38,615 nucleotides of DNA, taken from assembly GCA_021372435.1 (NCBI GenBank), contig JAJFUK010000194.1:1-38615 (forward strand). Reading direction: 5' to 3'. Both the position numbers and the translations under genes were made by a program. Within the stretch, counting starts at the first letter, position 1. Each line of letters opens with the position of its first letter. The notes under the pieces were generated by a model. It was given only the letters and a program-made list of their open reading frames with translations, did not search any database and had not been told where the DNA came from. This DNA comes from Actinomycetes bacterium. Its GTDB lineage: Bacteria; Actinomycetota; Thermoleophilia; RBG-16-64-13. Positions 1 through 38,615 of this stretch are shown here, in pieces.

Positions 1-74
1 ATGGACTCGGCGATCTGGGCTTGAGGCTTGGGCTTGGCGGTAGGCTTGGAGCTCTTACGTGGCGTTGAGGGCAC
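1..74 (-). CDS. Portal gene 5' fragment (duplicate of the right end)
   Basis: These bases encode only the first residues of the portal protein (MPSTPRKSS...). The complete gene is at 37088-38548, whose start lies in the right copy of the terminal repeat. This is the same gene seen twice because of contig overlap. The start reads GTG with a weak GGAG about 13 bases upstream. Confidence 0.85.
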   Translation of the reverse strand, partial: MPSTPRKSSKPTAKPKPQAQIAES

Positions 75-141
75 CCCAGCAGAGTATCTCCGTTCCCGCT
101 AATGTGCCTTTCTGTGCCATTTCTATCCTAGAAGGGAAGGC
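1..141. repeat. Terminal direct repeat, left copy (contig closure)
   Basis: Bases 1-141 are identical to 38475-38615. The repeat carries the start of the portal gene and the gap between terL and portal. Joining the copies puts the terL stop (128) 53 bases before the portal start, the usual terminase-portal order. A 141-base overlap equals a common maximum k-mer of de Bruijn assemblers, so it more likely reflects a circular or circularly permuted molecule than true virion ends. Confidence 0.95.
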
Positions 142-1600
142 TTGACCCTCCGAACGCTTGCATGCCGGCGTAGGCGTCCTCGTCCACCTTGCGGATGATC
201 TGCGCCGGCACGGATGTCCCGCCCACGGTCTTCGCTTCCTCGTAGTCCTCCGGGTCACTCTCCTGCCTAGAGCTGTAGATCAGGTACCGAATGGCGGCCA
301 TCGCGTGGTCGTTGAACGGTACCGGCTCGTCGAGGACCACGTCTTCCTTGGTGCGACGGTACTTGTAGCCGTGGATCTCCCGGAGGGTGTTCACCGATTC
401 GGCGCTGATCACCAGGCGGACCGACTTCACGAGATCGATTGACTCCTTGACGCTGCGCTTGTCGGCTGGCAGCACGTTGAAGCCATCAATGTCTACCACT
501 CGATCGTCGGGCTCGAGCTTGCCCTCGAAGCCCTGGCATTGCTCCTCGATGCGGTCCGGTTCGGCGCTGTCGGCGTAGATGGGGGAGTTATGAGACACGC
601 CCTCGTCCTCCATGGCGGCCATCAGCTGGCGGTTGGTGAGCTTTTTCTGGTACAGGATCTCGTGGATGTACCAGGTGCGGTCGTGCTCCCAGCCGGCCAG
701 CACCGCCGAGGGGTTGTTGAAGCCGTAGTCCTCGCCGTAGGCGGTCGGCTCGTTCTCCTTCTCTCTGATCGCCAGGGGGAAGGAGGAGAAGGGGATGACC
801 TCGTAGGTGGTGAAGATGAGGTCCTTCAGCACTCCGGGCAGACCCTTGGCGTAGACGCGATACCAGTTCTCATCGAGGTTGATGAGGTTTTCGATCTGCG
901 TGACCGTGGCCTCATCCAGGTGAGGGTTGTTGAGGTAGGTGCTGTAGTGGCGGCCGACCCGAGGGTCGCTGCCCTCGATGAGCTCCCGAATGATCCAGTG
1001 GTTGCCGTCGATAGGATTGTAAGTGAGGATGAGCTCGTTGGGCATGGGGCCCTTGCGTCTCTTCTTGATCACGCCGGCCTCCCGCAGCTTGTCCCAGTCT
1101 GGTGTCTTGGTGGTGCGCCGGCACCGGAGGTCCAGCTGCATGAAGTCCTCCTTGGTGAGCTCGGTAGCCTCCTCCGCCCACACGATGTTGGTCTCGTAGC
1201 TCTTGATCTTCTCGTGATCATCGAGTCCCAGGCCGTCGATGATGGCGCCGGTTGGTTCGTACGTCAGGGTGAGGTCCTGCTTGTTCTCCAGGACGTCGGA
1301 GTCCCTCCTGGAGCCTACTCTGAGGCCCCATGCCCGCAGCTGGTCCTTGAGGAGCCTCCAGCTGGAGCGCTTGAGCGAGGGGCGGTACTTGCGGACTGGG
1401 GTGATCACCAGGTCGTCGGTGCTGAGAAAGAGGAGGCAGAGGTGCTGCGAGACGCTGAAGGACTTCCCGCTGCCGGCGCCACCCTGCATCGGCTTGATGC
1501 GCCAGGTGGGGTCCATGAGGTAGTCATGGAAGTAGTCTAGCAGGTCGACCTGGACGCCGTCACTTTCGCTTGTAGTTGGCAGGTATGTGACGGAAGACAA
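128..1600 (-). CDS. terL: Terminase large subunit
   Basis: This is the DNA-packaging motor ATPase and nuclease (490 aa), which docks on the portal and fills the prohead. Walker A is GGAGSGKS at residues 40-47. The Walker B region is TNIVWAEEATE at 137-147, with an LTYNP coupling motif near 192-196. The RNase-H-like nuclease half shows acidic candidates at D291 (EDYGF), D344 (YADSAEP) and D431 (NDHAM). The layout fits the PBSX-like Terminase_3 group. The start is TTG inside the end of terS, preceded by AAGGAGGG seven bases upstream, so translation is coupled with a 41-base overlap. The next in-frame ATG (1516) would leave only 11 residues before Walker A and lacks a clear ribosome site. The portal follows across the contig join. 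Confidence 0.95.
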   Translation of the reverse strand: MSSVTYLPTTSESDGVQVDLLDYFHDYLMDPTWRIKPMQGGAGSGKSFSVSQHLCLLFLSTDDLVITPVRKYRPSLKRSSWRLLKDQLRAWGLRVGSRRDSDVLENKQDLTLTYEPTGAIIDGLGLDDHEKIKSYETNIVWAEEATELTKEDFMQLDLRCRRTTKTPDWDKLREAGVIKKRRKGPMPNELILTYNPIDGNHWIIRELIEGSDPRVGRHYSTYLNNPHLDEATVTQIENLINLDENWYRVYAKGLPGVLKDLIFTTYEVIPFSSFPLAIREKENEPTAYGEDYGFNNPSAVLAGWEHDRTWYIHEILYQKKLTNRQLMAAMEDEGVSHNSPIYADSAEPDRIEEQCQGFEGKLEPDDRVVDIDGFNVLPADKRSVKESIDLVKSVRLVISAESVNTLREIHGYKYRRTKEDVVLDEPVPFNDHAMAAIRYLIYSSRQESDPEDYEEAKTVGGTSVPAQIIRKVDEDAYAGMQAFGGSSLPF

Positions 1601-2105
1601 TCGTCGGCCCTCCTTGGTGCTCGATCTTGGCGTCGATGTTCTGCCGCTCGGCGTAGTTCTCCGGGTCGCTGTGGGCCAGCATGTACCTCGCGGCGCCCAG
1701 GTCCGGGGCGATCTTCTTGGTCGCCTCGCTGTTGAGGGCCTCGACCCACTTCTCCCTCGCTGCGGCCCGGGCCCGCTCGACCGCCTCCGAGAATTCCGTA
1801 TATGCCGGGCTCTTCCCCTCCCGCCCCCAGCGCTGCCAGTCGGTGAGCGTCGAGAATCCGACCCCCGAGAGCAGGGCGGCGTCCTTCAGGGAGAGGCCGT
1901 TCTCTAATTTGTCACAGATCTTCCGGGTGAGTTCAGGGGTGAGGAGTGTGGGCTGCCCGGGCCCCCGCTTCGGCGCCTTGGGCTTGTTCTCCTTCTTCGG
2001 GGGTGCGGGCGCCGGCTTCTTTGCGAGAGCCTTCTTGGCCTTCCTAGCCGGCTTAGTGGTGGTCTTCCTGGTGGGCAAAGTGCTTGATAATCGCGCACCA
2101 GGCAT
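1560..2105 (-). CDS. terS: Terminase small subunit (HTH DNA-binding)
   Basis: This protein (181 aa) probably recognises viral DNA and recruits TerL. Residues 1-55 are a Lys/Pro/Ala-rich basic tail. An HTH follows (about 60-95: LTPELTRKICDKLENGLSLK, then DAALLSGVGFSTLTDWQRWG), then a helical oligomerisation region (SEAVERARAAAREKWVEAL) and a YAERQNID segment typical of phage small terminases. The ATG at 2105 is chosen because a TATA box lies about 40 bases upstream. The open frame extends further up to 2300, but that part overlaps the promoter and does not look coding. It is the first gene of the late operon and overlaps terL. The family is inferred from layout and position. Confidence 0.88.
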   Translation of the reverse strand: MPGARLSSTLPTRKTTTKPARKAKKALAKKPAPAPPKKENKPKAPKRGPGQPTLLTPELTRKICDKLENGLSLKDAALLSGVGFSTLTDWQRWGREGKSPAYTEFSEAVERARAAAREKWVEALNSEATKKIAPDLGAARYMLAHSDPENYAERQNIDAKIEHQGGPTIVFRHIPANYKRK

Positions 2106-2118
2106 TATAGGACTTTCT
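2105..2118 (-). promoter_or_regulatory. Late element, copy A (AGAAAGTCC type)
   Basis: On the minus strand this reads AGAAAGTCCTATAA and runs into the terS ATG. It matches 13 of 14 bases of two longer copies at 27544-27557 and 36157-36170. It lies 25-40 bases downstream of the TATA box, near the expected transcription start, so it may be an initiator or 5'-leader element. It lacks the hairpin that precedes the other two copies. Confidence 0.5.
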
Positions 2119-2142
2119 GTGAGGACCCTTGGTGGCGCGACA

Positions 2143-2150
2143 TTATATAG
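2143..2150 (-). promoter_or_regulatory. Late operon promoter, TATA box
   Basis: The minus strand reads CTATATAA, close to the archaeal TATA consensus. Transcription would begin about 22-27 bases downstream, giving a very short leader before the terS ATG at 2105. It is the only strong TATA match ahead of the late genes. Confidence 0.6.
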
Positions 2151-2330
2151 TAACCCAACGACAAGGCCTCGGGTGATCGTATCCTCTACGCAACTTGGTC
2201 TATGGGTGTGGATATATGCTGGGATGCACAAAGGGATGAGGCAGTCATCAAGGAGTTGATGACACGTTTCATCGAGTGGATGAACGAACTGGTCCCGCAA
2301 TGAACTTGGTTCTTGTTAATTTTCAAATAA

Positions 2331-2374
2331 CACTGGAACGCACCGCGACCGACAATACGCCAAGTATGTTCCAG
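2331..2374. repeat. Spaced inverted repeat CTGGAAC / GTTCCAG
   Basis: CTGGAAC at 2333-2339 and GTTCCAG at 2368-2374 are perfect 7-base inverted arms spaced 28 bases apart. The left arm extended (2331-2339) is the complement of GTTCCAGTG, which also occurs at 9143-9151 in the palindrome-rich block beside the integrase. It may be an operator upstream of the late promoter. Confidence 0.4.
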
Positions 2375-2440
2375 CTGTTAGCCAATAACTCAATGCTGCT
2401 CTATGCTTGATCCATGTCTAGCGCCTATCGACTTCCTGCA

Positions 2441-2470
2441 GGAAGAAAAAGAGGGGGGAGCGTGCTCCCA
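2441..2470 (-). terminator. Hairpin plus T-run terminator (minus strand)
   Basis: On the minus strand a G+C-rich hairpin (GGGAGC, two-base loop, GCTCCC) is followed by CCCTCTTTTTCTTCC. It lies eight bases past the stop of the small membrane ORF at 2478 and would end transcripts of the 4108-2478 island before the late promoter. T-rich tracts end transcripts in archaea; the hairpin makes this look bacterial-like as well. Confidence 0.55.
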
Positions 2471-2477
2471 CCCCGCC

Positions 2478-2591
2478 TCAAAAGGCAACTATACCGAATG
2501 CTTTCACGGCCACCACCAAGCCGATGAGGGCCACTACGACTTTTCTTACGTCGGTGATTATACCGATGAGGTATCCGAACAGACGAATCAC
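2478..2591 (-). CDS. Small single-helix membrane protein
   Basis: A 37-residue ORF starting GTG encodes an almost continuous hydrophobic helix with a short charged break (TDVRK at residues 13-17). It ends in GIVAF and the stop lies just before the terminator. The start overlaps a short upstream frame as GTGA, but the ribosome site is poor (a G-run touches the start). A holin-like or immunity role is possible but not shown. It is listed for its composition and its place at the end of a membrane-protein island. Confidence 0.4.
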   Translation of the reverse strand: MIRLFGYLIGIITDVRKVVVALIGLVVAVKAFGIVAF

Positions 2592-2805
2592 CCCCCGGTC
2601 TGATTTCCTTCAATTTCGTTTTCCATTTCCTGAACGGTTGGGTTCTCCTCCCGACCTTGTCGAGATTCTCAGAACCGATAAGGATGAGGCCCGTTCACCA
2701 CGTAAAACTTTGCCTAGCCGCTCTGAAAACCCAACGGGCTGGGGTGCATAATATCAATCAAACACTGCCAAATACTGCCGAGGACATCTCCGCTAGAGGA
2801 TGAAC

Positions 2806-3000
2806 ATGGCGGAGAAGAAGGAGAAGAAGCCCCTGCCCCCGGCCAAGTTGCCACCATTGGCAAGCGGTGCGACTGTAAATGTCAAGGGGCATGCACCGAT
2901 GAGCGCGACTCGTAGCGTCGATTTTACTGACGATAGGGCGAGATCTATCAGGATGCTTGGCGATTCCGAGCTAGTCAAAAAGAGAAAGAACAAGCGATAA
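2806..3000 (+). CDS. Small Lys/Pro-rich protein, function unknown
   Basis: This 64-residue protein begins MAEKKEKKPLPP and ends in a basic tail (VKKRKNKR). No fold or motif is recognised. The ATG at 2806 is preferred over the one at 2800 because GAGG sits six bases before it. A possible TATA (GCATAATAT, about 2745) lies upstream. It is on the opposite strand to its neighbours and overlaps the end of the 2971-3477 gene by 30 bases, tail to tail. The basic character could suit nucleic-acid binding, but this is a guess. Confidence 0.45.
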   Translation: MAEKKEKKPLPPAKLPPLASGATVNVKGHAPMSATRSVDFTDDRARSIRMLGDSELVKKRKNKR

Positions 3001-3477
3001 CGCAGCAAGGATGATGGCGATCATAAGGGAGATGAGCGACCTCTTATAGAGCTCGCTCATCTCGTCGATGTTCGTTTTCCATTGTTTATCGGTCTCAATC
3101 ATGTTGCGGTAGATGTGCTTCTTCATGACCTCAAGGTCGTTTCGGTATTGAGTGAACACGTTCCACGCGCCCTCGACGTCCCACACTCCATACTTCCTCG
3201 TCTTCAACACGCCAAGCGTCAACCAGAACGACGCTATGATGAAGATAAGGGTAATCGTTCCTGAAACCGGGTTGAGATTCGTCCAGGCAGTGGCGAGTAG
3301 TCCCAGAAGGACGCCGTTGGCCGCGAGCATGACGAAGGCCTTGTTATCGAGGTCACGTTTCTCATCAGCAGCCCTATCGAGCCTCCGGTGCGCCAGGTCG
3401 AGCATGATGTCGACGTAGCCGGGGTCCTCCTCCTCGTCCCCTGAATCAAAGCTCACAACATTGTCACTTTCAACCAA
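2971..3477 (-). CDS. Three-helix membrane protein, PycTM/SLATT-like layout
   Basis: This is a 168-aa protein with an acidic N-terminus (GDEEEDP), a basic amphipathic helix (LAHRRLDRAADEKR, residues 28-41) and LDNKAFVMLAANGVLLGLL entering TM1 (about 47-64). TM2 is about 72-92, followed by a coiled-coil-like stretch (100-145) and TM3 (147-166). An R..D.KA..ll..Ng..l helix followed by a second helix recalls the Pycsar-effector (DUF5706) and SLATT membrane families, which act in anti-phage defence. The match is by eye only. The start is TTG at 3477 with AGAGG upstream. The gene follows another membrane protein and is A+T-richer than the core, so an accessory role such as superinfection exclusion is plausible. 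Confidence 0.6.
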   Translation of the reverse strand: MVESDNVVSFDSGDEEEDPGYVDIMLDLAHRRLDRAADEKRDLDNKAFVMLAANGVLLGLLATAWTNLNPVSGTITLIFIIASFWLTLGVLKTRKYGVWDVEGAWNVFTQYRNDLEVMKKHIYRNMIETDKQWKTNIDEMSELYKRSLISLMIAIILAALSLVLSLFD

Positions 3478-3508
3478 TCAGAAACCTCTTTACCACCTTA
3501 TGGTCGTT

Positions 3509-4108
3509 TTAGATTCTCTCGCCGGTCAGCTTTGTGAATTTCGCTTTAGCTCGTTGTCGGACGACATCGTCTTCCTTCCCATTCAACCTGGAATCCCTCT
3601 TGTAAACTTCCGGCTTTTCTCCGGCACGGCATACCCAGACCTGCCGTTTAGCGATGAGATAAGCCGGCCTGACCTCGTTCACTAACGGGACGTCGTGATT
3701 TGGGCAGTATGGCCCATGGACGTAAACGTGGGGAAGGTAGCTTCTGCTCATTTCCCATTGCATTTTCTGGAACGACATCTCGAAACCGATGTATGCGATC
3801 CATCGCACCCCACAGACAGGAATCTCGAAAGTGGCCAAGAGGGCATCCGGTTCAGGGATGAAAGAAGTGACCCCTTCCTGAGGAGGGGCGTACGACAGTA
3901 GGATCGCCCTCCTCCTCCGCAGTACGAGGAAGGTGATGATCCAGATTGTGATGAAGGAGATGATCAGATAGTTGTTGATCAACAAGGAAGTGATGGATGA
4001 GATCATGCCAAGGCCATAAGCGGCACCAACAATGATCGCTTGTACGATGACATCAGCTATGACGCTCACCAGAACATCTCTCATGATGCCAGGGGCTTGT
4101 TTTGGCAT
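3509..4108 (-). CDS. Two-helix membrane protein with cytoplasmic C-terminal domain
   Basis: With the ATG at 4108 this is 199 aa. Two hydrophobic helices (about 11-34 and 40-63) are followed by an arginine cluster (LRRRRA), which places the C-terminal 130 residues in the cytoplasm. That domain contains CGVRWIAYIGFEM, a CPNHDVPL segment and a VWVCRAG segment that might bind a metal. No family is recognised. The frame is open to a TTG at 4147, and another ATG exists at 4084; none has a clear ribosome site. It is codirectional with the PycTM-like gene 31 bases downstream, and the two may act together. Confidence 0.6.
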   Translation of the reverse strand: MPKQAPGIMRDVLVSVIADVIVQAIIVGAAYGLGMISSITSLLINNYLIISFITIWIITFLVLRRRRAILLSYAPPQEGVTSFIPEPDALLATFEIPVCGVRWIAYIGFEMSFQKMQWEMSRSYLPHVYVHGPYCPNHDVPLVNEVRPAYLIAKRQVWVCRAGEKPEVYKRDSRLNGKEDDVVRQRAKAKFTKLTGERI

Positions 4109-4150
4109 GACTCGCCATATGTGGTGTCTACGTAAAAAGATAGGCAAACG

Positions 4151-4378
4151 CTATGAGCTCGCCCTCCTGCACGAGTTGAAGCATTGACATCCATTGCATG
4201 CGCTGGATAGCTCGTAACACTGTCCGAAGCAGGCTGGGCGTCCACTTTCCTCATGGTGAGTGATGATGGGCTTTACAGTCTGCTCGGGGGCCTTTCTTGG
4301 TACACTTTTGATGCCCCGCTGGCGGTTTATAAACCGTCCGTTCGCTCTGTCCCTCCTCGGCATCCTGCGTTGGGTCAT
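4151..4378 (-). CDS. Small basic Cys-rich protein
   Basis: A 75-aa protein with a strongly basic N-terminal half (MTQRRMPRRDRANGRFINRQ) and a C-terminal cluster CFGQCYELSSACNGCQCFN whose cysteines could bind one or two zinc ions. It starts at an ATGA overlap with the stop of the upstream gene. It is the last gene of the early operon. No function is assigned; composition suggests nucleic-acid binding. Confidence 0.6.
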   Translation of the reverse strand: MTQRRMPRRDRANGRFINRQRGIKSVPRKAPEQTVKPIITHHEESGRPACFGQCYELSSACNGCQCFNSCRRASS

Positions 4379-4812
4379 CTCCACGGCCTCCTGTCGTATG
4401 CGCGAACGATCTCCAAGGCCTCCGGCCGGTCGTCCTCGAGGATGAGCTGGAGCTCGTGCCACTTGTCGAGGTCTTCGGCCTCGCTCATGGGGCGGTGCTC
4501 CCTGCAGCGGAAGTAGCTCCACCCTCCTCCAAGGGCCGAGGCCTCGGTGCACTTCCCGCAGTAGAAGAACCGCTCGTCCCTGACGCGGCTGCTGACGGTC
4601 ATGCGCCGGCGCAGCTGAGCCCAACGCCTCCAACCATCCGGGGCGGAGTTCGTGACGCACTCCTTGACCATTGGGTAGGGGATGTGTCTCCTGGAGGGGA
4701 GCTCGATCAGCGCGTAGTACGGGTCGAAGTCCGGGACGTAGGGCCGGAACTTGATGGGGGGCCGGTCGCTCGGCGGGATCTCGAAGCCGAACGCGGTGAG
4801 GTCCTTGATCAT
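4375..4812 (-). CDS. Zinc-ribbon protein, unknown function
   Basis: This protein has 145 aa. The N-terminal third is Pro/aromatic-rich (PPIKFRPYVPDFDPYYALIE). Centrally there is a basic region (WRRWAQLRRRM) and a likely zinc site, FYCGKC with a later FRCREH. The C-terminus is acidic and helical (DKWHELQLILEDDRPEALE). It starts at an ATGA overlap (ATG at 4812). The fold is unrecognised. It sits in the early operon among other zinc-motif proteins. Confidence 0.65.
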   Translation of the reverse strand: MIKDLTAFGFEIPPSDRPPIKFRPYVPDFDPYYALIELPSRRHIPYPMVKECVTNSAPDGWRRWAQLRRRMTVSSRVRDERFFYCGKCTEASALGGGWSYFRCREHRPMSEAEDLDKWHELQLILEDDRPEALEIVRAYDRRPWR

Positions 4813-4994
4813 GCCTCCCCTCCGTCGATCGCGCTCTGCCCCGGCTTGCGCCTCGCCTGCCGCTGCTCGCGGGGTAGCTGTACCTGGTACCCGCAGCCGT
4901 TCTCCGGACAGTAGGCGACCCTGCCGACCCGCTTGCCGTCGGCCCACAGGATGCGGTCGACGAGCTCCCTGCCGTGCGTCGGGCAGGTCCTCAT
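4809..4994 (-). CDS. Small zinc-ribbon protein
   Basis: A 61-aa protein. C4 and H7 (CPTH) pair with a second knuckle, CPENGC at about residues 29-34, suggesting one zinc site, followed by a basic tail (REQRQARRKPGQ). It is coupled to the upstream gene by ATGA at 4994-4991 and to the downstream gene by ATGA at 4812-4809. No precise role is recognised. Confidence 0.65.
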   Translation of the reverse strand: MRTCPTHGRELVDRILWADGKRVGRVAYCPENGCGYQVQLPREQRQARRKPGQSAIDGGEA

Positions 4995-5333
4995 ATTGCA
5001 TCACCGTCCGGGCTCTCGATCTGACACCGCTCCCTGATGGCGCCGGCGAGCAGCTTGCCGTTCTCTGTCAGCTCCCACAGCCACGAACCGTTGAGAGACT
5101 CGACTGGGGTCCAGTTCCTGGTGTTCCACTTCTTGGTCTGGGACCGATCCTTGCGAGCGGCGCCGTCCCGCTCAAGGCGCTCTACGACGTGGTACGCAGT
5201 AGTGTATGGCATGCTGAGCGCGGTGACCATGCCCCTGATGGTCCGATTCCCGCTCCCGGCGAGGTGGAGGAGGACCTGCTCCTCCTTGTTGAGGTCGATG
5301 TGGACCCCCCCCGTCGCGGACGGAGAGGATCAT
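4991..5333 (-). CDS. Winged-helix protein interrupted at a G8 tract
   Basis: The ATG at 5333 overlaps the upstream stop as ATGA and reads MILSVRDGG. The frame then enters a run of eight G (plus-strand C at 5305-5312) and leaves the frame of the body. Past the tract, the other frame reads VHIDLNKEEQVLLHLAGSG and then a winged helix (RTIRGMVTALSMPYTTAYHV, ERLERDGAARK) and a C-terminal wing (WLWELTENGKLLAGAI). One G fewer would join both halves into about 113 aa. The remainder has an internal ATG at 5230. It may be a phase-variable tract, a slippage site or an assembly error. A DNA-binding role is inferred from the fold and its neighbours. Confidence 0.6.
5305..5312 (-). repeat. Homopolymeric G8 tract inside a regulator gene
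   Basis: Eight consecutive G on the coding strand, the longest such run noticed in a coding region of this window. It sits exactly where the start codon frame and the winged-helix frame of the 4991-5333 gene diverge by one base. Confidence 0.8.
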
Positions 5334-5632
5334 GGGCCCTCCAGCATCCCGATGAGCTTGACCGCGGCACGGCCCTTGTCGGTAAGCGCGTAGGTCCGGA
5401 CGCTCCCGCCGCGGTCGCCGACCACAGTACGGCTCACCATCACCAGGTCCTCGGCGATGAACATCCGGATGAGGTCGGAGGTCGTGCCCCGGCCGGTGCC
5501 GAGCGCCTTGATTATGCCATACTGCGTGTACGCCTTCCTGGCGTCGTCCTTGAGCAGCGAGTCCGGGTTGTACGTCCGGAGGTGCGCTAGTATCTGGCGG
5601 CCTCGCCTGGTGAGCGCCTGGGTGGCGGTCAT
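5330..5632 (-). CDS. Winged-helix protein
   Basis: A 100-aa protein, probably DNA-binding. A helical N-terminus (QALTRRGRQILAHLRTY) leads to a helix-turn-helix (YGIIKALGTGRGTTSDLIRM) and a wing with SVRTYALTDKGRAAV, the usual C-terminal strand and helix of MarR/PadR-like winged helices. The start at 5632 is chosen from the ATGA overlap with the preceding gene. It is followed by a second winged-helix gene (4991-5333), so the two may act as a pair. Confidence 0.7.
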   Translation of the reverse strand: MTATQALTRRGRQILAHLRTYNPDSLLKDDARKAYTQYGIIKALGTGRGTTSDLIRMFIAEDLVMVSRTVVGDRGGSVRTYALTDKGRAAVKLIGMLEGP

Positions 5633-6177
5633 CGCTGCTCGCCATCCTTGGGCTTCCAGTTGGGAAGGAACTTGTAACCCTCGTTGATGTCGTGGCATTC
5701 CCCGCAGTGGAACAGCTTGCCCCGCTCCTCCTTGGCGTTAGCGCAGTTCTCCGCGCTCCGGATCTCCTTTGCCTTCTTGACCCGGTACTGCATCTCGGTC
5801 ATGAACATCTCGATCTTGTCGGCCAGGTCCTTGTCCTCACCTTGGCAGGGGTGGGCGCTGGCCCCGTACCAAATCAGTGTGCGGTTCAGCTCCTGGAGGG
5901 TGAACGGGTGCAGCTCCGGCACGGTATCCTCTCTATCGAACACCATGGCCCCGCTGATGCTGCCGAAGCTGGCGAGGAACTCGGCCAGGGCCTCCAGGAA
6001 GATGCGGTCCCGGCCGGACACCCGGAGCTCGTACTCCTTGGAATGCTCCGGTCCGAATGGCGCCACTGTGATGAGGACCGGTCCGGGAGGTGCGCTGGCG
6101 ATTGCATTGGAGATCTCGCAGAACTGTGCGATGGACACCCCTCCGCCCTGCTGGACGTCAAGAATGAACTCCTTCAT
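5629..6177 (-). CDS. Unknown protein with C-terminal zinc site
   Basis: This protein has 182 aa. Residues 1-90 look alpha/beta (VLITVAPFG, YELRVSGRDRIFLEALAEFL) and the middle is helical. The C-terminal part has C144 in ENCANAKEERG and HCGECHD, likely metal ligands. No family is recognised. It overlaps the zinc-finger gene upstream and the winged-helix gene downstream, both as ATGA, so all three are translated from one message. Confidence 0.65.
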   Translation of the reverse strand: MKEFILDVQQGGGVSIAQFCEISNAIASAPPGPVLITVAPFGPEHSKEYELRVSGRDRIFLEALAEFLASFGSISGAMVFDREDTVPELHPFTLQELNRTLIWYGASAHPCQGEDKDLADKIEMFMTEMQYRVKKAKEIRSAENCANAKEERGKLFHCGECHDINEGYKFLPNWKPKDGEQR

Positions 6178-7748
6178 TGACCCTTCACCTCCACTACCTC
6201 GCGCTCGAAGCGATCGAGCTCCTTCTCCTTGGTCCGCCTGGCTACCTTGATGCGGTCGGCCATGCTCTCTGCAGCTGCTGCACGCCGGCGCAGCTTACGC
6301 TCGAGGCGTTTGAGCTTGGAGATCTCCCGGCCGACGCGGACGCGGTGCCTCCGGACGAGCTCGGCGAAGGGGTCGACCGGCTTGGGACGGACGGTCTTCT
6401 CTGCGATCTCGGTGACGAGGTCGGCGGTCGGGGACCTGGGCAGCGCGATCGTGTTGCAGTCACTGTCGGAGGAAAGATTACCTGCCAAGGTCTCCTTCGG
6501 CCTCCAGCACAAGGGCGGGATAGAGGTCGGAACGCAGTCCTCCTTGGAGTCGATGCAGTGCCCACAGGACACAGCTGGGCGCTGCCAATCACTCCCCGGT
6601 TCAACTGGACCGTTGGGTGGCAGGAGTTCGCTCCCCGGTGGACTCTCGATGTAAACCTCCGCCCCGTCGAGGTGGACGGGCGCGGGGTGGGGTGTGACAT
6701 CGCCATCGTCCGGGTCGATGGTCTCCTTGCGCTCCGGAAGGGCCTCCGGCTCCGGGGTGTGGTCGATCGAGACCTCGGCGAGCTCGCCGGCCGGCTGCTC
6801 GGTAGGTAACTTCGTAGGTAACTCAGTGTACTCCATTTCCTCTTGGACATCTTGGACGGGTTCCACTGCTGGCTCGGTAGCGGGGGATTGGACGGCGTTG
6901 GACTCCTCTCCACCCTCCGCGCCGAAGATCTGCTCGAGACGTGCGTGTATCTCCACCAGGGGCAGCTTATGGAACGCTCGGAGGTGCGCTCTGACGTTGC
7001 TCTTCTCCCTGATCGGCCTCGACTTGCATCCATCGATGGGGCAGGCGATGCGCTCGGCTGTGGCCACCCTCTCCGCCTTTGATGCCAACTTGTTCTTGGC
7101 TTCCTGAGCATGGTCTCGCTTCTGTATCGGGCTCTCGTGCTTGCTCGGCCCCTTGGCCTTCGATTTCTTCGGCTTTTTGGGGAGCTTGGTGCCATTGTCC
7201 ATGTTGCTCCCGGCCGGGGGCTTGGAGATCTCGCCTTGGTCGACCTTCTCCATGTAGCCGGCGAGGCGGTCGGTCTCCGGCTCCTTCTCGTCCTCCGCCT
7301 CCATCTCGGCCTTGAGGTCCTCGAGCGTGGGGGACGGAGGCCTCGGGTACATTCTGTCGAGCATCACGACGCGATCGCGCGGAGGCATGCCTCCATGTGC
7401 GATGTTCAGATGGTTGCCGAGGTTCTCCCTCTGGTTCTTGATCCTGGCCCTGCAGCCCCTCACCGGGCATGCGACACGATCATCATCCCCCGGAGCTGCC
7501 GGTTCCGGCACATCGACCGCGCACCAGTACCACTCGATGCCTTCCTTGCGGAGCTTGATCAGCTTCTTGAACTCCAGCCCGGCGATGATGTTTGAGGTAT
7601 CCGAGACGCTTATCTCTAGGTCCTTTCGCAGACGCTGCGCAGTGATGCCGTCCTCGCCGGCCTCCTTGATCCTCCGGAGGACCTTCTCCTCATTGGTCAT
7701 CTCCCGGCCGGACACGTCGTGGCCGAGGACCTCTGACTCGGCGGTCAT
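6174..7748 (-). CDS. Large winged-helix/C2H2 zinc-finger protein
   Basis: This is the largest early protein (524 aa). Residues 17-77 resemble a winged helix (EEKVLRRIKEAGEDGITAQR, SNIIAGLEFKKLIKL, ending WYWCAV). Two C2H2-like fingers follow: C94, C99, H113, H118 and C236, C241, H255, H260, both of the form aCP..GC, 13 residues, H, 4 residues, H. A Lys-rich linker separates them. A Pro/Glu-rich low-complexity region (about 280-390), a Cys cluster (CGHCIDSKEDC) and a basic coiled-coil C-terminus complete it. The start at 7748 is an ATGA overlap. It is probably DNA-binding; replication initiator or master regulator are both possible. Confidence 0.75.
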   Translation of the reverse strand: MTAESEVLGHDVSGREMTNEEKVLRRIKEAGEDGITAQRLRKDLEISVSDTSNIIAGLEFKKLIKLRKEGIEWYWCAVDVPEPAAPGDDDRVACPVRGCRARIKNQRENLGNHLNIAHGGMPPRDRVVMLDRMYPRPPSPTLEDLKAEMEAEDEKEPETDRLAGYMEKVDQGEISKPPAGSNMDNGTKLPKKPKKSKAKGPSKHESPIQKRDHAQEAKNKLASKAERVATAERIACPIDGCKSRPIREKSNVRAHLRAFHKLPLVEIHARLEQIFGAEGGEESNAVQSPATEPAVEPVQDVQEEMEYTELPTKLPTEQPAGELAEVSIDHTPEPEALPERKETIDPDDGDVTPHPAPVHLDGAEVYIESPPGSELLPPNGPVEPGSDWQRPAVSCGHCIDSKEDCVPTSIPPLCWRPKETLAGNLSSDSDCNTIALPRSPTADLVTEIAEKTVRPKPVDPFAELVRRHRVRVGREISKLKRLERKLRRRAAAAESMADRIKVARRTKEKELDRFEREVVEVKGQ

Positions 7749-7957
7749 AGCTGAACCTCCTCGTAGGTCCGCTCGAAGATCTCCTTGTCGCACGGGTAAC
7801 GCTCTCCGATCACTCCGATGATCAGGTAGTCCCCGGCCTTGCCGCGCATCGTGCCCTCGAGCGTCTGGACCTCGAACGGCTCGCCCATCTGCTTGGCCTG
7901 GACGACGACAGGCCTCTTTCGATAGTGTTTGAACCCCTCGGCCATGGTGTCGATCAC
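7745..7957 (-). CDS. Conserved small phage protein (GDYLIIGVIGERYPC type)
   Basis: A 70-aa protein. The core RPVVVQAKQM ... EGTMRGKAGDYLIIGVIGE, then RYPCDKEIFERTYEEV, matches a widespread small phage protein of unknown function with the pattern PGDY.i.G..GE.YpC....F..tYe. The GTG at 7957 overlaps the upstream stop as GTGA; an ATG at 7945 is an alternative start. The family usually lies in early or accessory operons, as here. Confidence 0.7.
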   Translation of the reverse strand: MIDTMAEGFKHYRKRPVVVQAKQMGEPFEVQTLEGTMRGKAGDYLIIGVIGERYPCDKEIFERTYEEVQL

Positions 7958-8193
7958 TCGATCACCCCGGAGGCGACCATCGCGTTCCAGTCATCGATCA
8001 TCTTGTCATCGATGACCGGGCTCGGTCTCAGGATCCCTCTCTGGATCAGGAGCTCGTTGATGGCGTCCGTGTCCATGCCGTGGACGTCCTTCATGTGGTT
8101 TCGGACGGGGTCCATGGTGCTACGCCCGCGGCTCGTGCAGGTGCTGTACTCAGCCCCGCACACCGGGCAGGCAACCTTCGTTGAGGGGCTCAC
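7954..8193 (-). CDS. Small C2H2 zinc-finger protein
   Basis: A 79-aa protein with ACPVCGAEYS near the N-terminus and NHMKDVHGM downstream, giving a C2H2-like finger (CxxC ... HxxxxH) related in layout to those of the 6174-7748 protein. The rest is a helical segment (DAINELLIQRGIL) and a short C-terminal helix. The start is GTG in a GTGA overlap. A DNA-binding accessory role is inferred. Confidence 0.65.
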   Translation of the reverse strand: MSPSTKVACPVCGAEYSTCTSRGRSTMDPVRNHMKDVHGMDTDAINELLIQRGILRPSPVIDDKMIDDWNAMVASGVIE

Positions 8194-8450
8194 GAGGACC
8201 TCACCCCTTTGAGCCATGCGGCGGCCTCGAGAATGTCCTTGAAGCCGGCGACCCTGGCGATGAAGGCCCACTCCCTCTTGTTCAGGAAGCATGCCGGGAA
8301 CTTTCCTCCCATGTCCTGGGCATCGACCCATCCCTCCCGAAGGATCTCGCGAGCCTGCTCTTCGTAGGCTTTGAACTGACCCTCCAGGAACGAGACCTGG
8401 CCGCGCACCTCCTGGCAGACGTGGCGGGGAAGGATCTGCGTCTCGGTCAT
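8190..8450 (-). CDS. Small helical protein, unknown function
   Basis: An 86-aa protein, mostly helical (EVRGQVSFLEGQFKAYEEQA, then REILREGW), with a C-terminal segment KREWAFIARVAGFKDILEAA. No motif is recognised. The ATG at 8450 overlaps the upstream stop as TGATG, and the stop overlaps the next gene's GTG. It is supported by tight coupling and coding-like composition. Confidence 0.6.
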   Translation of the reverse strand: MTETQILPRHVCQEVRGQVSFLEGQFKAYEEQAREILREGWVDAQDMGGKFPACFLNKREWAFIARVAGFKDILEAAAWLKGVRSS

Positions 8451-8851
8451 CAGATCAGCTCCCTCTCGGTCAGGATCATAGCGTTCTTCCGCTTCCTGGA
8501 GCTCACGATCTCGACAGTGGCCACGACCCTGCTCTGGAGATCTTCCCCTTCCTCGAGGATGAACCCGCAGTTGGTCCAGATGTCCTCCCTGACCTGAGCT
8601 CGCTCGAAGGTCTGCGGGATGCCGCTCAGAGGGTCCGGCCGGTGCATGATGATCAGGCCCATGCCCTGGGCCGTGGCCCAATCCGCGTTAGTGTTCCTCT
8701 TCTCGTTGCGGTACTTGAGAGCCTTGGCCGCGGCCCTGTTGAACCGGGTCCTCGAGATCTCGCCTTGCTTCTCCTCCGGGGTCCCATCCTTGACCATCTG
8801 CTCATAGAGCGCCCGGAAGATCTTACCCATCCTGCTCGTTGTTTCCGTCAT
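8450..8851 (-). CDS. First gene of the left early operon, unknown function
   Basis: A 133-aa protein with a basic helical region (SRTRFNRAAAKALKYRNEKR) followed by an alpha/beta part (MGLIIMHRPDP, SRVVATVEIVSSRKRKNAM). No family is recognised. The ATG at 8851 is chosen because AGGTGG lies eight bases upstream; a GTG at 8863 is in frame too. It is the first gene downstream of the palindrome-rich block and so may be controlled by it or act on it. Confidence 0.65.
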   Translation of the reverse strand: MTETTSRMGKIFRALYEQMVKDGTPEEKQGEISRTRFNRAAAKALKYRNEKRNTNADWATAQGMGLIIMHRPDPLSGIPQTFERAQVREDIWTNCGFILEEGEDLQSRVVATVEIVSSRKRKNAMILTERELI

Positions 8852-8892
8852 GTTTTCGACCACCTTTCATCCGCGTGTGTGTGCATGCATCG

Positions 8893-8953
8893 TTTCCGGT
8901 GGAACAGCTCCAAGGTGTGCCTGGCGCTCCCGCGGGAGCGCCTACACCGGAAA
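8893..8953. repeat. Nested inverted repeats forming a long cruciform
   Basis: TTTCCGGTG (8893-8901) pairs with CACCGGAAA (8945-8953). Inside, GGTGT (8914-8918) pairs with ACACC (8944-8948), and GGCGCTCCC (8923-8931) pairs with GGGAGCGCC (8934-8942). Together these could extrude a cruciform or fold as an RNA stem on either strand. Confidence 0.65.
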
Positions 8954-9026
8954 TCGTTACCAGCGCTTCCGCTGGAGCACCGCCCGGCGCGACTCTTGGG
9001 CGAAGGAAATCGTTGAAGGACCGTTT

Positions 9027-9320
9027 TCAACCGTTTCCGGTGGAAACCTGCTTATGCCAGATACTTCCGTCTAGGTTCCTCGAAACATCCCTAGAATTCG
9101 TCCTCTTAGGCATCCAGTAGTACGGTTCACCTTCAATTTCCCGTTCCAGTGGAAATGATGGGCGAACACACACACGCGCCATCCGTTTTGCATCCCATCC
9201 GTGCAGCCTGTCGGCCGCAAGTAGAATGCCATCCTGAGCTACGCTTAGGACCGTGAGTAATGAAGCGGAAGAGGACCTCCGCGGTGATGTTAGCGAAATG
9301 AAATAGGGAGGCACGATCAT
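9027..9320 (-). CDS. Doubtful ORF overlapping the palindrome block
   Basis: An open frame of 97 codons starts with ATG at 9320 after GAGGGGGGCG, overlapping the stop of the out-of-frame reading 9317-9480 as ATGA. It includes WDAKRMARVCVRP and GEPYYWMPKRTNSR. Its codons are less G+C-biased at third positions than the neighbours and it runs through the 9033-9047 palindrome. It may be spurious; no family is recognised. Confidence 0.25.
   Translation of the reverse strand: MIVPPYFISLTSPRRSSSASLLTVLSVAQDGILLAADRLHGWDAKRMARVCVRPSFPLEREIEGEPYYWMPKRTNSRDVSRNLDGSIWHKQVSTGNG
9033..9047. promoter_or_regulatory. Perfect 15-base palindrome GTTTCCGGTGGAAAC
   Basis: Six-base arms (GTTTCC/GGAAAC) around a GGT centre. 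It is the best copy of the motif repeated across 8892-9155 and the likeliest core binding site for a dimeric protein. It lies two bases past the GTTGAA/TTCAAC dyad at 9012-9031. Confidence 0.5.
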
Positions 9321-9480
9321 CGCCCCCCTCTTGTTTGCACTAGCACTCCCTGCTTTTTCTCGTAAATCTGCCTTGAGGCGCGGGCCGCGAATCGATCGAG
9401 AGCATCGACTTGGCGGGCGACCAGGGACGCTAGTTGCTCGTCCCTGCCGCTCCGACCAGTCGGATAGTCTAGGGGAAGGA
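9317..9480 (-). other. Coding-like out-of-frame stretch after the integrase
   Basis: Just past the integrase stop, another frame reads INFLPLDYPTGRSGRDEQLA then SLVARQVDALDRFAARASRQ with the look of a real helical protein end, closing at 9317. No start codon with a ribosome site is visible. It may be a C-terminal extension of the integrase separated by a frame change, or a remnant. Confidence 0.35.
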
Positions 9481-9483
9481 AGT

Positions 9484-10449
9484 TTATACCCGGGCCGCCG
9501 ACTGGCTTGGCGTTCCGGGGCGAGTTTCGTTGAGCGAGTTGAGGGCGTCCCTCATGTTCGATGAGTCCACCCCGATGTAGGCGCGGAAGGTCATCCCGCA
9601 GTCCTCGTGTCTCAAGACCTTGGCTATGGTCTCGATCGGCACCCCCCGCTTCCACAGCCGGTTGCCCAGCGTGCGGCGCAGATCGTGCATGGAGAACAGC
9701 ACCCCGACGACCTTGGACAGCTCCACGGTCATCGGATGGTAGTGCTCCCACCGCAGCGGGGCGAGGTACGAGCGCCTCTTGTACTTCACCGGCCGGACCA
9801 CCAGCTTTTGGCACTGATGGTCCTTGGTCTCCTCCACCATCTTGGCGCGGTGACGGAGGTAGCGGAGCAGCGGCTCGCGGACGTAGTCGTTGAAGGTCTG
9901 CAGGGCGACCTTGCCGCCATTGCGTCCCTTCCCCAATATCTCGTCCTCCCCGAAGTCCAGGAAGTTCCTGGCGTTCTCCAGGGTGAGGTTCTCGATGTCC
10001 ACGCACCGCAGGCCCATGTCCACCGCGAGGCAGGTGACGAGCTCCTCGGTCGGTCCCAGTTCGTGGGCCCGCTGATGGAGCTTGGCGACCTGGCGCTCGT
10101 TGAGGAAGATCCCGCCGCGATATGGCGTCGGGTGAGCGTGTATCTTCCACTTCTGGGCCGCCAGGTTCCCGCACCACCGGAGGAAGGCCCGGATGACGTA
10201 GCACTTCACCCCGATGGTTCTCTCCGAGTCCCCTCTGACCGACCCCTCCAGCGTTCTCATCTGTTCGAGGGTTACGGCGTTGGGGTTCGGGAAGCCCAGG
10301 AGCTCGCCCCCTTCCCAGAGCATCGGCTTGTAGCTGATGATCGTGCGGTGTCGCACGACTCCCCGGTCGGAGGGCGGGTTCTTCGGTCGTAAGGAGTTTA
10401 GATATGCTCTCGTCTGATCGTGCCACGCCCCTCTGTGTTTGAAGGGCAT
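9484..10449 (-). CDS. Tyrosine recombinase / integrase
   Basis: A 321-aa site-specific recombinase that would insert and excise viral DNA or resolve multimers. An N-terminal SAM-like arm (about 5-100) includes TLEQMRTLEGS. The catalytic domain shows R148 (MGLRCVDI), a candidate lysine at K174 or K180 (LGKGRNGGK), H255 and R258 in HDLRR, H281 (LRHED) and the nucleophile Y291 (AYIGVD), the complete family set. The ATG at 10449 has GAGGT eight bases upstream. It lies within the early operon beside the palindrome-rich block. The presence of an integrase implies a temperate virus; the attachment site was not identified. Confidence 0.93.
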   Translation of the reverse strand: MPFKHRGAWHDQTRAYLNSLRPKNPPSDRGVVRHRTIISYKPMLWEGGELLGFPNPNAVTLEQMRTLEGSVRGDSERTIGVKCYVIRAFLRWCGNLAAQKWKIHAHPTPYRGGIFLNERQVAKLHQRAHELGPTEELVTCLAVDMGLRCVDIENLTLENARNFLDFGEDEILGKGRNGGKVALQTFNDYVREPLLRYLRHRAKMVEETKDHQCQKLVVRPVKYKRRSYLAPLRWEHYHPMTVELSKVVGVLFSMHDLRRTLGNRLWKRGVPIETIAKVLRHEDCGMTFRAYIGVDSSNMRDALNSLNETRPGTPSQSAARV

Positions 10450-10518
10450 AGCTACCGACCTCTGAATGTGAATCGTGAACGTATGAATCCTTGCGTGCTC
10501 CCATCCCTCCCGACATGA

Positions 10519-10818
10519 TCAGCCGTCCCGGATCTCCCCGCTGACCTCGTCGACGAGCGAGTGATCGACCTGGGGCACATCGCTCCCGGTGGCTCTTCGC
10601 TGGAGCACTCGCTGCAGGGCTCCGTCGAGCCTCCCGTCGTCGATCATGCGCTCGATGACCGTCTCGATCGTGGCCTCGAGGCAGCGGCTGCCGATCGACA
10701 TGGCGACCTCCCGGCCGCCGCACAGGTCGCACAGCCCGTCCTGCTCCCGCTTTGGGTAGATCTTCGTCTTTATCTCGTTCGCCGGCACGAACAGCTGGGA
10801 CTGCTTGGCCTCGGGCAT
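10519..10818 (-). CDS. Small zinc-motif protein with acidic helical C-terminus
   Basis: A 99-aa protein. QLFVPANEIKTKIYPK leads into CDLCGGREVAMSIGSRC, giving CxxC and a later Cys as possible zinc ligands. A helical tail follows (ATIETVIERMIDDGRLDGAL). The ATG at 10818 is chosen because GGAGG lies nine bases upstream and the previous gene stops two bases before it. The role is unknown. Confidence 0.65.
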   Translation of the reverse strand: MPEAKQSQLFVPANEIKTKIYPKREQDGLCDLCGGREVAMSIGSRCLEATIETVIERMIDDGRLDGALQRVLQRRATGSDVPQVDHSLVDEVSGEIRDG

Positions 10819-10819
10819 C

Positions 10820-11563
10820 TCACTCGTCCTCCGGGAGCCGGTGGATGATGCCGCGCATGATCTCGTCGGTGAACCGCTCGACCTCCTCGTCGAACTCACT
10901 GTCCGGGTGTACGCGGTCGTCGTTGATCCGGAGCCCCTTCTGCACGATCTTCTGGACCTCGAGGCGGTTCCCCATCTCGACCAACGTCGAGACCGTCACC
11001 ACGTTGCCCTTGAGCTTCCAGGAGGGGTTCTCGAGCTCGAAGCGAGGGTCGGGGACCTTGATCTTCCCGGTGAGCGGCCACACCGCCTTCCTGCCCTCGA
11101 GGTCCTGCTGCACCTTCTTCTTCCGGCTCTTCTCTGCTGAAGGGGAGCTATCGTTCACAAGCTTCTTGTAGTCCATTTTTCCTCCTTCACAATCGATCAC
11201 GGCATCTGAATCCGGCTTCCTACCACTAAGGCCGCCGTGGTCCAGCTCCTCCTGCGTACTAGCATCCGCAGGTGGGAGCTGCACGCCATCAGTAATCCCT
11301 CCGAGGCCGTCCTCGCGGTCACGAGGCTCCGGCCTGCAATCCCTTAATCTCGCCAGCTCTTCCTTGGCAAGCTTGAGCTCGTTCTTGGCACGGTTATATC
11401 TCGTCCGGAGCTCTGCCGCCTTCTTGCCGCCCGGGCCATCGCTCTGGGCGTAAGTGCCCATGCGCTCGACGGTGTCGTACCGTTCGAGGACCTCCTCGTG
11501 TAGCTTCCTCTTCTCGTCCTCGGCCTTGGCCACGCGCACCCGGGCCTCCTCGATCGGCGTCAC
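10820..11563 (-). CDS. Coiled-coil early protein, unknown function
   Basis: A 247-aa protein. The N-terminal 75 residues are charged and heptad-like (EEARVRVAKAEDEKRKLHEE; RTRYNRAKNELKLAKEELAR). A variable linker is followed by a C-terminal domain (WPLTGKIKVPDPRFELENPS, then WKLKGNVVTVSTLVEMGNRL) and an acidic end (SEFDEEVERFTDEI). It starts at an ATGA overlap with the upstream gene. No enzymatic motif is visible. Confidence 0.65.
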   Translation of the reverse strand: MTPIEEARVRVAKAEDEKRKLHEEVLERYDTVERMGTYAQSDGPGGKKAAELRTRYNRAKNELKLAKEELARLRDCRPEPRDREDGLGGITDGVQLPPADASTQEELDHGGLSGRKPDSDAVIDCEGGKMDYKKLVNDSSPSAEKSRKKKVQQDLEGRKAVWPLTGKIKVPDPRFELENPSWKLKGNVVTVSTLVEMGNRLEVQKIVQKGLRINDDRVHPDSEFDEEVERFTDEIMRGIIHRLPEDE

Positions 11564-11739
11564 GAGGACCTCCTCCTGGTGTAGATGCCGTACAGCCCCC
11601 TGAGCTGCAGCGTCCGGACGTCGTAGCCCGCCCCGGTCAGGTCGATGGTCATGGTGGCCACCCCGGCCGGGGACCGGGCGCAGCTGAAGTAATCGAACAT
11701 TCGTCCGTCGAACGCCCTGATCATGGGGAAGCCGCTCAC
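11560..11739 (-). CDS. Small early protein
   Basis: A 59-aa product beginning GTG in a GTGA overlap with the upstream gene (VSGFPMIRAFDGRMFDY). The sequence FSCARSPAGVATMTIDLTGA looks like a small beta-rich domain. No family is recognised. The shared stop/start with the downstream gene is ATGA. Support comes mainly from operon continuity. Confidence 0.5.
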   Translation of the reverse strand: MSGFPMIRAFDGRMFDYFSCARSPAGVATMTIDLTGAGYDVRTLQLRGLYGIYTRRRSS

Positions 11740-11921
11740 GGCCGTCCCCCCAGGGCCTCGATCAGGGCCTTGCGGCCCCTTTCGTCGATGAGCATGCCCT
11801 TGCTGTCGTCGTGACCGACGATGTCCAGATGGTACATCCGACCGACCATGGAGACGCGGGTGACCTTGCCGCACGGCCGGCCGTTGTCGCACATGCAGGG
11901 GATGGTGACGGGTGAGGCCAT
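11736..11921 (-). CDS. Small Cys-containing early protein
   Basis: A 61-aa protein with CMCDNGRPCGKVTRV near the N-terminus (possible metal ligands), then a beta-rich segment MYHLDIVGHDD and a helix DERGRKALIEAL. The ATG at 11921 shares bases with the upstream stop (TGATG), which decides the start over a GTG six bases earlier. The function is unknown. Confidence 0.6.
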   Translation of the reverse strand: MASPVTIPCMCDNGRPCGKVTRVSMVGRMYHLDIVGHDDSKGMLIDERGRKALIEALGGRP

Positions 11922-12382
11922 CAGCACCCCCCCTCGAGAGTGCCGGCGCGCTCGCGGCGGGGTTTTGGCGGAGGAGCAAGCTCTCCCCGTCGAGGCTGCA
12001 TGGTGGGGAAGTTGGAGAAGGTCGTTCTCCGCGACACCTCGACGGACCCCTTGACCGGCGCGCCGGCCAGTATTATCTTGAACGGTTCCCAGCGCACGGT
12101 GCCGGGATCATGGACCTCTCCTCCCTCCGGGACGTGGGGGCAGTACCTGCTGACGGACCCGGCCTTGACCCCTACCAGCTGCCGGAGCTCCGGGCACCAT
12201 CCCCCGCGCTGCCTGTCGCCGTTAGCGTAGAGGCCCTCGCCCCACTCACCGGTACAGCGAGGGCATGGACAGCCCTTGTCGAGGCCCGGCCGGACGCTGA
12301 TGACGTCCCCCGGGACCATCTTGATCAGCAGCTGCTCCCGCTCCTCGGGGGTCAGGTTGGCGGTGTCGTACCTCTTGGCCAT
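11921..12382 (-). CDS. Zinc-motif early protein
   Basis: A 153-aa protein. It begins NLTPEEREQLLIKMVPGDVI, then a likely zinc site, CPCPRCTGEWGEG, and WCPELRQL ... YCPHVPEG supply further ligands. The C-terminal part is beta-like (KIILAGAPVKGSVEVSRRTT) with a Pro/Arg-rich tail. The ATG at 12382 has GGAGG nine bases upstream and overlaps the previous stop as TGATG. The role is unknown. Confidence 0.65.
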   Translation of the reverse strand: MAKRYDTANLTPEEREQLLIKMVPGDVISVRPGLDKGCPCPRCTGEWGEGLYANGDRQRGGWCPELRQLVGVKAGSVSRYCPHVPEGGEVHDPGTVRWEPFKIILAGAPVKGSVEVSRRTTFSNFPTMQPRRGELAPPPKPRRERAGTLEGGC

Positions 12383-12606
12383 CACACCTCACCTCCGAGC
12401 TTGCCCTGTTCGGCCTGCTTGCGGTGCCCCTGCTGGTACAGCATCTCCTCCCTGGAGTTGCAGTAGTAAGTGGCCCAGTCCCTGGTGTCCGCGAGCGACC
12501 CGGCCGGTAGCTGAGCCCCGCAGAACGCGCAGGTCCTGGGCTCCTCGAGCTTGACGCGCTTGAGGATGGCGCGGTCAGGGACGTTGTCGAACGGGCGGCG
12601 GTCCAC
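12382..12606 (-). CDS. Small zinc-ribbon early protein
   Basis: A 74-aa protein starting GTG. RTCAFCGAQLPAG provides a CxxC knuckle and YYCNSREEMLYQQGHRK a later Cys and His, consistent with one zinc site. It sits between two small genes with two-base and overlapping junctions. No family is recognised. Confidence 0.6.
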   Translation of the reverse strand: MDRRPFDNVPDRAILKRVKLEEPRTCAFCGAQLPAGSLADTRDWATYYCNSREEMLYQQGHRKQAEQGKLGGEV

Positions 12607-12608
12607 GG

Positions 12609-12794
12609 TTACGCGCCCCCGGTCCGGTCCAGGGCCTCCTGGAGCTGCCAGCGCTGTATCCAGATGACGGTGTCGCCGACATCGAACCTGACGTCCCCGT
12701 CCCCGACCTCGGTCACGGTGCAGACGGCGTCATTGGGGTCGTCGTCATCCGTACGTGATGCCCACTGGGCCACGATCTTGGCCTCCTTGGACAT
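12609..12794 (-). CDS. Small acidic early protein
   Basis: A 61-aa protein. After a Lys-containing start it has an Asp-rich loop (SRTDDDDPND), then beta-like segments (AVCTVTEV, VRFDVGDTVIWI) and a short helix (WQLQEALDR), suggesting a small barrel. The ATG at 12794 has GGGAGG nine bases upstream, overlapping the previous stop. No function is assigned. Confidence 0.6.
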   Translation of the reverse strand: MSKEAKIVAQWASRTDDDDPNDAVCTVTEVGDGDVRFDVGDTVIWIQRWQLQEALDRTGGA

Positions 12795-12797
12795 GGT

Positions 12798-13046
12798 TCA
12801 GGCCTCCCTGGCGCGGATGATGCCAGCGGCCTCGGAGAGCTTCCGGGAAAGGTCGATCATCTGCTGGGCGGTTAGTCCCTTCACGTACACGTCGAGGACC
12901 CGGTCCCCGTCGCGTGCCTTGCCGGCGATGAGGACACCGCTCAGTTTCCCGTCCTCCTCTCGCACCTGGACCTCGATCCTGAAGTCCATGTGCTCGTCGC
13001 GGGGGACGGTGAGGACCTCGCTGTAGATATTCTTGGGAGCGGTCAT
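12798..13046 (-). CDS. Small early protein, alpha/beta
   Basis: An 82-aa protein. Beta strands (YSEVLTVPRDE, FRIEVQVREEDGKLSGVLIA) are followed by a helix (LTAQQMIDLSRKLSEAAGII). The ATG at 13046 is preferred over a start at 13061 because GGAGAG lies seven bases before it and the previous gene stops just upstream. The fold is not recognised. Confidence 0.6.
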   Translation of the reverse strand: MTAPKNIYSEVLTVPRDEHMDFRIEVQVREEDGKLSGVLIAGKARDGDRVLDVYVKGLTAQQMIDLSRKLSEAAGIIRAREA

Positions 13047-13048
13047 GA

Positions 13049-13258
13049 TCACTCTCTCCAATGGACCATGTACGCCTCGACCTCGGGGTCATCGGCCAGC
13101 CTGGCGATGCAGGCGGAGCACAGGTGATGGCGCTGGACCTGGTTGGTGGTACCGAACTGCCATAGTTCAGTCGGTCGGTACCACACCGTAACCACGCGAA
13201 GGGGCTTCTCCCACTCCGCGCAGAGTGACCCGTCCGCCTTTCGGCCGGTGCAGGTCAT
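13049..13258 (-). CDS. Small zinc-ribbon early protein
   Basis: A 69-aa protein. Cysteines at MTCTGRKADGSLCAEWE and a later HHLCSACIARL make a plausible four-ligand zinc site. Aromatic segments (VVTVWYRPTELWQFG) lie between. It starts at an ATG one base past the previous stop. It is part of the run of small zinc proteins; the exact role is unknown. Confidence 0.62.
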   Translation of the reverse strand: MTCTGRKADGSLCAEWEKPLRVVTVWYRPTELWQFGTTNQVQRHHLCSACIARLADDPEVEAYMVHWRE

Positions 13259-13261
13259 GGT

Positions 13262-13630
13262 TCAGGCCCCCTTCGCTGGCTTGTTTGCCTTGGCCTCGGT
13301 GCACGGACCGTTGGCCGCTGCCAGCGCGTCGGCGAATGCCTGTGCCGCACCGACCGCCCGCTCCCGGATGTACTTGTTGCGGTCCTCGATCGACAGGGAG
13401 CGAGGCACCCGCAGCGACTGCCTCCAGTCGCTCTTGCCGATGTCCACGAGCTCCACGTCCTCGACCGGCCGGTCCTCGGCGTAGTGGACGGTCACCTGGA
13501 CCTGGGCGCCCTCGGCGATGAGCGCCCGCACCAGCTGGAGCGTCTCCGCCATCTTGTCGCTCTCCCTCACTTCCACCTTCACACTGGCCACGTCGGCCAC
13601 GGTGTTACAGTTCTCCTCGGTTGCTTCCAT
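13262..13630 (-). CDS. First gene of the early operon, unknown function
   Basis: A 122-aa protein. The N-terminal half is beta-rich (ASVKVEVRESDKMAETLQL; GAQVQVTVHYAED), and the C-terminal half contains RVPRSLSIEDRNKYIRERAV and an Ala-rich helix. The ATG at 13630 is chosen from GGAGG nine bases upstream. It is the first minus-strand gene after the divergent regulator, so its promoter should lie in 13640-13800. No family is recognised. Confidence 0.6.
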   Translation of the reverse strand: MEATEENCNTVADVASVKVEVRESDKMAETLQLVRALIAEGAQVQVTVHYAEDRPVEDVELVDIGKSDWRQSLRVPRSLSIEDRNKYIRERAVGAAQAFADALAAANGPCTEAKANKPAKGA

Positions 13631-13776
13631 CTGTGCATGCCTCCTATTGCGAAAGGTGCCAGGGGGGCGGGAGGAATGCACAATCCACCTTACAAGGAGC
13701 GCCCCCCTTGGCATAGCTTGCGCTCGTCAGATGGATGTGTTCTGGTACCGCTCTAGGCGGTCGAGTGCATTCCCGA

Positions 13777-13799
13777 TGTCTCGTTGGTTACACGAGACA
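13777..13799. promoter_or_regulatory. Inverted repeat, candidate operator between divergent genes
   Basis: TGTCTCGT (13777-13784) and ACGAGACA (13792-13799) are perfect 8-base arms around a 7-base centre. The dyad lies between the first early gene and the plus-strand winged-helix gene, about 20 bases upstream of that gene's TATA box. Its size suits a dimeric winged-helix protein. Confidence 0.55.
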
Positions 13800-13820
13800 C
13801 GGCAGTAATGGAATGGTGAC

Positions 13821-13829
13821 TTTATAAAA
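13821..13829 (+). promoter_or_regulatory. TATA box of the plus-strand regulator
   Basis: TTTATAAAA is a near-consensus archaeal TATA element. Transcription about 25 bases further on would start near 13850, downstream of the GTG at 13842 but upstream of the ATG at 13899, which supports the latter as the real start. Confidence 0.6.
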
Positions 13830-13898
13830 CTATCTTGCCTCGTGAAATACAACACCCAATATAATTATCTATTAATTGAGAACAAATACTCTTCTGTC

Positions 13899-14174
13899 AT
13901 GGCAGGCACGAGCAAAGTCACAATGCTTGAGGAAGCTCATGCTATCAAGGTCCTTCTTATCCTATTGAGAGAAGGTCCAACAAGAAAGACCAACCTATAT
14001 TCATTCATTGGATCAAATACTTCGCCCATTCAGAAAAGATTAGATGAATTCGAGAAGCTTGGCCTTGTCACAATCGAGCCCGATCCAAAACATCATTCTG
14101 CGTTTATCGTTCAGCTCACGCCAAAGGGAAAACGGGTCGCTGAGAAGCTTGTCGAAGTGGATGAAATAATTTAG
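13899..14174 (+). CDS. Winged-helix transcription regulator (candidate lysogeny regulator)
   Basis: A 91-aa protein. LEEAHAIKVLLILLREGPTR is the first helix pair; the recognition helix follows at NLYSFIGSNTSPIQKRLDEF. The wing (GLVTIEPDPKHHSAFIVQLT) and a closing helix (PKGKRVAEKLVEV) complete an ArsR/MarR-like winged helix of archaeal style. The frame is open back to 13842, but the TATA box position favours the ATG at 13899. It is A+T-richer than the structural genes. It is divergent from the early operon across the 13777-13799 dyad, the arrangement expected of a repressor. The repressor role is inferred. Confidence 0.75.
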   Translation: MAGTSKVTMLEEAHAIKVLLILLREGPTRKTNLYSFIGSNTSPIQKRLDEFEKLGLVTIEPDPKHHSAFIVQLTPKGKRVAEKLVEVDEII

Positions 14175-14243
14175 GGAGGCCGCCCATAATGAGATGTATC
14201 TACCCCGAGGAAGAATCTAAATCGACAAGAACAATTATCATTT

Positions 14244-14738
14244 GTGCAAGACAAGATAGAATTCGACTTCGGGCCGGATGTGGAGATCGAACTAGATCTA
14301 GAGGCGGAGGCTGACATGGTCATCGATCCCATTATCACTAAGACCATCGAGGCGCTCTCAGCATGGTACAACAAGGGCAAGGTGGAGAAGGAGGAGGCAA
14401 GGGCATTGCTGCTGGAGCTCAGACGCCTCATTGGTAAAACCGATCTCCATTTGCGCATGTCCACGAAGCGTGGGTGTTTCATCATCAGGCAATACAAGGA
14501 GTATCTGGAAAGGGACATTGAAGCTCTAGACAACTTCCTGGCGCTCAATAGTCCAGAGATGCATGGGGACTTATTTAAGTCGGTTTCGGATTTTCGAGAA
14601 TACCTTGTTGAGTTCCATGTCTTCATGAACGGTGCGAGCTCGGGCTGCGGCGAGGAACTAGATTCGCGGATTGCTAGCATAAGGAAGTACGTCGAGGAGA
14701 CCACCGCCAAGATCGATGATCTCCTCGCCGAGCAGTGA
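14244..14738 (+). CDS. Helical acidic protein, unknown function
   Basis: A 164-aa protein. The acidic N-terminus (FDFGPDVEIELDLEAEADMV) is followed by long helices (EKEEARALLLELRRLIG; YKEYLERDIEALDNFLAL; ASIRKYVEETTAKIDDLLAE). No motif is recognised. The assigned start is GTG at 14244 without a ribosome site. A better-placed ATG at 14189 after GGGAGG is in another frame and ends after about 41 codons, so the true N-terminus is uncertain and one base may be missing. It lies downstream of the winged-helix gene and ends six bases from the convergent gene at 14745. Confidence 0.6.
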   Translation: MQDKIEFDFGPDVEIELDLEAEADMVIDPIITKTIEALSAWYNKGKVEKEEARALLLELRRLIGKTDLHLRMSTKRGCFIIRQYKEYLERDIEALDNFLALNSPEMHGDLFKSVSDFREYLVEFHVFMNGASSGCGEELDSRIASIRKYVEETTAKIDDLLAEQ

Positions 14739-14744
14739 TCAAGA

Positions 14745-14990
14745 TCACTTGTCCGGCCGGCACACCTTGCTCCCGCACTTGGTGCATCCCCAGCCCTTGC
14801 GCGGCGTCTCCGGGGGCAGGTCCATCTCGATGGCCACCTCCGCCGCCGTATCGCACTCCACGGCATCCAGCGCTCGGTCGATGAAGTACAACGCAATGCA
14901 GTTCGTGTGACCCTCCCGTCCGACCTCGTGCTCGATCCTGTCTCTGAGTGTGCGCAAGCGCTTCTCGTATTGTATTGCGGCGTGATCCAT
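14745..14990 (-). CDS. Small protein with C-terminal zinc knuckle
   Basis: An 81-aa protein. The helical N-terminus (QYEKRLRTLRDRIEHEVG) and middle (ALYFIDRALDAVE) lead to GWGCTKCGSKVCRPDK, which offers three or four zinc ligands. It has its own promoter (TATA-like GATAAATAAC at 15021-15030). It converges with the plus-strand gene ending at 14738. The function is unknown. Confidence 0.6.
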   Translation of the reverse strand: MDHAAIQYEKRLRTLRDRIEHEVGREGHTNCIALYFIDRALDAVECDTAAEVAIEMDLPPETPRKGWGCTKCGSKVCRPDK

Positions 14991-15020
14991 CCGATCTCCG
15001 GCCGGTCAATCCCGCCTTCC

Positions 15021-15030
15021 GTTATTTATC
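15021..15030 (-). promoter_or_regulatory. TATA-like element upstream of the 14745-14990 gene
   Basis: The minus strand reads GATAAATAAC, 31-40 bases before the ATG at 14990. The spacing would give a very short leader, common in archaea. Confidence 0.4.
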
Positions 15031-15179
15031 CGGACGGGGGAGAGGTGACCGAAGACCGACCATCGGTTCAGGTGATGATTTAACAACTCTTATTAATCTG
15101 CCTGGGCGAAAAGGAATCACCGAGGCTTGTCGTTCGCGAGCGATGAAAAGTTAATAACCGGAAGTGGAACGGGGAAGGC

Positions 15180-15608
15180 TTATTGCCCTCCAGTTATAGA
15201 ATCATCGGCGTCCTCGCTGCCAGGCGCATCGGATTTTTCGCAACCAAGAAGCTCAACCGAACTCATCCCGCCCGGCGACGGGGACCCATCGACGCTGACA
15301 GTCCGATCGAAGCACTCCTTGTGCAGGTACCCGTACCGCGGACCGAAGGCCCTGCTCCGGAGGAAGAGCTCGTACGCCTTGTCGTCCTCGCTCACCAGGT
15401 CTCCGCAGATCTCGCATTGCGCCACCTGCCCAAGGTCGTAGAACGCCGGGCCGTCATAGTCGAGGACCTCGAGGCCGTGCACGCCGAGGACGAACTGCAG
15501 CCGGGCGATGTCGCGCAGCCGGTCCTGGGACCGGCGCAGCATGTCCAGCTCGCCCTGCAGGTCGGCGATGCGTCTTAACACTACGATGCGATGCTCGGCC
15601 GTCACCAT
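15180..15608 (-). CDS. Coiled-coil zinc-motif protein
   Basis: A 142-aa protein. A coiled N-terminus (VLRRIADLQGELDMLRRSQD) precedes a zinc-type domain, CEICGDLVSEDD ... YLHKECFDR, resembling treble-clef or LIM-like knuckles. The tail is Ser/Gly/Asp-rich. The ATG at 15608 is assigned without a strong ribosome site. It lies apart from the early operon; the gaps on both sides are under 200 bases and hold only A+T-rich promoter-like tracts. The role is unknown. Confidence 0.6.
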   Translation of the reverse strand: MVTAEHRIVVLRRIADLQGELDMLRRSQDRLRDIARLQFVLGVHGLEVLDYDGPAFYDLGQVAQCEICGDLVSEDDKAYELFLRSRAFGPRYGYLHKECFDRTVSVDGSPSPGGMSSVELLGCEKSDAPGSEDADDSITGGQ

Positions 15609-15799
15609 CGTTCATCAGCTCCGTTGAAGCTCATGATCATCCGGACCAGGGCGTGCCTTTACCTTCGTTGCGCCGGGGGGTGACCGAAAGTGCGAACGCC
15701 GCGTTCCGTTCTTGATAATTATAATTTTAGCGAGAGCGGAGCATACCTATATCTCATAGCTATTAAAATAATATCAGAAATCAAAATAGGAGGAAAGAA

Positions 15800-16564
15800 A
15801 TGGCTCTATCCAAGAAAATGCTAGCGATCGTCGGCGTGCTCGTGATCGTGGTCGTGGTGATTATCGCCGCGGCTGCGCTGGGCGGCGGCAACACCAAGGC
15901 GAACGATAACAACGACAACGACAATGATAACGATAACGACAACGGCGACAACACCAACACCAGGGACCAGATCGCCAACGTGTCGTACTCGGGCAGCGGC
16001 GACAAGGTCTCGGAGAAGTTCGAGCTGCAGGCCGGGGTGACGATCTTCCACATGACTCACTCCGGAAGCTCGAACTTCGCGGTGACACTGTACAACGAGG
16101 CCGGAGAGTACGTTGACCTGTTGGCCAACGAGATCGGCACCTACGACGGCGCAACCCTGATCGGCGTCAAGGCCGACCAGCTGGTGGGCGCGGAGCCCGG
16201 GAAGCACTACTTGCAGATCGAGGCCGATGGCGCTTGGACCATCGTGATCGAGCAGCCCCGTGTGGCGTCCGGAGCAGCCCTTCCGCAGACCCTGACCGGT
16301 AGCGGACCTAACGTCACCATCCCGATCGCTCTGACCTCCGGGGTCGCGGTGTTCAACATGACCCACAGCGGATCGAGCAATTTCATCGTCACGCTCTACG
16401 CCGACGATGGCGACTATGTCGATATCCTCGCCAACGAGATCGGGGCGTACAGCGGGGAGAAGTCCGTCACCGTGAACGGTGGTATCCTGAACGCATCCCC
16501 GGGCATCCACTGGGTCAGCGTCGATGCCGACGGGGACTGGACCATAAAGATCACCAAGATGTGA
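15800..16564 (+). CDS. Membrane-anchored surface protein with two tandem domains
   Basis: A 254-aa protein with a single N-terminal hydrophobic segment (about 8-28) after basic residues, consistent with an anchor or uncleaved signal, then an Asn/Asp linker (about 34-54). Two homologous beta domains follow (about 58-153 and 158-254), marked by FHMTHSGSSNFAVTLY and FNMTHSGSSNFIVTLY and ending in GAWTIVIEQP / GDWTIKITKM. The domain type occurs in many secreted archaeal and bacterial proteins. The ATG is preceded by AGGAGG at the usual spacing. It is a solitary plus-strand gene between operons, the typical setting of a host-modifying moron gene; a role at the host surface, for example in exclusion of other viruses, is inferred. 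Confidence 0.8.
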   Translation: MALSKKMLAIVGVLVIVVVVIIAAAALGGGNTKANDNNDNDNDNDNDNGDNTNTRDQIANVSYSGSGDKVSEKFELQAGVTIFHMTHSGSSNFAVTLYNEAGEYVDLLANEIGTYDGATLIGVKADQLVGAEPGKHYLQIEADGAWTIVIEQPRVASGAALPQTLTGSGPNVTIPIALTSGVAVFNMTHSGSSNFIVTLYADDGDYVDILANEIGAYSGEKSVTVNGGILNASPGIHWVSVDADGDWTIKITKM

Positions 16565-16580
16565 TCTCAAACCCCTTTCC

Positions 16581-16633
16581 ATCTTTCTCTGTAAAGCTCT
16601 CTGTAAAACATCTGTAAAAAGTTTATATAAAAG
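16581..16633 (-). terminator. T-rich intergenic end of the late operon
   Basis: On the minus strand, just past the stop of the last late gene, the sequence carries TTTT, TTTTT and TTTT runs (CTTTTATATAAACTTTTTAC then AGATGTTTTACAG), the pattern that ends archaeal transcripts. The plus strand also has a pyrimidine-rich stretch (CCCCTTTCCATCTTTCTC) after the surface gene. The embedded TTTATATAAA would also score as a TATA box on either strand. Confidence 0.5.
16586..16621. repeat. Three tandem 12-base repeats
   Basis: The units are TCTCTGTAAAGC (16586), TCTCTGTAAAAC (16598) and ATCTGTAAAAAG (16610), each in register. They lie between the ends of two convergent genes and lead into the palindrome TTTATATAAA. 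Confidence 0.75.
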
Positions 16634-16634
16634 A

Positions 16635-17066
16635 TCAGGGGAACGGGATCCCCATGGCCGCGGTCACGACCTTGATGCCGACCACCGCCACCAGCAGGAT
16701 CATGACCACCTTCCCGCCATACTTGATGAGCTCCTTGCGCTCCTCGATGCTGGCCTTGTTATTGCAGGTCACCAGGCCCTGGTAGAACCGGATGGTCTCC
16801 TGCTGGGCCTGACGGTCCTTCTCCCGCTCCTCTGTTTCCTGCTTCCGTTCCTCCTTGCGATCCTCGCGGTCATCCTCGATCGCTTTGACCAAGGAGGCCA
16901 CTGTCGTCTCCGTCCTGGTCTGAGCGATGGCGAGGTCGGCGACCCGGTCCTCGAGGGACTTCTGCCCGTCCTTCTGGCTCCTGACCGCATCGTTTATTCG
17001 GCTATGTTCCGGACAGAACGGGAGGACCGGCAGTTCGTCCATCAGGGGGTCGTGACCTTCCACCAC
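16635..17066 (-). CDS. Coiled-coil membrane protein, lysis-cassette candidate
   Basis: A 143-aa protein. The N-terminal part includes PFCPEHSRIND. A long charged coil follows (KSLEDRVADLAIAQTRTETT to about residue 90, rich in Glu/Arg/Lys), then a C-terminal membrane helix (about 118-138) ending GIPFP. The layout recalls tail-anchored phage proteins near lysis genes. The start is GTG at 17066 with no clear ribosome site; the ATG nine codons later is an alternative. It is the last gene of the late operon, after the GH5-like protein and another membrane protein. A lysis role is inferred from place and topology. Confidence 0.6.
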   Translation of the reverse strand: MVEGHDPLMDELPVLPFCPEHSRINDAVRSQKDGQKSLEDRVADLAIAQTRTETTVASLVKAIEDDREDRKEERKQETEEREKDRQAQQETIRFYQGLVTCNNKASIEERKELIKYGGKVVMILLVAVVGIKVVTAAMGIPFP

Positions 17067-17074
17067 TTACCACG

Positions 17075-17398
17075 TCACCCCTTCACTCCCTTGATCAGGG
17101 CCACGAGCTCCTGATACGCAGCGTCGGCCTTGTCGATGCAGTTGGTGACCTCCTCGGGGCTCAGGGTGTCGTCGACCAGTGCCTCATCGGCAGCGGCAAC
17201 GAAATCCTTGAAGGCTTTGAAGGCCGGGAGCAACGGCTCCGGGACCTTGCCCTCAATACTGTCCATCTTCTTGTGCAGCCTAGAGAGCCTGATCTTAAGC
17301 CAGGCATAGGTCTTCGGTGCCTTCTGCACAACGATCGCGGTCCCGATCACGATGGCGGCCACGAGGGCCGCGAACTGGTATTCGTTCAGCTCTATCAT
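17075..17398 (-). CDS. Small membrane protein, holin candidate
   Basis: A 107-aa protein with one membrane helix near the N-terminus (AALVAAIVIGTAIVV, about 10-25), then a basic stretch (WLKIRLSRLHKKM) and a soluble helical tail (PAFKAFKDFVAAADEALVDD; CIDKADAAYQELVALIKG). Type III-like holins and phage minor membrane proteins can look like this. GAGG lies before the ATG and the gap to the GH5-like gene is only four bases, so co-translation is likely. Holin identity rests on context. Confidence 0.6.
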   Translation of the reverse strand: MIELNEYQFAALVAAIVIGTAIVVQKAPKTYAWLKIRLSRLHKKMDSIEGKVPEPLLPAFKAFKDFVAAADEALVDDTLSPEEVTNCIDKADAAYQELVALIKGVKG

Positions 17399-17402
17399 CT
17401 CT

Positions 17403-18854
17403 TCACCTCTTCGTTATCTTACCCCATAGTCCGAGGATCCACTCGACCACCCTCCAGAACACGAACCCCCGCCCGATGTGAGTCTCCGGCTCCGGAACCG
17501 TCTCCGGCGACGGGTTCGAGGGCCTCTCATCTTCCTCCTCGGGCTCGCTCGCTGCCGGCGGGTCCGGCTCGCTAGGAGCCTCATTAGCGGGCTCCTCGGC
17601 CTCGGGTGTCTCCTCCCCTGCCTCGCCGTCCTCCGGCTCCTCCACGGCCGGCTGCTCGCCCTCGGAGGGCTGCTCGGTGCGTTCCTCCTCAGTGGTCTCC
17701 TGCGTCGGAGAGGAGGAATCACTAGGCTCGGGTACCGGATCTGCCACCGGCGCTGGCGTCTCAACAGGGGTTTCTACCGGCGCAGGAGATGGAGTAGGGA
17801 GCGAGGTCAGGGGGAACCCTGACCGTGGAGCGAGGCGCATGGCGCAGCTGTCAAGCCCGAGCTCAAGGAAGGCGTCCTCCACGTCCTTGACGTACCAGGC
17901 CGCCGAGGTTCTCAGGTCCCCGTACTCGCCGACCAACCCGGTCACGCCACGAGCATTGCAGTAGGCGGCGAACGAGGCGGCCATGTCGCTCTTGAAGTCG
18001 GCCTTCTTTGCCCCGAACCAGTAGATGTGAGCGCTCGGGATCTTCTGGTAGTCGTTCGGACGCTTGAGGAACGCGCGATCGCCACGTACGAAGTCCCAAC
18101 CGTCGACCACGTGGTACTGATTGACCGCGTCCCAGTGGTACGCGGTCACGCAGAACATCGCCCCGATGAGCGCGTGGCCCATAATGACCGGAGGAGCTCC
18201 GTCGCCCGCTACTGCAGTAGAGCCATCAATGGCGCTCTCGACGAAGGCGCAGTAGGCATCGAGCCGCTTCCGGTACCCGACCATGGTGTCGGTCACCTTT
18301 CCGGAAGCGTCCTTGGCGACCTCCTCCGGATAGAGCCTGTGCCAGTAGTCGTAGGCGATGAGGTCGTGGTCAGTCTCGTTGCCCCACTCGATCGCATACA
18401 CCCCGGCATGGCCCTTGAAGTGCTTGGCCACCGATCCGACGTAGGTGTTGGCATCGTGGTGCTGCTGCGAGCTCGTGTCCCACAGCGGTTCGTTCTCCTT
18501 GTGATACGAGCCGTCGGCGAACCCCAGGCAGGTGAAGATGATCTGCATGCCCTCCGCGAGAGCAGCATCGGCCCAGTTGTCAAGGATACCATAGAACTTC
18601 TCCGAGTCCATCTTCCAGGCGTCCCACTGAGCGTTGCCGCTCCACCAGTCCCCCGCACCGATGCGCACCAGCTGGAGGCCGAGCTGTCGGAGGGCGGCCA
18701 TGACGTACCGCGCTAGGTCCTTGTGCGAGCCGACCTGTAGGAAGGTTGTTGGGTCCTGCATGACCGAGCCGGGGATCAAGCGGTTCTTGCCCAGCTGCCC
18801 CTCGAGCTCCCAGGTAATGACACACTGATCATTGCCCCCGCGCCGTGCCGTCAT
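17403..18854 (-). CDS. GH5-like glycosidase with C-terminal membrane helix
   Basis: This 483-aa protein is predicted to cut a glycan of the host envelope. Residues 1-345 look like a clan-A TIM barrel: ALRQLGLQLVRIGAGDWW early, then YAIEWGNETD with the proposed acid/base E160 and GLVGEYGD with the proposed nucleophile E310, both in the GH5/GH39-like positions and 150 residues apart. A Pro/Glu/Ser-rich linker (about 350-455) follows, and the protein ends in an aromatic hydrophobic helix (FVFWRVVEWILGLWGKITKR). No signal peptide is seen. The ATGA overlap at 18854 sets the start. Small membrane genes flank it, so it may be the lysin or a tail-associated depolymerase. The substrate is unknown. Confidence 0.75.
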   Translation of the reverse strand: MTARRGGNDQCVITWELEGQLGKNRLIPGSVMQDPTTFLQVGSHKDLARYVMAALRQLGLQLVRIGAGDWWSGNAQWDAWKMDSEKFYGILDNWADAALAEGMQIIFTCLGFADGSYHKENEPLWDTSSQQHHDANTYVGSVAKHFKGHAGVYAIEWGNETDHDLIAYDYWHRLYPEEVAKDASGKVTDTMVGYRKRLDAYCAFVESAIDGSTAVAGDGAPPVIMGHALIGAMFCVTAYHWDAVNQYHVVDGWDFVRGDRAFLKRPNDYQKIPSAHIYWFGAKKADFKSDMAASFAAYCNARGVTGLVGEYGDLRTSAAWYVKDVEDAFLELGLDSCAMRLAPRSGFPLTSLPTPSPAPVETPVETPAPVADPVPEPSDSSSPTQETTEEERTEQPSEGEQPAVEEPEDGEAGEETPEAEEPANEAPSEPDPPAASEPEEEDERPSNPSPETVPEPETHIGRGFVFWRVVEWILGLWGKITKR

Positions 18855-19006
18855 GCGTTCAGCCCCTTGAACTTGACGGACTCCTCGGTCGGTCGGAACC
18901 TCGAGTGCGCGTGGCATCCGGGGCACTCCGGGTGCTCGGCGTCCTGGCAATAGTAGCAGCGCGGCGGTACGCCCCCTTCCTCGAGGATCACGAGCTCCTC
19001 GCTCAC
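18851..19006 (-). CDS. Small zinc-ribbon protein in the lysis cassette
   Basis: A 51-aa protein. RCYYCQDAEHPECPGCHAHS supplies CxxC ... CxxC ligands for one zinc. The proposed GTG start overlaps the upstream stop as GTGA; another GTG at 18991 has GAGGAG upstream. Its stop overlaps the ATG of the GH5-like gene. Zinc ribbons are common in the early genes but this is the only one in the late operon. The function is unknown. Confidence 0.6.
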   Translation of the reverse strand: MSEELVILEEGGVPPRCYYCQDAEHPECPGCHAHSRFRPTEESVKFKGLNA

Positions 19007-19140
19007 GGGCACCACCACGCGCAGATGTTGATGACCGTCAGGGCGGTCGCCAGCGCTCCTATCGCGATCCCCGCGTATGCCCACGCGATGCTGCACAGCT
19101 TGTCCAGCTTCGTTTCCTTGGTGTCGTTGTCGTCTGTCAT
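19003..19140 (-). CDS. Small single-helix membrane protein
   Basis: A 45-aa protein with a charged N-terminus (MTDDNDTKETKLDKLCS) and one membrane helix (about 17-38, AWAYAGIAIGALATALTVIN), ending CAWWCP. GGAGG lies five bases before the ATG and overlaps the stop region of the beta-propeller gene, giving strong support for translation. It stands directly before the zinc ribbon and GH5-like genes and is a second holin or antiholin candidate. Confidence 0.65.
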   Translation of the reverse strand: MTDDNDTKETKLDKLCSIAWAYAGIAIGALATALTVINICAWWCP

Positions 19141-19148
19141 GTCGCCTC

Positions 19149-20276
19149 CTAGATGATCATGATGCCCCCGCAGGCGATGCCACCGCTCGGCCCCACCCCT
19201 CCAGCGCTTGCGGTCAGCGATTCGATGCGGATGTTGTCCAGTGTGTACGGGCTGCCGCCCGACAGGTAGAAGAAAAGCACCGAGTCGTTCTGCGCCCGGT
19301 TAAGCCCGACCGTCTGGTAGCTGTTGGGCAGCGCGGACTCGGTCGCAGCGTCGACCACCGAGCTCCAGCTGGAGGTCAGGGCGGTGTACTTTACGTAGTA
19401 AACGTGGGTGCTGGACGGGAACGACTGCCAGGCGATGAAGGCGTCACCGGTGTCCTTGTTGATCGACACCGCAGGCAGGTCGTCGTAGCTGCAGTTGTCC
19501 TCGATCTCGACGGCCGTCCCCCAGCTGCTACCGTTCCAAGTTCGGCGGTAGATGTTGAACAGGTTGTCCTGCGCGTTCCAGGCCAGGTGCACCACGTCGC
19601 CGAAGGCCCTCGCGTCAAACCTCTGGGTCGCCGAGCAGATGATCGAGGAAGCCTGCACCCGCGACCCGAGCGCCGATCCGTCCCAGACCTTGCTGAAGAT
19701 GTGCCCGCCGGTGACGGTACAGTACAGCGCCATCCACTTGCTGCCGCTCAGGGCGACCGCCTTGATCATGGTGTTGACCGAGTCCTGGTCCGAGTCGCTC
19801 ACGGTCATCGGGTACCCGGAGACCACGGACCAGGTGCCGTTGGTGTTCACCAGCCGCGTCACCTTGGCCTTGTTCGTGTCGTAATAGGCGACCAGCAAGC
19901 TGCCGTCGTCCATCATGTCGATCGATGTCACGCGCATCTGCGTGCCCGTTGCTACGGTCACCTCGGTCTCCCAGGAGATCGAGCCTCCGGAGCACACTCC
20001 CCGGCGGATCTTGATGGGGTTACTGTCCGGCGTGCAGCTCGCCAAGTAACAGTAGATGTCGTCGAACAGCGCCTGGAAGTACGAGCCGTCGGAGCCGGCC
20101 TTGACGGTGACCTCCGAGCCGAAGTTGCTCGGGTCGCAGGTCGGGTGGTCGTTCGGAGCGAAGACGATGTTCGTGCCGTTCGACCACATGAGGTACCAGT
20201 AACTGGCCGCGAAGCCGGCCTTCGAGCCCGTGCCGAGGTGCAGCGCCGAGCTGTTGGTCGTAGTTCGGGACGCCAT
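19149..20276 (-). CDS. Beta-propeller tail-tip / fibre protein
   Basis: This 375-aa protein consists of repeated beta blades with aromatic/Gly-rich turns (YWYLMWSNGTNIVFAPND; VAYYDTNKAKVTRLVNTNGT; VHLAWNAQDNLFNIYRRTWN; AFIAWQSFPSSTHVYYVKYT). This pattern is typical of sialidase-like propellers used in receptor binding. The C-terminus is Gly-rich (SAGGVGPSGGIACGGIMII). It resembles the N-terminal domain of the 29803-32562 fibre, so the virus carries two propellers. The start ATG lies two bases after the preceding stop with GGAG upstream. Host recognition is inferred. Confidence 0.7.
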   Translation of the reverse strand: MASRTTTNSSALHLGTGSKAGFAASYWYLMWSNGTNIVFAPNDHPTCDPSNFGSEVTVKAGSDGSYFQALFDDIYCYLASCTPDSNPIKIRRGVCSGGSISWETEVTVATGTQMRVTSIDMMDDGSLLVAYYDTNKAKVTRLVNTNGTWSVVSGYPMTVSDSDQDSVNTMIKAVALSGSKWMALYCTVTGGHIFSKVWDGSALGSRVQASSIICSATQRFDARAFGDVVHLAWNAQDNLFNIYRRTWNGSSWGTAVEIEDNCSYDDLPAVSINKDTGDAFIAWQSFPSSTHVYYVKYTALTSSWSSVVDAATESALPNSYQTVGLNRAQNDSVLFFYLSGGSPYTLDNIRIESLTASAGGVGPSGGIACGGIMII

Positions 20277-20278
20277 GC

Positions 20279-20938
20279 TCAGTCTCCGTAGGCGGTGTTG
20301 AACTCGAGCTTGATCCCGAGCAGCAAAGCGTCCACGGCCAGGGTGCCCTGCTTGCGGTACGCCTGGAAGACGAGGAGCTCACCGCCCGCCGGCGTCCCGG
20401 CCGGAGTGATCGTGCCCGACGGCCCCTTGTGCACCTTGTTGGCCACGAGGAAGGTGTCCGTGACCTCGGCCGCGGTCCCGAACGCCTGGTCCATGCTTTC
20501 GTTGTCATCGATCGACCGAGCCTGGAGGCCCCACACTACGGTTCCGCTCCCGGACGCGGCGGTCCAGTACGGAATGAAGGTGATGTCCCCTCCGTCCCAG
20601 CCTTCGGGCATGGCGTAGCTGAACTGCACGTACTCCTGGGTCGAGGGGTCGAACGGCAGGCCGACCCGCATGATCTTGTTGGTGCTGAGTTCTAGTTTGG
20701 TGGCCGGCCCGCAGCCGTTCGTGGTCCGAGGATCTCCGCCCTTGGCGCTCAGGTAGGCGGAGGCCTTCCTGGTAGGCAGCCTCGCCGCGGCGATCGTGTC
20801 CGTGAGCGCGGTCGCCTTCACCGGGATGGTCCCGGCGGCCATGTCGGCCACCACCGCGTCGTATTGCTCCTCGGCATGGTTAATCTGGGACGCGTCCCCG
20901 GGCGTTCCGTTCGTCAAGTTTTGCTTTGTGAAACTCAC
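20279..20938 (-). CDS. Tail fibre protein with jelly-roll-like domain
   Basis: A 219-aa protein. The N-terminal FTKQNLTNGTPGDASQINHA resembles the attachment segment of phage fibres. The C-terminal 130 residues carry ITFIPYWTAASGSGTVVWGL and DTFLVANKV ... GELLVFQAYRKQGTLAVDAL, a pattern shared by many phage fibre jelly-roll domains. The GTG start abuts the upstream stop. It stands between the second hub protein and the beta-propeller, consistent with a receptor-binding tip module. Confidence 0.65.
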   Translation of the reverse strand: MSFTKQNLTNGTPGDASQINHAEEQYDAVVADMAAGTIPVKATALTDTIAAARLPTRKASAYLSAKGGDPRTTNGCGPATKLELSTNKIMRVGLPFDPSTQEYVQFSYAMPEGWDGGDITFIPYWTAASGSGTVVWGLQARSIDDNESMDQAFGTAAEVTDTFLVANKVHKGPSGTITPAGTPAGGELLVFQAYRKQGTLAVDALLLGIKLEFNTAYGD

Positions 20939-21784
20939 CTAACCACTCTCCCATCTCAGCTGGACCACAACCTGCGCTCCCTTGCCCACCTCGATCGCGA
21001 ACGGCCCCGGTTGGACCAGACCGCGGGCGAACAGCGCCGGCACGCTCAAAGGCGAGCTGCCGGAGGCCACGTCGAAGTACACCCCGCCCTCGGCCAGCAC
21101 AAGGTCGTTGTACTGGTCCGGAGGGAGCGTGAAGAACAGCGTGAGCTCGCCGTCCGCCACCGACGAGCTCGCCACCGCGATCGGCGTCATCGTCCACGGG
21201 TCCGCGAGGCCGGTGTCGGCGATGCTCTCCGGAGCGGTCCCCCGGCCGCACATGAGACTGGCGATGCGGATGGTGAAGTCCCCTGTGCTGGCAGCGAGCG
21301 CCGCCATCATGTTGCAGGCGAGCCTCGAGTTCGTGCCCCCGAACACCACGTCGAACTGGAACACGTACCGGAACTCGGAGGTCTTCTCGAGGGGGTCAAT
21401 GACCACCCTGGCGAACGCCCCCGGACCGGTCGGCGGGGCGTCGGCGGACATCGAGATCCACACCTCGCGGATGGTCGAGCCGTTGAGCTCGTCCTCCATG
21501 ATCTGCTGCGTGGTCCGGAGCCTCGCCCCCTTGGCCGAGCGATTGGTGGCCTGGGAGATCATGAGCGGCGAGAGCCCCCAGGTCTGCGAGGCGCTGACGG
21601 CCGTGCCCGAGGACCCCAAGCCGATGTACGAGAGGTGGAACGCCTCGCCTCTCATGGCGTCCCGGAGCTGGTTCAGCCCCCGGGTGAGCACGGCGTTGTG
21701 CGCCTCCCTCACGAGCCGGCCGCGCCCATGGGCGTCGATGCGGAACACCTTGAGGTTGCAGTACACGCGCCCTCGAGCGTTCAC
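20939..21784 (-). CDS. Tail-tip protein with YIGLGSSGTA domain
   Basis: A 281-aa protein, beta-rich. The segment HNAVLTRGLNQLRDAM ... LSYIGLGSSGTAVSASQTWG resembles the core of the 32687-33280 protein (NMALDVGLQNLGDLM ... PYIGVGDSSTAEAAAQTALQ), so the two share a domain common in phage structural proteins. Later strands include FRYVFQFDVVFGGTNSRLA. It overlaps the hub gene by ATGA. It is probably part of the baseplate-like tip. Confidence 0.65.
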   Translation of the reverse strand: MNARGRVYCNLKVFRIDAHGRGRLVREAHNAVLTRGLNQLRDAMRGEAFHLSYIGLGSSGTAVSASQTWGLSPLMISQATNRSAKGARLRTTQQIMEDELNGSTIREVWISMSADAPPTGPGAFARVVIDPLEKTSEFRYVFQFDVVFGGTNSRLACNMMAALAASTGDFTIRIASLMCGRGTAPESIADTGLADPWTMTPIAVASSSVADGELTLFFTLPPDQYNDLVLAEGGVYFDVASGSSPLSVPALFARGLVQPGPFAIEVGKGAQVVVQLRWESG

Positions 21785-23184
21785 CAGAACGCATCACCTC
21801 CTCCCCAGATGCTCGTCCCCCAGATCCACTGCGGCCTGGAGATGACGGAGAACTGGTGGGACATGAGGACGGTGGCCTCGATCGCACCTGCCTGAGCGAT
21901 GGTCTCGTCCGGACGCACCTCGTACGACGAGCGCGCGGTCAGCAGGCGGTAGAACTCCACCCAGTCCTCGCGCCTCTCCCCGGAGACGCCCTCGACGGCG
22001 TACTCCAGGCTGCAGTCCGCGTCCGTCCGCTCCTCGGCGTCCACCGAGGTGATCAGGATGTCGGTGTCGAGATTGTCGTACGCGGACTGCTGCACGCGGA
22101 TGATCATGCCCGCTCTAAGTCCGGGAGCGTAGGTGCGGAAGGAGGCGTTCACCTTCTCAAAGGGGTTCTGCCTCATTTCGGTCTCGGCGCCGGAGATGGC
22201 GGCGTCCAGGCGCTGTACCGCGGCGTTCTCCACCAGCCGCTCGAACCGGCCGTGCTGCGCGATCGACTCCTTGTCCTCGAGCATCACCATGATCGGCGTC
22301 AGGCCGACGTAGGTCACGGTGAGCGTGTCGCTCGAGGTGAGCAGCGTCGCAGTGCTGTCCTGCCGCAGGATCTTCTCCTTGTCGTTCTTGTTCCAGTACC
22401 ACTGCTTGCCGCTCTCGATGCCGTAGATGCCCACGGTCTGCGCGACGCCGTTGACCTTGACGGTCGGCTCCTGGTACATCTTGTACCGCACGGCGAACTC
22501 CCGCCTGGCCCCGTCTCCGGCGTAGGACTCGGTGCGCTCGTCGGTGATGCCGTTGGCGCTGCCGCGGTAATACACCACGTTGCAGCCCACGTCGGCGTCC
22601 TCGACCGAGAGCTCGATGTAGTCGGGGTTCGCGTCAGTGATGTTCCACGGCGCGGTGTAAGACTCCCTGGAGAGGTAGTGCAGCCGCTTGGCGTCGTCGA
22701 TGATCCAGACGAATCCATCGAAGTCGGCCGCCTCGGTCAACGCCTCGGAGGGCTTCTGCCCGTTGAACCTGACCTCGCCGGTCGAGCCACCGTCCTCGAT
22801 GTCCCCGGCGGTCACCCCGAACTCCGCCAGGTAGTGGGTGATGATCCACCGCACGAGCTCGCCGCGGTTGGCCACCTCCGGCGAGGCGTACATGCGGCGC
22901 CGATCGGCGAGCGCCGAGAAGTCTACGACGCGGAGCGTCCACTCCATGATGTCGCTGCCCGGGATGATCTTGCGGCGGGGCTTGAGGAGCTCACCCCCGA
23001 AGACGGTCTTGCCGACCTCGGTGTCGTAGAAGTAGACCTCGTCGTACTGGTGCGGACGGTAGCCAGTATCACTCTGCAGCACGAGGCTGCCCGTCGTCCT
23101 GACGCCGATGGTGGAGCTGAGCCGCACGGAGCCGGGCACGGTCATGCCGTCCACGTTCTCGCCGTCGATGGTGATGGAGTACAT
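21781..23184 (-). CDS. Tail hub / tail-associated protein
   Basis: A 467-aa protein lying directly after the tape measure gene, the usual place for hub proteins. It begins with a beta domain (MYSITIDGENVDGMTVPGSV). A helix with RRRMYASPEVANRGELVRWI and an alpha/beta core (NGQKPSEALTEAADFDGFVW; AKRLHYLSRESY) resemble gp27/gpD-like hub domains. Near the end lie PGLRAGMIIRVQQSAYDNLD and ITSVDAEERTD. The start is chosen because the ATG shares a base with the tape-measure stop (TGATG). An upstream in-frame stretch inside the tape measure gene was discarded. Confidence 0.72.
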   Translation of the reverse strand: MYSITIDGENVDGMTVPGSVRLSSTIGVRTTGSLVLQSDTGYRPHQYDEVYFYDTEVGKTVFGGELLKPRRKIIPGSDIMEWTLRVVDFSALADRRRMYASPEVANRGELVRWIITHYLAEFGVTAGDIEDGGSTGEVRFNGQKPSEALTEAADFDGFVWIIDDAKRLHYLSRESYTAPWNITDANPDYIELSVEDADVGCNVVYYRGSANGITDERTESYAGDGARREFAVRYKMYQEPTVKVNGVAQTVGIYGIESGKQWYWNKNDKEKILRQDSTATLLTSSDTLTVTYVGLTPIMVMLEDKESIAQHGRFERLVENAAVQRLDAAISGAETEMRQNPFEKVNASFRTYAPGLRAGMIIRVQQSAYDNLDTDILITSVDAEERTDADCSLEYAVEGVSGERREDWVEFYRLLTARSSYEVRPDETIAQAGAIEATVLMSHQFSVISRPQWIWGTSIWGGGDAFW

Positions 23185-26060
23185 CAGCCGAACCCCATCA
23201 GCTTCAGTTCGCTCGCAAACTCCTTCACGAAGGCCCGAGGGTTGTTGGTTTGCTTCATCTGCAGCACCAGCTGCCCGATGGAGAACGACCGCGTGGTGCG
23301 GCTGTTGGAGATCCCGGGCACCATGTCCCCGAGGCTCGAGGCCAGCGAGCCGATGCCGACCGAGCCCAGCATGTTCGCGGCCCCGGCCGAGGAGAACGCC
23401 TGGGAGCGGAGGTCGAGGATCTTCTGCATGATGTCGTCCGGGATAAGCCACTCCGGGCCGGCCTCGCCGAACACGCCCAGGGTCGGCTTGTCCACGTACC
23501 CGCCCTTGGCGAACAGGTGGAGCCCGGGGATCACGTCCCCCTGGGGAACGAGGCCGCCGATGAACTCCGAGACCAGGTTGGCGGCCTTCTGGGCGATCTG
23601 CCCCGGGGCGGCGATCAGGCCGTTGACGAAGGAAGTGATCCACTCCCCGGCCTTGCTCAGGAGGTCGGTGACCCCCTTGGCGATCCCGTCGATGAAGTTG
23701 GAGACCCACTCCCCGGCCTTGATGATCAGGTCCCCGGCTCCGGGGATGATGCCGTTGATGAAGTTACCGACCCACTGCGTGGCCTGCGCTATCAGCTGTC
23801 CGGGCCCCTGAGCGATCATGTTGACGAAGTTGGAGATCCACTGCACCGCCTGGTTGATCAGCTGCCCCGGCCCGGCCGCTATGCCGTTGATGAAGTTCGA
23901 GACCCATTGGATGGCGCCGTCGATCAGCTGCCCGACGCCGTTCGCCAGGCCGCCCACGAAGCCGACCACCCACTGTATCGCGGAGTCGACGATCTGCCCG
24001 GCCGCGCCCACCAGGCCGGCGCCGAAGTTCACGATGGCCTGCCCGATGGCGCTGAGGGCCTGCCAGATGAGGCTGCCGAGGGTGACCGCCAGCTGGACCC
24101 AGTCGATCGAGGCCAGCGCCCCGATGACCATCCTGGGGATGGCCATGCCGATGTTCGCCAGCCCCTGCAGAACCGCGAACCAGTCGATGTTGACGAAGAA
24201 GTTGGCGATGCCCATGAGCAGGCCGGCCAGCCCCTCGAGTATGGTCACCCCGATGCCGATCCAGTCGATGTGCCCGATGAAGTAGGCGATGTCCGCCCCG
24301 ACCTGGTCCCAGTTGATGTTGGCGATCCAGGTGATGACGCCGTTCAGGAGGTCGGCCGCGGCGGCGCCGGCGTCCATGAACGCCTTGATCCAGTCGATCT
24401 TCTCGAACCAGTCGATGATCCCGTTGATGACCTTGAGCGTGGCGTTGGCCGAGTCCATGAACGCCTGCTGCCAGTCGATGCTGCCGAACCACTCCCCGAG
24501 GGCGTCGATGACGTCCCCGCCGAAGGTGGCCAGCTTCGTCAGCAGCGCGTCCCAGTCGATCGAGCCGATGGCCTGTCCGATCTGGTCCCCGATGCCGCCG
24601 AGGAACTGGGCAACGCCGTTCACATCCTGAGCCATGGCGTCGACATCGAAGTCGCGCATGGCCGCCCATGCGCCCACGCCGGCGACAGCGGCGACCGGAG
24701 CGGCGACAGCTGCTGCAGTGCCGAGCCCCACCCCGCCGAGGAGGCCGCCGGCGCCGGCAGCCGCTCCTCCGCCGCCGAGGAGGCTCATGAGCCCGCCCCC
24801 GCCGCCGAGCATCCCGGTGATCGAACCGAGGCCGGAGACCATCGGGCCGAGGGCCATCAGCGCCGGGCCGGCCGCCGCGGCGATGCCGGCGAGCGCGATC
24901 GCCATGTCCTGCATCCCCGATGGCATGTTCTCGAACGCGTCGAAGAGGGGGATGACGACGTTGTCCAGCAGCCTCGTCAGCGGGGGCAGCAGCTTCTCGC
25001 CGATGCTGATCCCGAGGTCCAGGAGCTTGTCCTTGAAGATCTTGAACTTCCCCGCGGCGCTGTTGGCCATGACGTCCGCGGCCTCTTGCGCGGCGCCCTC
25101 GGAGTCCTTCATGTTCTGGACGAGGGTCTGGAAGTCGTCGTCGCTTGCGGCGATGACGCTCATCATCGGGCCCATGGCCTCGACGGTGAAGATCTTGGAC
25201 GCGTCCGCGGCGTCGATATTGGCGTCGTGCAGGTTCTGCAGGGCGCCCTGCAGGCCCACCACCTGGGGGTTGACGTCGTCGGCGGTGAGGCCGTACTTGG
25301 ACAGCGCGCGGCTGGACTCCGCCGTCGGCTTGACGAGGTTCACCAGGCCCATGCGCAGGGCGGCGCCGGCGGTCGAGGCCTCGTACCCGGCTCGGCTCAT
25401 GACGTCGAGCGCAGCCGCCGTCTCCTCGAGCGGGATGTCCATCTGCGAGGCCGTCGCGGCGACGTAGGACATCGCGGTGTTGAACTCCTCCGCGCTCCAC
25501 AGCGAGTTCTGGAAGGCCGCGGTGAGGATGTCGGTGACGCGCCGAGACTCTGAGGCCTCGATGTTGTATGCCTTCATCAGGCCCTGCAGGACCTGGGCCG
25601 TCTCGCTGAGGTCCGACCCGGAGGCGGCGGCGAGGTCCATGGCGCCGGCAAGGTAGTCCTGAATGTCCGCCGCGGTGCTGGTCGAGTCGGCGAGCCAGTA
25701 CATGGCGTCGGCGACCTGCGTGGCGCTGAAGGTGGAGCCGTCGGCCATCTCCCTCGCGGCGTCGCCCATGTTCGAGATCTCGTCGGCGGTCATGCCGGTG
25801 ACCGAGCGGATCTTCGAGAGCGCGGTGTCGAAGTCCGCGGCGGCCTTGACCGCCAGGCCGAAGGTGGCGACCACCGGCAGCGTCACGCCGGCCGTCAGCG
25901 ACTTGCCGATCGAGGACATCGAGGACCCGAGGCCCTTGAGCTTGGTGGAGAGGGTGCTCTGGGCCTTGTCCACCTCCTTCTGCACCCTGACCATCCCGGA
26001 CTCGAAGTCCGAGGTGTCCGCCGTCACGTTGACGTTGATCTCACCTAGATTTCCGGCCAT
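23184..26060 (-). CDS. Tape measure protein
   Basis: A 958-aa protein that sets tail length and is threaded in the tube before DNA ejection. The N-terminal part matches TP901-type tape measures: coil (VRVQKEVDKAQSTLSTKLKG), SSIGKSLTAGVTLPVVATFG, DFDTALSKIRSVTGMTADEI, LSETAQVLQGLMKAYNI, and LLPPLTRLLDNVVIPL. A Gly/Ala hydrophobic region (about 390-470) follows. Two repeat arrays come next: units with IDW at about 33-35 residues, then seven units of 22 residues. The end includes FAKGGYVDKPTLGVFGEAGP. At the usual 0.15 nm per residue the tail would be about 140 nm. It overlaps the GT product end by 20 bases. Confidence 0.93.
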   Translation of the reverse strand: MAGNLGEINVNVTADTSDFESGMVRVQKEVDKAQSTLSTKLKGLGSSMSSIGKSLTAGVTLPVVATFGLAVKAAADFDTALSKIRSVTGMTADEISNMGDAAREMADGSTFSATQVADAMYWLADSTSTAADIQDYLAGAMDLAAASGSDLSETAQVLQGLMKAYNIEASESRRVTDILTAAFQNSLWSAEEFNTAMSYVAATASQMDIPLEETAAALDVMSRAGYEASTAGAALRMGLVNLVKPTAESSRALSKYGLTADDVNPQVVGLQGALQNLHDANIDAADASKIFTVEAMGPMMSVIAASDDDFQTLVQNMKDSEGAAQEAADVMANSAAGKFKIFKDKLLDLGISIGEKLLPPLTRLLDNVVIPLFDAFENMPSGMQDMAIALAGIAAAAGPALMALGPMVSGLGSITGMLGGGGGLMSLLGGGGAAAGAGGLLGGVGLGTAAAVAAPVAAVAGVGAWAAMRDFDVDAMAQDVNGVAQFLGGIGDQIGQAIGSIDWDALLTKLATFGGDVIDALGEWFGSIDWQQAFMDSANATLKVINGIIDWFEKIDWIKAFMDAGAAAADLLNGVITWIANINWDQVGADIAYFIGHIDWIGIGVTILEGLAGLLMGIANFFVNIDWFAVLQGLANIGMAIPRMVIGALASIDWVQLAVTLGSLIWQALSAIGQAIVNFGAGLVGAAGQIVDSAIQWVVGFVGGLANGVGQLIDGAIQWVSNFINGIAAGPGQLINQAVQWISNFVNMIAQGPGQLIAQATQWVGNFINGIIPGAGDLIIKAGEWVSNFIDGIAKGVTDLLSKAGEWITSFVNGLIAAPGQIAQKAANLVSEFIGGLVPQGDVIPGLHLFAKGGYVDKPTLGVFGEAGPEWLIPDDIMQKILDLRSQAFSSAGAANMLGSVGIGSLASSLGDMVPGISNSRTTRSFSIGQLVLQMKQTNNPRAFVKEFASELKLMGFG
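23538..23999 (-). repeat. Seven 22-residue repeats in the tape measure gene
   Basis: Seven units of 66 bases encode GQLIxxAxQWVxNFINGIAxGP-like repeats. Trp and Phe recur at fixed positions, as in repeat regions of other siphovirus tape measures. Adding or losing units would change tail length in steps of 22 residues. Confidence 0.8.
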
Positions 26061-26738
26061 CTCTCCTCTTCAGCAGCTCCTCGAAGTCCCGTTTCGCCTC
26101 CTTGGCGGTCTTGGGGGGTTCGCCCATCTTCTCGTACCGGGGCATCTTCTCCACCCTGTGCAGGTACGCGGTCAGGTACGCCAGCTGCTTGATCTCCTCC
26201 TTCCGTCCCTGCACCCGCAGGTGGATCTCCGCCGGAGTGTGGTCCATCAGGCTGGCGGCGCTCACGTTCAGGTTCTTCATCCCGTACTTGACGATCCTCC
26301 ACCAGGTGGGTCCAGTGTCAAGTGGGTCGGCCTCGCCAAAGGGTCCTTGTCCTCCTTGGCCTCCTTGCCGCCCTTCCCCATCATGTGGGGCATGCAGACG
26401 TAGAGCGACTCGATCATCTTCCGGGTGATGTCCTGGGGGGGAGCGAGGGTCAGGAGGATGCCCGCCTCGTCCAACGTCAGGGTGGGGTCCTCGTACACCA
26501 GGCATGCCCACAGCGCGGTGGTGAGCGCGTTCAGGTCCATCTTGACCGCGGGCTGCTGCTCCGGAGGCAGGATCTTACCATCGGCGTCCCTCGCCGGCTG
26601 GGGGAAGGCGCTCATGATGTCCTTGCCCGTCCGCTCCTCGAACCTGCGCATGGCGTTGATGTCCATCCTGAGATGCCTGGTGATATCGAGCTCGATCGCC
26701 ACGCTCGGCAGCTCCATTTCCTTGAGGTGCAAGACCAT
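26041..26738 (-). CDS. Tail assembly chaperone GT fusion (by -1 frameshift)
   Basis: A -1 slip at CCCTTTG (26337-26343) would extend the G protein past residue 134 into the overlapping frame, giving about 232 aa. The T part reads GEADPLDTGPTWWRIVKYGM, then SAASLMDHTPAEIHLRVQGR and a basic helical end (AKEAKRDFEELLKRRDGRK). This is the classic G/GT arrangement, with the fusion bridging tube and tape measure during assembly. The stop lies 20 bases inside the tape measure gene. The T frame has no sensible start of its own, which supports expression by frameshifting. Confidence 0.85.
26277..26738 (-). CDS. Tail assembly chaperone G
   Basis: The unshifted 153-aa product. Residues 12-120 are an alpha-helical chaperone-like domain (AIELDITRHLRMDINAMRRF; ALTTALWACLVYEDPTLTLD; QDITRKMIESLYVCMPHMM). 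The last 20 residues after the slip site are low complexity. The ATG at 26738 has GAGGAA five bases upstream. It lies between tail tube and tape measure genes, as expected for gpG-type chaperones. Confidence 0.85.
   Translation of the reverse strand: MVLHLKEMELPSVAIELDITRHLRMDINAMRRFEERTGKDIMSAFPQPARDADGKILPPEQQPAVKMDLNALTTALWACLVYEDPTLTLDEAGILLTLAPPQDITRKMIESLYVCMPHMMGKGGKEAKEDKDPLARPTHLTLDPPGGGSSSTG
26337..26343 (-). promoter_or_regulatory. Slippery heptamer C CCT TTG for -1 frameshifting
   Basis: In the G frame the codons CCT TTG (residues 133-134) follow a C, making the X XXY YYZ pattern. Slipping one base back re-pairs both tRNAs on CCC TTT and continues in the T frame. It is close in form to the lambda G/GT site GGGAAAG. 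A short CCACC/GGTGG stem lies about 25 bases downstream. Confidence 0.85.
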
Positions 26739-26747
26739 ATCAATTCC

Positions 26748-27080
26748 TCAAGGAAGCTCCACAGCGGCGATCTGTACGGTGGCCACGGACGAACAAACGA
26801 CGGACACCAGGCCAGCAGAATCGTTGAACTGGCGCTGGTTGAACGGCCCGATGCGCTTGGTCACGCCGGCGCCCACGGCGACCACGAGGTCGTGATCCTG
26901 CCCGAGGTCACATGGGGTCTTCGCATCGATAGTGACGTTGATGCTCGAGGCACTGCCGTTCTTGACTTCCAGGAAGGTCTTCCCGGAATTGAAGAACTTG
27001 TCACCGGAGGTCGCGGTGGGCGTGACATAGGCCTGGTCGATGCCGGTGACGGCGATGCGCTGGACTGTGAGAGTGGCCAT
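26748..27080 (-). CDS. Small structural protein next to the tail tube
   Basis: A 110-aa protein, all-beta. DKFFNSGKTFLEVKNGSASS, then INVTIDAKT, VAVGAGVTKRIGPFNQRQFN and LVSVVCSSVATVQIAAVEL form a pattern seen in small phage virion proteins near tail genes (N-G-x-FLxVkNgs ... iGPF ... y.d..G.v). GAGGTG lies before the ATG. It may decorate tube or capsid; the exact role is uncertain. Confidence 0.65.
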   Translation of the reverse strand: MATLTVQRIAVTGIDQAYVTPTATSGDKFFNSGKTFLEVKNGSASSINVTIDAKTPCDLGQDHDLVVAVGAGVTKRIGPFNQRQFNDSAGLVSVVCSSVATVQIAAVELP

Positions 27081-27089
27081 CTAGTCACC

Positions 27090-27497
27090 TCAGACAGAGG
27101 CCAGCACGCCGGAGCCCTGGAACTCGAGCTTATAGGTCGCTTCGTCGTCGTAAGGTCCCTCGATGTCGCCGCTCTTGATCAGAGCAGTGCCCTTTTTCCA
27201 CCCAGTGCCCTCGACAAAGATCTCTAGCTCCACCTCGGTTTGGTTGTCGAGTGCTGCCTCCAGGGCGATGAGCCCGGCGTCATCCTTGACCCACACACCA
27301 TCAGCGCTCACGGACCAGGAGCCGAAGCCATGCTTGAACTGCTTCTTCTTTCCAGGGCTGAGCTTGTTGGTGTTCTCGATCATCTCGTTCTCCCTGGACA
27401 GGGTCGCTCCCCGCTGCCCGGCCACCTCGGTCCAGGTGGGGGTGCCTTCGTCCCCGGTGTTCACCTTGATTATGATGTCGCATCCAGATACAGACAT
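27090..27497 (-). CDS. Major tail tube protein
   Basis: A 135-aa protein. SGCDIIIKVNTGDEGTPTWT then EVAGQRGATLSRENEMIENT, NKLSPGKKKQFKHGFGSWSV and a final beta segment match the phage major tail protein 2 / TP901-1 tube family, in which VaGQRgatLs and a T/N-K linker are typical. Its rings would form the tail shaft. The ATG at 27497 has GAGGAAAGG upstream. The hairpin-bearing late element (27540-27585) lies just ahead, suggesting separate control of this abundant protein. Confidence 0.85.
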   Translation of the reverse strand: MSVSGCDIIIKVNTGDEGTPTWTEVAGQRGATLSRENEMIENTNKLSPGKKKQFKHGFGSWSVSADGVWVKDDAGLIALEAALDNQTEVELEIFVEGTGWKKGTALIKSGDIEGPYDDEATYKLEFQGSGVLASV

Positions 27498-27528
27498 GTC
27501 CTTTCCTCGCGGCCTATGGCCGCCAGAA

Positions 27529-27585
27529 CATCGCCTGGTCGGGTTATTGGACTTTCTACAATAAGGCTATCAATTGCCTTATTGT
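27529..27585 (-). promoter_or_regulatory. Late element, copy B, with 10-base-pair hairpin
   Basis: The core CGGGTTATTGGACTTTCTAC (plus strand 27540-27559) is identical to copy C at 36153-36172. It is preceded, in minus-strand reading, by a stem: arms 27558-27567 and 27576-27585 (ACAATAAGGC/GCCTTATTGT) with an 8-base loop. Downstream similarity continues over CATCGC (27529-27534), where a four-sense-codon upstream ORF (ATG TTC TGG CGG CCA TAG has five) begins. It may be a promoter, leader structure or processing site. Confidence 0.6.
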
Positions 27586-27592
27586 GTTGTAA

Positions 27593-28372
27593 TCACTCCT
27601 GGACTGCGAGCTCCACGCCGCCGGTGATCTTCAGCAGGGCAGTGAAGCGCAGCATAGTGGCGAACGAGACGTTCAGATGATTGACAAAAGCCTCGAACCT
27701 GAACGTCAGTCCGAAGCCGGCCGGCAACTTGAGCTCGCAGGATCTGATGACACGGCCGGTGGCATCCTGATAGAAGGAGATGCTATCGCCCTCCTTGATC
27801 AGCGTGCCGACGACCTCGAGCTCGGTGAACTGCAGCATTCCGGGCTTGAAGGTCCTCGCCTTCTGCTGGCCCCAGCTGGTGTCCTTGACCGCGACGTCGA
27901 GCTCCAGGTCCCCGAGGTTGAGGACCTCCGCGACCTCCGCTCCGTTCCATATGAGCTTGGTGCCCTTGGCCAGGGTCGAGAGGGAGTCGAAGGACAGGGT
28001 GACGATGAAGTTCTGCGTTAGCACGAACGCGCCGGCCTCGTCGGTCCCCAGGGGCATGGCCTCCTGGAGCGCCTTGACCTCGAGGTACTTGACGGCCCCG
28101 ATGGTCAGGCCATTGATGCCGACGAGGATCTGCCTCGCCCGCTCTACCCACGCCCGGGCATGATCGCTGTCGGTGTCCCGGACCATCACCTGCAGGCCGG
28201 GGTGCATGATCCACTTGCCATCGAGCGTCTGCTCCGGGAGCTCCCCGGCGTCGCCGTGCAGGGACATGCACACCGTTGGGTCATCGGGCATCAGGTCCCG
28301 GAAGATCTCGTCCGCGCTGCCCACCCCCTGCGCTATCAGGTAGTTCTGCAGGTCCTCCAGCCAATTGGTCAT
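27593..28372 (-). CDS. Tail terminator fused to a tail-tube-like domain
   Basis: A 259-aa protein. Residues 1-130 resemble phage tail terminator/minor capsid proteins (WLEDLQNYLIAQGV; WIMHPGLQVMVRDTDSDHAR; LTIGAVKYLEVKALQEAMPL; EAGAFVLTQNFIVTLSF). Residues 135-259 look like a tube domain (KGTKLIWNGAEVAEVLNLGD, DVAVKDTSWGQQKARTFKPG, ELEVVGTLIKEGDSISFYQD). Usually these are separate genes. The ATG overlaps the upstream stop as ATGA; an upstream in-frame extension was discarded. A fusion protein could cap the tail at the head junction. Confidence 0.65.
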   Translation of the reverse strand: MTNWLEDLQNYLIAQGVGSADEIFRDLMPDDPTVCMSLHGDAGELPEQTLDGKWIMHPGLQVMVRDTDSDHARAWVERARQILVGINGLTIGAVKYLEVKALQEAMPLGTDEAGAFVLTQNFIVTLSFDSLSTLAKGTKLIWNGAEVAEVLNLGDLELDVAVKDTSWGQQKARTFKPGMLQFTELEVVGTLIKEGDSISFYQDATGRVIRSCELKLPAGFGLTFRFEAFVNHLNVSFATMLRFTALLKITGGVELAVQE

Positions 28373-28746
28373 CTCGTCAGCCTCCCGATCATGTTCAGCA
28401 CGTGCTCCTTGATGGTCGGGCCGAGCGAAGGTTTCCTCCGGAGGAACGGATCGATCAGGAAGTGCGCCTTGCCGTGAGGATGCCGATAGCTCATCTCCTG
28501 GTGCTGCCGCCTGGCATACACGGTGTTGTAGCCGCTCTGCACGGTCACCGAGCTCCTCTTGTATTTGGGGTCGTTGACCTTGCCGGTCCTGATCATCTCC
28601 CTCGTTTGGTAGGGGGACTCGCTGTGCGATTCGTTCATCATCTCGTTCGACCACTTGTGGGCGCCCTCGCCCACGGCCGGCAGGACATTGCCCTTGAGCA
28701 GCTCCGCCTTGGCCTTCACCTCCTCAACACCGGTGACCGAGCTCAT
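28369..28746 (-). CDS. HK97 gp10-like neck protein
   Basis: A 125-aa protein, basic. VEEVKAKAELLKGNVLPAVG leads to SESPYQTREMIRTGKVND, then SGYNTVYARRQHQEMSYRHP and GKAHFLIDPF, a layout typical of HK97 gp10 / tail-completion proteins (helix, then beta strands with a y..vyY..F.E.G-like core). The ATG shares bases with the upstream stop (ATGA). It lies between head closure and terminator genes, as expected. Confidence 0.75.
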   Translation of the reverse strand: MSSVTGVEEVKAKAELLKGNVLPAVGEGAHKWSNEMMNESHSESPYQTREMIRTGKVNDPKYKRSSVTVQSGYNTVYARRQHQEMSYRHPHGKAHFLIDPFLRRKPSLGPTIKEHVLNMIGRLTR

Positions 28747-29066
28747 ACGTCCACCGTCCAATAGGCGAGCTCGTCCGAGTCCCCGTACATCGGCGAGACC
28801 AGGAGGATCATCGGGGTACTGCCGTCCGGAAGAGTGATCTTGTCCCCGAGCTCGATCGACGCCTTCGCCTCGACGTATACCCGGGCGTTCGAGACCTTCT
28901 CGAAGCGGTTCGTCATCCCATCCCCGGAGCTCGTCCGGACGAGGCGGGGCTTGTACTGTACTCGAGCGCGGTAGCTGACCTCATTCCCGTAGAGGTAGTG
29001 GCCCTTGCCGTCGCTGCCGGCCTTCTTGGCGATCGTCACTCTCTGGTTCAGCATCTCGTCGATCAT
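28743..29066 (-). CDS. Head closure / head-tail joining protein
   Basis: A 107-aa protein. It starts MLNQRVTIAKKAGSDGKGHY and has small-barrel strands (VSYRARVQYKPRLVRTSSGD, ARVYVEAKASIELGDKITLP), ending SPMYGDSDELAYWTVDV. This fits SPP1 gp16-type head completion proteins in size, order and pattern. It is coupled by ATGA at both ends. Confidence 0.75.
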   Translation of the reverse strand: MIDEMLNQRVTIAKKAGSDGKGHYLYGNEVSYRARVQYKPRLVRTSSGDGMTNRFEKVSNARVYVEAKASIELGDKITLPDGSTPMILLVSPMYGDSDELAYWTVDV

Positions 29067-29806
29067 CTGCGCCGCCTCGAGTAATTGGGGATCTCAGATC
29101 CATCGAGCTCAAGCTCGGGCATGTCGGCGTCGGAGCGATCGACGATGGGGTCGACCTCGCTGACCTCGTCCTCGAGCAGCTTCTCCAGCTCCGCCTCGTA
29201 CTCCTGCAGGAAGGCGGAGGTCCCGCTCGGCTTCCCGTAGGAGTAGTCGCCGAGCTTCTCCGAGGTCATCACCGTCCCGCCCCGGGAGACCTCGAACAGG
29301 TGCAGGATGGTCAGCAGGTGCATGTGCTCGTAGGTCTCCTGGGCAACCCCCTCCGGGAGGTCGGCGTCCAGGTACACCCTCTTCGCCCTCGAGGCAAGGT
29401 AGTTGAACCGGGCGGTGGTGAACTTCGAGCCGAGCTCGTCGCTCACCCGGTACTTGGACATGAAGGGGACCATGGCGGCCAAACCGGTGACCTCCTGGGG
29501 CACGGGCGGGTCCACATGGAGCGTGCCCTCGGCGATGACATAGAGGTCGGTCTCGGTGGTGGCCTCGACCTCGAACTCATAGTCTCCGCTGAGGCCTAGT
29601 GTATCGGTCGGCCCGAGGGTCAGCCGCACGCTGTTCGAGGTAGCGGGATCGCCCACCACCGGGCAGGCCCTGCTCAGCTTCAGCTGCCCGCCCTGGTAGG
29701 CCTTGAAGGTGATCGTAATGCCCACCAGGTCGTCCACTCCGCTCACGGGTATGCTCACCGGGAGGGATTCCCCCGCCCGGATCTCAAGGTACTGGTCGTC
29801 TGTCAT
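29063..29806 (-). CDS. Beta-sandwich domain fused to head-tail connector
   Basis: A 247-aa protein. Residues 1-105 form an Ig-like or BppU-N-like sandwich (YLEIRAGESLPVSIPVSGVD; ITITFKAYQGGQLKLSRACP; GDYEFEVEATTETDLYVIAE). Residues 110-215 resemble gp6-type connectors (FMSKYRVSDELGSKFTTARF; EHMHLLTILHLFEVSRGGTV; MTSEKLGDYSYGKPSGTSAF). An acidic tail ends in SRRRR. The connector part suits the position before head closure. The fused sandwich is unusual and may decorate the neck. It starts at an ATGA overlap with the fibre gene. Confidence 0.65.
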   Translation of the reverse strand: MTDDQYLEIRAGESLPVSIPVSGVDDLVGITITFKAYQGGQLKLSRACPVVGDPATSNSVRLTLGPTDTLGLSGDYEFEVEATTETDLYVIAEGTLHVDPPVPQEVTGLAAMVPFMSKYRVSDELGSKFTTARFNYLASRAKRVYLDADLPEGVAQETYEHMHLLTILHLFEVSRGGTVMTSEKLGDYSYGKPSGTSAFLQEYEAELEKLLEDEVSEVDPIVDRSDADMPELELDGSEIPNYSRRRR

Positions 29807-32562
29807 CCTTGAACCTCCTTGTCGTTCATGTCGCCGTCGATCTCTTCCGATGGCATCGTTCCCTCGATCGCACTGTCTCCCGTCCGGCCGGCCACCGTTG
29901 GTGCGGGCACCTTTCCGTCCACGCTCCTCCGCTTAAGAGCGGCGTTGAGCCTGGCGATCCTTAGCGCCCGCACGAGCACGTGGGTCAGCTGCGTCCCGTC
30001 CTTGAGGACGAGGTCCTCGCGGCTCAGGATCTCCTTAGCGAGGGCGACGAGATCTCCTGCAGTGATGCCGTCCTCGAGCACCAGGTCCTTGTCGCTCCGG
30101 ATCTCGTCGTCGAAGGTCACTCCTTCGGAAGTGGCGATGAGCTTGGAGATTCTCGCCAGGTCCTGCACCGCGATCGCGTCGCTCCGGAGCAGGGCCTTGG
30201 TGACCCTGGTGTCGTCTCCGAGGCCCACCCGCTCGGCGATGAGCGAGGCCTTGACCAACTTGGCCACGTCCGCCGCGGCGATGGCCTGGGCCACGCGTAT
30301 CGCCTTCGCCAACGTGGCGGCATCGGTGATACGGATGCTCTCCGAGGCGTAGAGCTCAGTGAGCTGCCCGAGGATCGATCGCAGGACCGTCTCGCTCAGC
30401 GTGATGCCCTCGCCGGCGAGCAGCTGCTTGATCAGCGCGACGGTGTCCGCCACCAGGACAGGCTCCTGGGCGATGATCGCCTTCTCCAGCGTGACCATGT
30501 CGGAGGTGGCCACCTGCTCGCCCAGCTTGATGTCCTTCCCGATAGTGGCGCCGTCCCCGAGCTCCAGGTCCTCGTTCGCCCTCAAGGCCTTCTGCAGCAC
30601 GACCTTGTCAGCCGCTCCGATCGACTGGGCCACGATGATGGTCTTGATCATCTTGGCTGCATCGCTCGCCGTCGCTCCCTCGCTCATCCGGAGGACCTTG
30701 ATCAGTGAGACCGCGTCCCCCAGAGTGAGGCCGTCCGCGACCACGAAGGAGAGGATCCTGGAGACGGCCGCCGTGTCGCTCGCCTCCACGAGCTCGAGGG
30801 CGGTGAGCAGCTTGACCAGGACGACGGTGTCGCCCAGCCTCGCGCCGTCGCTGATCAGCATGTTCTTGGAAACGGTCGTGCCGTCAGTGGCCTTAGCGTT
30901 ATCGAGGACCTTGATGGCCTTGGTCAGGAGGGTGGCGTCCGATGCGCTGAGCCCCTCGATGATCTTCAGGGCCTTCGACGCGATCGCACCGTCGGAGGCC
31001 TTTGTTCCCTCCGCCACCTTCATGCTCTTGGTCAGCGCGATCGCGTCCCCGAGCTGCGCGGTCTCGGCCGTCCGGAGGGCCTTGACGAACGCCGCCACGT
31101 CCGTTGCCCGAATCGTCTCGAGGGCAGTGAAGGCCTTGATGATCGCGGCCGCGTCCGCGAGGGCCACGCTGTCCGCCGCCCTGATGGCCTTCGACAGCAC
31201 CAGGCGGTCGGCGGCGGTGATGTTGTCGGCCAGCTTGAGGGCCTTGGCGATGATGGCGGCGTCCGATGCCCGCACCGCCTCGGTCTCGAGCATGGTCTTG
31301 ACCATCCACACGGTGTCGGAGGCGTCCACGTCCTCGGCGGCGATGATCGCCTTGACGACGCGCAGGACCTCCCCGATCGTCAGCTGCTCGTCCTCCACGA
31401 TCTCCTTGCTCATGGGGCACAGGTCCTCCGCCCCGATGCCCTCGGCCACGTTGATGCTCTTGGTAATCCCGGCCACGTCGGCCGCGCTGATCGTCTCGGT
31501 GATGGTGAACGACAGCGTCTGCCCGGAAGCCAGCGCAAGCATGGCCACGTTGATCTGCCAGGGGGATGCCGACGAAGCCAGGTAATACACCGCTATGCGG
31601 TCGTTCTCGATGATGTCCACGTCATGCCAGCGGTCACCATAGACCGCTGTTTCGGTTATCCATCCGTCGTAAAGGGCCCAGGTGTCGGCGGCGGCGTCGT
31701 ACTTCCAATAGCCCACGCTATTGGCTGCCGAGTAGTTGCAGAAAACGATGTAGATGTTCGACCCATCGGCAACCACCCTGGGAGCGAAGGTGTTGGTGGG
31801 TATGTCGTAAGTGCTCCCCAGGCGGGTATCCGTCCCCCATCCGGCCGAGGTTCGGCAGTTGTACCGCAGGAATGTGGGGGCCACATAATTATATTGATAC
31901 ACGACGAATATATCCGTCCCGTTGACCACACAGGCATCCCACTGGTAGCCGTCCGACTGATCCCTTATGGTTCCCGTTTCCTCGCTCCCCAGGCTCCCGT
32001 TGTAGAGGCGGCCATAGATGTAGGAGGCTGTCTTGGCGTAGCACACGTACCATTGCCCGTCGCTCAGGGCCAGGGGCTTGACCCTCCAGTTCGAGGTGGA
32101 CGACGTGGTGTTCAGCTGCGTCGTGCCCCCAGCGGTCCATCCGGAGGAGCACGCGGTCGTCGTCCCCCAGGTGACGTAGGGATAGACGCTCGAGCCTTTG
32201 GCGTACCCGATCACCGCCTTGCCGTCGGTGGTGACGGCCACCGCCAGGCGGTTGCAAGTCGTGGTCGAGTCGACGCTGACGGCGGCGCCGTCCCAGGTGA
32301 TCGTGCCGTCGGCGTTGCACACCCCCGTTCCCCACATGATCCCGCCGGACGTGCCCACGTACACCACGTGGACGCGGTGGGTGGCCTGGTGCACGGCCAC
32401 GGCCATGCGGTACTCGGGGTTGGTGCTGCTCAGCTGGGCTACGGTCTGCTGGCCGTACTTGGTGGCCCACCCGTCGGCGGAGGAGTCGAAGGCGAAGTAG
32501 CGACCGTTCTCGATGTAGAACAGCCAGTCCCGCCCGTTGGTCTTGAACGAGGCATGCTCCAT
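29803..32562 (-). CDS. Long fibre: beta-propeller plus 28 repeats of 18 residues
   Basis: This continuous frame gives 919 aa. Residues 1-350 look like a beta-propeller (RDWLFYIENGRYFAFDSSAD; HRVHVVYVGTSGGIMWGTGV; DIFVVYQYNYVAPTFLRYN; NIYIVFCNYSAANSVGYWKY), similar to the 19149-20276 protein. Residues 358-868 hold about 28 tandem repeats of 18 residues, pattern [IVL]xAxDxxxLxKAIxxxEx, followed by a 51-residue polar tail. The coding frame seems to continue upstream of the ATG (SGTQITTDTYSNGAIRAG) without a start, pointing to a frame break near 32620-32630. It is probably a receptor-binding fibre. Its place between capsid and connector genes is unusual. Confidence 0.75.
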   Translation of the reverse strand: MEHASFKTNGRDWLFYIENGRYFAFDSSADGWATKYGQQTVAQLSSTNPEYRMAVAVHQATHRVHVVYVGTSGGIMWGTGVCNADGTITWDGAAVSVDSTTTCNRLAVAVTTDGKAVIGYAKGSSVYPYVTWGTTTACSSGWTAGGTTQLNTTSSTSNWRVKPLALSDGQWYVCYAKTASYIYGRLYNGSLGSEETGTIRDQSDGYQWDACVVNGTDIFVVYQYNYVAPTFLRYNCRTSAGWGTDTRLGSTYDIPTNTFAPRVVADGSNIYIVFCNYSAANSVGYWKYDAAADTWALYDGWITETAVYGDRWHDVDIIENDRIAVYYLASSASPWQINVAMLALASGQTLSFTITETISAADVAGITKSINVAEGIGAEDLCPMSKEIVEDEQLTIGEVLRVVKAIIAAEDVDASDTVWMVKTMLETEAVRASDAAIIAKALKLADNITAADRLVLSKAIRAADSVALADAAAIIKAFTALETIRATDVAAFVKALRTAETAQLGDAIALTKSMKVAEGTKASDGAIASKALKIIEGLSASDATLLTKAIKVLDNAKATDGTTVSKNMLISDGARLGDTVVLVKLLTALELVEASDTAAVSRILSFVVADGLTLGDAVSLIKVLRMSEGATASDAAKMIKTIIVAQSIGAADKVVLQKALRANEDLELGDGATIGKDIKLGEQVATSDMVTLEKAIIAQEPVLVADTVALIKQLLAGEGITLSETVLRSILGQLTELYASESIRITDAATLAKAIRVAQAIAAADVAKLVKASLIAERVGLGDDTRVTKALLRSDAIAVQDLARISKLIATSEGVTFDDEIRSDKDLVLEDGITAGDLVALAKEILSREDLVLKDGTQLTHVLVRALRIARLNAALKRRSVDGKVPAPTVAGRTGDSAIEGTMPSEEIDGDMNDKEVQG
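29959..31491 (-). repeat. Array of about 28 repeats of 18 residues (54 bases)
   Basis: Each unit has an Asp at position 5, Lys at 11 and an acidic residue near 17, for example VRASDAAIIAKALKLADN and ITAADRLVLSKAIRAADS. Two units are longer (about 20 and 23 residues). The units differ in sequence, so this is an old array. The period suggests a solenoid or fibrous trimer shaft. Confidence 0.85.
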
Positions 32563-32620
32563 CCCGGCCCGTATGGCCCCGTTGCTGTAGGTGTCGGTGG
32601 TGATCTGGGTGCCGGACGTC

Positions 32621-32681
32621 AGAGGAAGCCCCCGCTGGAAGTGTCAGAAAAATGGGAAGGGGAAGGTGTTTGGCCCGGCAT
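32621..32681 (-). pseudogene. Out-of-frame 5' part of the long fibre gene
   Basis: An ATG at 32681 after TGAGG reads MPGQTPSPSHFSDTSSGGFL and stops. It directly follows the upstream gene. The fibre frame opens at the same place in another phase, and one extra G in the GGGGG run (plus-strand C at 32629-32633) would join them into SSGGLPLTSGTQITTDTYSN. This suggests a base loss, assembly error or phase variation. Confidence 0.5.
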
Positions 32682-32686
32682 GGGCC

Positions 32687-33280
32687 TCACGCAGCCGCCA
32701 GGGTGATGTCGACCTGCATGGAGTAGGTGTCGTTGGCGCCCTTCGTGCCCCATGCCCCCACCTTACGGTTCAGCGCGATCCCGGTCCCGTTGCCGGTGAG
32801 GACGACGATCTCCTGCCACACCCAGGACGCGACGCCGGCCGCGAAGGTGGCCTTGAAGCTCACGGTCTTGCCCGTCCTCTTGGGATAGGTCGAGTCCATG
32901 GCCGCATAAGCCTTGTTTGTAGCGGCTTGGAGCGCGGTCTGGGCGGCGGCCTCGGCGGTGCTCGAATCGCCGACTCCGATGTACGGGGTGGCCCAGGCGG
33001 TCCCGGAGCCGATCATCAGGTCGCCCAGGTTCTGCAGCCCGACGTCCAGGGCCATGTTGCCGTCGATGACCTTGACGCCCTTGTAGTGGCCGTTCTGCTT
33101 GGCCAGGGTGATGACCTTCTCCTCGTCCTCTCCCGCCTGCAGCAGCTTGGCGTACTGGTGGTCCGGGTCGTGGTACATGTGGATGGTGGTCCTGGTGTCC
33201 CACAGTCGCGCATGATCACGGACGCGCCGGCGTCCGAACCACCGGGCCAGGATGGCCCTCAGCTTCACTCGGTCGGACAT
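32687..33280 (-). CDS. Structural protein with YIGVGDSSTA domain
   Basis: A 197-aa protein with a basic N-terminus (RAILARWFGRRRVRDHARLW). The core NMALDVGLQNLGDLMIGSGT ... PYIGVGDSSTAEAAAQTALQ and YPKRTGKTVSFKATFAAGVA is a domain often found in phage fibre or appendage proteins. A similar core occurs in 20939-21784. The ATG at 33280 is preferred over the GTG at 33286 because GAGGTG, overlapping the capsid stop, then has proper spacing. It precedes the long fibre and may anchor it. Confidence 0.65.
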   Translation of the reverse strand: MSDRVKLRAILARWFGRRRVRDHARLWDTRTTIHMYHDPDHQYAKLLQAGEDEEKVITLAKQNGHYKGVKVIDGNMALDVGLQNLGDLMIGSGTAWATPYIGVGDSSTAEAAAQTALQAATNKAYAAMDSTYPKRTGKTVSFKATFAAGVASWVWQEIVVLTGNGTGIALNRKVGAWGTKGANDTYSMQVDITLAAA

Positions 33281-33287
33281 GCCCACC

Positions 33288-34169
33288 TCAGATGGCCGTC
33301 AGCTGGATGAATGCGTCCGCATGCTTGACCCGGGGGAAGAGGGACTCCCACACGCGGCCGTACAGGGGGGAGGTGTTGGGGTGCCTGCTGTCGATGCCCG
33401 GATCGTTCTGGGCGTCCGCGCCGATCACCAGGTCGAAGTAGGTACCAGCGTTGTCCACGGGGACCATCAGGCCGCTACCGGAGACTATCCTGGTAGACTG
33501 GAACACCGAGCCGGGGTAAGCCCCGGGGACGGGGTTCAGCAGCCGCATGACCTTCTCCATCTCATCGTACCCATCCTGCTGTGAGGAGTCGAGCTCGCCG
33601 TACTGATCGGGGTTCAGGACGAGGTTGAAGTTCACCCCGTTGACGTTCTTGTTCCAGAGCTTGGCCCTCGCCCCGGCCACCGCGTCCTTGGCGTTGCCGA
33701 AGGTGGCGAAGTCCTTACTGGTGGTGTACTGCTGCCCGGCCGCCTGGAACAGCCCCTTGATGGCATACACGCCATCGTCCTTGGGGACCCATCCCTGGAT
33801 CAGGAGCTCGTCCTCCTTGAGGGCGAGCATGTGGCCGGCGCTCAGCATGGCGGAGGTCTCCAGATCCACGCCCTGGGTGGCGAAGGCCTCGAAGTCGCTC
33901 CTTTTGGTCTCGAAGTCCTTCCACAGGAACGGCAGGCGGAAGTTCTCCCTGGTGATGTTGATGGCATCCCGGGAGCCTTCCTCGGACGGCATGCCGAAGG
34001 CGATCTGCGCCTCGTTCATGTCGCTCATCCGATCGACGTCCACGTTGAACTTTCCCTTCGGAAGCCAGGTCACCTTCTGGAACAGCCTCCGGTTGACGGT
34101 CGCCTGCCTCATCGGTTCGATGAGCTCGCGGTTGTAGTAGTTCGCTGCCCTCTCTAGTGCAGATGCCAT
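33288..34169 (-). CDS. Major capsid protein (HK97 fold, encapsulin-like)
   Basis: A 293-aa protein. It starts with a helix (ALERAANYYNRELIEPMRQA), then VNRRLFQKVTWLPKGKFNVD. The body has LPFLWKDFETKRSDFEAFAT, a long helical stretch (ETSAMLSAGHMLALKEDELL), AGARAKLWNKNVNGVNFNLV and MEKVMRLLNPVPGAYPGSVF, ending in beta strands (YFDLVIGADAQNDPG). Layout and motifs fit the encapsulin/Linocin-M18 branch of HK97 capsid proteins. It lacks a long N-terminal delta domain, and a separate scaffold is fused to the protease upstream. The ATG overlaps the previous stop (TAATG). Confidence 0.85.
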   Translation of the reverse strand: MASALERAANYYNRELIEPMRQATVNRRLFQKVTWLPKGKFNVDVDRMSDMNEAQIAFGMPSEEGSRDAINITRENFRLPFLWKDFETKRSDFEAFATQGVDLETSAMLSAGHMLALKEDELLIQGWVPKDDGVYAIKGLFQAAGQQYTTSKDFATFGNAKDAVAGARAKLWNKNVNGVNFNLVLNPDQYGELDSSQQDGYDEMEKVMRLLNPVPGAYPGSVFQSTRIVSGSGLMVPVDNAGTYFDLVIGADAQNDPGIDSRHPNTSPLYGRVWESLFPRVKHADAFIQLTAI

Positions 34170-35065
34170 TAGATCACCGCCTCGATTACGATGTCAGCGT
34201 CAGCGGACGAGGCGTCCTTGCTGATCGCAGCGATCCCCATCTTCTTCACGCCGGAGCTGGAGATCTTGAGGAAGATGCTGCCGACCACGTCGTGGTTGCT
34301 CGTGGTGTAGCTCAGGGTCCTCAGCACGTCTACCTTGTACCCTGGCTGCTTCTTGACCGCGGCGAAGAGCGCGGTGCCGTCGGCGGTCTTGATGTCAGAC
34401 TCCTTCAGCAGCGCCCCCAGGGTGATGTTGGCCTCGGTCGCGTCCACCAGGTTGTGGACGACCATCCCGGCCGCGGCGCAGGACTCCCCGTCGACCAGGC
34501 CGTCAGGATCTCCCGAGCTCTCGGTGCTCAGGGTGCCCACGTCGATGGTGGCACCGCTCTGCAGGGTGTCGACCTTGACGAAGACGTCCTCGATCACTAC
34601 GCCCGCCGGCAGTTTGATGCCAGTGTCGTACTCCGCGGCCTTCTTCACGAAGGGCACGCGGATGGCGGGCGAGCCGTCGATTTCCATGCCCGGGACCAGG
34701 CGGCCCTCGGACCAGCTGAAGAGGTCCTCTCCCTGCGCTGCTACGAAGCCCTTGGCGAGCTTGCCGAGCACCGCGAAGTCCCGGCCGGTGAGCACGGGGG
34801 CCTCGATCGGGACGCTCTCGGAGTCGGCGGCGTAGGCGGTCGAACGGTCGATTGGACGGGAGGTGGGATCCGCTCCCTCGAAGCCCAGGAGCCCGAGGAC
34901 GGGGTTCAGGGCATCGCCGACCTTGATCTGTTTGTCGCTCGAGCCGCGGATGACGGTCCGGCCGGGGATCATCTTGGTGGCGTCCTCGACCGAGCGGAAG
35001 AGCACGCGGGGGCTGCCGGCCACGACGATGCGGCCGTTGGGGATCACGTAACCGGAATCGGCCAT
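34169..35065 (-). CDS. Capsid-associated / decoration protein candidate
   Basis: A 298-aa, Gly/Val-rich, mainly beta protein (GRIVVAGSPRVLFRSVEDAT; VGDALNPVLGLLGFEGADPT; GVVIEDVFVKVDTLQSGATI; VDVLRTLSYTTSNHDVVGSI). It lies between protease-scaffold and major capsid genes, where decoration proteins usually sit. The segment LPAGVVIEDVFVKVDTLQSG, followed by ATIDVGTLS, is common in phage head proteins of the DUF2190-like kind. GGAGG lies nine bases before the ATG. The role is inferred from context and pattern. Confidence 0.65.
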   Translation of the reverse strand: MADSGYVIPNGRIVVAGSPRVLFRSVEDATKMIPGRTVIRGSSDKQIKVGDALNPVLGLLGFEGADPTSRPIDRSTAYAADSESVPIEAPVLTGRDFAVLGKLAKGFVAAQGEDLFSWSEGRLVPGMEIDGSPAIRVPFVKKAAEYDTGIKLPAGVVIEDVFVKVDTLQSGATIDVGTLSTESSGDPDGLVDGESCAAAGMVVHNLVDATEANITLGALLKESDIKTADGTALFAAVKKQPGYKVDVLRTLSYTTSNHDVVGSIFLKISSSGVKKMGIAAISKDASSADADIVIEAVI

Positions 35066-35069
35066 GATC

Positions 35070-36128
35070 TCAGTCCTCCACCCACTCGCCCTTCTTGGCG
35101 TCCCACCGGCCGACGGTCGAGATGGAGGACTTGTTCTTGTGCTCCACCTCTTCGCTGCCCTCCTCGCCTCCAGGGTTGGCGTCCTTCTTGTTCAGGAGCT
35201 CCTCGAGGAGGCCGGCGCGGTCCTTCTCGAACCGCTCGCGGGTCTTGGCCTCGTTGTCCTTGTGCAGGTAGCCTTTGGGCACGTAGGACTTGTTCTTGAA
35301 CTCGTTCCAGGCCGCTTCCTTCCGTTCCTTCTCAAGAGCGTCGGCCTTGTTCTTCATGTCCTGCAGCTCGGCGTCCTTGGCCTTCAGAGCATCATCCTTG
35401 TTCTTGAGCTCCGTCTGCAGCCTCTCGATCTCGGCCTTCCCGGCCTGGTCGTTGGTCGTGTCGTTCACCTCTCCGTTGTGGTTGTCGGCCGGGGGCCTCT
35501 GCTCCCCGCCTTTCTTGTCATCCTTAACCTCTGGCTCGTCCAGCTCGATGTCAGGGAACTCCTCCTTGACCTTCGCCTTGAGTCTAGCGAAGAACCCCTT
35601 GGCCTGCTTCTTCTCGTCGTCACCCATGCTCCTACGCTCCTTGTTCAGAAATCCAGATCCCAGATCCACGGGCAGGTCGTTGGCGCCCTCCTTGAATGCC
35701 AGGACGTGATGAGGATTCACCGGGCCGTCGATCGCCCCGTTCTTAGCCTTCGCCCGGAAGCCGGTGCTCAGGGAGAGCTCGCCGGCCGCGATCATGGCGT
35801 CCATCGCGGGGTCGTTGAACCTGGTGTCCCCCATGAGCCTCGGGTGCCCGGTGTTGGAGATCCTCGGATTCTCCACCTTCCCGACGATCTTGCCCTTGAT
35901 GCGGACAAGCTCGGCGGCCGGGTCGTGGTCGAAGGCATCCATGTCCGGGTGCTCCTGGGCATAGATCACCGGGACCTTGGCCCAGGCGTCGACGGTAGGC
36001 TCGAACCATTTGGCTCCGTAGAAGGTGTCCCTGGCGCCCCTGCGGTTCAGCGTCTGGAATATTGTGCCATGCGCCTGGTTGAGGTGCTCGGCGTTCGAGA
36101 AGTGCTGCAGCTCGGGATCGTCGGCCAT
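35070..36128 (-). CDS. Prohead protease-scaffold fusion
   Basis: A 352-aa protein. The N-terminal half matches DUF2213/S78-like prohead proteases: VPVIYAQEHPDMDAF with candidate His60, GKIVGKVENPR, then ELSLSTGFRAK with candidate nucleophile Ser119 or Ser121, and NPHHVLAF. The C-terminal half is a Lys/Glu-rich coiled scaffold (about 175-325; AEIERLQTELKNKDDALKAK). It would be cleaved during maturation. The ATG at 36128 has no obvious ribosome site. Late element copy C lies 25-45 bases upstream with a short upstream ORF, so the start of this gene may be regulated. Confidence 0.8.
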   Translation of the reverse strand: MADDPELQHFSNAEHLNQAHGTIFQTLNRRGARDTFYGAKWFEPTVDAWAKVPVIYAQEHPDMDAFDHDPAAELVRIKGKIVGKVENPRISNTGHPRLMGDTRFNDPAMDAMIAAGELSLSTGFRAKAKNGAIDGPVNPHHVLAFKEGANDLPVDLGSGFLNKERRSMGDDEKKQAKGFFARLKAKVKEEFPDIELDEPEVKDDKKGGEQRPPADNHNGEVNDTTNDQAGKAEIERLQTELKNKDDALKAKDAELQDMKNKADALEKERKEAAWNEFKNKSYVPKGYLHKDNEAKTRERFEKDRAGLLEELLNKKDANPGGEEGSEEVEHKNKSSISTVGRWDAKKGEWVED

Positions 36129-36141
36129 GCTATTGGCAGAG

Positions 36142-36190
36142 CATCGCTCGGGCGGGTTATTGGACTTTCTACTTTGAGGCTATAATTTGC
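36142..36190 (-). promoter_or_regulatory. Late element, copy C, with covarying hairpin
   Basis: The core at 36153-36172 is identical to copy B, and the flank CATCGC also matches. The stem here is TGAGGC/GCCTCA (about 36175-36180 and 36189-36194) around an 8-base loop. Copy B has TAAGGC/GCCTTA at the same place, so the changed base pair is compensated. A short upstream ORF (ATG CTC TGC CAA TAG) starts at the same place as in copy B. The protease-scaffold gene follows. Confidence 0.6.
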
Positions 36191-36199
36191 CTCATAAGG

Positions 36200-36346
36200 T
36201 CAGGAGGTCCCCTTTCCCTTGAGGTACCGTTTGACGGTCTTCCTCTCCACGTGAAGCTCCCGGGCCATCTGGTTGATGAGCATCTTATCCACGTTGCGAT
36301 CGATGAACTCCTTCTGCTCCCTGGTCAAGGGGTGACCGCTCGGCAT
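36200..36346 (-). CDS. Helix-turn-helix microprotein in the head module
   Basis: A 48-aa protein. LTREQKEFIDRNVDKM is a helix, then a helix-turn-helix, INQMARELHVERKTVKRYLK, of resolvase/transposase type. CGGAGG lies four bases before the ATG and overlaps the MuF stop region. It precedes late element copy C by under 50 bases, so it could act on that element or on the late operon generally. A small-terminase accessory role is another option. Confidence 0.7.
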   Translation of the reverse strand: MPSGHPLTREQKEFIDRNVDKMLINQMARELHVERKTVKRYLKGKGTS

Positions 36347-36356
36347 GGTCCTCCGA

Positions 36357-37091
36357 TCAGCCCCGCACCGCTGGTTCCGGCCCGTAGTAGGCGTCGTAGT
36401 ACCTTGTTCCGTTCGGGTGGTCGTCGTTGGCCTGAGCATAGGGTACGGTCCAGATCTCCCCGTCGATCGCGTTGCACTTCTCGCATGATCCATGAGCGTG
36501 GCCGTCGTGAACGGTGACCTTGCCCACCCCGTGCCGGTCGAACGAGTCCAGGGAGGCGTGGTTCTGTATGCGAGCAACCTCGCTTCGGGCGACCATGCTC
36601 GCGTGCGACTTGCGGCCGTTGAAGAAGTCCTCGAGGTCGGCGGCGATCGAGCCCTTGGGGTACCCTCCCTTCTTGAGCTCGGTGACGCCGGTGGGCTTGC
36701 CGTTCCGGATGCCTTTCTGTATGATCTCGGAGATCTTCGCCCGCTCCTCGGCGGTCAAGTTCTTGAGCCAGGGGTTCGGCTTGCCGTTGATGATGGTGGC
36801 GCCCTCCTTCTCCAGGAGCTCGCCGTACCCATTTCCGTACCGCTCGGCATCCTCGCTGATCATACGGAAGTTCAACGAGTCAGCGGTCACCCGGCCGGCC
36901 CCGGGGGCGGCGGTCCGGACGATAGCGGAGGCCTCGGGCGTCCTTATCGTGCGGTAAGAGTCGACCACCCCCGCGGCATAGGATGCAGTGGCGCTGCGCG
37001 TTAGGATCCTGATGAGGCTCGGGGTCATCTCTGAGTAGGCAGCATCGACCAGGGCAGTGACGTCCGGGTCGGGCACGATCTCGGAGCTCAT
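36357..37091 (-). CDS. MuF-like minor head protein
   Basis: A 244-aa protein. The N-terminal helices are followed by KNLTAEERAKISEIIQKGIR and the typical MuF/SPP1 gp7 C-terminal domain: MVARSEVARIQNHASLDSFD, then HGSCEKCNAIDGEIWTVPYA and DDHPNGTRYY. MuF proteins join the portal and help DNA delivery. It overlaps the portal stop as ATGA, the usual order. No toxin domain is fused. Confidence 0.88.
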   Translation of the reverse strand: MSSEIVPDPDVTALVDAAYSEMTPSLIRILTRSATASYAAGVVDSYRTIRTPEASAIVRTAAPGAGRVTADSLNFRMISEDAERYGNGYGELLEKEGATIINGKPNPWLKNLTAEERAKISEIIQKGIRNGKPTGVTELKKGGYPKGSIAADLEDFFNGRKSHASMVARSEVARIQNHASLDSFDRHGVGKVTVHDGHAHGSCEKCNAIDGEIWTVPYAQANDDHPNGTRYYDAYYGPEPAVRG

Positions 37092-38548
37092 GCCGCCCTC
37101 CGAGTCTCCAGCTGCTGCAGGCCCTTGTAGAAGACCATGGCCATGTCATCGTAAGCTTCCCCGATGTCCTTCTCCAACGGGTCCGAGCGCTCGGCGATCC
37201 TCTCGGGCACGTCCTCCTTGTTGCCGAACGGCACGACCGTCGCCGGCGCCGCGGGATACTCAGCCTCGAGCTCCTCGAGCCCTTTCTCATCCAGGGCCTC
37301 GTGCTCCAGGAGCACGCGGATCTCGTTCTTCTTGAGGGCCTTGGTCTGGTAGCCGACGGTGGCCTGCTTCAGCTGCACCTCCGAGCGGTCCTGCTTGGGC
37401 GGCGGGATGTCGATGAACGCCTGGTACCCGTCGTAGCCGTTGAGATCCAGGTACATCTGGGGCAGCGTGCGGCAACCCTCCTCGAGGACCGAGTGCCAGC
37501 CCAGGACGAAGTCGTTGGTCTGGTCGACCTCGGCGCTGCCGGTGCTGCCCAACGAGCCTTGCTGCCGCTTGATCATGCTCGAGGGCGAGAAGTAGTCATC
37601 GATCTCCTTACGGACGTCGTCCACGGTGAGGACGGCCACCCTGGTCTCGGTGACGTCGATGCCCTCGGCGTCCATGTTCTCCAGGAGCGTGAACGCGGTG
37701 TTGTTCCCCCAGTGCTCCAGGACGTTGTTGGCCCAGTCGATCTCCCTCTTGCTGGGCTTCCGTTTGAACTTGATGAAGATGTTCTGCGCCCCGATCCGGT
37801 TGCACTGCTGCATCTGCACCTTGCGGCAGAAGTTGTACTCGCGCACCAGCCCCACGACAGACTCGACCTGCGACTCGCCGGCGATCTGGGAGCACGTCGG
37901 GTCCTTGATCATGAACACGTTCTTGATCGGTCTCGGGTTGCTAGTCATGTCAATGCTCTGCCAGAACTGCACCTCTCCTGTGGCTTCGTCCAGCACGATG
38001 CCCGGCAGGAGCTCGGAGAATTCGTGATTGGCCTTGGGCGCCGGCACGGAGAACGACTCGGCCGGCAGGTGACGCAGAGCAGCCAGGACCCACTCCCCGC
38101 CGACCTTCTCCCATACTGGATTGAACAGCGCCGGCCCCCAGTCCATGATGTCGTTCCAGGCCATCATCATCTTGGACCACAGGTTGACCTTGGGGGCGTC
38201 GAAGACCTGGTGCAGGCGCTTGCCGAGCTCCTCGTCGACGTTGCCCTTGGGATCGAGGATGCGGAACTGGTAGTGGTCGCGGAAGATCAGCCGCTTGAGC
38301 TTGAGCTTGTTCTTCTTGACCAGGTGGTTCTTGAGGACCTTGAGGACCTCATCGGCGTCGATGACCTTGGCGATGAAGCTGACGCCTCCCCGGTAGACGT
38401 AGACGGCGCCCTCCTGGGTGCTGTCGGGGGAGTAGGGGATCTCCTCCTGCATCGCCGCGCCGGGCGAGGCGGGCATGGACTCGGCGATCTGGGCTTGAGG
38501 CTTGGGCTTGGCGGTAGGCTTGGAGCTCTTACGTGGCGTTGAGGGCAC
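37088..38548 (-). CDS. Portal protein
   Basis: This 486-aa protein forms the dodecameric DNA gate at one capsid vertex. After a Lys/Pro/Ala-rich tail (about 1-45) it has GAVYVYRGGVSFIAKVI, a helical stretch, MMAWNDIMDWGPALFNPVWE, then VEFWQ/QFWQSIDMTSNPRPI-type wing strands, QMQQCNRIGAQNIFIKFKRK, a tunnel-helix region (STGSAEVDQTNDFVLGWHSV; CRTLPQMYLDLNGYD) and an acidic C-terminus. Size, order and pattern fit phage portal families. The start is GTG in the terminal repeat and terL lies just upstream across the join. Confidence 0.88.
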   Translation of the reverse strand: MPSTPRKSSKPTAKPKPQAQIAESMPASPGAAMQEEIPYSPDSTQEGAVYVYRGGVSFIAKVIDADEVLKVLKNHLVKKNKLKLKRLIFRDHYQFRILDPKGNVDEELGKRLHQVFDAPKVNLWSKMMMAWNDIMDWGPALFNPVWEKVGGEWVLAALRHLPAESFSVPAPKANHEFSELLPGIVLDEATGEVQFWQSIDMTSNPRPIKNVFMIKDPTCSQIAGESQVESVVGLVREYNFCRKVQMQQCNRIGAQNIFIKFKRKPSKREIDWANNVLEHWGNNTAFTLLENMDAEGIDVTETRVAVLTVDDVRKEIDDYFSPSSMIKRQQGSLGSTGSAEVDQTNDFVLGWHSVLEEGCRTLPQMYLDLNGYDGYQAFIDIPPPKQDRSEVQLKQATVGYQTKALKKNEIRVLLEHEALDEKGLEELEAEYPAAPATVVPFGNKEDVPERIAERSDPLEKDIGEAYDDMAMVFYKGLQQLETRRAA

Positions 38549-38615
38549 CCCAGCAGAGTATCTCCGTTCCCGCTAATGTGCCTTTCTGTGCCATTTCTAT
38601 CCTAGAAGGGAAGGC
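38475..38615. repeat. Terminal direct repeat, right copy
   Basis: Identical to bases 1-141. It contains the portal start, the terL-portal gap and the last bases of terL. See the left copy for interpretation. Confidence 0.95.

Follow-up and report, generated by a model that had tools for sequence, protein, structure and literature searches.

A candidate ORB-type replication origin in a self-complementary element of a putative methanogen virus

Overview of the element

The 307-bp element at 8872–9178 of the window, by which the whole 38,615-nt contig is meant, is probably the host-dependent ORB replication origin of a temperate tailed virus of methanogens, as judged by sequence comparison. To our knowledge, the way in which DNA copying starts in methanogen viruses is largely unknown. 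The GTTTCCGGTGGAAAC-like sites of the element are, by computational match, archaeal origin recognition boxes (ORBs), and the 307-bp ensemble exceeds chance in its fold, in its rank as the top window of a scan, and in holding the three best ORB matches of the contig. An earlier note on this DNA had proposed a candidate origin or master switch. The origin is supported on grounds that the note did not name, namely that the repeats are archaeal ORBs, paired in inverted orientation on either side of a weak-helix segment. Neither the master switch nor binding by the zinc-finger protein or the 133-aa neighbour found support in this analysis. The features are as follows.

8872–9178, no strand: complete element, a candidate ORB-type replication origin whose 307 bp are self-complementary (fold z-scores, top scan window, ORB matches)
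8872–8883, + strand: left 12-mer of the inverted pair, CGCGTGTGTGTG, outside ORB-L
8884–8905, − strand: ORB-L, GTTCCACCGGAAACGATGCATG, third-best ORB score of the contig (9.6), core at 8894–8904, inverted to ORB-R
8923–8942, no strand: perfect 20-bp palindrome GGCGCTCCCGCGGGAGCGCC, between ORB-L and ORB-M
9025–9046, − strand: ORB-M, TTTCCACCGGAAACGGTTGAAA, second-best ORB score of the contig (11.8), TTCCNNNGGAA core at 9035–9045, inverted to ORB-R
9047–9142, no strand: putative duplex-unwinding segment, 96 bp, between the inverted ORB-M (−) and ORB-R (+)
9143–9164, + strand: ORB-R, GTTCCAGTGGAAATGATGGGCG, full ORB with G-string, weight matrix (PWM) score 24.7
9167–9178, − strand: right 12-mer of the inverted pair, CACACACACGCG in + strand reading, outside ORB-R
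8450–8863, − strand: gene bordering the element on the left, encoding 137 aa (133 aa if the ATG at 8851 is the start), without matches in Pfam or PHROG
9484–10449, − strand: neighbouring tyrosine integrase (Pfam PF00589, 3.4e-11; PHROG integrase)

The gene-poor block reported earlier is present at 8864–9483, between the integrase and the leftward genes; the ORFs across it have a GC3 of 0.52–0.67 versus 0.85–0.87 for most clear genes, and it is therefore read as non-coding. AlphaFold single-sequence models of the 137-aa protein (pLDDT 39) and of the 539-aa protein were unusable. A terminator-like hairpin lies downstream of the integrase at 9305–9329 (−) and may part integrase transcription from the element.

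The contig as a circular virus in a bacterial bin

An exact 141-bp repeat is found at both ends of the contig (1–141 and 38475–38615), so the window is a closed circle of 38,474 bp; 141 bp is a common assembler k-mer length. The contig carries tailed-virus genes, including a Terminase_3 large subunit, a Linocin/HK97-like capsid protein, a tape measure protein and the tyrosine integrase. Among 50,697 phage records, its portal protein has matches in just two, which both belong to methanogen viruses: vir524, from a Methanomicrobiales host (29% over 88%), and vir525, a Methanosarcinales virus. Three more proteins of the contig match vir524, the minor-head protein matches it at 38%, and the head module is held in common.

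The contig sits in a bacterial assembly, which contains DnaA (1.7e-76); the domain search found no Cdc6_C domain on the contig or in the whole assembly, and no TFIIB-type zinc ribbon (TFB) was found in the assembly. Because it shares its head module with vir524 and has an ORB, and because archaeal genes are missing from the assembly, we take the contig to be an archaeal virus wrongly binned into a bacterial genome. It would be a temperate tailed virus of methanogens, with Methanomicrobiales or Methanomassiliicoccales as the candidate host orders.

Searches of phage, plasmid and relatives' genome collections gave no DNA-level relatives, and searches of viral contigs with the integrase, capsid, portal, tape measure and 137-aa neighbour gave no relatives; the terminase query returned distant relatives only. 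A two-copy TTTCCGGTGGAA...TTTCCGGTGGAA pattern was also tried on viral contigs and rejected, all four matches being chance (coding repeats or proline-rich ORFs).

ORB sites

Among the ORBs listed in a paper on Methanomassiliicoccales genomes is GTTCCAGTGGAAATGA-AGGGGT (PMC4153887 Table 2), and the Ori-Finder 2 ORB motif for Methanomicrobia is TCCA[GC]T[GT]GAAA[CT][AG]A[AT]GGGGT (PMC4164010). The weight matrix consists of 10 published Methanomassiliicoccales ORBs (PMC4153887), which score 21.4–35.7. The score of ORB-R has an exact expectation of 2.3e-4 per genome and was reached by none of 300 Markov genomes (best 20.2). ORB-R equals ORB3 of Ca. M. intestinalis over the first 16 positions (PMC4153887 Table 2), fits the Ori-Finder 2 motif except for the last two letters (PMC4164010), and is the single match to the TTCCASTGGAAAYNNNGGG pattern in the 2.82-Mb assembly. 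ORB-M and ORB-L are core-only, their tails beyond the palindromic core being weak (p 0.07 and 0.13), and the GGG of the G-string is found in ORB-R and is absent from both. The element holds one full ORB (24.7) and two core-only ones, and the three top matches of the contig all lie inside its 307 bp; in a control of 84 kb of mostly bacterial DNA, no ORB score exceeded 10.8.

Five GTTTCCGGTGGAAAC-like sites had been counted earlier, among which three are full TTCCNNNGGAA cores (8894, 9035, and 9144) and the rest are half-sites or degenerate (8945–8958, 8964–8977, and 9005–9014). The TTCCNNNGGAA core occurs four times in the whole contig, three times inside the element, and the palindrome placed at 9033–9047 is indeed there as an exact, palindrome-like GTTTCCGGTGGAAAC.

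Weak segment and layout

Inverted ORBs stand around a weak segment, ORB-M (−) and ORB-R (+) lying on either side of 9047–9142. By nearest-neighbour energy, this segment falls within the least stable 1.6–2.7% of the genome (60-bp windows starting at 9040–9100), and its GC content is 0.43–0.47 (only 53–57% AT) within a 62.5% GC genome. ORB-L (−) lies 141 bp further left of ORB-M, with the 20-bp palindrome between them, and the two 12-mers stand outside ORB-L and ORB-R at similar distances. The exact 12-base inverted repeats that had been described are both in place; they extend imperfectly to 34 nt and are not rare alone, since the contig has three exact inverted repeats of this kind within 400 bp. 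The inner hairpin is real too, but it is not 9 bp long: it is the perfect 20-bp palindrome, whose arms are 10 bp each. No longer one occurs in the genome, and a palindrome of this length was present in 2 of 40 random genomes.

ORBs in vir524 and other viral genomes

In vir524 (BK063669), the closest known relative, an ORB with the sequence TTTCCACAGGATATGATGGGGT is found at 37798 (−), with a score of 24.0 and an expectation of 4e-4 per genome. It adjoins weak DNA (stability percentile 2–8), and a weak inverted ORB-like site lies 140 bp away (0.026 expected within 200 bp), with tails outward as in the window. The region 37798–37959 comprises the ORB, AT-rich TTATG repeats and the inverted ORB-like site inside a small annotated ORF of a record without origin annotation; on its sequence, it is a candidate origin. 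No fold-back comparable to that of the element occurs at the vir524 ORB, so the ORB-plus-weak-DNA arrangement is seen twice and the fold-back once. Conservation was followed in this one distant virus: the ORB and the weak DNA recur there, and the nested palindromes do not.

No ORB score above 13 was found in vir215, vir526, vir525 (first 50 kb) or vir335 (first 45 kb), so ORBs are not a general feature of methanogen viruses, which counts against an origin; vir526 has its own polymerase and primase. In IMG/VR, the strict ORB pattern was found in 6 contigs, compared with roughly 7 expected by chance on a rough estimate, and 5 of the 6 have full matrix scores of 30–35. On inspection, the near-perfect ORBs L033:11012, L034:731, L035:5791, and L038:11628 lie mostly outside long ORFs, and that of L036 lies within one; in L035 a second, inverted site follows at a distance of 49 bp, and terminase genes are nearby in L034 and L035.

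Operator or promoter function

The element lies between the integrase and the leftward early genes, its near-palindromic 11-bp core is present in three copies, and the contig encodes several winged-helix-like proteins (weak Pfam matches), all of which would suit an operator/promoter whose palindromes are bound by a viral dimeric repressor. This reading is nevertheless improbable: the agreement of ORB-R with known ORBs extends to the non-palindromic G-string half, which on its own gives p = 0.003; the block has no sigma-70-type promoter, and no good archaeal TATA box was seen beside the sites; and vir524 keeps the ORB and weak DNA elsewhere in its early region.

Fold-back of the element

Against shuffled controls, single-stranded 8864–9190 folds with z = −9.35 (+ RNA), −8.6 (+ DNA), −5.8 (− DNA), and −4.6 (− RNA). 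When both strands were scanned without bias in 310-nt segments, with shuffled sequence as the calibration, the segment that begins at 8861 (+) came first, and the interior without the ORB arms still folds (z −5.2). The + RNA fold is branched, with a mean pair probability of 0.92 and sharp borders, and the adjoining 304 nt on the right show no structure on the + strand (z −0.74). These properties would also suit a non-coding structured RNA about 307 nt long that is read from the + strand, with a 12-bp terminal stem closing it, but such an RNA is very unlikely. G-U pairs are few on both strands (7 of 109 pairs on +, 4 of 106 on −), which hardly points to selection acting on a single RNA strand; the fold is therefore about equally a property of DNA and RNA and does not reveal the transcribed strand. 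Moreover, Rfam covariance models give no match, whether at the gathering score or with E allowed to rise to 1, the vir524 ORB has no such fold, and no homologue was found for a covariation test. The asymmetry between the RNA strands was considered as proof of an RNA and rejected, the difference being too small.

The fold-back is compatible with a single-strand hairpin, a modulator, or no role. A function of the fold-back in its own right, such as an extruded structure through which the virus could fire the host initiator at times other than those of the host chromosome, is a doubtful proposal; if true, hairpins nested together and closed by 12-mers beyond the outer ORBs would represent a second class of archaeal origin control.

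In the integrase coding region, 9561–9951 (−), the mRNA strand is structured with z of about −4 to −5, second only to the element.

A phage attachment site (attP), with arm-type and core sites by the 3′ end of the integrase, or an inserted fold-back (MITE-like) element would account for the terminal inverted repeats directly downstream of the integrase, but it is highly improbable, as ARAGORN finds no tRNA or tRNA fragment, the element has no second copy in the 2.8-Mb assembly, no exact target duplication was seen by eye at the borders, and neither predicts the ORB sequence. The attP could lie close by, within 9180–9483.

Host-dependent initiation and known origin systems

The element is thus most plausibly a host-dependent ORB origin. 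No recognisable replication protein was found among the early proteins scanned with Pfam, and general Pfam profiles gave no match to Rep-Arvir or HUH endonuclease among them; together with the missing Cdc6_C domain, this leads to the expectation that the virus depends on the host initiator. Host Orc1/Cdc6 would bind the ORBs and help to open the weak segment at 9047–9142, host MCM helicase would be recruited by Orc1/Cdc6, and after circularisation the virus would be copied by the host machinery. The 12-mers, the 20-bp palindrome and the self-complementarity are probably auxiliary, as extra binding sites, hairpin extrusion or a firing switch, and this is the least certain step. If viral ORBs copy host origin boxes, the virus would compete for the host's own Orc1/Cdc6. 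The element would then offer a 300-bp candidate for shuttle vectors, and ORB mutation a simple test of that dependence; ORBs could also mark archaeal viruses and hosts in metagenomes, and in this case the ORB reveals a contig assigned to the wrong domain of life.

Chromosomal ORB origins usually adjoin an orc1/cdc6 gene, which for a virus is not required in principle. Unlike archaeal chromosomal oriC1-type origins, the element is viral and is set in a 307-bp fold-back with outer 12-mers, and it has no adjacent orc1/cdc6 gene, which counts against an origin. It also counts against it that only one of the three ORBs has a G-string and that the other two are weak beyond the core; G-strings are essential in Haloarcula oriC1 (PMC3936714). 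A further point against it is that cumulative skew, proposed earlier as a check, has no clear turning point at 9.1 kb; the signal is dominated by one-sided coding, with extremes at 6.9 and 19.2 kb (GC), 7.4 and 24.9 kb (keto), and 13.6 and 26.0 kb (purine), and the check is uninformative because nearly all genes are on one strand.

It has been reported that Sulfolobus oriC1 consists of inverted ORBs, each bound by one Orc1-1 monomer, with the duplex-unwinding element (DUE) between them and 130 bp in all (PMC12141716). The element resembles it in having inverted ORBs around a weak-helix segment, here of 96 bp, a size similar to the 130 bp of ORB3-DUE-ORB2 (PMC12141716). Haloarcula oriC1 too has inverted ORBs on either side of weak DNA, and an inverted repeat inside its ORB pair enhances firing (PMC3936714), and the element similarly has an extra inverted repeat near its ORBs. 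With Methanomassiliicoccales ORB clusters it shares an ORB sequence of the Methanomassiliicoccales/Methanomicrobia type (PMC4153887). Among viruses, ORBs were predicted by motif on the pleolipovirus HHPV4 and backed by a disparity-curve minimum (PMC5867852); motif search likewise finds ORBs on the present viral genome, but unlike in this small haloarchaeal pleolipovirus, there is no disparity-curve minimum in the window. The hairpin origin of SNJ2, which lies near integrase and replication genes, uses a rolling-circle mechanism with the virus-encoded Rep-Arvir, and ORBs were not described for it (PMC13107129). The two are alike in that hairpin-forming non-coding DNA, with an inverted repeat beside it, lies near the integrase of a temperate archaeal virus; they differ in that the element has ORBs and no Rep-Arvir-like protein was noticed in the general Pfam scan. 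With the vir524 candidate origin the element shares a full ORB, a weak-helix segment, an inverted ORB-like partner and the head module of the virus; it differs in its fold-back and in that the vir524 candidate lies in a small ORF. The ORB tails point outward in both, a polarity read from these two genomes.

Other features of the contig

Ahead of a GTG start by ~25 nt, within 13700–13850, the only strongly AT-rich divergent region on the contig, lies CTTTATAAAA, which resembles an archaeal TATA box; the transcript would be leaderless and encode a winged-helix protein (13842–14174). Among the few + strand genes, that at 15800–16564 (+) encodes a signal anchor, an Asn-Asp run and two similar halves, and has the look of a secreted surface protein. 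At 27401–27851, across a short gap between structural genes, strong folding is found on both strands (z down to −4.8).

Follow-up and report, generated by a model that had tools for sequence, protein, structure and literature searches.

The window analysed in this study (38,615 nt) is the whole of one contig of a 2.8-Mb MAG. Owing to 141 identical bases at its two ends, the contig closes to a circle, and it is a complete circular virus genome of 38,474 bp that was binned into a bacterial MAG. The exact 17403-18854 frame given in a preliminary description of this DNA was found on the minus strand, encoding a putative glycosidase of 483 aa (hereafter P0001). The following features lie at the ends of the contig, within the P0001 gene and around it:

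1-141 and 38475-38615: terminal direct repeat, 141 identical bases
16635-17066, minus strand: 143-aa protein with a coiled-coil-like middle and a C-terminal membrane segment, XhlA-like in layout only
17075-17398, minus strand: 107-aa protein with an N-terminal membrane segment and a helical domain, holin-like in layout only
17403-18854, minus strand: P0001, putative GH5-like (clan GH-A) protein of 483 aa, single open frame
17826-18854, minus strand: predicted catalytic domain, residues 1-343 of P0001, placed by alignment with GH5 active-site columns
18375-18377, minus strand: codon of E160, candidate acid/base, on a catalytic column of the GH5 alignment
17925-17927, minus strand: codon of E310, candidate nucleophile, on a catalytic column of the GH5 alignment
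17490-17825, minus strand: acidic Pro/Glu stalk, residues 344-455 of P0001, recognised by composition
17406-17477, minus strand: predicted C-terminal amphipathic Trp-rich helix with a basic end, residues 460-483 of P0001
18851-19012, minus strand: 53-aa Cys-rich (zinc-ribbon-like) protein, overlapping the P0001 start by 4 bases
19003-19140, minus strand: holin-sized protein of 45 aa, for which a single membrane segment is predicted
19149-26060, minus strand: genes of the P0001 operon directly upstream, namely the tape measure (23184-26060) followed by four distal tail genes, gaps of -4 to +2

The late operon runs from the tape measure through the four distal tail genes to the 45-aa, 53-aa, P0001, 107-aa and 143-aa genes, in that order, and is tightly packed over its whole length (intergenic gaps of -10 to +8 bases). 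The P0001 gene starts with an ATG at 18854, overlapping the preceding gene's stop by 4 bases, and ends with a TGA that belongs to the ribosome-binding site (GAGGTGA) of the gene that follows. P0001 is indeed surrounded by small membrane genes, as had been proposed, with membrane-type proteins of 45, 107 and 143 aa flanking it; the 107-aa and 143-aa proteins matched no family, family searches returned no holin match for the flanking small proteins, and the scanned gene products of the virus showed no further lysin-like domain.

Sampled contigs of the MAG look bacterial when read by eye. The 4-mer correlation of the window with MAG contigs was 0.56-0.63, compared to 0.64-0.80 for MAG contigs among themselves, and this atypical usage, together with head genes pointing to archaea, ruled out MAG membership as evidence of the host. 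Two further features bear on the affinity of the virus:

33288-35065, minus strand: encapsulin-like major capsid protein (MCP; 33288-34169) and the preceding head protein, nearest relatives in Halobacteriota genomes
9484-10449, minus strand: tyrosine integrase, matched best in NCBIfam by archaeal XerA, with a score below the cut-off of that family

Among the matches listed, the MCP was nearer to encapsulins (Linocin_M18, E = 5e-18) than to phage head families. It was encoded in 15 of 393 Halobacteriota genomes, in 13 of them at E ≤ 6e-27 and with 26-35% identity over at least 260 residues, while the 118 bacterial relatives of the MAG yielded a single weak match. The head protein beside it was 49.7% identical to its counterpart in one MCP-carrying Halobacteriota genome; a search for this neighbour in the order of Methanoculleus found nothing. 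TerL was an exception, the phage matches listed for it being bacterial only. We also observed six matches to TTTAWAWA (three sites at 13821-13828, 16622-16631 and 4326-4333, both strands) against 0.09 expected; the motif resembles an archaeal TATA box, yet one of the sites sits between convergent gene ends. Together with GGTGA-type ribosome sites, these motifs fit archaea weakly. Since its head proteins match Halobacteriota proviruses, the virus is most likely a mis-binned archaeal tailed virus, in agreement with the preliminary description.

Searches of P0001 against Pfam, PHROGs, NCBIfam and PDB sequences gave no significant match. PF00150 was not matched at any reported E-value, and the sole PDB lead, the GH5 mannanase 8d89 (E = 0.3, not significant), produced an alignment that stops at the common GNE. 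We therefore built a GH5 profile from bacterial GH5 (PF00150) proteins gathered from 119 genomes, and it was by this home-made profile only, not by Pfam, NCBIfam or PHROGs, that the GH5 likeness of P0001 was detected. The P0001 domain scored 26.9 bits with the first build and 13-15 bits with three curated builds, against maxima of 7.1 bits (random) and 11.0 bits (local) in thousands of shuffled controls, and hhalign P values versus the GH5 profiles ranged from 1.5e-6 to 1.3e-5. In the first build, a single alignment covers residues 45-318, with E160 on the acid/base column and E310 on that of the nucleophile. The curated builds align firmly only up to E160, so support for the second half of the domain is weaker.

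Identity of P0001 to GH5/PF00150 proteins of bacterial genomes and viral contigs was roughly 15-25%. The two glutamates named in the preliminary description were found in the contexts IEWGNETD (E160) and GLVGEYGD (E310), 150 residues apart, both on catalytic columns. In a six-sequence alignment of P0001 with five bacterial GH5 proteins, R64, N159, E160, H276, Y278 and E310 were invariant. N159-E160 supplies the Asn-Glu pair expected where strand 4 finishes (in one AF2 model a strand ends at residue 159), E310 pairs with the strand-7 Glu in every GH5 row, and the H-x-Y of strand 6 (H276, Y278) and the strand-2 Arg (R64) are both present. The classical GH5 residues of CelC are R46, H90, N139, E140, H198, Y200, E280 and W313, and the invariant positions of P0001 presumably correspond to six of these eight by CelC numbering. 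The same alignment revealed that the strand-3 His is absent (TCL replaces the DLH-type motif), as is the strand-8 Trp (AMRL replaces the W strand). The last barrel helix (helix 8) is also missing, strand 8 running straight into the linker. As a consequence of the loss of two classical residues and the last helix, activity or a subsite may be altered. A frameshift at the border between domain and linker was considered and rejected, as neither of the other frames, read by eye, gives the strand-8 Trp in context.

Structure prediction with AF2 gave a pLDDT of 44 for P0001 without an alignment, and a pLDDT of 41 (pTM 0.44) when one viral-contig GH5 sequence (25% identity to P0001) was supplied; both are low-confidence models and neither is usable as such. 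Top Foldseek matches of the alignment-free model were mainly GH164, GH140 and GH5 chains, and across the models GH164/GH5 chains led the matches at TM-scores of 0.35 or lower. The search with the alignment-free model is independent of the GH5 profile, which is not the case for the second model, given a GH5 sequence at the outset, and we treat the fold matches of both as supporting evidence only. Because no confident 3-D model was obtained and TM-scores were so low, we can only infer that E160 and E310 share one cleft. Nevertheless, the profile scores above the shuffles and the Foldseek result for the alignment-free model agree, which supports the earlier assignment of P0001 to clan GH-A as a GH5-like protein, as judged from sequence comparison and modelling.

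The Pro/Glu linker proposed to follow the domain corresponds to residues 344-455, of which 26 of 112 are Pro (23%) and 28 are Glu (25%). The end of the protein, residues 460-483 (IGRGFVFWRVVEWILGLWGKITKR), had been described as a C-terminal membrane helix and tail anchor, a description that the data do not bear out as worded. Rather than the hydrophobic uncharged helix of about 18-20 residues that characterises a tail anchor, this segment reaches a peak hydropathy of only 1.06, has a hydrophobic moment of 0.45-0.6 and carries R468 and E471 inside the helix. By these predicted properties it is an amphipathic Trp-rich helix, not a classical transmembrane anchor, and it could either lie along a membrane surface or bind to a partner protein. 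No signal peptide was visible at the N-terminus.

No homologue of P0001 was detected by tblastn in phages or plasmids, by pattern scans in IMG/VR and GTDB genomes, or in 99 relatives of the MAG, 396 genomes of its phylum, 44 methanogens and 393 Halobacteriota genomes (best E = 0.002 over 71 residues in the latter). The GH5-based alignment was too degenerate to use for scanning, and of 34 IMG/VR stretches retrieved by an EWGNET codon-pattern scan, none was GH-like. The archaeal proviruses examined (Halobacteriota; L186, L172 and L184) finish their tail module without a glycosidase, small membrane proteins taking its place at the tail-module end of G861 (L184/L185).

We tentatively read P0001 as a retaining glycosidase of clan GH-A, nearest to GH5, that serves as a glycan-cutting lysin of an archaeal tailed virus; the function we infer from position only. 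What favours a lysin is the late position, the membrane-type neighbours, the absence of further lysin-like domains from the scanned gene products and the missing signal peptide. As its gene shares an operon with the tail genes, P0001 would be made late and, having no signal peptide, would remain cytoplasmic, with its Trp-rich C-terminal helix docking on the inner face of the membrane. At the end of infection, at least one of the three small membrane proteins might open the membrane. The barrel, on its long acidic stalk, could then reach the envelope and cut a beta-linked glycan, such as an S-layer glycan or an outer polysaccharide like methanochondroitin, with E160 acting as acid/base and E310 as nucleophile. 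Several observations weigh against a lysin: P0001 lacks the last barrel helix and two of the eight classical active-site residues, both AF2 models are of low confidence, the terminal helix is no normal transmembrane anchor, and no holin family was matched by the small proteins at its flanks. Furthermore, most archaea have no polysaccharide wall, and the gene is absent from the archaeal proviruses examined, so lysis in that group would be independent of it. The more elaborate proposal of a non-peptidase lysis route, in which the acidic stalk and amphipathic helix hold a glycosidase-type lysin for an archaeal envelope glycan at the membrane and its own holin-like partners free it, we consider doubtful.

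The main rival to the lysin reading, albeit a somewhat unlikely one, is a tail-borne depolymerase. P0001 would then be a part of the virion, with its C-terminal helix fixing it to the tail tip, and would cut a host surface glycan at attachment and entry. Its gene stands directly behind four distal tail genes of the same operon, an absent signal peptide is expected of a virion protein, and a BFVD search shows GH5/endoglucanase annotations in other tailed phages; however, P0001 matches none of the tail protein families by sequence, the long acidic stalk and Trp-rich helix are atypical of a tail-fibre layout, and the genes after it are membrane-type rather than further tail genes.

An auxiliary or host-remodelling GH5 enzyme, altering environmental or host surface polysaccharide with no role in lysis or entry, appears improbable, given that P0001 has no signal peptide for secretion and is encoded within the tail operon with 4-base overlaps, not at a cargo site. 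On the other hand, the gene looks accessory because related archaeal proviruses do not have it, and there is a precedent in a GH5 endomannanase of proven activity from a soil tailed-virus contig, described as an auxiliary gene for plant polymers (PMC6786970). Least probable of all is that P0001 has ceased to be catalytic and that its GH-A barrel now binds glycans or serves a structural purpose. This would fit the loss of helix 8 and of the His and Trp on strands 3 and 8, but P0001 keeps both catalytic Glu, the adjacent Asn, the strand-2 Arg and the HxY pair, and a catalytic set retained in so diverged a sequence suggests selection for catalysis.

Under the lysin reading, P0001 resembles the enzymes of phage holin-endolysin cassettes as a late candidate enzyme without a signal peptide that adjoins small membrane proteins; in contrast to these cassettes, its locus has no detected holin or endolysin family, and the target would not be peptidoglycan. 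PeiW and PeiP of psiM2 and psiM100 are pseudomurein endoisopeptidases, that is, peptidases, and are limited to pseudomurein hosts. They are wall-degrading enzymes of archaeal tailed viruses, as proposed for P0001, but their chemistry, going by its description in the literature, is unrelated. Compared to GH5 (PF00150, clan GH-A), P0001 has the same strand order by alignment and the R, N-E, H-x-Y and E active-site positions, while it falls below Pfam, NCBIfam and PHROGs detection, lacks helix 8 and the His and Trp of strands 3 and 8, respectively, and possesses an acidic stalk and a Trp-rich C-terminal helix. It shares with the soil virus endomannanase (PMC6786970) the presence of a GH5-type enzyme in a tailed virus, whereas the P0001 gene is embedded in the tail operon of a virus of archaeal type.

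GH5-type enzymes are already known in tailed viruses (BFVD annotations; PMC6786970). New here are the combination of a GH5-like enzyme with an archaeal-type virus, the stalk and helix architecture, and a sequence that is an orphan across the collections searched. How tailed viruses open most archaeal hosts is not known. A review from 2015 stated that S-layer-degrading enzymes were not known (PMC4456609), and of the 129 archaeal dsDNA viruses covered by a survey from 2025, only 10.9% had lytic proteins (PMC12596118). We found no archaeal viral glycosidase lysin in the literature searched, which left most subscription papers outside. With P0001 as a candidate whose two catalytic residues can be named, the lysis question becomes testable through the expression of a single protein.

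Three other genes of this virus genome deserve mention. Between the head and tail genes, a 919-aa protein (29803-32562) with no phage-record match combines an N-terminal beta-rich domain with many repeats of about 30 residues each ('..DAxxxxKAlxxxE..'). On the plus strand, opposite to the late operon, 15800-16564 encodes a protein, either secreted or anchored in the membrane, that combines an Asp/Asn-rich stalk with a duplicated beta domain and may be a surface (exclusion-type) protein. Finally, a 539-aa protein (6174-7793), a possible regulator, begins with a winged-helix-like region and contains two zinc-finger motifs of the C2H2 type.

Follow-up and report, generated by a model that had tools for sequence, protein, structure and literature searches.

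Late region organisation and the repeated element

Four copies of one repeated element head the late gene blocks of the virus genome contained in the window (the whole 38,615-nt stretch of DNA analysed here). From their positions and internal spacing we consider that these repeats are probably late promoters of a temperate tailed archaeal virus, the dyads of two copies being putative sites for a regulator. All four copies lie on the minus strand, which carries every late gene, and in gene orientation before the terS, portal, prohead and major tail protein genes (Table 1). The late region consists of four blocks (terS-terL; portal-MuF-HTH; prohead to connector genes; tail tube onwards) with one copy at the head of each. 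The first-pass annotation had proposed a shared signal heading three such blocks; this proposal is supported more strongly than claimed, the number of copies being four because copy D had been missed. Of the genes it named after the copies, terS and tail tube (the major tail protein) were correct, and the third is the prohead gene, for whose product no family match supporting the label "protease-scaffold" was found.

Table 1. Coordinates of the element copies, their dyads and the neighbouring genes in the window.
Feature	Position	Strand	Description
Copy A	2084..2118	-	Degenerate, no dyad; heads terS; start codon and 3' end predicted
Copy B	27524..27582	-	Late element of 59 nt; heads the major tail protein gene (ATG 27497)
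Copy C	36137..36195	-	Late element of 59 nt; heads the prohead gene (ATG 36128)
Copy D	38554..38587	-	Heads the portal gene (GTG 38548); second occurrence at 80-113 in the end redundancy
Dyad/hairpin of copy B	27558..27585	-	10 perfect pairs, 8-nt loop; AATTGATA
Dyad/hairpin of copy C	36175..36194	-	6 pairs, 8-nt loop; AAATTATA
terS gene, longest ATG form	1560..2105	-	PHROG 4102, E 6.8e-16
Major tail protein (tail tube) gene	27090..27497	-	PHROG 1407, E 1.3e-31
Prohead/scaffold-region gene	35070..36128	-	Homologue in vir524, a methanogen virus
48-aa helix-turn-helix protein gene	36200..36346	-	Directly before copy C; weak Pfam matches, TnsD E 0.0012 and HTH_7 E 0.0094
Portal gene	37088..38548	-	PHROG 113, E 0.0025 (weak); homologues in vir524 and vir525

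Copies B and C form a 59-nt block with 49/59 identical positions (83%), and the pair was recovered by self-BLAST of the window (E 3e-10). The 20-base core reported earlier is part of this block and is indeed identical at 27540-27559 and 36153-36172, pointing leftwards in both places. Read on the minus strand, copy B is ATAAGGCAATTGATAGCCTTATTGTAGAAAGTCCAATAACCCGACCAGGCGATGTTCTG, copy C is ATGAGGCAAATTATAGCCTCAAAGTAGAAAGTCCAATAACCCGCCCGAGCGATGCTCTG and copy D is AGAAAGGCACATTAGCGGGAACGGAGATACTCTG. Copy D, situated between the genes for terL and portal, is the best match in the genome outside B and C for the right half of the element (20/30 positions, the next place having 18). The spaced motif AGAAAG-N19-GATNYTCTG is exact in B, C and D, with a mean of 0.22 expected by chance even when two mismatches are allowed, and copy A nearly keeps the same spacing.

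Copy A was first recognised by the 14-base centre of the core, which recurs with one change at 2105-2118, on the minus strand, as had been stated. This match proves little alone, since a one-mismatch recurrence of any 14-mer of B and C arose in 15/40 Markov shuffles; scored on the full 20-base core, copy A reached 14/20, which is equalled by two other places in the genome. Copy A also shares AGAAAGTCC(T)ATAA and GCGAT with B and C at a spacing that is the same within one base, and AGAAAGTCC is present just three times in the viral genome, in A, B and C. The composite pattern AGAAAG-N3/4-ATAA-N7/12-GCGAT, designed after the copies had been seen, matched the genome exactly three times (A, B and C) and was found in 0/100 shuffles. 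This indicated that copy A is probably a genuine, degenerate copy.

The last base of the element is separated from the start codon by 5 nt in D, by 8 nt in C and by 26 nt in B (counts by reading); in B the tail tube ATG is preceded by GAGGAAAGGAC and has a ribosome-binding GAGG. For copy A the distance would be 5 nt if terS starts at TTG 2078, and the position of the copy argues for this start rather than ATG 2105. The tiny upstream ORFs that had been noted do exist for both B and C; however, the GATG of the element itself supplies their ATG, and this place reads GATT in copy A and GATA in copy D. Elsewhere in the window, the tape measure gene contains five copies of a repeat with a 66-nt period (23607-24000).

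The virus genome and its probable host

The first and last 141 bases of the window are identical (1-141 and 38475-38615), which indicates that the virus genome is complete at about 38,474 bp and either circular or terminally redundant. The 2.8-Mb MAG of which this virus is one contig (C182) is bacterial: it gave ten matches to sigma-70 region 2 and none to TBP or TFIIB. Among 50,697 phage records, the portal and prohead proteins gave matches only to viruses assigned to Methanomicrobiales/Methanosarcinales. Beside the integrase gene, at 8894-9155, there are three direct repeats TTCC(A/G)GTGGAA(A/C) that resemble origin recognition boxes; the third, GTTCCAGTGGAAATGATGGG, is close to the Methanomassiliicoccales consensus GTTCCAGTGGAAATGG-AGGGGT (PMC4153887). 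The repeats are possibly the replication origin of the virus, and a distant relative (L068) has two repeats of this kind. Given archaeal-type origin repeats and portal and prohead relatives in methanogen viruses only, the host would be archaeal and the virus was probably mis-binned into the bacterial MAG.

The integrase, whose presence makes the virus probably temperate, had a weak match (E 0.004) to a Methanomassiliicoccales virus and an equally weak one to a Pseudomonas phage, and no tRNA-like attP was found near it. Against an archaeal host, the closest likeness of the major tail protein is to Geobacillus and Bacillus phage proteins, the tape measure protein matches bacterial phages and the best match of terL is a Thermoanaerobacterium phage; tail-type and terL proteins are widely shared. 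PCNA, as an archaeal marker, was found in 0/16 relative records. Tetranucleotide frequencies of the window correlated at 0.67-0.88 with seven contigs of the MAG, at 0.65-0.88 with eight of nine virus loci and at -0.22 with the ninth, AT-rich locus, and composition thus does not decide the host. The A/T-rich intergenic stretches at 13800-13870 and 16620-16635 contain canonical TTTATAAA / TTTATATAAA and are candidate early promoters.

Proposed promoter geometry and possible role of the dyad

The promoter reading is supported by the four minus-strand copies at block heads with their fixed internal spacing, by the archaeal affinity of the genome and by the repeats or TATA-like boxes that several relatives have at the boundary before prohead. 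It would assign the parts of the element as follows. AGAAAG would occupy the position of the TFB recognition element (BRE) and the A/T-rich patch (TATAAT, AATAAC or ACATTA) that of a weak TATA box. The GATNYTCTG-like motif lies about 15 nt beyond the A/T patch, and RNA would begin at the end of the motif, at or just after TCTG, a point that precedes the ATG of the tail tube gene by 27 nt and the start codons of the other three genes (terS, portal, prohead) by 6-9 nt. The inverted repeat of B and C, directly upstream of AGAAAG, would be the binding site for a dimeric viral or host protein; archaeal activators commonly bind upstream of the BRE position. The bound dimer would help TBP and TFB to use the weak TATA patch, and the prohead/capsid and tail-tube blocks would come on late and strongly. 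The location of the dyad together with the weakness of the TATA patch favours an activator. By its position directly before copy C, the 48-aa helix-turn-helix protein is a candidate regulator; a longer form of it matched a late-activator PHROG weakly (E 0.003), and no homologue was found in the relatives at E 1e-3.

In the repeats of halovirus HF2 the TATA box starts at -26 and the BRE covers -33 to -37 (PMC8707807), and the distances of the A/T patch and AGAAAG of the element from the predicted RNA start, where GATNYTCTG ends, would roughly agree with this. No canonical TATA box is present in B, C and D, and copy A has a better one (TATATAA, 2149) further upstream that would start RNA near AGAAAG. 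Binning with a bacterial genome and tail proteins like those of bacterial phages speak against archaeal promoters. In a scan of 26000-38615, where copies B, C and D lie, for sigma-70-type promoters with -35/-10 hexamers 16-18 nt apart, none was found on the minus strand and a single match on the plus strand, with 1.6 expected, which gives a bacterial late promoter no support.

A different placement of the core promoter would make the dyad overlap it: the loop (AATTGATA or AAATTATA) would be the TATA patch, RNA would start around AGTCCAATAACC, and the inverted repeat would be a repressor operator that silences the tail and capsid promoters in the provirus. The distance of about 26 nt from the loop patch to AGTCCAATAACC, part of the 20-nt core, is like the TATA-to-start distance of HF2, the presence of an integrase and a probably temperate virus agree with a provirus operator, and the repeated piece GATTGAAATATCAG of two relatives (G064 and G066) is also an A/T patch between short arms. 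However, copy A has no A/T patch there despite its AGAAAG and part of the 3' motif, and its nearest TATA (2149) is at another distance. As copy A does not fit, we keep this arrangement as a rather unlikely rival and not as the common core; if the loop is a real TATA patch, the protein that binds the dyad would possibly be a repressor.

The first-pass annotation had described the stem before B and C as a covarying hairpin with compensated pairs. The stems are real, but only a single pair is compensated (A-T in B, G-C in C), and the four outer pairs of B are not kept in C. Copy D has a five-base arm only (TTCTA-GGA-TAGAA, by eye) and no hairpin was seen in copy A. A covarying RNA helix is thus not supported as a feature common to the four copies: two of them have it minimally or not at all, it depends on one compensated pair, and such a change would equally be expected in a DNA dyad bound by a dimeric protein; two sequences with one changed pair do not distinguish the two. 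The absence of the dyad where the rest of the element is kept favours an accessory upstream site. Searches with terL, major tail protein, MCP and portal found no relative close enough for an analysis of stem covariation.

A hairpin in the 5' part of the late mRNAs, acting on their translation, stability or processing, would account for the compensated pair and for the RNA folding results, in which the small stem hairpins had z scores of -5.9 and -3.9 and the whole leader of B had -4.5, the last being also a point against the promoter reading. We nevertheless regard it as improbable, given that A has no comparable stem and D only the 5-pair one, that covariation amounts to one pair between two copies, that the most conserved part (GTAGAAAGTCCAATAACCCG) is outside the stem, and that the closest relatives carry different elements, some with plain TATA boxes. 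An Rfam search with E up to 5 gave no match to the element, the single match being an unrelated microRNA at 15200. Among the leader, promoter and processing signal first suggested, a promoter is the best fit and the other two are less likely. That the copies mark module boundaries and are retained for recombination among related viruses, or are left over from a recent duplication, with no expression role, would suit their location at block boundaries and the near-identity of B and C, but is very improbable given the fixed spacing, which even the diverged copies (A and D) retain, and the start codons close by.

The position before prohead in related viruses

Relatives were collected by portal alignments, which gave 17 and 30 loci (the lists overlap), and by terL, which gave 2 viral loci. 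The major tail protein and MCP each gave 0 loci, an MCP alignment search returned only the 2 contigs already known, and neither scan of named genomes gave a relative. In the 61 genomes around the MAG there was one weak terL match (E 2.7e-4) besides the virus itself. The relatives, at 30-40% protein identity, do not have the element sequence: AGAAAGTCC(A/T)ATAA was absent from 38 relative loci, and AGAAAGTCC occurred in 7/38 without continuing into (A/T)ATAA in any. The expectation that AGAAAGTCC would recur upstream of the same genes in relatives was therefore not borne out as sequence, and the positions hold other, sometimes duplicated, promoter-like elements.

The distant relative L068 has a 128-nt element before prohead that is 91% identical to a copy right after terL and contains perfect palindromes (one of 30 nt) and TATTTAAA; a 25-nt piece of it recurs at 1195-1219, upstream of the nearby terS block. 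In G072 (L113, L114 and L115) a promoter-like repeat of 68 nt, with a TATA box and TTTATATAC, is present four times, once before prohead, and G070 has repeats of TATA-rich, partly low-complexity DNA. G064 and G066 carry TTGAAATATCAGC before prohead and after terL, and G063 carries it before prohead. Single TATA-like sequences were found in G065 (TATATAAG, 30 nt before the prohead ATG) and vir524 (TTATAACC, 34 nt before it); in copy C, AATAAC is 33 nt before this ATG (counts by reading).

An intragenomic repeat within 150 nt before prohead was present in 4/13 genomes including the window, with 0.72 expected (summed by hand over background windows), and in 3/12 without the window, with 0.61 expected. 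The prohead starts in relatives were taken from the longest open frame, except in L068 (ATG 11691). With one threshold for all, 9/13 genomes did not pass, G064 and G066 among them; this, together with a sequence conserved in no relative found, counts against the promoter reading. As a tentative and more general proposal, tailed viruses of uncultured archaea might share a late programme in which structural blocks are started by virus-specific, activator-dependent promoters with weak TATA boxes. In each lineage the element would have been exchanged for a lineage-specific repeat-plus-operator at unchanged gene boundaries (before prohead, after terL), with regulator and sites turning over together and the positions staying.

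Two wider pattern searches gave candidates that were rejected. The exact 16-mer TAGAAAGTCCAATAAC was found in 57 stretches of viral contigs and attributed to chance, as 56 scored stretches averaged 12.4/43 matches outside the core, against 10.75 expected at equal base use, and the twelve best-scoring stretches were AT-rich contigs. The pattern AGAAAGTCCNATAA-N7/12-GCGAT was found in 6 contigs, all of 33-37% G+C and without similarity to the 21 late proteins of the window. Among these 6 contigs and the 57 loci with TAGAAAGTCCAATAAC, one window protein (g23184) matched one locus (L030).

As a separate observation, L068 encodes a tail protein followed by a reverse transcriptase (4525-7447; PHROG 1423, E 2.5e-120), and with its 74% repeat pair (5959-6080/6171-6283) this has the appearance of a diversity-generating retroelement. 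A reverse transcriptase is likewise encoded by two annotated methanogen viruses, vir525 and vir215.

Comparison with known systems

To our knowledge, late-gene timing in the tailed viruses of methanogens and related archaea has been little studied, and no description of this element was found in searches of the literature on late promoters. The earlier designation of the element as undescribed holds, as far as these searches show, for its sequence and not for its kind; the kind to which it probably belongs, intergenic promoter repeats, is known from HF2. If confirmed, the four copies would provide a ready promoter set with testable start sites and an operator for finding the late regulator, and the comparison made here suggests that late blocks in the genomes of archaeal viruses can be recognised by their promoter repeats. 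The window would also exemplify a virus with archaeal signals whose genome was assigned to a bacterial MAG.

Small DNA-binding viral proteins such as SvtR, AvtR and F55 act at inverted or tandem repeats near BRE, TATA or start sites, and SvtR and AvtR bind imperfect inverted repeats (PMC5569661), to which the dyads of B and C are comparable. A difference is that these are ribbon-helix-helix proteins of crenarchaeal viruses. The late repeats of L068, G070, G072 and G064/G066 resemble the element in standing before prohead, with a second copy right after terL in L068 and G064/G066. They differ in having their own sequence in each lineage (G063, G064 and G066 share one) and in the clear TATA boxes of L068 and G072.

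The closest known system is halovirus HF2, in which two classes of intergenic repeats, 58 bp (I) and 29 bp (II) long, carry promoters, and all were active when cloned before a reporter (PMC8707807). As in HF2, repeats of similar length are dispersed in the genome of one tailed virus, here a probably archaeal one, with conserved motifs at what would be the TATA region and the start site, and the class II repeats of HF2 are tied to morphogenesis genes. The two differ in that copies B, C and D of the window are without canonical TATA and two of the window's copies carry a dyad. The HF2 repeats are conserved across the genus and active in reporters, whereas the present element is known from its sequence and is not conserved in the relatives found. 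The likeness is one of the way of working, and homology with the HF2 repeats is neither claimed nor expected.
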